Shown here: positions 1-40,695 of the stretch, piece by piece
Position numbering within the stretch: position 1 is the stretch's first letter
How the letters are laid out: the number at the start of each line of letters is the position of its first letter
Source: Kiritimatiellia bacterium
GTDB taxonomy: Bacteria; Verrucomicrobiota; Kiritimatiellia; JAAZAB01
Direction of reading: 5' to 3'
Length of the DNA stretch: 40,695 bases
Assembly: GCA_028715905.1 (NCBI GenBank)
Contig: JAQUQV010000020.1
Location: forward strand, 1-40,695
The notes under the pieces: generated by a model
Told to the model about the DNA's origin: nothing
Database searches by the model: none
Seen by the model: the letters and a program-made list of their open reading frames with translations, nothing else
Made by a program: the position numbers and the translations under genes

Positions 1-2764
1 GCTTGGTCAACGTGCGCTTCTGCAATTGGCTCGCGCTCTCCTCGTCTTTCGGCACAATTCGCGGATAGCGGACAAGGCCGATGTTGGTCTTGCTGTCCAC
101 CGTTGCCTTGTCAATGTACCGATCCCAAGGACCGCCGACCGTGCCGAGGAATTCAAGGATTTCCTCGCGCATCCATTCCGGCGGATTCAGCCAGCGCTCG
201 CGCAGTTCGTTCAATTCCCGTGCCGCTTCTGCAATGGCCGCCTCCTGTTCTGGGGTGGGCATCGGCATCGGAAAGGTTTCAAAGCATGTTGTCGGCGTGT
301 AACGTGGTGTATTTCCACCAAGCACTGTGCCTTGGGCCAAAGCCCACAAATCGTGCAATCTGGATTGCAGGACACCGAAAAAGAAGTCGTCGGAGCGGGA
401 GAAAGCAAATGTGGCGCTGTCCGGCAAAGTCGGGACCCTCAGCCAGACAAAGAGTCGGTGCTTTGAAACGCGGCATGTGCAGAGGAAACGCGAAAGCGGC
501 GCAATGACCTCCCGCATGGCCGGTCTGGCCTCAACATGTTGCCACCATAGTCGTCTGTAAGATTCTCGTGCATTTTTCTCGCGATCGGGTTTGATCTCCA
601 CCCTGATGTATTCGAAAACGGCCTCATACTTGGCCGCCTCGTCATTCGGCATACCGACGCCATAGTCAATGATCCATTTCCCTTTTGGACGTTGGGTCAG
701 GTCCATGCCATTGACCCATGGCACTACAACGTCAGAATTGGGCCGCCCGTGCGGATTTGGCGAACGGAGAAACGCGATTGCCTTCGTCTCTTCGATGTCA
801 AAGCCTCCACCCTTCGTGGTGCCCATGAAAGCGATATTCAGATTGTCGGCTAAAGAGTCCGCCTGCGTGATATCCACCGCGGATGTCAAGTTGGCATTGA
901 TCGTGCCGACCGGCCTGTTGTCGATGATGCGGGTTTTCTCTTCACCGCCGTCGAAGGCAATCAGGCTGACATGAAGGTTTGCACCATCGAGAATCCAGTC
1001 TTTGTCAGAAATAGCCCAGAAAATATCCCCGGATTTCTTAATGCGTTTCAATACTTCCCGGTTTGTACCGCCGCGAATGCCCTGCGTGGCGAGAAGTCCG
1101 GCGCGTTTACAGTTATCCTTTTCAATATGGGAACGTGCTTTCTCAAACCAATAACAGCATAAATCGGCCTCATGCGGCACGTGGTCTTTCCAGACTCCAA
1201 AGAGTTTGTCCATGTATTCATCTCCGAGTTCGCGGCGAAGCATCTTGCCGCCCAAGAACGGCGGATTGCCGACTATAAAATCAATCTTCGGCCATTCCGG
1301 CTCTTTTGGATTCGCCGGATCGGATAAATCCATAATCGCATCCATACAACGGAAATTCCCGGCCATGGGTCGCAGGATGGGATCCTGGGTCACTTGGAAG
1401 CCGTTCGCACGTGTCCACTGTAAAAACCCGATCCAGACCGTCATTTGCGCCAAGTCATGGGCATAGGGATTGATTTCTATTCCGTAAAGTTGCCAGGGGC
1501 CAACCATCGGCAGATAACCGCCGAAACCTTTTTCCATTCCATAAAGGATGACTTCTTTTTCAAGGTCCTTCAGTTTCTGCAAGGTCACATAAAGGAAATT
1601 CCCGGAACCGCAGGCCGGGTCAAGGACTTTAACATTGTGGAGACCGGCAAGGAAGCGATGCAAGATACTGTCGGCCTCGCCGCGCGCCTTGCGTTCGGCG
1701 CCGGGCGATAGTTTTTTCGCCGTGCTTTTATCGGCTTTCTTTTGTCCGCTAATGAGGAGCGTTTCCACAATCTTTTTTGCTTCGTCCCATTCGCGCCGGA
1801 GAGGTTGCATAACGACCGGCTCAACCAGCGTCTCAATATCTTCCCGGCTGGTATAGTGCGCGCCCAACTGAGAACGCTTGGCCGGATCAAGACCGCGTTC
1901 AAACAGCGTGCCGAAGATGGAGGGGTCAACCGCGCTCCAGTCCAGCCGTGATGCGGCGACAACCTGCTTGACTTCGTCTTCGGTCATTTCAATGACGGAC
2001 GCATCGTCAAAAAGATTGCCGTTGAAATGGCGGATGGTATCAAGGCCGAAGTCCCCGCCATTCGCCATTGCCTCAAACAACTGTCGGATGAGTAAACCGA
2101 ACCTTTGCGGGTCGCCGCCGGATTTTTCCACAATCCGCGTAAAAATCATATCAGGCAAGAGGCCGATATCCTCGGCAAAAAGACAGAAAACAAGCCGATT
2201 AAGAAAATGCGCGACTTTTCCTGAATCCAATCCGCGCTTGCGGATGGATTCGGCAATTCCGGCGAACTGCTCCGCCACGGCCCGGGTGATTACTTCGCTC
2301 GTCTTGCCCGGGCGCAGTTTTTCCGGCTCAAAAAATACGGCCCGCATGATTTCTAAACTGCGTGGCTCGCCGAGTTGATCAAGAGCAATTTCGTGAGTTA
2401 CGGAAACCGTTTTCGTGAAGTTCGTATGAACGATAATTCTGTCAAGATCGCAGACCACGAGGAGCGGCGGACTTGCCAACGCGTCGCGGTACAAAAGCAA
2501 CTGGTCGTAAGCGGTGGCAAGGTCCTTGTGCTTGCCCTTGTACTCCCAGCCGAAAAAGTCCTTCTTCCATACGTCGGCGAAACCTTCGCCGCCGCCCTGC
2601 TTGGACGCGCCCTTCTCGAAGCAGAATGTTTCGCCAGTTGGATCGGCCTCGGCGGGTGTCGGATGAGCGAAGACGCGGCACAGGTCAATGAAATGCTCCT
2701 GCGCGGCAGAGCGCTCTTTCAATTCCGCCTTCTTCCACTTGGCTATGAATTCCACAATGTTCAA
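1..2764 (-). CDS. MmeI-like (type IIL) fused restriction endonuclease / adenine methyltransferase, 3' end cut by window edge
   Basis: One open frame runs from a TTG at 2764 to position 1 without a stop, giving about 921 residues; the C-terminus lies outside the window. The N-terminus (MNIVEFIAKWK) matches MmeI-type enzymes, and an in-frame TGA four codons upstream excludes a longer start. GAGG lies four bases before the TTG. Residues 64-78 hold a PD-ExK-like nuclease motif (FADVW...WEYKGK). SAM motif I (DPACGSGNF) is near residue 380 and the N6-adenine motif IV (NPPF) near residue 497, followed by the target-recognition region. In this family one polypeptide cuts DNA and methylates adenine in its recognition site, so no separate methylase is needed, and none is seen here. 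A pure methyltransferase with a dead nuclease is the alternative, but the E-x-K residues are intact. Confidence 0.88.
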   Translation of the reverse strand, partial: MNIVEFIAKWKKAELKERSAAQEHFIDLCRVFAHPTPAEADPTGETFCFEKGASKQGGGEGFADVWKKDFFGWEYKGKHKDLATAYDQLLLYRDALASPPLLVVCDLDRIIVHTNFTKTVSVTHEIALDQLGEPRSLEIMRAVFFEPEKLRPGKTSEVITRAVAEQFAGIAESIRKRGLDSGKVAHFLNRLVFCLFAEDIGLLPDMIFTRIVEKSGGDPQRFGLLIRQLFEAMANGGDFGLDTIRHFNGNLFDDASVIEMTEDEVKQVVAASRLDWSAVDPSIFGTLFERGLDPAKRSQLGAHYTSREDIETLVEPVVMQPLRREWDEAKKIVETLLISGQKKADKSTAKKLSPGAERKARGEADSILHRFLAGLHNVKVLDPACGSGNFLYVTLQKLKDLEKEVILYGMEKGFGGYLPMVGPWQLYGIEINPYAHDLAQMTVWIGFLQWTRANGFQVTQDPILRPMAGNFRCMDAIMDLSDPANPKEPEWPKIDFIVGNPPFLGGKMLRRELGDEYMDKLFGVWKDHVPHEADLCCYWFEKARSHIEKDNCKRAGLLATQGIRGGTNREVLKRIKKSGDIFWAISDKDWILDGANLHVSLIAFDGGEEKTRIIDNRPVGTINANLTSAVDITQADSLADNLNIAFMGTTKGGGFDIEETKAIAFLRSPNPHGRPNSDVVVPWVNGMDLTQRPKGKWIIDYGVGMPNDEAAKYEAVFEYIRVEIKPDREKNARESYRRLWWQHVEARPAMREVIAPLSRFLCTCRVSKHRLFVWLRVPTLPDSATFAFSRSDDFFFGVLQSRLHDLWALAQGTVLGGNTPRYTPTTCFETFPMPMPTPEQEAAIAEAARELNELRERWLNPPEWMREEILEFLGTVGGPWDRYIDKATVDSKTNIGLVRYPRIVPKDEESASQLQKRTLTK

Positions 2765-2850
2765 TGTGCCTCAGCAATCAGACAAGGACAAGGCCGACAA
2801 AGACGCCAAATAAACCGAGCCTTGTTTAAAACTTGGATATGTCTTGGTTC

Positions 2851-2878
2851 ATGCTAGCCGAAACTGTTCAAACGTCAA
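2851..2878 (-). promoter_or_regulatory. Candidate sigma-70 promoter of the MmeI-like gene
   Basis: Read on the minus strand, TTGACG (2878-2873) and TAGCAT (2856-2851) are 16 bases apart, about 80 bases upstream of the TTG start at 2764. The position and spacing are right, but the match is only moderate. Confidence 0.35.
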
Positions 2879-3029
2879 CGCCCAAAACGTATCAACAACA
2901 GGGGGATACAAACGCCGCAGTGCAGAAAAAATGCCCAACGTTCAACGATTCCGGACGGCGGCTATGATGATTTAATCCAGGCGCGAATTCTACCGCCGGC
3001 GTGAAGCAGTTCTATGGAAATTACCTTCC

Positions 3030-3155
3030 ATTCGCAACGCTTTACAAACAGATTCATAGAATGAAACTGTTTTCAGCTTTTGCTCATGCTCGCGCAATCA
3101 TTACGTCGTAAATTCCGTAATCATTGCTTCGCCCCCGAAACCAACTTTTATTCAG
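3030..3155 (-). repeat. Direct repeat copy A: remnant of the 3' end of the Cys-motif gene
   Basis: This stretch resembles 3189-3311, with an offset of about 159 bases. On the minus strand copy A still reads KVGFGGEAMITEFTT followed by a stop. The intact gene ends KVGSGYEAMIAEVMK in copy B. The repeat therefore covers roughly the last 15 codons plus the 3' flank of that gene, which suggests an old tandem duplication, most of which has been lost. Confidence 0.65.
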
Positions 3156-3188
3156 CACTTTTACTTAGCATCGGAAAGACCGCCCAAG

Positions 3189-3311
3189 ATTCGCAACGCC
3201 TATGAACAGATTTGCAAAACAAAACTGTTCTTGGCTTTTGCTCATACTCCGCAATCATTACTTCATAACTTCCGCAATCATTGCTTCGTAACCAGACCCG
3301 ACTTTTAACGC
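3189..3311 (-). repeat. Direct repeat copy B: 3' end and flank of the Cys-motif gene
   Basis: Second copy of the imperfect direct repeat. It contains the real stop codon of the 117-residue Cys-motif protein and about 70 bases downstream. Shared blocks include ATTCGCAACG, a CTTTTGCTCAT block and the GCAATCATTGCTTCG block. Confidence 0.65.
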
Positions 3312-3611
3312 TGTTCCACAACTCCGAAGAATTATGTCACGCCTTTGATGGCACGAATAATTATCCTTCAGACATCCCGGCCTGTATAAAAAAAGTGGAC
3401 AGGCCGGAGCGGTGCAGTCCCGGATAGCGGCGGCATCGAACCCGTTGCATTCAACGCAAAATGCGTTGACGGCGGCCCGAAGGCTCTTTCCCGCGTAGGC
3501 GCGCCGAAACGTGTCCAAATATCGGGGGGCATCCCGTCGCACGTCCTCAAGACGTTTGGCGCGTTTTAACTCGATTTCGCCCGCGCCAGGGCCTCGAATT
3601 GAGGCGCTCAT
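3258..3611 (-). CDS. Small Cys-motif protein (phage-like, putative zinc binding)
   Basis: 117 residues, reading from ATG 3611 (MSASIRG). The frame is open further upstream, but this ATG overlaps the stop of the preceding gene as ATGA, which argues for translational coupling. The centre carries FCVECNG...IRDCTAPACPL, a C-x2-C...C-x4-C-P-L pattern that could bind a metal. Proteins of this look occur in prophage-like and accessory regions of environmental bacteria; no function is known to me and none is claimed. The first half (ELKRAKRLEDVRRDAP) is basic and probably helical. The 3' end is duplicated downstream (3030-3155). It forms a cassette with the HTH gene at 3608-3928. Confidence 0.6.
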   Translation of the reverse strand: MSASIRGPGAGEIELKRAKRLEDVRRDAPRYLDTFRRAYAGKSLRAAVNAFCVECNGFDAAAIRDCTAPACPLFLYRPGCLKDNYSCHQRRDIILRSCGTALKVGSGYEAMIAEVMK

Positions 3612-3928
3612 TGTGCAGCCCCCTCTCCGTGAATCAGCGCGGAAACAGCCGACTCCAAAAATCCGCTTGCCCTTGTATGGCCGGGTAGAATCCTCTTTTC
3701 CAGAATCCCTTTTTTCGCCCAGGCGTCCACACAACGGACAGACACGGCCAGCCGGCGGGCGCACTCGCTGCGGCGAATTAACCTTGATTCCGACGCAGCG
3801 ACATGGACAGGATCGGGTTTCGCCGGGCCATTTCGGAGCTGGACCAGCAGGCGGGCACGGTCGCCGGGTGAAACGGATGGATCGGCCCGGAGCATTGCTT
3901 TCATGGCATCAAACGTTGTCGCTAACAT
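3608..3928 (-). CDS. Small helix-turn-helix protein (excisionase/MerR-like fold)
   Basis: 106 residues. A good ribosome binding site (GGGGGAGGA, seven bases before ATG 3928) supports the start. The N-terminal 30 residues are helical. Residues about 48-80 (RLIRRSECARRLAVSVRCVD, then AWAKKGIL) look like the winged HTH of the excisionase/HTH_17 type, followed by LPGHTRASGFLES, typical of the wing and recognition end. It probably binds DNA, as a small regulator or as a phage packaging or excision accessory factor. It overlaps the downstream Cys-motif gene by four bases and no other phage gene is nearby. The specific role is unknown. Confidence 0.65.
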   Translation of the reverse strand: MLATTFDAMKAMLRADPSVSPGDRARLLVQLRNGPAKPDPVHVAASESRLIRRSECARRLAVSVRCVDAWAKKGILEKRILPGHTRASGFLESAVSALIHGEGAAQ

Positions 3929-4591
3929 AATTTAATCCTCCCCCTTGTATTTCCAAAATTCACCCTCCTTCGCCTCCGATTGGCTTCCTCCTTCGCTCGG
4001 ATAACTTCGGCGGACAAGCCGGAGGGTTTCGCAGAGAGCTTCACTAAATTTTTACACACCTATACTTCAAGCCACCAGCAGGCGGCGCGCTTCGCGCGCC
4101 TGCCTGCCGGAGCCTGATTTCACGCTCAGCCGATTTGACCGACCACGTGTCACATGTTTCTGTCCGTCCTTGACATCGCCAGCCATGAATGATCGCGGCG
4201 ATGATTCGCCTTGATAACTTTCTCCGCCATAAGGCGGATCCGCCCGTGGCGGAAAGACCGACTTGGACAACATCAGAACCGAACCTGCCACCCCACGTTT
4301 TGCGTTTTTACACGTTTTTTAATCTGGGGCCTATATCAGGGGCCGACTCCATCGGCAATTACGACGACGACCCAATGCAAACGATTACCGTAATTTTATA
4401 CCCTGTTCCGGCAGGCCGGACGACAAGAAAAACTGCAAAAGCCCGGCCTTGTCGCTACAATCCAGACGTAATGCCAGGAGCACATCTCCGCATAAGAAAA
4501 CTCAGCGAAAATGTCTCCGGGATTCAAACTTCATGATTTCAACATGATTTTATAATTTTAATTTCAACTTTAACCGTCCCTGGCTTTCGGA
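3929..4591. other. Gene-free stretch with GC-rich hairpins
   Basis: No reading frame here looks like a protein. Visible elements are a strong stem GGCGCGC-TTC-GCGCGCC at 4084-4100, extended by GCAGG/CCTGC flanks with one bulged base; a perfect 12-bp palindrome GGCGGATCCGCC around 4233-4244; and an imperfect inverted repeat near 3985-4025 of the CCTCC...GGAGG type. Such segments resemble interspersed intergenic repeats. One of them could end the minus-strand transcript coming from 6738. Confidence 0.5.
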
Positions 4592-5190
4592 CATCATGTC
4601 CCCCTACTACTAAGAGGAAAACTGTCCCATTTTTTCGTATTTTTTTACATATTCCATTGACAATAAACGTCTTAACCTGTTCCACTTTAGAAGTACCGTT
4701 TCAACTGATATTTTCACCTTTCGCATTACTTCCCGAAAAGACGGTTTTGGATGCCGACATTATGATGTCCCCCTCTACTAATAGGGAAAAATGCGACATT
4801 TTTTCATGTTTTTTTGCATATTCCGTTGATAATAAACATTTTAACCTGCGCCACTTTCGGCGCATCGTTTCAGCCGGAATTTCAACCGTTTCACCGCTTC
4901 ACGAATAGACGGCCGGGATAACAAGCATCATGCCCTCTACTAATAGGATCAAAATGACCATAATTAAGCCGTTTTTTCTTTACATCTAATTGATAACAAA
5001 CGTGTTAATCTGACCAATTTTTAACCGTACTATTTTGGGCCAAAAAAAAAGGGCTTGCCCTGGCTATCAGCCAAAACAAGCCTATAGCCTTCTAATAAGA
5101 AGGCGTTACTTTGAAAGTTACATTTGTAACTTTTGAAGTTACACAAAAACCACCTCGCAAATAAACGGCCGGGGATAAGAAAACATCACG
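4592..5190. repeat. Three degenerate tandem repeats of ~168 bp, AT-rich, non-coding
   Basis: Units begin at about 4596, 4765 and 4930 with ATG(TC)CCCTCTACTAATAG-like blocks, giving periods of 169 and 165. Each continues through a T-rich run, then a TTGAtAAtAAAC block and a TTAACCTG block. Units 1 and 2 continue to a GACGG block before the next ATG. The end-of-unit sequence (AATAAACGGCCGGGGATAAG) reappears at about 5157-5178, so the third unit seems interrupted by roughly 90 bp of palindromic sequence. No spacer/repeat regularity of a CRISPR array and no conserved reading frame is present. Confidence 0.7.
5062..5142. promoter_or_regulatory. Cluster of perfect palindromes with repeated GTTAC/GTAAC boxes
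   Basis: Within 80 bases there are: GGCTAT/ATAGCC (5062-5067 with 5084-5089); GCCTTCT-AATA-AGAAGGC (5087-5104, 7-bp arms); AAAGTTAC-ATTT-GTAACTTT (5114-5133, 8-bp arms); and further GTTAC boxes at 5105-5109 and 5138-5142, so that TGTAACTTT also pairs with AAGTTACA. Such nested dyads could be operators for a dimeric repressor or a structured RNA. The cluster sits inside the third tandem repeat unit. Confidence 0.5.
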
Positions 5191-5322
5191 GGGAAGAAAT
5201 TCATTCAGGGTGTGATCGTCAATCTTGGAGACAACAGCTGGCAGGACAGACACGGTTTGCCGTTACCATGTCAAATGCATGGTTCGCAACTGGAGAAAGG
5301 GACTATTGATACGACAGCATGA
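5179..5322 (+). pseudogene. Possible gene fragment (47 codons), C-terminal remnant
   Basis: After an in-frame TAA (5176-5178), 47 codons are open up to TGA 5320, containing KKFIQGVIVNLGDNS...DRHGLPLP. The pattern of a Gly-Val strand followed by a G-D turn and a Leu-Pro strand recalls the C-terminal tail of DUF4143-type ATPases. There is no start codon in a plausible position and no ribosome binding site. It is convergent with the DUF5678-like gene. The assignment is weak. Confidence 0.25.
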
Positions 5323-5323
5323 A

Positions 5324-5524
5324 TCAATAAATATATTTCTTTAAGGGGTCGTGAGGAAACACGATAAAAGGTTCACGCACACCGGCCTTTTCCGTCTTTT
5401 CAAGCACAGCGGCTAAATTATTACCATGAGCCACAACGGAAGTGTCTTCCACGGATCGCAGAGACACATACCGCGCATAAGGGCAATCAAGTTTGATAAT
5501 TCTCGCTCCGGTTAATTTCTTCAT
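5324..5524 (-). CDS. DUF5678-like small protein
   Basis: 66 residues. The segment YARYVSLRSVEDTSVVAHGN, then LAAVLEKTEKAGVREPFIVF, matches the usual plan of DUF5678 proteins: a strand ending in the display of a value, then VVAxG, a helix, then (E/D)P-h-h-h-(F/Y). The function is unknown; family members are often small partners of other genes. The ATG at 5524 overlaps the stop of the upstream Schlafen-type gene by four bases (ATGA), so the two are translated together. It is complete, ending HDPLKKYIY. Confidence 0.65.
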   Translation of the reverse strand: MKKLTGARIIKLDCPYARYVSLRSVEDTSVVAHGNNLAAVLEKTEKAGVREPFIVFPHDPLKKYIY

Positions 5525-6738
5525 GGTTTATTTTTCCCCGCAGTTACTTTCCAGTATCCGCCTTTTCTGGCTCCCACATGACGGATTAGACCGGCGGTTC
5601 TTAATCGGGTCAGATGCCATTCAATACCTTTTATGGTCAAGCCCGTTGTCTTGGCTAATTCCGACGCCGACATAGCCGGATTTTTTCGCAGTAAAGACAA
5701 TATTTTCACCCTAGTTTCTACCCTGGTCTTCACCCCAGTTTCTACCCTAGTTTTCTCCGGCATTTCTTCAACTTTAGGTTTAAAGAAAGTAACCGATAAA
5801 CCGCCGAATTCCTCTCGAAATTCCGGTTCCGGCAAGCCGGCTTTTTTACAGGCGTCAACTATCTTTGTCGTCCCGCGTCCCCATGCTTCGATCATACCAG
5901 CCTTAAAAAACACATCTGCGAGGAACTCATTCCTTGGTTTGGAAGTATGGAGCTTTTTCAAATCTTCTATCCGGATGCTGGCCGGCAAGCCGCCGTCATT
6001 CCAGAGATTTAAGGTGTCAGGATAAATCTTTAATTGGGTATGCGCGCCAATATAGCTCCGGTGGATCACGGCATTGATCAACGCCTCGCGTAGCGCCTCC
6101 TCCGGATATTCCAGCGTGTCCTTGCGATATATACCTTCATAACTGATGTTTGAAACGAGGTATTTTATCCTTAAAATATCCATTGCTTTTTCTATCTGCT
6201 GAAACAGGTTGCCTTCAACGTTGTCCGTGCTGATAATATCGGTATCGTTGATAAACTTGCCTATTTTAATATATGCGGTTATGTAAAATCGTTTCGGGTC
6301 TTTGCCGAAAAGCAGAATAGCCGCGCGTCTTAAACGCCCGTTTTCAATAAGATTCAACTTTCTAAGAACAACCGCCATGTTTTTCTCGCCTTGTATAAAA
6401 GGAATTCTTTTAACGGCAAGCCTCTTGAATGTCCTGATCGTAGGCATATCTATGTCTTTCAGCGTGGCGCCTTCCTCGAAAAAACCATCCCATGACTTGC
6501 CTGATTTTGTCATTAAAAATTCCGAAAGCTCATGGCCCTTAAGTTCGGATATTGTGCTTCCGCTCCTTGTGTAAAATCGGCCATGGTATGAAATTGGGGC
6601 CGCTGAATAATCAACCTTGATTTCAATAATCGTTTTGCCGTCGCGTTTTTTGGAAGATACTTCCGGCGTAATTCCCAGAATATCCCGCATCTGGCCGGGT
6701 ATATCCGCAAGCATTTTTAATGGTTCTTTAACTCCCAC
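5521..6738 (-). CDS. AlbA_2/Schlafen-type ATP-binding transcriptional regulator, 5'-truncated
   Basis: 405 residues from GTG 6738; AAAGGA lies six bases upstream. The product contains the second half of an AlbA_2 (Schlafen AAA_4) domain (about residues 1-65, ending ISYHGRFYTRSGSTI), the HATPase_c_4-like region (about 200-315: EEALREALINAVIHRSY, WNDGGLP, then EAWGRGTTKIV), and a C-terminal winged helix (about 345-400: MSASELAKTTGLTIKGIEWH). Full-length relatives carry about 50 more N-terminal residues (ExxxxEFK...GxIxxGV). Here the frame just upstream of the GTG still reads KGQIV before a TGA, so the conserved G-x-I-V-G-V strand is split by the current start. It may be a decayed gene or a short functional version. 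It is head-to-head with the next gene, which also lacks its 5' end. A short linker has degenerate TRVE-type repeats (about residues 325-345). Confidence 0.75.
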   Translation of the reverse strand: MGVKEPLKMLADIPGQMRDILGITPEVSSKKRDGKTIIEIKVDYSAAPISYHGRFYTRSGSTISELKGHELSEFLMTKSGKSWDGFFEEGATLKDIDMPTIRTFKRLAVKRIPFIQGEKNMAVVLRKLNLIENGRLRRAAILLFGKDPKRFYITAYIKIGKFINDTDIISTDNVEGNLFQQIEKAMDILRIKYLVSNISYEGIYRKDTLEYPEEALREALINAVIHRSYIGAHTQLKIYPDTLNLWNDGGLPASIRIEDLKKLHTSKPRNEFLADVFFKAGMIEAWGRGTTKIVDACKKAGLPEPEFREEFGGLSVTFFKPKVEEMPEKTRVETGVKTRVETRVKILSLLRKNPAMSASELAKTTGLTIKGIEWHLTRLRTAGLIRHVGARKGGYWKVTAGKNKP

Positions 6739-6782
6739 GATTTGTCCTTTCCGTCACCAACCATCCTTTTACCCAGAAAACA

Positions 6783-7406
6783 ATGATGAAATACGGGTTT
6801 AAAGATTGCGGGATACTGCTTGCCACCGGGCCGACTTCCTGGAAATTCAAGGGCATTGACGATATTGACCAGCGGATAACAGACGCTTTGAGTTTCCGGT
6901 ATATAGTCCCGCCGCAGGCGCTGGATATTTATGCGCCCGCGCATCACAAGTCAATAATTGAAAAATGCTATAAAAACATCGGCGCGGACAAGAACAAGTA
7001 CCTGGTCTCCGTTAAAAAGGCAATTACACCGCTGCCTGAATCAAAAATCGCAACCAAGGTCTACGCGAAAACAGGCGACGCGGAAATATGGATAGAAAGT
7101 TACGGGGCGGACATCGCAAAGGAACTCAGGAAAATACTGAATGATTTATGCAAAAAACATATTGCCGTTATAAATCTTTATTTGAAACTTGAGGATCCGG
7201 CCACTTGCTTTATGACCGCCGAGCTGGAAATGCTCGGCTTCTTTTTCGCCGGCATACTGCCTTGCACCTACATGGGCGACGCTTTAATATTACAGTACCT
7301 TAATAATGTTCCGCTGGATTACGGCAAAATTATCGTTTATACGGACATGGCCAGAGAATTATTGAATTATATAAAAAGCAGCGACACCACCCTGGTCCCG
7401 GCGTGA
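6783..7406 (+). CDS. GNAT-like acetyltransferase fragment, 5'-truncated
   Basis: 207 residues from ATG 6783. The frame upstream of this ATG is open back to TAA 6729-6731 and reads SVTNHPFTQKT, conserved-looking sequence without any start codon, and no ribosome binding site precedes the ATG. The body (GFKDCGILLATGP; PPQALDIYAPAHHKSIIEKC; LEMLGFFFAGILP; GDALILQYLNNV) resembles the C-terminal half of bacterial proteins that join a GNAT-like fold to an ATP-binding or acyltransferase module. The gene has therefore probably lost its 5' half. It lies 10 bases upstream of the deacetylase-family gene and probably shares its transcript. Whether the remnant is functional cannot be told from sequence. 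Confidence 0.5.
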   Translation: MMKYGFKDCGILLATGPTSWKFKGIDDIDQRITDALSFRYIVPPQALDIYAPAHHKSIIEKCYKNIGADKNKYLVSVKKAITPLPESKIATKVYAKTGDAEIWIESYGADIAKELRKILNDLCKKHIAVINLYLKLEDPATCFMTAELEMLGFFFAGILPCTYMGDALILQYLNNVPLDYGKIIVYTDMARELLNYIKSSDTTLVPA

Positions 7407-7416
7407 ATAAAACCGT

Positions 7417-8454
7417 ATGACTCATGGTAAAATCATGCTGGTTGTCAAAAATTTAAAACACGCCCTGCATGCTCCCAAGCAGGAATTATCCGTGCCGCAC
7501 ATGGTGCCGATTCCTTACTTTGAATCTCCGATGCGCATCGCGCAGATAGAAAAAGCGCTGGCGCGGATGACCGGATTACAATATTGCGAACCCGACGCCG
7601 CGGGTCCGGAGATATTGCGAGGAATCCACGCCAAGGAATATATAAGTTATATAGAAAAAGTCGGGAGAATGGCAATTGACGACGAAGATTACCGGACTCC
7701 ATTTGTGATCCCGCCGCGGACGCGCACCTTCAATACCTCCCATATGATTGACCACCTGGCGTTGTTTGCCATGGATACCACAACCCCCATCGGCCGGCAC
7801 ACTTTTACGAGCGCGCTGCATTCCGCTGCGGTGGCCGCCACTGGCGCGCGGAAAATATTGAACGGCGAGAAGAAGGTGTATTGTCTATGCCGGCCGCCGG
7901 GACATCATGCAGAACCTTCCCGCTATGGAGGCTACTGTTATTTTAACAACGCAGCGGTCGCGGCGGAACAATTACTTTTAAAAACCGCAAAAGTCTCAAT
8001 ACTTGACATAGATTATCATCATGGGAACGGCACACAGGAGATTTTTTATCGCCGCAATGATCTTCAGTATGTTTCCGTGCACGCGGACCCGCGCATTGAT
8101 TATCCGTACTATACGGGTTTTAAAAATGAGCGCGGCCAGGGGCGGGGACTTGGGTTTAACCTCAATCTGCCCGTGCCCAAGGATACGGGCGATAATGAAT
8201 ATTTAACATTTATTGAACAAGGCCTTACGGCGATCGGCAAATTTAAAGCCGAAATGTTGATCGTTTCGCTCGGCGTGGATACTTACACGGTTGATCCCGT
8301 CGGGGCGCTAAAATTGTCGCAGGAAGTTTTCGGGGACATCGGGTGTTTGATAAAGCAGATTAACCTGCCCGTCCTTGTCCTGCAAGAGGGGGGATATAAT
8401 GTCCGCGATATCGGGACGCTGGTTTCCAATTTTCTAAAAGGCTTGGGCGTTTAA
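7417..8454 (+). CDS. Histone deacetylase / acetylpolyamine amidohydrolase family protein
   Basis: 345 residues, full length for the family. The catalytic set is complete: RPPGHH at 159-164 (the His pair), DIDYHHGNG at 197-205 (zinc ligands D199 and H201), D288 in SLGVDT (third ligand), and Y327 in EGGY. HADPRIDYPYYTGF follows the zinc loop as in acetylpolyamine amidohydrolases. It would remove acetyl groups from small amines or lysines in the cytoplasm with Zn2+. SLGVDT replaces the more common SAGFDA. The ATG at 7417 was used, although M7 (7435) aligns better with the usual N-terminus (MLVVKNLKHALH). It follows a GNAT-like gene by ten bases, which suggests an acetylation/deacetylation pair, though the partner appears truncated. 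Confidence 0.88.
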   Translation: MTHGKIMLVVKNLKHALHAPKQELSVPHMVPIPYFESPMRIAQIEKALARMTGLQYCEPDAAGPEILRGIHAKEYISYIEKVGRMAIDDEDYRTPFVIPPRTRTFNTSHMIDHLALFAMDTTTPIGRHTFTSALHSAAVAATGARKILNGEKKVYCLCRPPGHHAEPSRYGGYCYFNNAAVAAEQLLLKTAKVSILDIDYHHGNGTQEIFYRRNDLQYVSVHADPRIDYPYYTGFKNERGQGRGLGFNLNLPVPKDTGDNEYLTFIEQGLTAIGKFKAEMLIVSLGVDTYTVDPVGALKLSQEVFGDIGCLIKQINLPVLVLQEGGYNVRDIGTLVSNFLKGLGV

Positions 8455-8571
8455 ACGTCTCAATGCACGGCGCAAAAATATATTTGCTTTTTATTGAAAA
8501 ATGTATTTAACTGCGTGTTGCATTGTCCGGATATAACCGGACGTTGCGCGGAATTCAACGGGAAGCGCAGC

Positions 8572-9342
8572 ATGAAACGTTTTTTGTGCGTCATAGGTTT
8601 AGCCGCCGCCGTCATGTTCCTGCCGGCGTGCCGAACCATTTCATCTTTGTCCGGCTCAGGGGCAAAAGCCCTGATGATCGGCGTTTCGCCCAATTACCCG
8701 CCGCTTATGTTCATGCAAAACGGCGGGATCGCCGGCGCGGAGGTTGACCTGGCTTCGGAACTCGGCAAGGCGCTCAACCGTCCGGTCCGTTTCCTGCAAG
8801 TCAGGTGGGACGACCAGATTGACACCCTCCTCGCGGGACGAATTGACATCATCATGTCGGGAATGACCATCACCGCCGCGCGCAAGGTGCGGATTGCGTT
8901 CAGCGACCCTTACCTCCAGCTCGGTATCATGCCGCTGGTCCGCACGCGTGACGCGGCAAAATACTCATCGGCGGAAAAAATCATCAACGGCGACGCCCGG
9001 ATCGGCGTTGAAAGGGGTTCCACGGCGGACGTCTTCGCCAACCGCAGCTGCCGCTCAACTTCAATTTCCTACGTCCAGCCGATTGACGCCTATTTCTTCC
9101 TTGTCAACCGCCGGATTGATGTTTTCCTGCACGACGGCCCCGGCGTGATCTGGCTGGCCGCAAAACACGAAGCGGACCTGCAGGCCATCCGCTTGCCGCT
9201 CACCAGGGATGACATCGCGTGGGGACTGCGCAAGGACGACACGGAGCTGCTGGCCGCGGTCAACCGCGCGCTTGCCGCATGGAAAAAAGACGGAACCCTG
9301 CAGAAAATTCTGGATAAATGGCTGCCGACCGAACGAAATTGA
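8572..9342 (+). CDS. Extracellular solute-binding lipoprotein, family 3 (amino-acid type)
   Basis: 256 residues from ATG 8572, preceded by GGAAG at a six-base spacing; the open frame extends upstream to 8494 but the signal peptide begins here (MKRFLCVIGLAAAVMF). FLPAC is a lipobox, so the mature protein is anchored by a lipidated Cys. SBP family-3 landmarks are IGVSPNYPPLMF, GAEVDLASELGKAL, IDIIMSGMTIT, RKVRIAFSDPY and GVERGST. No permease or ATPase gene is adjacent, so it is an orphan binding protein or serves a distant transporter. A small inverted repeat (GTCCGG/CCGGAC, 8525-8542) lies in its leader. The next gene is another small lipoprotein. Confidence 0.85.
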   Translation: MKRFLCVIGLAAAVMFLPACRTISSLSGSGAKALMIGVSPNYPPLMFMQNGGIAGAEVDLASELGKALNRPVRFLQVRWDDQIDTLLAGRIDIIMSGMTITAARKVRIAFSDPYLQLGIMPLVRTRDAAKYSSAEKIINGDARIGVERGSTADVFANRSCRSTSISYVQPIDAYFFLVNRRIDVFLHDGPGVIWLAAKHEADLQAIRLPLTRDDIAWGLRKDDTELLAAVNRALAAWKKDGTLQKILDKWLPTERN

Positions 9343-9404
9343 TGCGGGCATAAACTGAAGCCGGATTCATGTAACCGGGAAACATTACTGAGAGGAGAAT
9401 GGCA

Positions 9405-9797
9405 ATGAAAATAACGCGCGTGTCGGCACTGTTTTTAACGGCTATCATCGTCTGGACGGCGGGCTGCCAGTCAACGCCTCCTCCCAAACCGATCGCCACG
9501 TTAACCATCAACGACAAAACGGAGTTCACGAAAGAGATTAGCGCCACCGTTACGGCCGACCAGAAAATCATCATGGACGGCAAAAAATACGAAGTGGCCG
9601 ACATCCCGCAACAACTGGCGCTGAGGAAGGTCGGCCAATACATCACCATCATGGTCTATCCCGAGTCAAAACTTACGCGCGAAACATTGACGGAGATGGT
9701 GAACGTGATGGTTTCCAACAATTATTTCGTCGCCATGGGCAACGATTCCCGGTATGCCGACATTGCCATCCCTCCCCCTCCAAAAACCCAAAAATAA
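9405..9797 (+). CDS. Small lipoprotein with ExbD/TolR-like periplasmic segment
   Basis: 130 residues. Two ATGs compete: 9399 lies directly after AGAGGAGA, while 9405 is at normal spacing and is preferred. The signal sequence ends IVWTAGC, a lipobox. The mature part (ATLTINDKTEFTKEISATVT; YEVADIPQQL; ITIMVYPESKLTRETLTEMV) has the strand-helix alternation of the ExbD/TolR periplasmic domain, and VYPESKL...LTEMVNVMV is the best match. There is no transmembrane anchor of the ExbD kind and no exbB nearby. The C-terminus is Pro/Lys-rich (PPPPKTQK). Function unknown. Confidence 0.6.
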   Translation: MKITRVSALFLTAIIVWTAGCQSTPPPKPIATLTINDKTEFTKEISATVTADQKIIMDGKKYEVADIPQQLALRKVGQYITIMVYPESKLTRETLTEMVNVMVSNNYFVAMGNDSRYADIAIPPPPKTQK

Positions 9798-9825
9798 ACG
9801 CCGGCCGCAGATGGAGAATATCCGC

Positions 9826-9841
9826 GCCCCCGTTCGGGGGC
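9826..9841 (+). other. GC hairpin just before the DUF2723 gene
   Basis: GCCCCCG-TT-CGGGGGC forms a tight stem. No T-tract follows, so it is not a classical terminator. It lies 12 bases before ATG 9853 and may shield the ribosome binding region or mark the end of the upstream lipoprotein transcript. Confidence 0.4.
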
Positions 9842-9852
9842 CTTCTGAAGAT

Positions 9853-12795
9853 ATGAACAACCCGGGGAAACAGGATAAACGCGGCGGCGATCAGCCGCCG
9901 GCGGGACAAAATCTTGCCGCTCCGGACCCCTTGTTTCGCATCAACGACTGGCTGGCGTTTGCCGTGGCGTTTGCGATAGCGTTGTTTGTCTTCGCCTGGA
10001 CTCTGGCGCCCACGGTTACGCTGGAAGACTCGGGCGAGCTGGTGGTGGCCGCCGATTACTTGGGCGTGCCGCACCCGCCCGGTTATCCCATCTGGACCAT
10101 GCTGGCCTGGCTTTTCCAGGCAATCTTCGGCTTTATGCGCTATTACGGCCAGCCGAATCCGGCCTGGGGCGTGAATTTCATGTCGGCCTTTTTCGGGGCC
10201 TTGCTTGCGGGCAACGTGGCGCTCCTGATAAGCCGTTCCGGCCTGGACATGCTGCAGTTCCGGCGCCACGAGGAAAACCAACCTTCCACCGGCAACGAAA
10301 AAATCATCAGCTGGGCCAGCGGCGTTTCGGCGGGATTGCTCCTGGCTTTCTGCCCCTACATCTGGTCCCAGGCGGTCATCGCCGAGGTCTATACCCTCAA
10401 CGCCTTCCTGCACGTTTTGATCATGACCCTCCTCTACGCCTGGATGCGGCGACCGAAATCCAGCCGGATTCTTTACTGGATGGCGTTCACCTTCGGGGTT
10501 ACTTTTACCAACTGCCAGCCTGTTATTCTTCTGGTCCCGGCCATTATCCTGGTTCTCTTTGCGACCGACCGGAAACTCTGCCGCGACTGCGTGGCCGGCG
10601 GGTTGATTATTGTCGGCGCGTTTATCCTGTTTTCAATATTTTTACCGCAGTACGCGGTCCGGCCATTTGAGCCGAAGGAACGCTGGATTTTTATCGCCGC
10701 GCTCATGCTGGTTGCGCCGGGCGTCATGTTTGTCTTTACGCGCGAACTTTTTACCGAGTGGCGGCGGGTGCTGGCCATGGCGCTCTGCGCGGGCCTGGGG
10801 ATCAGCCTCTTCGTTTACCTGCCGATTGCCTCAGAGTTCAATCCGCCGATGAACTGGGGTTATCCGCGCACCTGGGAGGGCTTCAAGCACGCCGTCACCC
10901 GCGGACAGTACCAGGCCCTCTCGCCGGCGTTCAAGCCCCTGGATTTCATCAAGCAATCATACGAATTCTTCAGCCAGCTTGAAGACCAGTTCCCTTTCCC
11001 GATCGCTTTCCTGGCCATTGTGCCGGTTTTTTACTTCCGTTATATCTGGCGGAGGAATTGGGCCTGGCTCTCGGGGTCAATCATTGCTTTTGCCTTCATG
11101 GGGCCGGGCATGATGGTGATTCTGAATCCACCGCACGACGTGCAATCGCTTTTCATCGCCGAGGTGCAGTTTGTGCAGTCAACTTCCGTTTATGCAATCT
11201 GGCTGGGGTACGGGCTGCTCTTCGCCCTGGCTTTTCTTGAAAGCGTGTTTTCGCGCAAGATGATGCTCATAGGCGCCATCGCGATAACCTTGTTGCTGCC
11301 GCTTTCGCTCATCTGGCAGAACCGCTATGACGACAAAATCATCAATTCAACCGGCGGCAATGAACAACGCGGCCATGATTTCGGCTGGCAGTTCGGTAAT
11401 TACCAGCTGCGCGGGATAGACGCCATCATGGAAGAACTGCGTCCCGGCGAAACGCCCCCCCCCAATCCTGAATATCCGCCTGAAATGGGGACGAACGCCA
11501 TTTTCTTCGGCGGCACCGATCCCGGACGGTTTGTGCCCACCTACATGATTTACTCCGCCCGGGTGCGCTCGGACGTTTTCCTGATCACGCAGAACGCTCT
11601 GGCCGACAACACCTACATGAACGTGATGCGCGACCTGTACGGCGACCAGATCTGGATTCCCACGCCCCAGGACACCAACCGCGCTTTCCAATCCTACGTG
11701 GAAGACGTGCGCGCCGGACGCATCCCGGCCAACGCCGCCGTCAGCATTGACAAGAACGGCAAGGTGAGCGTGCAGGGCGTGCAGGGCGTGATGGAAATCA
11801 ACGGCATCATCAGCAAGGCGATCTTTGAGGCCAACAAGAGCAAGCATCCCTTTTATGTTGAGGAAAGCTATGTGATCATGTGGATGTATCCCTACCTGGA
11901 ACCGCACGGGTTAATCATGAAAATCAATCCCGAACCGCTGCCGGCTCTGACCCCGGAAATGATCAAGAACGACATGGATTTCTGGAACTGGTATGCCAAC
12001 CGCCTGCTGAGCGATAAAAAATTTGAAAGGGACACCGTGGCGCGCAAGTCCTTTTCAAAACTGCGCTGCGCTATTGCCGGGCTTTACGCCTACCGCCGCC
12101 TGTTCAACGAAGCCGAGGCAGCTTTCCGCCAGGCCGTCAATCTTTTCCCGGGCAGTCCCGAGGCCAATTTCCGCCTCGCCGATCTTTACCTCCAGAACAA
12201 CCGTTTCGCCGATGCGCTCAGCGTGATGGAAAAGAATCTTGAATGGGACCCGCGGAACGACAGAATAGTCGGCTTTATCAACCAGATCAGGGACATGGAA
12301 AAAATGCACAACCGGATCAATGAATTGCAGCAGGAGCTGGCCGGCGGGGGTGGAACGCTGGACCATGTCCTGGAACTGTCCATGCTGTATTTGCGGTCCA
12401 ACCGGGACCAGCCGTTTGCCGATTTGTCCCGGCAGGTCTTGAACAATACCAGCCTGCCGCCGCAAATCTGCCTGAAAGTCGCCGAGATAGCAATGTCGGT
12501 CCAACCCCAGCGCCTCGGCATGGTGGCGGAAGCATATCAGCATTATCTGGCGCGCGAGCCTTCCGATCCCAGGATCTGGCACGAACTGGGCTGCGTGCAG
12601 GCCGCGATCGGCCAGCCCAGCAATGCCCTGCATTCCCTGCAACAGGCCGTTGCCCTCGGCGGCGAGCCCATCAAAGACGTTATGCGCAAAGACCAGCGCC
12701 TGGAACCGTTGCGCGTTTCGCCTGTTTTTCAGAAACTTGTCGCCCCCGCCCCGCAGCGCGGCTTTACGCCGTTCCCGGGAATTGTGCCTCCTTAA
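9853..12795 (+). CDS. DUF2723 (TMEM260-like) membrane glycosyltransferase with TPR tail
   Basis: 980 residues from ATG 9853 (MNNPGKQDKRG), chosen because a hairpin at 9826-9841 lies between this ATG and earlier in-frame ones at 9754 and 9811; the ribosome site is weak (GAAG). After a short cytoplasmic tail come about a dozen hydrophobic segments. The first loop carries the DUF2723 signature TLEDSGELVVAADYLGVPHP, then PGYP, with the acidic pair typical of GT-C enzymes. Eukaryotic TMEM260 is a protein O-mannosyltransferase; bacterial members probably also use lipid-linked sugars, but the acceptor is unknown. From about residue 720 the protein is soluble, with TPR-like helices (AIAGLYAYRRLFNEAEAAFR; SPEANFRLADLYLQNNRFAD). 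It is convergent with rsmE. Confidence 0.8.
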   Translation: MNNPGKQDKRGGDQPPAGQNLAAPDPLFRINDWLAFAVAFAIALFVFAWTLAPTVTLEDSGELVVAADYLGVPHPPGYPIWTMLAWLFQAIFGFMRYYGQPNPAWGVNFMSAFFGALLAGNVALLISRSGLDMLQFRRHEENQPSTGNEKIISWASGVSAGLLLAFCPYIWSQAVIAEVYTLNAFLHVLIMTLLYAWMRRPKSSRILYWMAFTFGVTFTNCQPVILLVPAIILVLFATDRKLCRDCVAGGLIIVGAFILFSIFLPQYAVRPFEPKERWIFIAALMLVAPGVMFVFTRELFTEWRRVLAMALCAGLGISLFVYLPIASEFNPPMNWGYPRTWEGFKHAVTRGQYQALSPAFKPLDFIKQSYEFFSQLEDQFPFPIAFLAIVPVFYFRYIWRRNWAWLSGSIIAFAFMGPGMMVILNPPHDVQSLFIAEVQFVQSTSVYAIWLGYGLLFALAFLESVFSRKMMLIGAIAITLLLPLSLIWQNRYDDKIINSTGGNEQRGHDFGWQFGNYQLRGIDAIMEELRPGETPPPNPEYPPEMGTNAIFFGGTDPGRFVPTYMIYSARVRSDVFLITQNALADNTYMNVMRDLYGDQIWIPTPQDTNRAFQSYVEDVRAGRIPANAAVSIDKNGKVSVQGVQGVMEINGIISKAIFEANKSKHPFYVEESYVIMWMYPYLEPHGLIMKINPEPLPALTPEMIKNDMDFWNWYANRLLSDKKFERDTVARKSFSKLRCAIAGLYAYRRLFNEAEAAFRQAVNLFPGSPEANFRLADLYLQNNRFADALSVMEKNLEWDPRNDRIVGFINQIRDMEKMHNRINELQQELAGGGGTLDHVLELSMLYLRSNRDQPFADLSRQVLNNTSLPPQICLKVAEIAMSVQPQRLGMVAEAYQHYLAREPSDPRIWHELGCVQAAIGQPSNALHSLQQAVALGGEPIKDVMRKDQRLEPLRVSPVFQKLVAPAPQRGFTPFPGIVPP

Positions 12796-12870
12796 GAGAG
12801 ACGGAAGAAGGGAAAAATACAAGCGGAAAAAAAAACCGTCACGAATCCCGGGGACAATTTTTATTATTAC

Positions 12871-12897
12871 CTTTACCGGCTTTACCGGCTTTACCGG
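12871..12897. repeat. Three perfect 9-bp tandem repeats CTTTACCGG
   Basis: CTTTACCGG occurs three times without mismatch at 12871, 12880 and 12889. The third unit contains the rsmE stop codon (12893-12891 on the minus strand). It lies in the convergent gap between the DUF2723 gene and rsmE; it is a slippage-prone microsatellite and no hairpin is evident. Confidence 0.85.
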
Positions 12898-13631
12898 CGG
12901 AATTCGTAATTGAGCGCGCTCAAACCGAAAACAGCGGCGGTTTCAACCCGCAGCACTTCGGTTCCGAAACTCGCCGGTTTGAAATTCGCACCGACCAGCA
13001 TCCCCTGCTCTTCATCGGTCAGGTCGCCTTCCGGCCCGATGGCCAACGCAATGCTTCCCGGACCCGGCCGGCCAACCTTTGCCATGACCTCCCTGAGCAG
13101 CGGCGCTTGCGGGGCGAGCGATCCGAAAATACGCAAATCGCATGGAACCTCCCGAACGGCCTCCGCCAGGGAAACAATCGGGTTTATTTCCGGAAGCCAG
13201 GCCGTCCGGCTCTGCTTGGCGGCCGCCAGAATTATTTTCCGCCAGCGCGCGACCTTTTCGTCGGCCGCGCGGCCGCTTATTTTGACTATGACCCGGTCCG
13301 TGACCGCCGGAATGATTTTATGAACGCCCAACTCGGTTGCTTTTTGAACAATTGCGTCCAGGCCGGAATGTTTGGGCAGGGCCTGGATCAGGACAACGGC
13401 GGGAGCGGGCGGGTCGGCGCGGCGGATGGTTGAGGATAAAATGCTGATCACGGCGGAATCTTTGCGCGCGGAAAGCAATGCGGCGCGCGCCGTCCGCCCG
13501 CGGCCGTCAAAAACTTCAATCTCGTCGCCCTTTTTCACCCGCAGCACGTTCAAGAGATGATGGGCTTCGCCGGCCGGAAGTTCGCTTATTTTCTGCCTGA
13601 AAACGTCCTGATCAACAAAACATCGTCTCAT
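12891..13631 (-). CDS. rsmE: 16S rRNA (uracil1498-N3)-methyltransferase RsmE
   Basis: 246 residues, usual length. An N-terminal PUA-like domain (MRRCFVDQDVF...EAHHLLNVLRVKKGDEIEVF, residues 1-75) precedes a SPOUT domain with LIQALPK, a KATELGV segment, LAIGPEGDLT and the knot region FGTEVLRVETAA. The known role is methylation of U1498 in 16S rRNA using SAM. The NYEFRR end is complete and the stop falls in a 9-bp tandem repeat. It lies downstream of dnaJ on the same strand with a 41-bp gap containing an inverted repeat, so it may be read from the grpE-dnaJ transcript. Confidence 0.93.
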   Translation of the reverse strand: MRRCFVDQDVFRQKISELPAGEAHHLLNVLRVKKGDEIEVFDGRGRTARAALLSARKDSAVISILSSTIRRADPPAPAVVLIQALPKHSGLDAIVQKATELGVHKIIPAVTDRVIVKISGRAADEKVARWRKIILAAAKQSRTAWLPEINPIVSLAEAVREVPCDLRIFGSLAPQAPLLREVMAKVGRPGPGSIALAIGPEGDLTDEEQGMLVGANFKPASFGTEVLRVETAAVFGLSALNYEFRR

Positions 13632-13650
13632 TGCTTGAACCCGGCATTCA

Positions 13651-13673
13651 GTCAGAATAATCTGAATTCTGAC
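13651..13673 (-). terminator. Inverted repeat between dnaJ and rsmE
   Basis: GTCAGAAT (13651-13658) pairs perfectly with ATTCTGAC (13666-13673) across a 7-nt loop and overlaps the dnaJ stop codon. No T-run follows in the direction of transcription, so it is at most an attenuator or an mRNA-stability stem. Confidence 0.4.
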
Positions 13674-14833
13674 TACTTTTCTTTATATTTCAAAAAAGCC
13701 TCGGCATTTTTGCGGAACTGCTCCAGGGCCGGGTAATTGCTTTCGCCGAAATGCTCAAAATATTCCTTCAGTTTTTTCTTCTGGGCGCCGGACAGGTTTT
13801 TGGGAATTTCAACCGTCAAACGGACATGGAGGTCGCCCCGGATGCTCGTATTGAAGTCGTAGACCCCCTTGCCCGAGAGGCGCAGGATTTTCCCGTTGGC
13901 CGTACCGGGCTCAATTTTCAACCGCGCCCATCCTTCCAAAGTCGGCACCTCCGCCTCGCCGCCCAGCGCCGCGGTTTCAAAAGGGATCGGGACCTCGCAG
14001 AAAAGGTCCGCCCCCTCCCGCTGGAAGATGTTATGCGGCAAGACGTGCATGACCACATATAAATCCCCCGGCGGTCCGTTCTGAACCCCGCCTTCGCCCT
14101 TCCCGGCCAGGCGCAGGCGCGACCCGGTTTCCACTCCCGGCGGAATTCTGATGGAGAGTTTCTGCCGGCTTTTCACCAGGCCGCTCCCGCGGCAGTTGCG
14201 GCAGGGATGGGTGATGACCTCGCCGCGGCCGCCGCAGGCCGGGCAATCCTGCTGAATGCGGAAAAAGCCACTGGACATGATAACGACCCCCTGCCCGCCG
14301 CAGCGCCGGCAGGTTTCTTTTTTGCGCCCGGGCTCGCAGCCGCTTCCGCGGCACACGGCGCATTCCTGGGAAATGGGAAGCGTGACTTCGCGTTCGGCGC
14401 CAAAGACCGATTCCTCAAAGCTTATCTCCAGGTCAAACCTCAAATCGGCGCCCTTGCCGGAGCGCGCCGCGCCGCGCCGGCCGGAACCGCGCGCAAACAT
14501 GTCCTCAAACATGCCGCCGCCGAAGAAGTCGCCGAAAATATCCTGAAAATCGGAGCCGTGCGTGAAATCGCGGAAGAAATCAAAACCGCCCGGGCCGAAC
14601 GACGATTTGACGCCGGCGTGTCCGAACCGGTCGTAGCGCTGCCGTTTCTCGGGATCGCTTAAAATCTCATAGGCCTCCGAAATTTCCTTGAAACGCTCCT
14701 CGGATTCCTTGTTGCCGGCATTCTTGTCGGGGTGATACTGCATCGCCAGCTTCCGGTAGGATTTCTTGACCTCTTCCGGCGAAGCGGAACGGGGAAGACT
14801 GAGCACTTCGTAATAATCGCGCTTGGTTGTCAC
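13673..14833 (-). CDS. dnaJ: Chaperone DnaJ (Hsp40)
   Basis: 386 residues, complete type-I DnaJ. The J domain (residues 5-70) holds the HPD motif in [11 protein letters not shown] Gly/Phe region follows ([11 protein letters not shown]...[10 protein letters not shown]). The zinc domain has all four CxxCxGxG repeats: [24 protein letters not shown] and CRNCRGSG. The C-terminal substrate-binding domain ends [12 protein letters not shown]. It stimulates the DnaK ATPase and hands over unfolded clients; dnaK is not in this window. It overlaps grpE by four bases, so the two are coupled. Confidence 0.96.
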
Positions 14834-15474
14834 TGTTTTTTGTCACCCGCGGATGATTGCTTGTCATTTGTTTTCGGCAGCGGTTTGCCCCCGGAAACCA
14901 CCACCTGCGCCGGTCGCAAAAGCCGGTTTTTAAATTTATATCCCGGCCGGCTCTGGGCGATAATCACTCCTTCCGGCTCGGTTTCCGACGGCAGGCAGCT
15001 GACGGCTTCGTGAAGGTTCGGATCAAACTGTTGTTTTTCCGAATTGATTTTTTCAAGGCCGAATTTTACCAGCACGGTCATCAGTTGATCGGCAATGAGC
15101 TGCAGCCCCTCCCGGAAGGCCTTGTCAGCCTCATGTTTGCCGGCGGCCGAGAGCGCAAGCTGAAGGTGATCAAGCGCCGGCAACAATTCAAGCGTCAATG
15201 TTTCGTTGGCGTTTTCATAAATCTCGTTTTTTTCGCGCAGGGAACGTTTGCGGTAGTTTTCAAAATCGGCGCCGAGCCGGAGCAGTTGATCCTTGAGGCG
15301 TTCAATCTCCTGCGCGGATTTTTGAGGCTCGGACGATTTGGCGGACGCCTGCGCCGCTTGTTCCGCCGGCGTTGCCGCGGCCGCCGCTTCGGGTTGTTTT
15401 TCCGTCTGGAGCGGCTCCCTCTGGCTTTTCAGGGAGACATCCCCGGAATGATGCTTGTCTTTTTGTTTGTTCAT
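14830..15474 (-). CDS. grpE: Nucleotide exchange factor GrpE
   Basis: 214 residues. A charged, Ala/Glu-rich N-terminal tail (about 55 residues) is followed by the long coiled coil ([20 protein letters not shown]) and the beta domain ([20 protein letters not shown], then [15 protein letters not shown]), all typical of GrpE. It releases ADP from DnaK. No Shine-Dalgarno sequence precedes ATG 15474 (GTCAGTCCA), and a strong promoter ends ten bases before the start, so a leaderless mRNA is likely. It lies first in a grpE-dnaJ(-rsmE) transcript. No CIRCE-type inverted repeat was seen. Confidence 0.94.
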
Positions 15475-15483
15475 TGGACTGAC

Positions 15484-15512
15484 AATATATTAAAGAATGT
15501 TTGAAATGCCAA
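15484..15512 (-). promoter_or_regulatory. Strong promoter of grpE-dnaJ, likely leaderless
   Basis: On the minus strand TTGGCA (15512-15507) and TATATT (15489-15484) are 17 bases apart, near the sigma-70 consensus. The expected start of transcription (about 15477) is within a few bases of the grpE ATG at 15474. Confidence 0.6.
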
Positions 15513-15520
15513 TAGCCATC

Positions 15521-15781
15521 TTATTCCCACGGAAATATTATCCATTTTTCCGTGCTGATCAGGCAATAGTCCGGCTTAATGATTGACCATGGTTTCTGGC
15601 ACATGACTGCGACCGGCGCGTCCGTTTCCCGTATTTTTCTCCGGACCGCCCGGACAGTATCGCCGCTGTCCAGAACATCGTCAATTATCAACACCGGCCT
15701 GCTGATTTTTCCCGCAACCTGGCTCAAAAGAACCCGTTTTTGCCTGCGCTTCCCCTGGTAGTGGCAAGCCCGTTTGCCATG
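15521..15781 (-). pseudogene. Phosphoribosyltransferase remnant (5' part missing)
   Basis: The frame is open from a TAA at 15784 to the stop at 15521 and reads CHYQGKRRQKRVLLSQVAGK followed by the PRPP-binding loop VLIIDDVLDSGDTV, matching the C-terminal half of xanthine/hypoxanthine-type phosphoribosyltransferases. The N-terminal ~70 residues are absent because rsmI ends at 15790. The only possible start is TTG 15727 (68 residues, no ribosome site), which would leave an incomplete fold. It is best read as a 5'-deleted gene, expressed only if rsmI readthrough permits. Confidence 0.6.
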
Positions 15782-15789
15782 TTAAACGT

Positions 15790-16518
15790 TCATAAAGAAA
15801 TCATGTTTTTTGCGATTTCCAGCTTGGAGGCGGGAGCAATGACAAAAGTCAATTCGCCTTTCACTTTCCATTCCGGAGAACCGCCGTATTTTTCCATGAG
15901 CCGCCGGCTGATTTCCGCGGCCGCGCCCCACATGCATTCTTCGTTGAGTTTGGTCAACTCCCTTCCCATAAAAATTTCCCTTTCCTGGAATATCTCTTTA
16001 ACTTCTTCAAGGAACTGCCGGCAGCGATAGGGCGATTCCAGGATTGCGACCGGCATGCCGATTGTCTTCAACTCGGCCAGGCGCCGGCGGCGCGCGCCCT
16101 TTTTGCGCGGCAAAAAACCTTCGGCGAGAAAACCGCCGCCGCCGAATCCGCTCATGGCCACCGCCGCGGTTACAGACGAAGGCCCGGGAATGACCGTAAC
16201 AAAAAGGGCGCTTTGACGGCAGGCGCGCGCAATGCGCGCGCCCGGGTCGGCAATCGCCGGCATGCCGGCATTGGTCACAATGGCCACCGCGCGGCCGGCC
16301 CCGATCTGCGACAGCACAAAGGCGGAGCGCGATTGCTCGTTGAACTTGTGACAGCTTACCAGATTTCCCTTGAGCCGGTGGCGGTCAAGCAGAATGCGGG
16401 TATGCCGCGTGTCTTCGGCCAGAATAAAATCAGCCTGCCGCAATGTCTCCAGCGCCCTGGGACTGACGTCTTCCAGGTTGCCGATCGGCGTGCCGACAAT
16501 GTAAAGCCCCGGTTTCAT
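15790..16518 (-). CDS. rsmI: 16S rRNA (cytidine1402-2'-O)-methyltransferase RsmI
   Basis: 242 residues from ATG 16518 (MKPGLYIVG); a TTG two codons upstream is less likely. TP-methylase landmarks are VGTPIGNLEDVSPRALETL, LAEDTRHTRILLDRH, NAGMPAIADPGARI (usually D/T-A-G-x-P-x-I-S-D-P-G), PGPSSVTAAVAMSGF and RELTKLNEE. It 2'-O-methylates C1402 in the decoding centre. Compared with many homologues it lacks the short C-terminal helical extension and ends KLEIAKNMISL. A phosphoribosyltransferase remnant follows six bases downstream. Confidence 0.92.
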   Translation of the reverse strand: MKPGLYIVGTPIGNLEDVSPRALETLRQADFILAEDTRHTRILLDRHRLKGNLVSCHKFNEQSRSAFVLSQIGAGRAVAIVTNAGMPAIADPGARIARACRQSALFVTVIPGPSSVTAAVAMSGFGGGGFLAEGFLPRKKGARRRRLAELKTIGMPVAILESPYRCRQFLEEVKEIFQEREIFMGRELTKLNEECMWGAAAEISRRLMEKYGGSPEWKVKGELTFVIAPASKLEIAKNMISL

Positions 16519-16612
16519 CGTCAACGGCGTTTAATGTTCAAAAAGTTTTTCTTCACAATGAATATTACAATACTTTCCCGGCGCCCGCAAAAGTTAATCG
16601 CAAAAAAATAAC

Positions 16613-16640
16613 TTGCAATAAAAAAAATGACGGTTATGCT
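16613..16640 (+). promoter_or_regulatory. Candidate promoter of rpsB-tsf
   Basis: TTGCAA (16613-16618) and TATGCT (16635-16640) with a 16-base spacer, about 130 bases before the rpsB start, in an A-rich upstream context. Confidence 0.5.
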
Positions 16641-16693
16641 CCTTCTTTCAATTAGTCCCGCGCGCGCCGAGCGCTCCGGGACGGAAGCGAGCA

Positions 16694-16754
16694 TGGTTTC
16701 CCCCGGTCCTTGGAAACCATCAAAGCGGATTATCCCTTTTATTAATTAAGGGAT
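16694..16754 (+). promoter_or_regulatory. rpsB mRNA leader with two hairpins (putative S2 autoregulation site)
   Basis: TGGTTTCC (16694-16701) pairs with GGAAACCA (16712-16719), and ATCCCTT (16732-16738) pairs with AAGGGAT (16748-16754), just before AAGGAGG (about 16762-16768) and ATG 16773. Ribosomal protein S2 binds its own leader in several bacteria; the arrangement is compatible with that, but no known motif was matched. Confidence 0.45.
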
Positions 16755-16772
16755 CAGCAAAAAGGAGGAAAT

Positions 16773-17714
16773 ATGTCAGAAAAGAACGAACCTTTTGTCT
16801 CCCTCAGCGCCACCGATCTCCTCAATGCCGGCGTTCATTTCGGACACCAGAGCAAGCGCTGGAATCCCAAAATGAAGCGTTTTATTTTTGAGAAACGCAG
16901 CGGCATTTATGTCATTGACCTGCATAAAAGCCTGGCCCAGCTTGAGCTGGCCGCACAGTTTCTTTACAAAACGGCCGGCGGCGGCAAAAACATCCTGTTT
17001 GTCGGCACCAAGCGGCAATGCCAGGAAATCATCAAGGATGCCGCAACGCGTTCCGGGCAGTTTTACGTCATCAGCCGCTGGCTGGGCGGAACGCTTACCA
17101 ATTATCAGAATATAGCCAACAGCATCCGGCATATGAAAGAAATTCAGAACATGCGGGAAAAGGGTACGCTGGACGCCATGCCCCAGAAGGAAGCCTCGCG
17201 CCTGCGCCATGAGCTGGAGCGCCTGGAACGCAATCTGATGGGCATTGCCGGCCTGACCGACCTGCCGGGATTGCCGGGGGCCATGGTTGTGGTGGATATC
17301 AACCGGGAAGCAATTGCCGTCCGGGAGGCCAACCGGGTCGGCATTCCGGTGGTTGCCATGGTGGATACCAATTGCAACCCCGACCCAATTAATTATCCGA
17401 TCCCCGCGAATGACGATTCAACGCGTTCCATAAAATTAATAATCAACGTGCTGGCTGACGCGATTGTCAAGGCCGGCGCCGAGTATGCTCTCGCGCGCGC
17501 CCAAGCGCAGCAGGCGGCGGAAACAAAAGAAGGGGAAAAAACCGGTAACAAGCCGGCCGCCAGGCCGCCCCGGGGAAAAAAGACGCACCGCGGCGCGGCG
17601 GCAAAAAGCGGCCGGCCGGAAGAGAAAGAACCGGACGTCTCCCCCGCTGAAAAAACTGAAAAAGCGGAAGAATCGGAAACAAAGGTTACCCCCGAGCCCC
17701 AGCCGCAAAGTTGA
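16773..17714 (+). CDS. rpsB: Small-subunit ribosomal protein S2, with long charged C-terminal extension
   Basis: 313 residues against roughly 230-260 in most bacteria. The core (ATDLLNAGVHFGHQSKRWNP; IYVIDLHKSLAQLE; FVGTKRQCQE; SRWLGGTLTNYQNI; VDTNCNPDPINYPIPANDDS) is complete and ends near residue 243. The last 70 residues are low complexity (Lys, Glu, Ala, Pro: RPPRGKKTHRG, PEEKEPD, EPQPQS) and probably disordered. AAGGAGG precedes ATG 16773. The rpsB-tsf order is the widespread one. S2 sits on the 30S back near bS1 and may carry a tail that contacts mRNA or bS1; that is inference. Confidence 0.96.
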   Translation: MSEKNEPFVSLSATDLLNAGVHFGHQSKRWNPKMKRFIFEKRSGIYVIDLHKSLAQLELAAQFLYKTAGGGKNILFVGTKRQCQEIIKDAATRSGQFYVISRWLGGTLTNYQNIANSIRHMKEIQNMREKGTLDAMPQKEASRLRHELERLERNLMGIAGLTDLPGLPGAMVVVDINREAIAVREANRVGIPVVAMVDTNCNPDPINYPIPANDDSTRSIKLIINVLADAIVKAGAEYALARAQAQQAAETKEGEKTGNKPAARPPRGKKTHRGAAAKSGRPEEKEPDVSPAEKTEKAEESETKVTPEPQPQS

Positions 17715-17743
17715 AGAAACGTTTTTTGAGGCGGCTTTTGCCA

Positions 17744-17805
17744 GCTCCGGTATTCAGCGGGCTCCCGGAGCGGAATGAAAACCCCCGGATTTTTGCCAGT
17801 CCGGG
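17744..17805 (+). promoter_or_regulatory. Two hairpins between rpsB and tsf
   Basis: GCTCCGG (17744-17750) pairs with CCGGAGC (17765-17771), and CCCGGA (17784-17789) pairs with TCCGGG (17800-17805). No T-run follows either one, so they probably tune processing or relative expression rather than end transcription. Confidence 0.4.
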
Positions 17806-17862
17806 CTGACACACCACGAACGCAAAAAGGATGTTAATTCAAAAAGGGAGGAGTTTGAATCA

Positions 17863-18705
17863 ATGACGGAAATCACAGCAGCATCAGTGAAGGCATTACG
17901 CGATGAAACCAACGCCGGCATGATGGAATGCAAGCGGGCCCTGGGCGAGGCGGGCGGCGACAAGGCCAAGGCGCTTCGCATTCTGCGGGAAAGAGGCATC
18001 GCCATCGCCGAAAAAAAATCGTCCCGGGCCGTTAATCAGGGCGTAATTGCCGCCTTTATTGCCGAAAGCGGGAAGGCGGGCAGCTTGATTGAGGTCAACT
18101 GCGAGACAGATTTCGTGGCCAAAAACGACGGCTTCCGTTCCTTTACCGCCAAACTGGCGGAAAAGGCTGCGGCCATGGACAACAGCCTGGCCGAAGCGGC
18201 CAAAACGGATGTTACCGCCAAGATTGCGGAAATAGGCGAAAACATCGTTGTCCGCCGCAATATCCGTTTTGTCCTGCAAAAACCCGGCATTATTGCCGCC
18301 TACATCCACCATGGCAGCGCCATCGGCGTTCTCGTGGAACTGAATTGCGCTAAAAACGATACGGCCTCAAAACCGGCTTTCAATGATCTGGCCAAAGATA
18401 TCTGCCTGCAGGTTGCCGCCTCCCAGCCGCGTTTTCTGGACCGCGCAAGCGTGCCCCCCGCCGTTACCGCCGCGGAAAAGGAAATATTCGCGAAACAGAT
18501 AACCGGCAAACCGCCGCAAATAGTGGAAAAAATCGTGGAAGGCAAACTCGGCAAGTTTTATGAGCAGGTCTGCCTCCTGGAACAGCCTTTTGTGAAAGAC
18601 CAGGATAAAAAGATCGCATCTTTGCTGGCGGAAAAGGAAAAAGAACTGGCGGATGAGATAAAAATCGTAAGATTTGCCAGGTTCCAGACGGGCGAGGCGC
18701 TTTAA
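17863..18705 (+). CDS. tsf: Elongation factor Ts
   Basis: 280 residues. The UBA-like N-terminus (ITAASVKALRDETNAGMMEC, then KRAL) and the GDP-exchange motif NCETDFVAKNDGFR are clear. The dimerisation half (IIAAYIHHGSAIGVLVELNC) and the LLEQPFVKD...VRFARFQTGEAL end are typical. It recycles EF-Tu-GDP. GGGAGGAG lies nine bases before ATG 17863. It is co-transcribed with rpsB and followed by the PUR protein gene after 39 bases. Confidence 0.96.
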   Translation: MTEITAASVKALRDETNAGMMECKRALGEAGGDKAKALRILRERGIAIAEKKSSRAVNQGVIAAFIAESGKAGSLIEVNCETDFVAKNDGFRSFTAKLAEKAAAMDNSLAEAAKTDVTAKIAEIGENIVVRRNIRFVLQKPGIIAAYIHHGSAIGVLVELNCAKNDTASKPAFNDLAKDICLQVAASQPRFLDRASVPPAVTAAEKEIFAKQITGKPPQIVEKIVEGKLGKFYEQVCLLEQPFVKDQDKKIASLLAEKEKELADEIKIVRFARFQTGEAL

Positions 18706-18744
18706 GCCATGCTGTTTAAATTACTTAAAAAAGGGGGCAGGGCC

Positions 18745-19041
18745 ATGAGGAGAAACCTGGGAAAACAAGGCCCGGAGGATTTGCGCAAAGAACAGGAACA
18801 GTATGGAAACATGCGTCCGGACAGAGTCCGGACGGATAAGATGATTTTAAGCGAACGCCTGCAGATTGAAAGAAAACACTTCTTTTTTGACTTCAAGGAA
18901 AACGCCAGCGGCCGCTTTTTGCGGATTACCGAGGATGTCGGGGGACATCGCGACACTATCATTATCCCCGCCACCGGCCTGAATCTGTTCCGGGAAAGCC
19001 TTGACCATATTATTGCCGTTGATTCTAAAATAAAGTCTTAA
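18745..19041 (+). CDS. PUR-family single-stranded nucleic-acid-binding protein
   Basis: 98 residues from ATG 18745, which has AGGGGG seven bases upstream; an earlier in-frame ATG at 18709 has no ribosome site. Residues about 33-90 (LQIERKHFFFDFKENASGRF, LRITEDVGGHRDTIIIPATG, FRESLDHII) form one PUR repeat as in the bacterial DUF3276/Pur-alpha group, which dimerises to bind ssDNA or RNA. It is preceded by a basic, Gln/Glu-rich tail. Being downstream of tsf it is probably part of the translation operon; an RNA-binding role is plausible but not shown. Confidence 0.85.
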   Translation: MRRNLGKQGPEDLRKEQEQYGNMRPDRVRTDKMILSERLQIERKHFFFDFKENASGRFLRITEDVGGHRDTIIIPATGLNLFRESLDHIIAVDSKIKS

Positions 19042-19059
19042 AAAAAGGTTGCTTTTTTA
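19039..19059 (+). terminator. A/T stem after the PUR gene
   Basis: TAAAAAA(A)G-GTTG-CTTTTTTA, with a run of six T in the 3' arm, begins at the stop codon. It is a weak A-U stem but correctly placed to end the rpsB-tsf-PUR transcript. Confidence 0.35.
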
Positions 19060-19137
19060 GGAGAAAGCGATTAGAATTAAGTAATTATTAGAATAACTGC
19101 GGAAATTGCATAAAATAATTATTAAAGGCCCTGGCTT

Positions 19138-21627
19138 ATGAAACATTACCTCATTATTGCGGTTGCGTTTTTTCTGATATGCCCGGCCATGCGGAGTTTT
19201 GCGCAATTACCGGCCGCAACAACCACACAACCGGCGACTTCCGCGCCGGCCGATGCGGATAAAAAAATAAAGGCTGATGCGGAAAAAGCGGCCAGGAAAA
19301 AAGCCGAGAAGGAAGCCAAGCTGAAAACCGAGGCCGGGCAAAAAGCAAAGGAAGCCGCTGAAAAAGCCGCGTCCGCCGAAGCAAAAGCCAGGGCTGAAGC
19401 TGAAAAAAAAGCGAAGGTTTTGGCGGAAGAAAAGGCCCGAGCGGAAGCCAGCGCCAAAAAGGAACTTGAAGAAAAAGCGGCCAGAGAAGCAGAATTAAGG
19501 GCCGCGGCCGCAAAAAAGGCCGAGCAAGAAGCCGTCGCCGCCGCCAAGGCCAAAGCCAAAGCGGAAGAAAGGGCGGCGATCGCGGCGGAACGCAATGCGG
19601 AGCAGGAAACGAAAGCTTTGGAAAAAACGGCCGCCAGGGCCAGAACCGAGGCCGATAAAAAAGCGGCGGCGGCCGCGAAGGCCGTGAAAGCCGCGGAAAA
19701 GACATCTTTGAGTAAAGCATCGGTTGAAGAAAAACGCAAGGCGCGCGAGGAAATGGCGGACAAGGAAACCCAAGCCAAGGCGGCCGCGGAAAAAGCCGCG
19801 GTTTTGGAAGCCGAAGCAAAAAAAGCGCGGACATCTTTTGAAACCAGCCGCCAGGCCAGAATCGCGGCCAAGCAAAAGGCCGAAGCCGAGACAAAAGCAA
19901 AGAAAGAAGCTGAAGAAAAAGCGGCCAGGGATGCAAAGTTAAAGGCCGAAGCTGAACAAAAGGCCAGGGAAATAGCCGCCAAAGAAGCCGTCGCCGCCGC
20001 CAAGGCCAAAGCCGAAGCGGAAGAAAAAGCCAGGAAAGAAGTCATTTTGAAGGCTGAAGCCGAACGGAAGGCAAAGGAAGCGGCGGATAAAAAGGCCAGG
20101 GCCAAAGCCGAGGCGGAAGAAAAGGCGGCGATCGCGGCAGAACGCAATGCGGAGCAAGAAACGAAAGTTTTGGAAAAAACGGCCGCCAGGGCCAGAACCG
20201 AGGCCGATAAAAAAGCGGCGGCGGCCGCGAAGGCCGTGAAAAACTCGGAAAAAACAACTTTGGACAAAAACGCCTCGGTTGAAGAGAAACGCAAGGCGCG
20301 CGAGGAAATGACGGACAAGGAAACCCAAGCCAAGGCAGCCGCGGAAAAAGCCGCGGTTTTGGAAGCCGAAGCAAAAAAAGCGCGGACATCTTTTGAAACC
20401 AGCCGCCAGGCAAGAATCGCGGCCAACGAGAAGGCCGAAGCCGAAGCCAAAGTCAGGAAGGAAGCCGAAAGAAAAGCCGCGATAGAGGCCAAAATCCGGG
20501 CCCAGGAAGAAGCGCGCGAACAGAAAGCCATGGCCCGTAAAACCGCCGGGGAGGAACTGGCGGAAACCGGCGGATGGTGGAAACGCAATTTTGAGCGGGC
20601 GGCGGATCCGGAAAAAGCCGGCAAATGGAAGCTCGCGGCCGGCGTGCTCATGAGAACGATTCACGGCCAGACGTTCAAAACATATTCCTATTCGCAGAAC
20701 TATCAGGTGCCCGCCAGGGCCGGAGACCGCTTCGGACGTTATGAACCGGCCGGAGACTTGAATTCTTATTCCGACCGGAACTATGAAAACGGCCATGTCC
20801 ATAAAGACGATTATACGGACCTGGACGGCGGCACGGAAGATTGGGAGGGCGGCGAACTGCGGGGCGATTCGGTTGCCTTCCGTTACGCGGGACGCACCTA
20901 TACCGAATACACCCGCAGCCGGGAGACCAGCGTGGGCGAAACGCACAATAATTTTGACAGGGAAATCGCGCCCTACATTCAATTGGAAAGGTCTTTGTAC
21001 AACCAACAGTGGTTTGATGCGGGACTGCATCTTGATTTTTCACGCGTTACGTTTTCCGACGCGGCCCGCTACGCCAATTTTAACGACCGTCAGCAATGGG
21101 AGACGTATGTCCAGTATGACGAAGACATTTATTCGCTGGCGGAAGCTCCCGTCATTAATAATATTCCGGACGCGCGCCGCAGCGCCGGCACCGTGAAAAC
21201 CGGCGACTACAGTTACAACGCGTATAATGACATTCAACAGTCATTGGATATGAATCTCGGAACGGTTTCGCTCGGCATGCTTCTCTCGGCCAGTTACTGG
21301 CGGCTTTCGCTTGCGGGCATTGCCGGCCCGACCTTTAACTGGGTCAACATGCAGACATCTTACGAGGAAACATTGTATGCCGCCTCCGGCAACAACGGCC
21401 GGCCCGATGTGTTGCAGACCTGGCGGGACAGCCAGGATTATTCCGAGTGCAAGTTCGGCGGTTTTGTCCAGATGCAGCTTGGATTGCGGATTTTTGACGG
21501 AGTGGGAATCGGCGTTTTCGGCCGGTATGACTGGCTGGAAAACATGTCCGGCAACATCGGTCAATCGCGTTACATGATCAATCCCGAAGGCGGTTCGCTC
21601 GGCGCCACGGCAAATCTTAATTTCTAA
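19138..21627 (+). CDS. Coiled-coil surface/periplasmic protein with C-terminal outer-membrane beta-barrel
   Basis: 829 residues. The signal peptide is MKHYLIIAVAFFLICPAM, with likely cleavage after RSFA. A Thr/Pro linker follows, then about 420 residues (roughly 40-460) of Ala/Lys/Glu repeats typical of TolA-like helical rods. A duplicated block of about 104 residues (142-245 and 326-429) is nearly identical. From about residue 475 the composition changes to aromatic and Gly-rich alternating strands (GKWKLAAGVLMR; YIQLERSLYNQQW; GFVQMQLGLRIFDGVGIGVF), ending ATANLNF with the terminal Phe expected of a Bam-dependent barrel. I infer a barrel anchored in the outer membrane with a helical stalk spanning the periplasm or facing out. 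Function unknown. AAGG lies ten bases before the ATG; an AT-rich dyad (TAATTATT/AATAATTA, 19082-19121) precedes the gene. Confidence 0.75.
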   Translation: MKHYLIIAVAFFLICPAMRSFAQLPAATTTQPATSAPADADKKIKADAEKAARKKAEKEAKLKTEAGQKAKEAAEKAASAEAKARAEAEKKAKVLAEEKARAEASAKKELEEKAAREAELRAAAAKKAEQEAVAAAKAKAKAEERAAIAAERNAEQETKALEKTAARARTEADKKAAAAAKAVKAAEKTSLSKASVEEKRKAREEMADKETQAKAAAEKAAVLEAEAKKARTSFETSRQARIAAKQKAEAETKAKKEAEEKAARDAKLKAEAEQKAREIAAKEAVAAAKAKAEAEEKARKEVILKAEAERKAKEAADKKARAKAEAEEKAAIAAERNAEQETKVLEKTAARARTEADKKAAAAAKAVKNSEKTTLDKNASVEEKRKAREEMTDKETQAKAAAEKAAVLEAEAKKARTSFETSRQARIAANEKAEAEAKVRKEAERKAAIEAKIRAQEEAREQKAMARKTAGEELAETGGWWKRNFERAADPEKAGKWKLAAGVLMRTIHGQTFKTYSYSQNYQVPARAGDRFGRYEPAGDLNSYSDRNYENGHVHKDDYTDLDGGTEDWEGGELRGDSVAFRYAGRTYTEYTRSRETSVGETHNNFDREIAPYIQLERSLYNQQWFDAGLHLDFSRVTFSDAARYANFNDRQQWETYVQYDEDIYSLAEAPVINNIPDARRSAGTVKTGDYSYNAYNDIQQSLDMNLGTVSLGMLLSASYWRLSLAGIAGPTFNWVNMQTSYEETLYAASGNNGRPDVLQTWRDSQDYSECKFGGFVQMQLGLRIFDGVGIGVFGRYDWLENMSGNIGQSRYMINPEGGSLGATANLNF
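19561..19870 (+). repeat. Internal direct repeat, copy 1 (coiled-coil gene)
   Basis: About 310 bp, starting GCGGAAGAAAGGGCGGCGAT. It is nearly identical to 20113-20425, with only scattered third-position and single-base changes, so the duplication is recent. Offset 552 bases, or 184 codons. Confidence 0.85.
20113..20425 (+). repeat. Internal direct repeat, copy 2 (coiled-coil gene)
   Basis: Second copy of the 310-bp block, in the same reading frame and one codon longer (NASVEEK instead of ASVEEK). Confidence 0.85.
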
Positions 21628-21783
21628 GGCGGCCGCGGAAAACAATCCCGCCCCGCGCTTGCATCGGGGTTCGGAGCTTTGCCTGGCAGTTATCCTGATC
21701 CCCGCCTGATCCCCGAATTACCTGCAACCGGCGCGAAAAATCCCGGAACTACGACGGAGATCGCTCATTCCCGCCAACACGCT

Positions 21784-21800
21784 GCCCGCAATTTGCGGGC
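21784..21800. terminator. Hairpin at the end of the export operon
   Basis: GCCCGCA-ATT-TGCGGGC, immediately after the stop of the last permease on the minus strand and in the gap with the convergent coiled-coil gene. No T-run is visible in either direction. Confidence 0.4.
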
Positions 21801-22930
21801 TAATCCAGCCTTTTCCGGAAACAGACGGCGGCCGTGCCGAGGATGGCGCCGCCCCAACCCAGGAGAGCAAGCGCCTGCGGCCAGAAATCATGCCAGCCCT
21901 GGCCCTTGAGATAAATACCGCGCACGATCTGGAGGTAATATTTGAGCGGAATCAGGCCGGTAACAGCCTGAAGCGGCCGGGGCATGTTTTCAACGGGAAA
22001 GACAAAGCCGGAGAGAAGCACAAAAGGCATTATCACAAAAAACGCGGCCGCCAGCATGGCCTGCTGCTGGGTCTTGACCAGCGTGGAGATAAAAAGTCCG
22101 AGTCCGAGGGTGGTCAGAAGAAAGAAAACAGAGATAACCAGCAAAGACAGAAGGCTGCCGCGTATCCGAACCTGAAAGACAAAAGTAATCATAACCAGCG
22201 CAAAGAAAAGCTCAATCATACCGATCAGCACAAACGGCAGAAGTTTCCCGGCAATGATTTCGCCCGAACGCAGGGGCGTGACTATCAACTGCTCTATGGT
22301 TCCGTTTTCGCGTTCTTTTACCAGCGCCATGCTGGTGATCAGCATGGTTGTCACCAGCAGGAGGAGCGCCATGATGGCCGGAACCATGTAGACGCGCGAA
22401 ACCAGTCCCGGATTATACCATACCCGGCTTTCAATGTTTATAACCGGCGGCGGACCGGAACCGACCCGGCTCTGGCGGCGTTTCTCCAGGCCGGCCGCGA
22501 ATGTCCGGATGGCTTTCTGCAAGTAACCCAGTCCCTGCACGCCGAAATTGCTGTCGGATCCGTCAACTATGACCTGGACCGCAGCGGAACGGTCCCGCGC
22601 CATCCGCTTTGCGAATTCCTGCGGAATCACCAGCGCCAGACCGGCCCGGCCGGAAACGAGCAGTTCGCCGTCGCGGCTTTCCGGTCCGGCGGCGGAGACG
22701 ATTTTGAAATAACCGGACGCTCCCAGCGCGCGGCGCAATTCACGGCTTTGCCGGGAATGATCGTTATCGCGCACCGCCAGCCGTATTTCGCGGATATCAG
22801 TGGTGGCCGCGAATCCCAGGATGAGCAGCTGGATCAGGGGCGCCAATATCAGGAGCCGGACGAGATTACGGTCGCGCCGAATCTGCGCGAACTCCTTGAT
22901 GACCATGCACTTTATTTGCTGTCCTCTCAT
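21800..22930 (-). CDS. ABC-2 type permease, YbhR-like
   Basis: 376 residues. One N-terminal membrane segment (LVRLLILAPLIQLLILGFAA) is followed by a periplasmic domain of about 150 residues (LVIPQEFAKRMARD; VQVIVDGSDSN) and five C-terminal segments with the family block ALVKERENGTIEQLIVTPLR, then SGEIIAGKLLPFVLIG and PFVLLSGFVFPVENMP. It is a subunit of a YbhFSR-type exporter. The ATG at 22930 overlaps the stop of the upstream permease by four bases. It is last in the operon, next to a hairpin. Confidence 0.9.
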   Translation of the reverse strand: MRGQQIKCMVIKEFAQIRRDRNLVRLLILAPLIQLLILGFAATTDIREIRLAVRDNDHSRQSRELRRALGASGYFKIVSAAGPESRDGELLVSGRAGLALVIPQEFAKRMARDRSAAVQVIVDGSDSNFGVQGLGYLQKAIRTFAAGLEKRRQSRVGSGPPPVINIESRVWYNPGLVSRVYMVPAIMALLLLVTTMLITSMALVKERENGTIEQLIVTPLRSGEIIAGKLLPFVLIGMIELFFALVMITFVFQVRIRGSLLSLLVISVFFLLTTLGLGLFISTLVKTQQQAMLAAAFFVIMPFVLLSGFVFPVENMPRPLQAVTGLIPLKYYLQIVRGIYLKGQGWHDFWPQALALLGWGGAILGTAAVCFRKRLD

Positions 22931-24051
22931 CGGTTTTTCGCCATCAAACGCATCGCCAGAAAATTGAAGGCCAGCCCAAGCGCAATCATGGCCGCCAATT
23001 GCGGCCAGACAATGGAAAAAGACGCGTCTTTCAGAATAATGCTCCGCATGGCGGCGACAAAGTAACGCGGCACCACCAGCAGTGAAATGCCCTGTATCAA
23101 ACGCGGCATGGCGGCAATCGGAAAAATCAGTCCGGAAAGAATAATGGACGGCAGGAGCGTGGTAACAACGGCCAGCTGAAAGGCCTCCTGCTGGGAATGC
23201 GTGGAAGCCGAGATTAACAGCCCCATGCCAAGCGCCGCAAAAAGAAAAATAAGAATGGAAACAGCGAGCAGAAAAAAAGAACCGCGGACGGCAACCCCGA
23301 AAACAAGCCAGCCGACCCCGAGCACGGTCAACGTGGTAACCAGACAGATCAACAAATAGGGCAGGATTTTTCCCAGGATAAGCTCAAAGGGGCGGACCGC
23401 GGAGAGGTTGATCTGTTCAATGGTTTCCCGCTCCTTTTCCCGCACAATGGAAAGCGAGGCGGCAATTACGGCCGAGATCATCAGCAGCATGCCCATCAGG
23501 CCCGGAATCAGGAAATGCGCGCTTTGCAAATCGGGGTTGAACCAGATGCGTGGCTCAAGTTTTACGGTTCCGCCGGCCGGCGGAACAGCTTTATCCATCC
23601 GGTCTTTCCGGCACAGCTGAGAAGAAGTTTTTTCGGCAAGCGCGTCCAGATAGCCGATGGCGACATTGGCGGCGGTGGCGTCGGAACCGTCAAGCAAGGC
23701 CTGCACAACGGCTCTCTTTCCGCACGCAATTCGTTCGGCAAAATCACGCGGAATAACCAGCACGATCCGCGCCCTGCCGCGTTTCAGCCAGTCGTCAATC
23801 TCGGAGCGGGCGGCCAGTATCCCGACCCGTTCAAAATAGGGGTTTTGAAAGAGATTGTCCTGGAAAAAACGGCTTTCCGCGCTCAAATCTTCGTCCAGCA
23901 CGGCGACCCGGAGGTGCTTGACATCAAACGAGAGCGCATAGCCGTAAAGCAGAAGCAGGAATGCCGGCACAAAAATGAGGAGGCCGAGCGAAAGCAGATC
24001 GCGCCGGATCTGGCGGACTTCCTTTATGAAGATGGTCCGGATGCGGTTCAT
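22927..24051 (-). CDS. ABC-2 type permease, YbhS-like
   Basis: 374 residues from ATG 24051, which follows the ATPase stop by one base; longer in-frame starts would lie inside the ATPase gene. Same layout as its neighbour: one N-terminal segment (LLIFVPAFLLLLYGYAL), a periplasmic domain (VLVIPRDFAERIACGKRAVV, QALLDGSDA), then the REKERETIEQINLSAVRPFE block and membrane segments ending FNFLAMRLMAKNR. It pairs with the YbhR-like subunit to form the channel. The two are paralogues. Confidence 0.9.
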   Translation of the reverse strand: MNRIRTIFIKEVRQIRRDLLSLGLLIFVPAFLLLLYGYALSFDVKHLRVAVLDEDLSAESRFFQDNLFQNPYFERVGILAARSEIDDWLKRGRARIVLVIPRDFAERIACGKRAVVQALLDGSDATAANVAIGYLDALAEKTSSQLCRKDRMDKAVPPAGGTVKLEPRIWFNPDLQSAHFLIPGLMGMLLMISAVIAASLSIVREKERETIEQINLSAVRPFELILGKILPYLLICLVTTLTVLGVGWLVFGVAVRGSFFLLAVSILIFLFAALGMGLLISASTHSQQEAFQLAVVTTLLPSIILSGLIFPIAAMPRLIQGISLLVVPRYFVAAMRSIILKDASFSIVWPQLAAMIALGLAFNFLAMRLMAKNR

Positions 24052-24052
24052 A

Positions 24053-25126
24053 TCATTCGTCCGCCTTTCCCGCGGTCTGTCCGGCCAGGCGGATAAAGGC
24101 GTCCTCAAGGCGCGGAGCAACGGCGCGCAATGCCAGCGGCGCCAATCCCTGCCGGCGGAGTTCCCGCCCCAGTTTGTCCTCCGGCAGAACGCCCCGCCGG
24201 CAGAATATATGCAGGTTCCGGCCGAAATAGGAAACGCCCTGAACGCCTTCTATTTGCCTTATTTTTTCCCGCGCTTCAAAAAGAGACGTTTGCTCCATCC
24301 GCCCGGCGGAGGAGAACGCGGCCAGGGTCAGCTCAAAAAGGTCTTCGTCCACCGCCATTTTCTTTAATTCCCCCGGTTTTCCCAGGGCAATGAGTTTTCC
24401 CGCGGTAATGAATCCGAGCCGGTCGCACAGTTCAGCCTCGTCCAGAAAATGGGTGGTAACGAGGACGGCAATGCGGCGCGCGGCCATGGCGCGGATCATA
24501 TCCCAGAAAATACGGCGCGATATCGGGTCAATACCGCTGGTGGGCTCATCCAAAAAAAGAACCGGCGGCTCGTGCAGGATGGCGCAGGCGAGCGCCAGCC
24601 GCTGCTGAAGCGCCCCGGAAAGCGTGCCGGTGAGGTTTTTTTCAAGTCCGCCCAGCCCGCTCGCCTCAATAATCCGCGCCGCGCGGTCCCGCAGTTTTTC
24701 CCCGCAAAGCCCGTATACGCCGCCGAAAAAATTGATATTTTCAATCACGGAAATGTCCTTATACAGGCTGAATTTCTGCGACATGTAGCCGATTTGCGCG
24801 CGCACGCTTTCCGGATCGCGGCGGATGTCAATTCCATTTACGAATGCCGTTCCGGACGTCGGCCGCAACAGCCCGCAAAGCATGCGGATCGCGGTGGACT
24901 TGCCGGCGCCGTTCGGCCCGAGAAATCCGAACACCTCGCCGCGGCGAATGGAAAAAGTCAGACGGTCAACGGCCGTGAAACGCCCGAATGTTTTGGTCAT
25001 GTTTTTGGCCTCCACGGCGCAATCGTCCCGGCCGGATTCCCGCCGGACGTTGTCCGCGGAACAAGGGGAGGAAAAACGCGGCAATGATATTTCACTCTGC
25101 ATATCGGCGTTTTCAATCCCTTTCAT
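24053..25126 (-). CDS. ABC transporter ATPase, equivalent to the C-terminal half of YbhF
   Basis: 357 residues from ATG 25126, overlapping the tolC end by 14 bases; ATG 25102 is an alternative. Walker A is GPNGAGKST, the Q-loop is MSQKFSLY, the signature is LSGALQQRLALAC (the first motif deviates from LSGG), and Walker B is VLFLDEPTSGIDP, with VTTHFLDEAELCDR as H-loop. In YbhF the C-terminal half likewise carries a deviant signature before a similar QRLALAC run. It therefore corresponds to that half, separated here from the N-terminal half by tolC. The extra C-terminal domain (about 120 residues) is usual for drug-export ATPases. Confidence 0.88.
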   Translation of the reverse strand: MKGIENADMQSEISLPRFSSPCSADNVRRESGRDDCAVEAKNMTKTFGRFTAVDRLTFSIRRGEVFGFLGPNGAGKSTAIRMLCGLLRPTSGTAFVNGIDIRRDPESVRAQIGYMSQKFSLYKDISVIENINFFGGVYGLCGEKLRDRAARIIEASGLGGLEKNLTGTLSGALQQRLALACAILHEPPVLFLDEPTSGIDPISRRIFWDMIRAMAARRIAVLVTTHFLDEAELCDRLGFITAGKLIALGKPGELKKMAVDEDLFELTLAAFSSAGRMEQTSLFEAREKIRQIEGVQGVSYFGRNLHIFCRRGVLPEDKLGRELRRQGLAPLALRAVAPRLEDAFIRLAGQTAGKADE

Positions 25127-26447
25127 TTTGTCTTTCAACCGCTTCGGCTTCCGCGATTCCGCAGGCGTGTTCCAGTTCGGCGCGCGCCAGGGCGATATCG
25201 GCGGCGGCGGCGATCTGGTCAAAACCGGCGTCCGTCAGCCGGGCCTGGGCGTCCAGCACGTCCGAATGCCGCGCCAGACCGTTTTGCCAGAGGTCGGCGG
25301 CGGCTTTCAGGTCAAGCTGGGCGCTTTCCTCGGCGTGCGCCGACACGCGCGCTTTTGTAACGGCATTTTGCAGGTTGATCAGCGCCTGGCGCACTTCAAA
25401 AGCTATCTGCTCGTTCAACTGGGAAAGCTGATAACCCGCCTGGTTGGCGCGCGCCCGGGCCTCGTTTGCCTTGGCCCGGGTCAACCCCCAGTCCAGAATG
25501 TTCCAGGAAACCGAAATGCCGGCGAAGGCGTCAAACTGCCATTCGTCTTCGGGCGGTATGTTTAACGGATTGGGACGGGCGACTTCGCCGCGGAGATTGG
25601 CGTTGAGCTGCGGAAAATAACCGGCGCTCTGGATTTGAATATTTTTGCGGGCGGCATTAAGCGCGAATTGCATGGCGCGAACGTCGGGGCGGTTGGCCAG
25701 CGCGCCTTGAATCAAGTTCTCTTCGCCGCCGGCGGAAACCTGATTTTCACAGGAGGGGCGAACGGGAAAAGCCGCTTCCGGCAATGTTTTGCCGGTGAGC
25801 CGTTCAATGCCGGCGCGGCATAAAAGCGTGTAACGCAGCGCCTCCTCAAGACGCAGCCGGGTCTGATCCAGCCGGACGCTGGTAGAGAGGCGCTCGTTTT
25901 CGGTTGCCAGGCCGGCGCCGCGCAGATTGCGCATGTCGCGCTCATGCGCTTCCATCCAGGCCGTGCTGGCCCGGAAAGATTCGGCCGCGTAAAAAGCTTT
26001 TGCCCATGACCAGTAGGCGACCAGCGCCTGATAAACAATATCGGCCCGCCGGGCGGCGAAAGACGCCCGGGCGGAAAGGCGTTCTGCATCAGCCATTTGT
26101 TTCCCCCCGGAAATTTTACCGCCGGTGTAAAGCGGCTGGGAAAACATGACGCCGCCGCCGTAGCGGTCGGGAATGGCCGGAATCCGGAAATTGCCCAGGG
26201 TGTTTTCATGCAGACCCCAGTAATGGGCGGCGCGGCCATCCAGATCAAGGGATGGAAACGCGGCGGCCGCGGCCTGTTTTTTGACCGCTTCCGCCGCCGT
26301 TACCTGCTCGCCGGCTATTTTCAAGCGATAACTGTGCTCAAGGACCTCGTTGACAATCTGCCCGGCGCTGATTTCTTCGGCCGGAGAGTCCCCGGCAACC
26401 AGGCAGAAAACGGCTGAAAAAACAATCGTTAAAATATTTTTTATCAT
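25113..26447 (-). CDS. TolC-family outer-membrane efflux channel
   Basis: 444 residues. The signal peptide (MIKNILTIVFSAVFCLVAGD) is followed by two outer-membrane-efflux repeats: ASARASFAARRADIVYQALV, and the second half RPDVRAMQFALNAARKNIQI, then QSAGYFPQLN and WNILDWGLTRAKANEAR. AGGAGG lies six bases before ATG 26447. Three subunits would form the outer-membrane duct reached by the HlyD adaptor. It is unusual in lying between two ATPase genes. A perfect 11-bp inverted repeat is just upstream. Confidence 0.92.
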   Translation of the reverse strand: MIKNILTIVFSAVFCLVAGDSPAEEISAGQIVNEVLEHSYRLKIAGEQVTAAEAVKKQAAAAAFPSLDLDGRAAHYWGLHENTLGNFRIPAIPDRYGGGVMFSQPLYTGGKISGGKQMADAERLSARASFAARRADIVYQALVAYWSWAKAFYAAESFRASTAWMEAHERDMRNLRGAGLATENERLSTSVRLDQTRLRLEEALRYTLLCRAGIERLTGKTLPEAAFPVRPSCENQVSAGGEENLIQGALANRPDVRAMQFALNAARKNIQIQSAGYFPQLNANLRGEVARPNPLNIPPEDEWQFDAFAGISVSWNILDWGLTRAKANEARARANQAGYQLSQLNEQIAFEVRQALINLQNAVTKARVSAHAEESAQLDLKAAADLWQNGLARHSDVLDAQARLTDAGFDQIAAAADIALARAELEHACGIAEAEAVERQNERD

Positions 26448-26477
26448 GCTCTTCCTCCTCTGAAATTTTTATTAACT

Positions 26478-26506
26478 GAATATTGCACGAAATTTGTGCA
26501 ATATTC
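26478..26506. promoter_or_regulatory. Perfect 11-bp inverted repeat upstream of tolC
   Basis: GAATATTGCAC (26478-26488), a 7-nt spacer, then GTGCAATATTC (26496-26506). It occupies the 64-bp gap between the upstream ATPase stop and the tolC start. Symmetry and length fit a TetR-type operator; as RNA it would be a stable stem 30 bases before the start codon. No T-run follows on the minus strand. Confidence 0.55.
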
Positions 26507-26511
26507 GGGTA

Positions 26512-27456
26512 TTATGAAGCGCCGGCCGGCGGTTTCGTCCCCAGCAGCGCCACAAAAGCGTCTTCCAGCGACGGTTCGGCTTCCGCAAGAACAATGTCCC
26601 CGATCTGTTTGCCGCCAAGCCAGGCGGCGGTTTCCCGGGCGCTTTGCGCGCTGGCGCTCCAGAGCCGCAAATGGTCGCCGTACAGGACCAGGCTGGTGGC
26701 GGGGAGTCGGTCGCGCAATAACCGGTAAGCCGCCGGCGCTTCGGCACAATGCAAATCGTAGACGCGGCCCGGCATGGCCCTTTTAATTTCGTCCGGAGAC
26801 CCGGTCATAATCGCGCGCCCCTGGTGCATAAGGCTGATGCGGACGCAGCGCTCCGCCTCATCCAGATAGGGCGTGGTCATGAAAATCGTCACGCCCCGGT
26901 CCATGATAGAGGCGAGAATGTTCCAGAGTTCGCCGCGCGAGACGGGATCAACGCCGGCGCTGGGTTCGTCAAGAAAAATTATCTCCGGCGTGTGAATAAG
27001 GGCGCAGACCAACGCCAGTTTTTTTTTCATGCCGCCCGAAAGCGCGCCGGCCGCGCGCCGGCGGAACGCGGTCAGCCGCGTAAATTCCAGCAGTTCATCG
27101 CGTCTTTCCTGAAACGCGTCCACGTTGTGGATTCCGGCGGAAAATTCAATATTTTCATCCACCGTAAGGTCGCCGTAAAGGGTGAAATTCTGGGAAAGAT
27201 AACCAATCCGCCGCTTGATCATTTGGCGCTCCGTTTCCAGGTCAAAACCAGCAATCCTGCCCCGGCCGGAGGAGGGACTCAGAATTCCGCAGAGCAGGCG
27301 GATTACCGTGCTTTTACCGGCGCCGTCCGGGCCAACGAGCCCGAACATGTTTCCCTTTTCCACAGAGAGATTCAAACCGCTGACGGCTTTCAGGGAACCG
27401 AAAGATTTTGTCAGCTCCCGGGTCAGCACCGCGAGATGGCGATCATGTTCTTGCAT
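26512..27456 (-). CDS. ABC transporter ATPase, equivalent to the N-terminal half of YbhF
   Basis: 314 residues. Walker A is GPDGAGKST, the Q-loop is LSQNFTLY, the signature LSGGMKKKLALVCALIHTP is intact, and Walker B is IIFLDEPSAGVDP. D in place of N in Walker A and the SGGMKKKLALVCALI run are what the N-terminal half of YbhF/RbbA-type tandem ATPases shows. The C-terminal part (SLEDAFVALLG) is also family-typical. It should pair with the C-half ATPase at 24053. It is separated from hlyD by 61 bases; the ribosome site is weak (GCAGAGAG). Confidence 0.88.
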   Translation of the reverse strand: MQEHDRHLAVLTRELTKSFGSLKAVSGLNLSVEKGNMFGLVGPDGAGKSTVIRLLCGILSPSSGRGRIAGFDLETERQMIKRRIGYLSQNFTLYGDLTVDENIEFSAGIHNVDAFQERRDELLEFTRLTAFRRRAAGALSGGMKKKLALVCALIHTPEIIFLDEPSAGVDPVSRGELWNILASIMDRGVTIFMTTPYLDEAERCVRISLMHQGRAIMTGSPDEIKRAMPGRVYDLHCAEAPAAYRLLRDRLPATSLVLYGDHLRLWSASAQSARETAAWLGGKQIGDIVLAEAEPSLEDAFVALLGTKPPAGAS

Positions 27457-27517
27457 GGCTCTCTGCCGTTTTTTTTATGTCCGGAGCCGTGTGAAAAGCA
27501 GGCCGCGTCCGGCCGGG

Positions 27518-28480
27518 CTATGGCCCGGGGTTTGCCAAATAACCGTCCGCCGGTAGGCCGGGCTTGAAAATGCCTTCTTTGTTTTCAAGCGTGATTTTTA
27601 CGCGGTACACCAGTTTGGCGCGTTCGTCCGGGGTCTGGACATTGCGCGGCGTGAACTCAGCCGCCGGTGAAATGTAAGTTACTTTGCCCTCAAAGAAATC
27701 CGGCCGGCCGTCAATTTTCACCCAGGCCTTCCGGCCAAGCTTGACATGGCCGATGGCCGTTTCGGGAATGTAAACCGCGAGCCAGACCTCATCCAGGCGG
27801 GAGATTGTGACGAGCGGGGCCCCGGCCGGCGCGAATTCGCCATTCTCGCGCACACGGGCCGTAACCACCCCGCGCACGGAAGATGTTACCGCACAGTCCG
27901 CCACCGCTTTTTCCGTCAGCGCCAGCCGGGCCTCGGCCTGCATTACCTGCGCTTCGGCCAGGCGGATTTCCTCCTCGCGGCTGCCTTTCTCAAGCTTAGC
28001 CAGATTTTGTTCCGCGGCGGCCAGGACGGCTTTGGTGCGTTCGGCCTGGGCGGTGGCATCATCCATCTGTTTCTGGGTGGCGGTGCCGGTTTGATAAACG
28101 GAAATGATGCGGCGCAGGTCGGCCGCGGCCGACGCGGCCAGCGCCCTGGCTTCCGCGGCCTGTTCGCGCGCGCGCGCGATGTCTTCGTCCCGGCTGCCGG
28201 CCAGGAGCAGGTCAAGCTGGGCGCGCGCGACCGCAACCGCGGCTTTGGCCTCCCGGCGTTTTAACTCGTAATCGGCGGCGTCCAAACGGGCGATTATTTC
28301 GCCCGGTTTGACGAAATCGCCTTCCTCGGGCGCCAAGGCAACGATGCGTCCGGAAACCTGCGGGGCGATATCCGCTTCCGTGCATTCAATCGTGCCCGAG
28401 CCATCCGGTTTTATTCCGTTGAAATTGCAGCCGGAAAAAAAGGCCAGACTCAGCGCCATAAAGGTCGTTATTTTATTCAT
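27518..28480 (-). CDS. HlyD-family periplasmic adaptor (YbhG-like)
   Basis: 320 residues. The N-terminus ends FFSGC, a lipobox, suggesting a lipid anchor. A biotinyl-lipoyl half motif (VSGRIVALAPEEGDFVKPGE) is followed by two long helices (about residues 75-195, Ala/Glu/Arg-rich), the second lipoyl half (TSSVRGVVTARVRENGEFAP) and a beta-barrel region (PETAIGHVKLGRKAWVKIDG). It would link the permease to TolC. CGGAGGAG lies seven bases before ATG 28480. Directly upstream is a broken TetR gene, the layout of the ybhG operon with its regulator. Confidence 0.9.
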   Translation of the reverse strand: MNKITTFMALSLAFFSGCNFNGIKPDGSGTIECTEADIAPQVSGRIVALAPEEGDFVKPGEIIARLDAADYELKRREAKAAVAVARAQLDLLLAGSRDEDIARAREQAAEARALAASAAADLRRIISVYQTGTATQKQMDDATAQAERTKAVLAAAEQNLAKLEKGSREEEIRLAEAQVMQAEARLALTEKAVADCAVTSSVRGVVTARVRENGEFAPAGAPLVTISRLDEVWLAVYIPETAIGHVKLGRKAWVKIDGRPDFFEGKVTYISPAAEFTPRNVQTPDERAKLVYRVKITLENKEGIFKPGLPADGYLANPGP

Positions 28481-28498
28481 TCCTTTGCTCCTCCGGTT

Positions 28499-28792
28499 TT
28501 ATCTTTCATTCTTGCGGCGCAGGGACACTCCCGACAAAAAGAGGGCGATGATTTCTTTTTTCCGTTCGGCAAGCGAAGGCAGGCGCCAGGGGAGTTTTGC
28601 CCGGCGGAGCCGGCCGGCGGTTTCTTCGGCCTGGATTGTAAAGAGGCACATGCCGGGCAGATTCCACCAGAGCTGGATGGGGGCGAATGGCCGGAAATCT
28701 CCGCGCCGGACGCCTTCCAATGGCCAGGGGGGGCGGGATCTCTTTCCAGGAGGAGATTGGCGCGGCGCGCGTTAAAACGGCCAACGCCCGCC
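28499..28792 (-). pseudogene. TetR-family regulator remnant (C-terminal domain only, frameshifted)
   Basis: Minus-strand sequence from the slipin stop to TAA 28499. The last 73 codons read LEGVRRGDFRPFAPIQLWWN, then LPGMCLFTIQAEETAG and LAERKKEIIALFLSGVSL, a typical TetR ligand-domain end. Upstream, beyond a C7 tract (28727-28733), the matching sequence RRANLLLERDPAP is in another frame; one extra C would restore a continuous frame. The DNA-binding HTH is absent because the slipin gene begins there. It is therefore a 5'-deleted gene with a probable homopolymer frameshift, in the position of the regulator of the export operon. Confidence 0.6.
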
Positions 28793-29548
28793 TCAGACGT
28801 CTTTATTTTTTGACTTCAGAAAATAATTGATAAAATCAACCGGCAGGGGAAAGACAATGGTTGAATTCTTTTCCGTGGCGATTTCGGTGAGCGTCTGCAG
28901 GTAACGCAGCTGGACGGCCACCGGCTGGACGGCCATGACGTCGGCGGCGTCCTTCAACTTGCTGGAGGCCTGGAACTCGCCGTCGGCGTGGATCACTTTT
29001 GCCCGGCGTTCGCGTTCGGCCTCGGCCTGCTTGGCAATGGCGCGCTTCATGTTTTCGGGCAGATCAACGTCCTTGACTTCAACCGCGCTGACTTTCACGC
29101 CCCAAGGATCGGTGCGCTCGTCCATGATTTTCTGGAGCATCTGGTTTATTTTTTCGCGGTTGGAAAGCAAATCGTCCAGTTCGTGCTCGCCGAGCACCGA
29201 GCGCAGGGTGGTCTGGCCCATCTGGGAAGTGGCGTAAAGGTAATCCTCCACCGCAATGATCGCCTTGCCGGGCTCAAAAACCTGGAAATAGAGGACCGCA
29301 TTCACCTTGACCGAAACGTTGTCGCGCGTAACCACTTCCTGCGGCGGCACATCCATGGCAACCGTCCGCAAGGTTACCCGCACCATTTTTTCAAAGAGCG
29401 GGATAAGAATAATGAGGCCGGGACCGCGCACACCGACAAACCGGCCGAGACGGAAAACGACGCCCCGCTCGTATTCCCGCAGAATGCGGACGCTGTTGGC
29501 GAGAATAAAGACGACTATCGCCAGAAAAACAATCAGACCTGGACCCAT
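28793..29548 (-). CDS. SPFH/Band-7 membrane protein (slipin)
   Basis: 251 residues. One N-terminal membrane segment ([20 protein letters not shown]) is followed by the SPFH domain ([59 protein letters not shown]) and a helical tail, ending [14 protein letters not shown]. It belongs to the stomatin/slipin branch that assembles ring-like scaffolds in the membrane and is processed by its NfeD partner. AAAGGAGA precedes ATG 29548 and nfeD lies 44 bases upstream, the standard pair. The TetR remnant follows at once. Confidence 0.92.
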
Positions 29549-29592
29549 GGTATTCTCCTTTCGCTGGCCGCGCGTTTTAGCGCGGCATTTTT

Positions 29593-30885
29593 TTATTTGC
29601 TTTCTTCGGAAACGCGCAGCGTCATGCCGTCCACGCTTTCCACAACAATTTTACGGCCTGAAGAAATCGGCGTTTCGGCCACCGCGTTCCAATGCGCGCC
29701 GGCGGCGAACACCCGGCCGCCGCCGGAGTCAATAGCGGTGCGCGCTTCGCCCCTTTCGCCGATCAATCCGGCCGGCCCGCTGAACGGCCTGCGGACCAGC
29801 GCGCGGAGGGAAAGCCATGTGCCCAGCAGGAAGAATAAGCCGACCGCCAGCACCACCGGCACGATCACCTGCAGGGAAACGCGAAAGGCGGGATCGTCGT
29901 AATTAAAAAGCATAAGCGAGCCGATAAACATGGCCACCAGTCCTCCGCCGGTCAGAATGCCGTGGGTTCCGGCCTTGACATCTACGATGAGGAGAATGAT
30001 GCCGAGCACGATCAGCAGTATTCCGGCCAGGTTGACCGAGAGAGTCTGGAACGCGAAAAAAGCGAGAATGAGACAGATGGCCCCGGTTACTCCGGGCAGG
30101 ATGGCGCCCGGGTTGGCCAGCTCAAAATAAAGGCCCAGCAGGCCAAACATGAAAAGGACGTAGGCGACGTTCGGGTTGGCGACCACTTCCAGAAACCGGT
30201 CGCGCCAGTTCATGGTCAGCTCCGTGATCTGAACCCCCCGGGTTTTCAACTTGACGGAATTTTCGCCGACGACGACGCTCCGGCCGTCAATCATTTCCAG
30301 CAGGGCCGGCGTGGAAGGCGCAATCAGGTCTATCACTTTCTTTTTCAGCGCTTCCGTTTCCGAAAGCGAGACGCTTTCGCGAACGGCCGATTCGGCCCAA
30401 CTGATGTTGCGTCCGCGCTTTTCGGCGATGGAACGGATATAGGCGGCCGCATCGTGCGTGACCTTGGCGCTCATGTTGGTATCCATGGGCGCCGACTGCA
30501 TCAACGCGACGGGATGGGCCGCGCCGATGGCGGTGCCCGGCGCCATGGCGGCAACGTGCGCGGCGATGGTAATGAAGGCGCCGGCCGAGGCGGCCCGCGA
30601 GCCGGAAGGGGCCACGTAAACAACAACCGGCGCTTTTGAGGCGAGCATGCGCTTGATGATAGCGCGCATGGAGTCGTCCAGTCCGCCGGGGGTATCCAGC
30701 TCAATGACCAGGCAGGCGGCCTGCTCGGCCTCGGCCTTTTCAATGGCTTCGGTTATGAATTTTGCCGTAACCGGGCTGATGGCGCCGTTAACCCTGGCAA
30801 CCAGCGCCTGCCCGGCCATGGCGCCGGGCGCGCCGAGGAACCAGAGCGCCGCGCCGCATGCTATTATTTTGAAAAAAACATTCAC
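29593..30885 (-). CDS. NfeD-family membrane-bound serine protease
   Basis: 430 residues from GTG 30885, which starts a normal signal sequence ([15 protein letters not shown]); a TTG 30 bases upstream is possible. The ClpP-like protease domain shows [20 protein letters not shown], the nucleophile in [17 protein letters not shown], and the catalytic Lys in [13 protein letters not shown]. Five membrane segments follow, then the C-terminal OB-fold NfeD domain ([15 protein letters not shown]). Family members cleave the hydrophobic tail of their slipin. This is the long form with the protease domain. Confidence 0.92.
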
Positions 30886-30933
30886 CGGATTGCTCGTTTG
30901 TCTTATTGCCAACAATCATCAGCTTTGTTTGGA

Positions 30934-30961
30934 ATTATTGCCTTCCGGCGGCAAATATCAA
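30934..30961 (-). promoter_or_regulatory. Candidate promoter of nfeD-slipin
   Basis: Minus strand TTGATA (30961-30956), 16 bases, then AATAAT (30939-30934), about 50 bases upstream of the chosen nfeD start. Confidence 0.45.
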
Positions 30962-30999
30962 GATTATTTTTTTATTGTTTACGGCCCCGGTGATTTTGC

Positions 31000-31029
31000 T
31001 TGAAAAACAAGCGCAAAGGGATGTATATT
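31000..31029 (+). promoter_or_regulatory. Candidate promoter of corA-thiH-thiE
   Basis: TTGAAA (31000-31005), 18 bases, then TATATT (31024-31029), 43 bases before the corA ATG. It diverges from the nfeD promoter. Confidence 0.5.
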
Positions 31030-31072
31030 ATCTGGCATTACGTTTATTGCGCCGTATTAAAAACGGAACAAG

Positions 31073-32023
31073 ATGTTAAAAGAATATCAGATTACCGGCA
31101 ACAAGGTCGTTGAATCGGATTCCTCGTCCGCCTCCATCCACGTTTATATCAATCCGGACGACGAGGAAAAAAAGCATCTCGTGGCGGCTTATCATCTGGA
31201 CGAGCACACGCTCAATTCGGCGCTTGATCCCGACGAGATTTCGCGGCTTGAATTTGAGCCGGACCACGTGGCGATGATCTACAAGCGCCCCAAGAATTAT
31301 TCATCCAAGGATCTTTTCCTTTTCAAGGTGGCGTCAACGGGCGCGTTTCTCTTTAAGGAGCACTTGATTGTGGTCATGACCGATGATATTCAGATTTTTT
31401 CCGGCAAGTCGTTTGCGCGGGTTTCCTCCCTGCTGGATGTCGCGCTGCGCCTGATCGGGCGCACCATCACGCATTTCATGGAACATTTGAAGGTAATCAA
31501 CATGATTACCGATTCGCTTGAGCAGAAAATCAACACTTCCATGGAAAACAAGTACCTGCTCAACCTTTTCACCCTGGAAAAAAGCCTCGTTTATTACCTG
31601 AGCGCCCTCAATTCCAACGCCATGCTTATCGGCAAGCTGAAAATCAACGCGGCCAAAATGGCGATGACCGGTGAAAACACGGAGCTGCTTGACGATATTA
31701 TCGTTGAAAACGACCAGTGCATCAAGCAGGCTGAAATTTATTCCACCATTCTGGCGAGCCTCATGGACGCCCGCGCGTCAATCGTCGGCAACAACCTGAA
31801 CCTGCTGATGAAGACGCTCAACATCATCACCATCAGCATCATGGTGCCAACCCTGGTGGTCAGCGTTTTTTCAATGAACGTCGCCCTGCCGATCAGCCAT
31901 CAGCACGCGGCCGCGTTCTGGTTCGTCATCTTTCTCGCGGCGGCGTCCATTTTCATTTTCATCTGGGTCTGGCGCAAAAAAATTGAGCGCAGAATTGAAC
32001 GGCGGGAAGCTGCAAAAACTTGA
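31073..32023 (+). CDS. corA: CorA-family divalent cation (Mg2+/Co2+) transporter, SMN variant
   Basis: 316 residues, normal length. The cytoplasmic alpha/beta domain is about residues 1-245, with the long helix MTDDIQIFS...MENKYLLNLFTLEKSLVYYL. Two C-terminal membrane helices follow (NIITISIMVPTLVVSVFSMN, and FWFVIFLAAASIFIFIWVW), then a basic tail. In place of the hallmark GMN at the end of the first helix it has SMN (VFSMNVALP). Since GMN forms the ion selectivity filter, this is a notable change. Its stop overlaps the thiH start (TTGA). Confidence 0.88.
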   Translation: MLKEYQITGNKVVESDSSSASIHVYINPDDEEKKHLVAAYHLDEHTLNSALDPDEISRLEFEPDHVAMIYKRPKNYSSKDLFLFKVASTGAFLFKEHLIVVMTDDIQIFSGKSFARVSSLLDVALRLIGRTITHFMEHLKVINMITDSLEQKINTSMENKYLLNLFTLEKSLVYYLSALNSNAMLIGKLKINAAKMAMTGENTELLDDIIVENDQCIKQAEIYSTILASLMDARASIVGNNLNLLMKTLNIITISIMVPTLVVSVFSMNVALPISHQHAAAFWFVIFLAAASIFIFIWVWRKKIERRIERREAAKT

Positions 32024-33138
32024 AAAGCAATCCGCCAGACTGGCTCCATCCCGCCGCCTGGACAGCCGTCAGCCGCCGGGCCGGCAACCGCGACGTGCTC
32101 AATGCAATTGAATCGGAGTCGCCCGGGCCGCGCGAACTGGCCGCCCTGTTATCCCCGGCCGCGGCTTCTTTTATTGAACCGATGGCGCAAAAAGCCCTCA
32201 GCCTGACCCGCCGTTATTTCGGGCGCACCATCGCGCTCTACGTGCCGCTTTACCTTTCAAACTACTGTTCCGGCGGCTGCGCCTACTGCGGTTTTGCCGC
32301 CGACCGGAAACATCCCCGGAAACGGCTGGAACGCGATATGATTGCGATGGAAATGGATGCCCTGCGCAAATTGGGCTTTGAGGAGATATTGCTCTTGACC
32401 GGCGAAAGAACGCCGCAGGCTGATTTCAACTATGTCCGCGAAGCCGTTGTTCTGGCGGCCGAGCGGTTCGCCATGGTAACAATTGAATCATTTCCCATGA
32501 CGATCGCCGAATACCGGGAATTGGCGGCCGCCGGATGCTCGGGAATAACCATTTATCAGGAAACTTATGACCCCGAAGTTTATTCAAAAGTTCACCGCTG
32601 GGGACCCAAAAAAAATTTCAGCAACCGGCTGGAAACGCCCGCGCGCGCGCTGGCGGCCGGCGCGCGGTTCGCCGGTCTGGGGGCGTTGCTCGGTCTGGCC
32701 GACCCGGCCGCGGAGGCCGTCTGTCTTTTTCAGCATGTTGAACATCTGCGCCGCGAACACTGGCAGGCCGGATTTTCAATTTCATTTCCGCGGATACGGC
32801 CCCAGGCCGGCGGTTTTGCGCCCGCCAATCCGGTCGGCGATTCCTTTCTGGCGCAGATGATTTTCGCTTTCCGCCTCTGTCTGCCGGAAGTTCATCTCGT
32901 GCTTTCAACCCGCGAAAAACCGGCTTTTCGCGACGCTATCGCCGGGGTCGGCATATCCAAAATGAGCATTGCCAGCAAAACGACCGTCGGCGGCTATCAT
33001 TTTGACTACCAGGCCGCCGGGGAAGGTCAGTTTGACGTGGCCGACACCCGCAGCGTCGCGTCGTTTTGCAGGACATTGGCCGGCAAGGGGCTGCAGCCGG
33101 TGTTTAAGAATTGGGATGCGGTCTACAGCGTCCGTTAA
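32020..33138 (+). CDS. thiH: Radical-SAM tyrosine lyase ThiH (2-iminoacetate synthase)
   Basis: 372 residues from TTG 32020, which overlaps the corA stop as TTGA. The radical-SAM cluster motif is C83-SGG-C87-AY-C90 (NYCSGGCAYCG). Other landmarks are ILLLTGE, GITIYQETYDPEVYSKVHRW, GLGALLGL, SFPRIRPQAG, LVLSTRE and the end GLQPVFKNWDAVYS. ThiH cleaves tyrosine to dehydroglycine for the thiazole part of thiamin in anaerobic-type pathways. thiG, thiS and thiF are not adjacent; thiE follows. No ribosome binding site is evident, consistent with coupling to corA. Confidence 0.92.
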   Translation: MKSNPPDWLHPAAWTAVSRRAGNRDVLNAIESESPGPRELAALLSPAAASFIEPMAQKALSLTRRYFGRTIALYVPLYLSNYCSGGCAYCGFAADRKHPRKRLERDMIAMEMDALRKLGFEEILLLTGERTPQADFNYVREAVVLAAERFAMVTIESFPMTIAEYRELAAAGCSGITIYQETYDPEVYSKVHRWGPKKNFSNRLETPARALAAGARFAGLGALLGLADPAAEAVCLFQHVEHLRREHWQAGFSISFPRIRPQAGGFAPANPVGDSFLAQMIFAFRLCLPEVHLVLSTREKPAFRDAIAGVGISKMSIASKTTVGGYHFDYQAAGEGQFDVADTRSVASFCRTLAGKGLQPVFKNWDAVYSVR

Positions 33139-33200
33139 TCCCGCAAACGCATGCGGGCGGCGCCGGCGGCGGCATGTTTTTACCGCGCGAATTGTTTCCG

Positions 33201-33893
33201 ATGAACAGCAAAATCATCCATGAGCGGCGGATGGCAAAGTTCCGGCGGGCCGGGCTTTACCTGGTAACCTCGCAGGCGCTTTCGCGCGGCCGGCCCACCG
33301 AACGGATCGTCAAGGAGGCGCTGGCCGGGGGAGTGCGCCTGATCCAGCTGCGCGAAAAAGAAATGCCGTTTCCGCGCCTGTTCCGGCTGGCGGAAAAAAT
33401 CCGGGCCATGACCCGCGCGGCCGGCGCGTTGCTGATCATAAACGATCGCCTGGACCTGGCGCTGGCCGTTCAGGCGGACGGCGTCCACCTGGGGCAGGAC
33501 GATCTGCCGGTGTGCCGGGCCAGAAAAATCGCGCCGGATTTGATTATCGGCGCCTCCACCCATTCGCTCAAGGAGGCATTGGCGGCCCAGCGGGCCGGGG
33601 CATCCTATGTCAACATCGGCCCGATTTTCCCGACCAGAACGAAAAAATGGGACAAACCGTTCCTCGGCATCGCGAAAATGAAGCGGATTGCCGCAAAAAT
33701 AAAAATCCCTTTCACGGTCATGGGCGGGATCAAGGCGGAACACATTCCGGAACTGCTCGGAACCGGCGCCGGCCCCATCGCCCTGGTAACCGCCGTTACC
33801 GCCGCGGAAAAACCGCGGCGGGCCGCCGGAAGAATGCTGGCGCTCATCCGCGCCGGGAAACAAACCGGCGCTTCAATCGGCCGGATTGGTTGA
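33201..33893 (+). CDS. thiE: Thiamine-phosphate synthase ThiE
   Basis: 230 residues from ATG 33201; ATG 33231 (MAKFRRAGLYLVTS) would also give a complete enzyme and the true start is uncertain. Landmarks are LIQLREKEMPF (pyrimidine pocket), INDRLDLALAVQADGVHLGQ, GASTHSLKEA, YVNIGPIFPTRTKK and FTVMGGI. It joins the thiazole phosphate and pyrimidine pyrophosphate to make thiamin phosphate. It lies 62 bases after thiH. The 3' end overlaps the convergent nadK by 21 bases. Confidence 0.9.
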   Translation: MNSKIIHERRMAKFRRAGLYLVTSQALSRGRPTERIVKEALAGGVRLIQLREKEMPFPRLFRLAEKIRAMTRAAGALLIINDRLDLALAVQADGVHLGQDDLPVCRARKIAPDLIIGASTHSLKEALAAQRAGASYVNIGPIFPTRTKKWDKPFLGIAKMKRIAAKIKIPFTVMGGIKAEHIPELLGTGAGPIALVTAVTAAEKPRRAAGRMLALIRAGKQTGASIGRIG

Positions 33894-34742
33894 GCCCCGC
33901 CAGTGGAGCTTGTGGCGGAGGACAGAAAAGTAGCTGTAATCCGGCAGGCGCGCAAAATTCACATAAGCTTCACTGCGCCTGATTTCAATCAGGTCGGCCG
34001 TTTTCAGCGGTTCTCCGATTTGTCCGTCAACGGACAACATCAGATCGCCCGCGTTGCGGGCCACCTCCACCGTGATGAGCTTGCTGTCGGGAATTACAAG
34101 GGGGCGCGTGCTCAGGGTATGGGGACAGATCGGGGTAACGACAAAAACGGCGCACTCGGGATGCAGCACCGGGCCGCCGGCCGAAAGCGCATGGCCGGTG
34201 CTGCCGGTCGGCGTGGATACAATCAAGCCGTCGCAGACAAAAGAACTTACTTCCTCGCTGTCAATCGCCATATTCAGGGTTACCACGCGCAGCGAAGCTC
34301 CGCGGTCAATCGCGATATCGTTCAAGGCGGAAAAACGGCAGATTTCACGCTCCGCGCGCCGAACCGCGCATTCGGCCAGCGCGCGCCGGCTGATGAGCAG
34401 TTGGCCGCGGGCGGCGCAGAGAAAAGCGCGCTCCAGCTCTTCCTGGGAAATGCTGGTGAGAAAGCCGAGGCTTCCGAGATTTACGCCCAGCAGCGGGATG
34501 GCGCGCCCCTTCAACATCCGGGCTGCGCTCAGCATGGTGCCGTCGCCGCCCAGGGCCATGAGGAGATCGATTTCAGCGGAGAACTTTTCCGGGGAGAGGC
34601 ATTCCGCTTCAGGCGCGAATTTTGCGGTTTCGCCGCAGACCGCCAGGCGCAACCCATGCCGCCGGGCCAGCGCCAGCGCCTCTTGCAGGATTTTTTCCGC
34701 GGACGGCTTCCGGCAATTGGCAAAAATACCGATGGTTTTCAT
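33873..34742 (-). CDS. nadK: NAD kinase
   Basis: 289 residues from ATG 34742 (MKTIGIFAN), preferred over an in-frame GTG/ATG seven codons upstream. GGDGT is at 65-69, followed by VNLGSLGFLT, ALNDIAIDRG (NE/D-type motif), the substrate loop PTGSTGHALSAGGP and the C-terminal DGQIGEPL. It phosphorylates NAD to NADP. It lies on the same strand as tlyA, 88 bases downstream; tlyA-nadK pairs are common. Its 3' end crosses the end of thiE, so the two transcripts are antisense for at least 21 bases. Confidence 0.93.
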   Translation of the reverse strand: MKTIGIFANCRKPSAEKILQEALALARRHGLRLAVCGETAKFAPEAECLSPEKFSAEIDLLMALGGDGTMLSAARMLKGRAIPLLGVNLGSLGFLTSISQEELERAFLCAARGQLLISRRALAECAVRRAEREICRFSALNDIAIDRGASLRVVTLNMAIDSEEVSSFVCDGLIVSTPTGSTGHALSAGGPVLHPECAVFVVTPICPHTLSTRPLVIPDSKLITVEVARNAGDLMLSVDGQIGEPLKTADLIEIRRSEAYVNFARLPDYSYFSVLRHKLHWRGSTNPAD

Positions 34743-34830
34743 GACGGACACCAAAACATACATCGCCGAACAGGGGTTCGGCTACATTTTGCGCTTTTTT
34801 GCGGCAAGATTGAAATTCCCATGCCTTGAA

Positions 34831-35586
34831 TTACTTTATCGCCCTTTGCGTTTCCGGCGTCTTGGTCCAGCAGATAAAATATTCAATATTTCCGGCCGGG
34901 CCTTTCAACGGCGACTCGCACGCGCCTTTGAAGGTTAAATGCATTTTTTCGGCGCCGAATTGTCTGATCTTTTCCAGCGCGCGCAGGCGCGCTTCCGCGC
35001 TGCGCACCACCCCGCGCTTGATTTCATGCCTTTCCGCTTCAAATTGCGGCTTGACCAGCGCGACAATCATACCGCCGGACGCGACTATATTAATAACAGC
35101 CGGCAAAACCTTTGTCAACGAAATGAAGGAAACGTCCAGCGCCGCCAGTTGCGGTTTTTCGGCCAGCTGTTCGGCGGTTAGATATCTGGCGTTGGTTTTA
35201 TCCATGATAACGATCCGCGCGTCGTTCCGCAACTTCCAGTGCAGCTGGCCCTTTCCGACGTCCACGGCAAAAACTTTGGCGGCCCCCCGCTGGAGAAGAC
35301 AATCGGTGAACCCGCCGGTGGAGGCGCCCGTATCCAGGCAGATTTTTCCGGCGACATTGACGCCGAAGAAATTGAGGGCATGATCCAGCTTGTCCCCGCC
35401 GCGGCTCGCAAACCTCGTTTTTTCCGCAAGGGCGACAGCCGCTTCCGGCGCGACCATCTGGCTTGCCTTGGCGACGACCTGGCCGTCAACCCGCACCTGC
35501 CCGGCCAGGACAAGGGCCTGGGCTTTTGCGCGGCTTTCCGCAAACCCGCGCTCCAGCAGAAGAGTGTCTATCCGTTGTTTATCCAT
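34831..35586 (-). CDS. tlyA: TlyA-family rRNA 2'-O-methyltransferase
   Basis: 251 residues. The N-terminal S4 RNA-binding domain (MDKQRIDTLLLERGFAESRA) covers residues 1-60. An FtsJ-like domain follows, with D85-TGASTGGFTDCLL as SAM motif, LDVSFISLTKVLP and LVKPQFEAER, then GVVRSAEARL. Family members methylate 16S and/or 23S rRNA ribose; the older name hemolysin A is misleading. The length of about 250 residues is usual. nadK follows on the same strand. Confidence 0.92.
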   Translation of the reverse strand: MDKQRIDTLLLERGFAESRAKAQALVLAGQVRVDGQVVAKASQMVAPEAAVALAEKTRFASRGGDKLDHALNFFGVNVAGKICLDTGASTGGFTDCLLQRGAAKVFAVDVGKGQLHWKLRNDARIVIMDKTNARYLTAEQLAEKPQLAALDVSFISLTKVLPAVINIVASGGMIVALVKPQFEAERHEIKRGVVRSAEARLRALEKIRQFGAEKMHLTFKGACESPLKGPAGNIEYFICWTKTPETQRAIK

Positions 35587-35640
35587 TTGTCCGTAACCCC
35601 TCAGTTATGTGGGTGGATGGCAATTCAATTGGCCAGTCTT

Positions 35641-35706
35641 CGTAGGGGCCGCGCTTGTCGCGCGCCCGTCTTTATTGAAGAGGACTTCGCAAGCGAAGCC
35701 CCTACG
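35641..35706. repeat. REP-like cruciform element
   Basis: Outer arms CGTAGGGGC (35641-35649) and GCCCCTACG (35698-35706) pair perfectly. Between them lie a GCGC...GCGC stem (about 35651-35663) and CTTCGC-AA-GCGAAG (35685-35698). This nested structure resembles short intergenic palindromic repeats found in many environmental genomes. A further hairpin, CCTCAT-AA-ATGAGG, is at 35721-35734. The 283-bp gap (35587-35869) holds nothing else I can identify. Confidence 0.6.
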
Positions 35707-35869
35707 GTTTCTCTCCCCCCCCTCATAAATGAGGGATTACATTTGTCCGGATAATTTTCTTTCTTTCCGGATAAAATGCAATATAATATTTTCCGCAAAT
35801 TACGCGCCGGCGCAGCGCGTTATCCTCGTGCAACCGGCGGGTCATACGCCAAAGCAACCCGGAAGGGTT

Positions 35870-37003
35870 TCACGGCCGGCGGAAATCAAAAGCAATGATG
35901 AGCGCATCCAGCGCCACCATGGTGGTGTGCAGGTAAAGCCCCTGATCAACATAATCGCCCATGGCGGGCCGGTGCCGCTCGTATTGCCCCCAGGAGCCGT
36001 CGGCGTTCTGCGACGCCATCAGAAACTTTAATCCGTCCCGGTAAACCGGCCGATCAATCTCCCCGAGATACGCGGCGCACAGAACGAACTCCGCCAGCAG
36101 ATCAATCTCCGCGTTGCGGATATACCAGGGAATCATCTCTTCCAGAATGCCGCCCAGATAGATTTTATCGTCCGCCGTGAAAAAATCAACGTCCAGGTCC
36201 TCGCCGAATTTATAAGGCACAAAAACCTCGTGGGTCAGATTATAGGCCTCCATGTAATTCCGCCGGAACCATTCCGCCGGACGGCGCGCCGCGATCAGGC
36301 CGGTTTGAAAAGCGCTTTCCAGGGGAAAAGGCTCCGCCAGGCCGAAATGCGCATAATACCAGTGGAAAACCATCCGCTGGTTGACGCCGCGGCCCGGCAT
36401 GCGGGCATTCAACCGCGGATGAATTTTCCTGATTTGCGCGCGATAGAATCCGGTGTCCAGCCCGAACTTTTCCATGAGATAAGCCGTGCGCAGATAGGAG
36501 GTGGCGTCCTGTTTGAAGACGAGGTCGCTGACCGCGAGCATGTCATGGTAGTTGGTCCGGCCGGTCACAACGCAAAGCTCTTTTACGCGCGGCAGAATGT
36601 CCGCTTTGTTTAGCGGGCCTGACGCGCCGGAAAGCCGCGCATAAGCGTCCAGAATTTCCGCCAGTTTTTTTTTACCCTTGACGCCGTGCGCGCGCAATTC
36701 CAGCGGATCAACATCCAGGCGGTCCAACCAGGCGCGGGCTTTCCGCAGCGCCTCTTCATATTGTTTCCGGCTGGCGGCCAGAAATTCAGCGGTCAACCTT
36801 GAGTTTCCCGGGGCCGGGCATGGATGGATCCCGCCGGATTTCAACGCCGGCTCCGTTAATTGTCCCCCCAGAGCGCCGGCCGCCGGGGGGGATGTTTCCT
36901 GGGAAAGAACAACGGCTGCGGCGCAAAAAAAACAGACTGCGGCCAATCGCGCCCCGCGCGCGCCCCGCGGCAAACCGTGAAATTTATCTGATTTTCTTGT
37001 CAT
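35870..37003 (-). CDS. Secreted protein with alpha/alpha-toroid (QW-type) features
   Basis: 377 residues. The N-terminus has a hydrophobic signal segment (ARLAAVCFFCAAAVVLS). The body is helical. Near the C-terminus FLMASQNADGSWGQYERHR looks like the QW motif of squalene-cyclase/prenyltransferase toroids and the lasso-type repeats in unrelated secreted proteins, and GLYLHTTMVALDALI could be a following toroid helix. I do not recognise a catalytic motif. The gene overlaps the FAD oxidoreductase upstream by four bases (ATGA) and so is coupled to it. Function unknown. Confidence 0.5.
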   Translation of the reverse strand: MTRKSDKFHGLPRGARGARLAAVCFFCAAAVVLSQETSPPAAGALGGQLTEPALKSGGIHPCPAPGNSRLTAEFLAASRKQYEEALRKARAWLDRLDVDPLELRAHGVKGKKKLAEILDAYARLSGASGPLNKADILPRVKELCVVTGRTNYHDMLAVSDLVFKQDATSYLRTAYLMEKFGLDTGFYRAQIRKIHPRLNARMPGRGVNQRMVFHWYYAHFGLAEPFPLESAFQTGLIAARRPAEWFRRNYMEAYNLTHEVFVPYKFGEDLDVDFFTADDKIYLGGILEEMIPWYIRNAEIDLLAEFVLCAAYLGEIDRPVYRDGLKFLMASQNADGSWGQYERHRPAMGDYVDQGLYLHTTMVALDALIIAFDFRRP

Positions 37004-38202
37004 AACAAAGGCGGGTCAATAATGACGCCCCCGCGTTTCAGGACCGATTGAAGAAACACCGGATTGAGCCGGGCGATGCGGCCGCCGGCGTTGCGCGCCG
37101 CCAGGGCGGACGCCGTGCCGGCGATTTCCCCGGTCAGGGCGCAGGTTGGAATCGCCCGGACAATATCCCAGGCGCCCGCCTTTGCGGAAATACAGCGGCC
37201 GGCCGCCATCAGGTTATCGGCGGCGGTTGCCGTCAGAGAACGCAGCGGCAGATAATAAACCGGCCCCGGTTTGCGCCAGTCGCCGGTCATCCCGGCCGCA
37301 TCTTTGAAATATTTTCTTTCATGGCTTTCCATCAAGTCAAAACGCCCCTTCAAACGCCGGGTCATCCTGAGGTTTGGAATTGTCGGGACCAGAAGCGGGC
37401 AGATGGATTTGGCGCCGAATTTACGGCGCAGAGCACGGCATGTTTTCCGGATCATCCGCCGCGAGCCGGTGATTTGCGCGGTTACATCCGCGGCGCAATC
37501 GCCGGCAAATCCGCGCCGGCCGCCGGGCGCGCTCTTTCCGGATTGATCATACATTTCGGAAAGCGGCTGGAGTCTGACCTTGCGGCCGTCGTAATAATAA
37601 AACCAGGCGGATTTGACATTGGTCCGGAGCGAAACGGTGCGTTCCCGCGCGGCGGCGCAGACGTCGGCATCGCCGGAAGCATCCACGACCGTCCGGCATG
37701 CGATCGCGCTCCGGCCGCTTTTGTTTTCAACCACGAGCGCTTTTATTGACCGGCCGGCCTTGTGAACGGCGCAGAAACGGGTATCATACCAGATTTTGAT
37801 CCGGTGCCGCAGAACCAGACGTTCCAGCTCCAGCATGAAATAAGCCGGATGGAAATAAGCGCAGTAGCGTTTTTTCAGGCGCTCCCGCCTGTTGCCGCCC
37901 TTTTTCCAGCAGGCAGGCAAAGCGGCGGGATTATCGGCTATGGAAAGCTTTAAAAGCTCCTCGCTGATTCCGCCGATGACCTGGCGGCCCATGCCGTCGC
38001 AGAGCGGAAGGTAAAGGGCAACGTTCCCGAGCGTGGCAAGGCCGCCGAGCGCGTTTTCCTTTTCAATCAGGCATACTTTTGCGCCGTGACGGGCCGCCGC
38101 CAGGGCGGCCGCGGCGCCGGCGATGCCGCCGCCGCACACGGCCACATCGCAGGATGCCGCAACGGGAATCCGCCGGGGCGGCTCAGCAATACGGATTTTC
38201 AT
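37000..38202 (-). CDS. FAD-dependent oxidoreductase (FAD_oxidored / PF12831 type)
   Basis: 400 residues. The dinucleotide-binding motif is DVAVCGGGIAGAAAALAAAR at residues 19-38, then KVCLIEKENALGGLATLG, typical of PF12831. RTVVDASGDADVCAAA (mid-protein) and the C-terminal LMAAGRCISAKAGAWDIVRA, then IPTCALTGEIAGTASAL, complete the FAD fold. Members of this family oxidise unknown, often carbohydrate-related, substrates. The gene precedes a secreted toroid-like protein (4-bp overlap) and follows a mannitol-dehydrogenase-like gene by 85 bases, so a sugar or polyol pathway is likely but unproven. Confidence 0.8.
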   Translation of the reverse strand: MKIRIAEPPRRIPVAASCDVAVCGGGIAGAAAALAAARHGAKVCLIEKENALGGLATLGNVALYLPLCDGMGRQVIGGISEELLKLSIADNPAALPACWKKGGNRRERLKKRYCAYFHPAYFMLELERLVLRHRIKIWYDTRFCAVHKAGRSIKALVVENKSGRSAIACRTVVDASGDADVCAAARERTVSLRTNVKSAWFYYYDGRKVRLQPLSEMYDQSGKSAPGGRRGFAGDCAADVTAQITGSRRMIRKTCRALRRKFGAKSICPLLVPTIPNLRMTRRLKGRFDLMESHERKYFKDAAGMTGDWRKPGPVYYLPLRSLTATAADNLMAAGRCISAKAGAWDIVRAIPTCALTGEIAGTASALAARNAGGRIARLNPVFLQSVLKRGGVIIDPPLL

Positions 38203-38287
38203 AAGATTTTACCATCCCTTAATCGCGACGGCCAAACTGTTTTCGCCGGATATCGCCATCCTGGCCAGCCAATCCGGGCGGTTGTCT

Positions 38288-39511
38288 TTAATCAAAACGA
38301 GCCTGGCTGATAATTTGTTTCACTTTGTTTTTCTCTTCCTCGCTTGCCGTGTTTTCCCGCCAGATATTTGCAAGGAGTGAATTATAGTCGCCCTTTTCGG
38401 TTTCGGCCATCATTTCCAGCGCGGCCCGGGCGCCGCGCGCGTAACGGCGGGGCGCAATGCCTTCGCCCAGGGCCAGCCGCATCGTGCCGATCAAGCGGTC
38501 ATCCCAGCCCAGCTTGCGGCGCGGATCGCGCACCACCCGCGCAACCGTGTCCCGCAAACAAGGGTTCAACATCCGCTTCAAAAGATCATCGGCGTACTCA
38601 ACATAGCCGGCCGGGGTAAAGAGGTTGTCCAAACCGCCGTATTTGCGGCACAACGCGCCGCCGGATTCATGGATAAAAGCCTCCCTTGCCATGGCAAGCA
38701 GGGCGGAATCGTCTTTTACTTCGGAAACAAAATGATACGCCTTGCGCCGGGCCAGATAGCCGATCAGGGCATGGGTGGCGTTATGGCCGTAAAGCTTGGC
38801 CTCCTCAAAAGGCAGTAAATTGTTTTTTTCCTCAAACACGGTTATGCCCCGCCGGAAATTTTCAAACCCTATTTTTGAGATCAGGATGCGGTTGAAACTT
38901 TCCACCAGAAAGCAACGCCCGGCTTCGCCGGCCACCTTTTTCAACCCCTGCTCGCGGATCTGTTTTTCGTCGGTTACCACCCCGCTCATCTTTCCGATGA
39001 CGGTGTTCAAGCACTGAATGCGGCGCCGCGCCTTTTCCTCCAGATCCCCCAGCCTGGGCGCGAGCGCCTGCCACAGGATTTCAGCGGCGCGATTGTGGTT
39101 TTCGGCGGCATAAATCACGCCGGCGCTTTGCCCGTCCCCGGCCAGACGCGCCCGTATCCCCTCCGCCAGCAACGCCGCCGCTGATTTCTCCCCCCCGGCA
39201 TCATAAAAAGAGACGCTCGGCAGGGCCGTGGCGATTTCATCGGCGCGCGCCAGGGCGGAAATCAACGCGCCGCGGTCCTTATCATCAAGCGGATTGAATA
39301 TCTCCACGCCGGAAATCAGCCGCGGCTCAACCGCGTTTTCCGCCGCCACGTTGATCCAGCATTTGCCGCCGGCGCGGCGGACGGCCGCGACAACCTGCGG
39401 CATGACTTCGGCCACCACCAGCCGTTGAAAATTACCGGAAAGAAATGCCTCGTAAAGGAAGAGGCCGGCCTGGATCGGCCCGAAACCGATGCCGACGAAT
39501 GTTTTTTCCAT
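38288..39511 (-). CDS. Mannitol-1-phosphate dehydrogenase-family (long-chain polyol dehydrogenase) protein
   Basis: 407 residues. The N-terminal Rossmann region is unusual (FVGIGFGPIQAGLF; the common G-x-G-x-x-G is changed to GIGFGPIQ). The catalytic triad of the family is present as K239, N244 and H247 in KLYGHNATHALIGYL, with the K-x4-N-x2-H spacing of mannitol dehydrogenases. AAENHNRAAEI and FNRILISKIGFENF are family-typical. The expected reaction is NAD(H)-dependent interconversion of a sugar alcohol (phosphate) and ketose (phosphate). It is first in an apparent three-gene operon. Confidence 0.75.
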   Translation of the reverse strand: MEKTFVGIGFGPIQAGLFLYEAFLSGNFQRLVVAEVMPQVVAAVRRAGGKCWINVAAENAVEPRLISGVEIFNPLDDKDRGALISALARADEIATALPSVSFYDAGGEKSAAALLAEGIRARLAGDGQSAGVIYAAENHNRAAEILWQALAPRLGDLEEKARRRIQCLNTVIGKMSGVVTDEKQIREQGLKKVAGEAGRCFLVESFNRILISKIGFENFRRGITVFEEKNNLLPFEEAKLYGHNATHALIGYLARRKAYHFVSEVKDDSALLAMAREAFIHESGGALCRKYGGLDNLFTPAGYVEYADDLLKRMLNPCLRDTVARVVRDPRRKLGWDDRLIGTMRLALGEGIAPRRYARGARAALEMMAETEKGDYNSLLANIWRENTASEEEKNKVKQIISQARFD

Positions 39512-39552
39512 CTATCTCCAACAGGATTAATGATTTGTTTTTCAATGACGCG

Positions 39553-39582
39553 GCCCGCCAAGGTTGTTTTTGGGCGGCGGGC
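39553..39582. other. Inverted repeat upstream of the polyol-dehydrogenase-like gene
   Basis: GCCCGCC (39553-39559) pairs with GGCGGGC (39576-39582) across 16 bases. It lies in the 251-bp divergent gap (39512-39762) that otherwise holds only the promoter candidate below. It could be an operator. Confidence 0.35.
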
Positions 39583-39714
39583 TCATTCGCGGAATGCAAC
39601 CTCACGGCTGTTTATTCTTACCGCATTTTCCCCTGGTTGTCCAGCCCCTCCCGTCTATTCAGGTGTCTTCTATCTTGGGTCAATTCGCCGCTACAGTACG
39701 CCCCCGGCAAAAGC

Positions 39715-39743
39715 TTGATTTAACGGGCTTCGCCTGCTAGATT
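39715..39743 (+). promoter_or_regulatory. Candidate promoter of the TauE/SafE gene
   Basis: TTGATT (39715-39720), 17 bases, then TAGATT (39738-39743), ending 19 bases before ATG 39763. Confidence 0.45.
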
Positions 39744-39762
39744 TGCCGCCTTCATTCCATGA

Positions 39763-40539
39763 ATGATTGGGCTGAGGACTGTAGCCCGCCTTGGAAATCA
39801 ATTTAACTTGCACGACGGCATTACAATCTGGGTAATCGGCGCCATGACCGGGTTGATTACCGGCCTGGCCAAGACCGGTCTGCCGGGCTGCGGCATCCTG
39901 GCCGTGCCGCTGATGATCATGATATTCCCGGCCAAGCTCTCGGTCGGCGCCCTGCTGCCGCTCCTCATTGCGGCCGATATCTGCGCGGTAACATTTTACC
40001 ACCGGCATGCGCAGTGGAAAAAACTCCTGGAACTCTTTCCCTGCGTGCTGGGCGGCATAGCGCTGGGCACGGCGGTCCTATGGAAAACAGACAGCGTTCA
40101 GCTAAAGCCGCTTCTGGGCGGCTTGATTCTCGCCCTGCTTGGCCTGGAACTGGCCCGCCAGCGTTTTGGCTGGACGCAGTTTCCGCACAAACCTTGGTTC
40201 GTGATTCTGATGGGCACTCTGGCCGGGTTTGCGACCACGCTCGGGAACGTGGCCGGGCCGGTCATGAACATTTATTTCATCAGCAGGGGATTTCAAAAAA
40301 ACGAGTTTATGGGCACGGCATCCTGGTACTTCCTGATTTTTAACTGCGTAAAAATACCGATTTACGCCGGCCTCGGCATGATCACTGCGGCGACTTTGAA
40401 ATTTGATGTTTTCATCATCCCCGCCGTCCTGGCCGGGGCTTTTGCGGGCCGCCTTTTGCTCGGCATAGTGCCGCAGCGGGCTTTTAATTATATTGTCCTT
40501 TCGCTGGCCGCCATCGCGGCCCTGCGGCTCCTGATATGA
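39763..40539 (+). CDS. TauE/SafE-family membrane transporter (putative sulfite/sulfonate exporter)
   Basis: 258 residues, with about eight hydrophobic segments and the two family repeats: TGLITGLAKTGLPGCGILAV in the first half and GTLAGFATTLGNVAGPVMNI in the second. The C-terminal end is typical (FAGRLLLGIVPQRAFNYIVL). Family members export sulfur oxyanions or sulfonates, or import others; the substrate here is unknown. No clear ribosome binding site precedes ATG 39763, and a TTG nearer the first membrane segment (about 39807) is possible. Confidence 0.85.
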   Translation: MIGLRTVARLGNQFNLHDGITIWVIGAMTGLITGLAKTGLPGCGILAVPLMIMIFPAKLSVGALLPLLIAADICAVTFYHRHAQWKKLLELFPCVLGGIALGTAVLWKTDSVQLKPLLGGLILALLGLELARQRFGWTQFPHKPWFVILMGTLAGFATTLGNVAGPVMNIYFISRGFQKNEFMGTASWYFLIFNCVKIPIYAGLGMITAATLKFDVFIIPAVLAGAFAGRLLLGIVPQRAFNYIVLSLAAIAALRLLI

Positions 40540-40588
40540 CCGCTCCGGACGGAAAAAATCAGCCCGCAATTCAACAAATTTCGCCAAA

Positions 40589-40695
40589 TCAGGGTTTGAC
40601 GGGGGCGAAGCCGTAGCCGCCGTGCCGGGCCGGCCAGGCCACCACCATGCCGTCAAGGGACACGATATACCATTTGCCGGAAGATTCCTCGTACA
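40589..40695 (-). CDS. C-terminal end of an unknown protein (cut by window edge)
   Basis: The minus strand is open from the right edge to TGA 40589-40591 and reads YEESSGKWYIVSLDGMVVAW, then PARHGGYGFAPVKP. Only 34 residues are visible, too few for identification. Alternating aromatic and Val residues suggest beta structure. It is convergent with the TauE/SafE gene, with a 49-bp gap that shows no clear terminator. Confidence 0.55.
   Translation of the reverse strand, partial: YEESSGKWYIVSLDGMVVAWPARHGGYGFAPVKP

Follow-up and report, generated by a model that had tools for sequence, protein, structure and literature searches.

At one point in a draft Kiritimatiellia genome, two genes on opposite strands meet head to head, and neither appears to have a 5' end of its own. 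Are these two short genes or two broken ones, and, if they are broken, what brought them together? The stretch of DNA analyzed here in full (the window; 40,695 nt, forward strand) is contig JAQUQV010000020.1 (C20) of the Kiritimatiellia bacterium assembly GCA_028715905.1, a draft in 141 contigs that is 96.18% complete. The features that bear on the question are as follows, with all coordinates referring to the window:

2 to 2764, minus strand: a Type IIG restriction-modification gene that runs off the end of the contig
3016 to 5153, no strand: a dispersed-repeat stretch of decayed phage-like DNA, in common with contigs C1, C2 and C40 of the same genome
5324 to 5524, minus strand: a small DUF5678 gene behind the minus-strand remnant, with related DNA on contig C1
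5521 to 6750, minus strand: a remnant of a Schlafen AlbA_2/HATPase_c_4/winged-helix regulator, with about the first 55-60 codons missing and a possible GTG start at 6738
6747 to 6753, no strand: the junction, where family similarity ends for both genes, with zero filler bases
6750 to 7406, plus strand: a C-terminal remnant of a HATPase_c_2-GNAT fusion protein, with about the first 280-290 codons missing and the first ATG at 6783
7417 to 8454, plus strand: a histone-deacetylase-family gene directly behind the plus-strand remnant

The minus-strand open reading frame runs from the GTG at 6738, its first start codon, to 5521 (405 codons), and is preceded in frame by K-G-Q-I and, before these residues, by R and a TGA at 6754-6756. 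The encoded protein matches HATPase_c_4 (1.3e-22) and winged-helix families. It thus retains the same HATPase_c_4 and C-terminal winged helix as the regulators that combine Schlafen AlbA_2 (PF04326), HATPase_c_4 (PF13749) and a winged helix; unlike intact regulators of this kind, the window copy is without the first half of AlbA_2, and the family search found no SLFN_AlbA_2 match in it. Relatives from other genomes of the class align from the first or second residue of KGQIV (6745-6750). Two relatives, L009 and L010, are 40-43% identical to the minus-strand protein, show an SLFN_AlbA_2 match over 106 residues each, and carry 62 and 53 codons, respectively, upstream of the break position. Among the 20 relative loci (L001 and L009-L027), at least 41 codons were found upstream of this position in 19; the remaining one, L018, represents a gene that is broken as well, with a match that begins only at residue 203. 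Since four of the 19 (L021, L022, L023 and L027) have a different N-terminal part instead of AlbA_2, these upstream codons show only that there is no start at the break position. A first-pass annotation made from the sequence had proposed that the Schlafen-type gene starts in the middle of its AlbA_2 domain, with KGQIV still legible upstream of the GTG, and both the reading frame and the full-length relatives confirm this.

The plus-strand open reading frame extends from the ATG at 6783 to 7406 (207 codons) and is preceded in frame by SVTNHPFTQKT, which contains no start codon; the frame is open back to 6732. No Pfam or NCBIfam family matched the encoded protein, and genome contigs scanned with it as a single protein yielded no relatives. 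The homologues considered here come from a scan of named genomes and represent the best 80 of 118 loci; four of them (L041, L051, L107 and L114) are cut by a contig end, leaving 76 with room upstream. The relatives have open frames of 496-572 codons, and their last ~215 residues align over the length of the window copy, which is 36-56% identical to its homologues (best 80 of 118 loci) over this conserved part. In L003, L004 and L005, which are full length, a HATPase_c_2 (RsbW-like ATPase) domain is followed by a GNAT domain. As judged from these alignments, what is left of the plus-strand gene encodes ~220 residues from the C-terminus of a fusion protein of ~500 residues (RsbW-like HATPase_c_2, GNAT and a C-terminal domain), with the break located within the GNAT domain. 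The N-terminal HATPase_c_2 is absent from the window copy. Also missing is the RGQG region, which we take to be GNAT motif A and which sits upstream of the break in the relatives; the RGQG motif binds acetyl-CoA. With neither the ATPase domain nor the GNAT half that bears this motif, the remnant is not expected to have acetyltransferase activity. The first-pass annotation had described a GNAT-like gene beginning after SVTNHPFTQKT without a start codon; the missing start held, and the family assignment could be refined, as the relatives carry HATPase_c_2 as well as GNAT.

The lengths of the homologues point the same way. At least 275 codons separate the first possible start from the onset of similarity in 75 of the 76 homologues with room upstream (best 80 of 118), and the exception, L106, has 109 codons and keeps the GNAT half; none of the 76 is as short as the window copy, which leaves the proposed truncation standing, as does the match between the residues upstream of both starts and full-length family members. 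The structure of the retained part was predicted with confidence (mean pLDDT 89.9) from an alignment in which the window sequence was combined with those of 49 of the 80 loci. Fold matches of this model were weak and GNAT-like (best E 4.5e-4, TM 0.32), and a search of solved structures by sequence gave two weak matches.

Alignment of both proteins to full-length homologues, which the first-pass annotation had suggested as a check, placed the break at 6747-6753: similarity to the families starts on both strands within about six bases, and no filler DNA lies between. On the plus strand, agreement between window and family begins with the serine codon at 6750 and continues to the right. In a count over 84 rows (the 80 loci and four context loci, where L031, L032 and L033 are duplicate genomes already among the 80 and L051 is out of register), the columns from 6750 hold A or S in 70/84, V in 78/84, T in 64/84, N in 63/84 and H in 83/84 rows; five codons before this serine, the family has G in 81/84 rows and the window has P. 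On the minus strand, clear similarity reaches as far as the glycine of KGQIV (6745-6747), and the lysine (6748-6750) occupies a variable site. Over the retained parts, BLAST E-values reached 1e-76 (L003) and 6e-68 (L004) for the plus-strand gene and 2e-97 (L009) and 4e-80 (L010) for the minus-strand gene. Given these E-values and the fact that both sets of alignments end at one common place, the shared stop is, on sequence comparison, more than chance. A double 5' truncation at one point is therefore supported, and the earlier proposal that both genes lost their 5' parts within the same ~50 bp is borne out over a narrower interval. The same proposal spoke of two genes fused by their bodies, which is true of the DNA only: the frames are read in opposite directions, and a fusion protein is therefore not produced.

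The 301 bases around the junction (6600-6900) occur only once in the genome; the top match elsewhere is 16 bp long (E 0.7) and does not lie at the junction, and two further matches, of 14 and 19 bp, reach the junction, both with an E of 8.5. No direct repeat was found at the junction, no tRNA gene was found in the window, and a scan for promoter-like sites over 6238-7942 revealed none, with no more hits than chance. Neither the junction DNA nor the minus-strand protein matched viral contigs. Site-specific integration at the junction was rejected, as neither a tRNA gene in the window nor a direct repeat there was found, and is also unlikely in that an element's own end would hardly be expected within a conserved domain.

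Among the events that the first-pass annotation had listed (a deletion, an inversion or an assembly join), we favor a single deletion that joined the bodies of two divergent genes, and consider this a probable, if not a firm, explanation. The Schlafen regulator on the minus strand and the HATPase-GNAT gene on the plus strand would have been divergent neighbors, and the loss of no less than ~1.0 kb in one deletion would have taken both 5' ends. Lost with it would be the first ~55-60 Schlafen codons, the intervening DNA and the first ~280-290 HATPase-GNAT codons; the minimum size, as estimated from the relatives, is made up of ~0.16-0.19 kb of Schlafen and ~0.84-0.87 kb of HATPase-GNAT sequence, with the intervening DNA extra. 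No inversion is needed, because the two genes already are divergent. As both reading frames are undamaged as far as the junction, the event either happened recently, was tolerated or is an artefact; a true deletion may have been either of the first two, given that both remnants are still open. Its effect would be a minus-strand gene without half of AlbA_2 that keeps HATPase_c_4 and the winged helix. The native 5' control regions of the two genes are probably lost too, and perhaps also that of the deacetylase gene which follows the plus-strand remnant. Pairs of genes truncated by a deletion in accessory DNA are a known kind of event, and the present case shares with them two genes cut at one point, the absence of filler and accessory DNA on one side. 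If it is real and no assembly artefact, it has no feature that distinguishes it from such pairs. Three observations speak against a deletion: the proposed earlier neighborhood was found in none of the 80 homologue loci, nor was any relative of the minus-strand protein (best 80 of 118); the composition changes near the junction, and a misjoin would give the same picture; and remnants undamaged right up to the junction also fit an artefact.

The lost halves were looked for in the genome's own assembly with two profiles, each built from three sequences of relatives. Profile A1, for the missing HATPase-GNAT half, matched only an RsbW-like open reading frame on contig C7, and there the ATPase part alone; this frame adjoins a small one that by eye resembles a STAS gene. 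Profile A2, for the missing AlbA_2 half, matched only another Schlafen gene on contig C9 and gave one match with an E of 0.59 on contig C27, which was dismissed as it lies opposite a long open reading frame and is at chance level. The missing 5' halves of both genes, which the first-pass annotation had suggested might lie elsewhere in the genome, were thus not found by these searches of the 96.18% complete assembly. The evidence for their absence is strong, and not absolute, owing to this level of completeness; it counts against an inversion and, with less force, against a misjoin.

The main alternative to a deletion is an assembly chimera, a join made by the assembler between two sites, from this one genome or from related strains, that no cell has side by side; we consider it unlikely, while giving it real weight. 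It would account for a break in the coding sequence of both genes with frames intact up to the break, for a shift in composition close to the junction, and for the position of the junction only 6.7 kb from the contig end in a draft of 141 contigs. In one benchmark (PMC9661791), misassembly breakpoints fell mostly in coding sequence, a pattern which the present breakpoint fits, and repeats were called the main contributor to misassemblies, whereas the junction is without a repeat. Moreover, an assembler join would leave the true continuations of both genes elsewhere, and neither is in the 96.18% complete assembly.

The DNA to the left of the junction also bears on such a join. Compared with 200 chunks of 2 kb from the same genome (20 stretches, 400 kb sampled), chunks of this size within 1-7000 rank in the lowest 0-1.5%, and those within 6001-10000 at 15-42%. 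The G+C content is 0.41-0.45 over 4501-7406, as compared to a sample mean of 0.56, so that both remnants share the low G+C. There is another composition dip in the window at 18-21 kb, and composition alone was therefore given little weight. A stray foreign contig end, first suggested by composition, was rejected on two grounds: DNA of the left flank is also present on three further contigs of the genome, and the restriction gene at 2-2764 has counterparts in genomes of the same family (G006, G001 and G002) at 64-71% identity, with 71% for G006. Pieces of the left flank were found on C40 (490 bp at 92% and 110 bp at 96%), C2 (about 290 bp at 87% and 105 bp at 88%) and C1 (245 bp at 89% and 49 bp at 94%). 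Because these pieces recur at 87-96% identity on three other contigs, the left flank is, by its sequence, accessory and partly phage-derived DNA of the same lineage, which speaks against a foreign contig end. Accessory DNA of this sort, with its restriction gene and decayed phage-like pieces, is where one would expect a deletion like the one that we favor. The stretch at 3016-5153 contains an open reading frame with an excisionase-like HTH (3608-3928). On C2, the pieces (G000:C2:84000-91100, L172) adjoin a gene of the Zot family and a replication gene with a weak G2P-type match (PF23343, E 2e-4, below the cut-off), and an inovirus-like prophage is consequently the likely source of the C2 pieces.

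The shared pieces, of about 50-490 bp, lie at 3016-5153 and 5285-5529 in the window; C2 and C40 have 462 bp in common at 97%, and the window itself contains duplications at 3047-3307 and 4593-4947. In the dip further along the window, the segment at 18501-21000 has an AT skew that reaches the extreme value of 0.68, and its tetranucleotide profile is atypical.

An inversion or translocation, by which the gene bodies were brought together and the 5' halves placed elsewhere, possibly joined to each other, is very improbable: although a region rich in dispersed repeats makes rearrangement plausible, neither 5' half was found in the assembly and the orientation of the genes does not require an inversion. 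That both genes naturally start here as short forms of their families is extremely unlikely: the GTG at 6738 does have an AAGGA-like stretch six bases upstream, but no ribosome-binding-like stretch precedes the ATG at 6783, family similarity extends beyond the start codon of each gene to end at a single shared point, and, with no homologue beginning there (0/76 with room; best 80 of 118) and the shorter L106 keeping the GNAT half without the ATPase part, natural short starts were rejected.

Under a deletion, then, the locus is an ordinary local accident of genome decay and no new system. For annotation, both open reading frames should be called partial, neither being a new short Schlafen regulator nor a new GNAT, and the gene order across 6747-6753 should be used only after a read check of the contig. 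It is very doubtful that both remnants are still expressed and selected, as an AlbA_2-less Schlafen regulator from the GTG at 6738 and a free-standing C-terminal domain of the fusion beside a deacetylase; if so, the deletion would have turned two broken proteins into two shorter working ones.

The right flank, by comparison, looks native, since the order of plus-strand gene and deacetylase gene is seen in other loci. Of the 77 loci that extend for 1.1 kb or more beyond the homologue (best 80 of 118), 13 have a deacetylase-family gene after it, with gaps of 2-21 bp in 12 loci and 223 bp in one. HATPase_c_2 (PF13581) and GNAT fusions of ~500 residues were found in MAGs titled Bacteroidetes, Deltaproteobacteria, Verrucomicrobia, Acidobacteria and others. 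Like these fusions, the plus-strand remnant keeps the C-terminal ~215 residues, and some of the fusions likewise have a deacetylase-family neighbor; unlike them, it has neither the ATPase domain nor the RGQG half of GNAT. The architecture of the intact relatives is of interest in its own right, as it combines an RsbW-like ATPase and an acetyltransferase in one protein, and in some loci a deacetylase-family gene follows immediately. It is possible that the family provides partner-switch control of protein acetylation. A literature search on the HATPase_c_2-GNAT fusion architecture found nothing that addresses it, which could still be in print.

Several minor observations on this family were made. 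Its conserved C-terminal part (L042, L045, L047 and others) has no Pfam name. Another homologue shortened at the 5' end is found in L106 (about 2300-3327), where the GNAT half is kept, the ATPase domain is missing and in-frame stops lie upstream. A STAS-like gene is present in 13 of the 72 fusion loci with room upstream (best 80 of 118); it lies directly upstream in L057, L058 and L062, and elsewhere, even downstream, in other loci.
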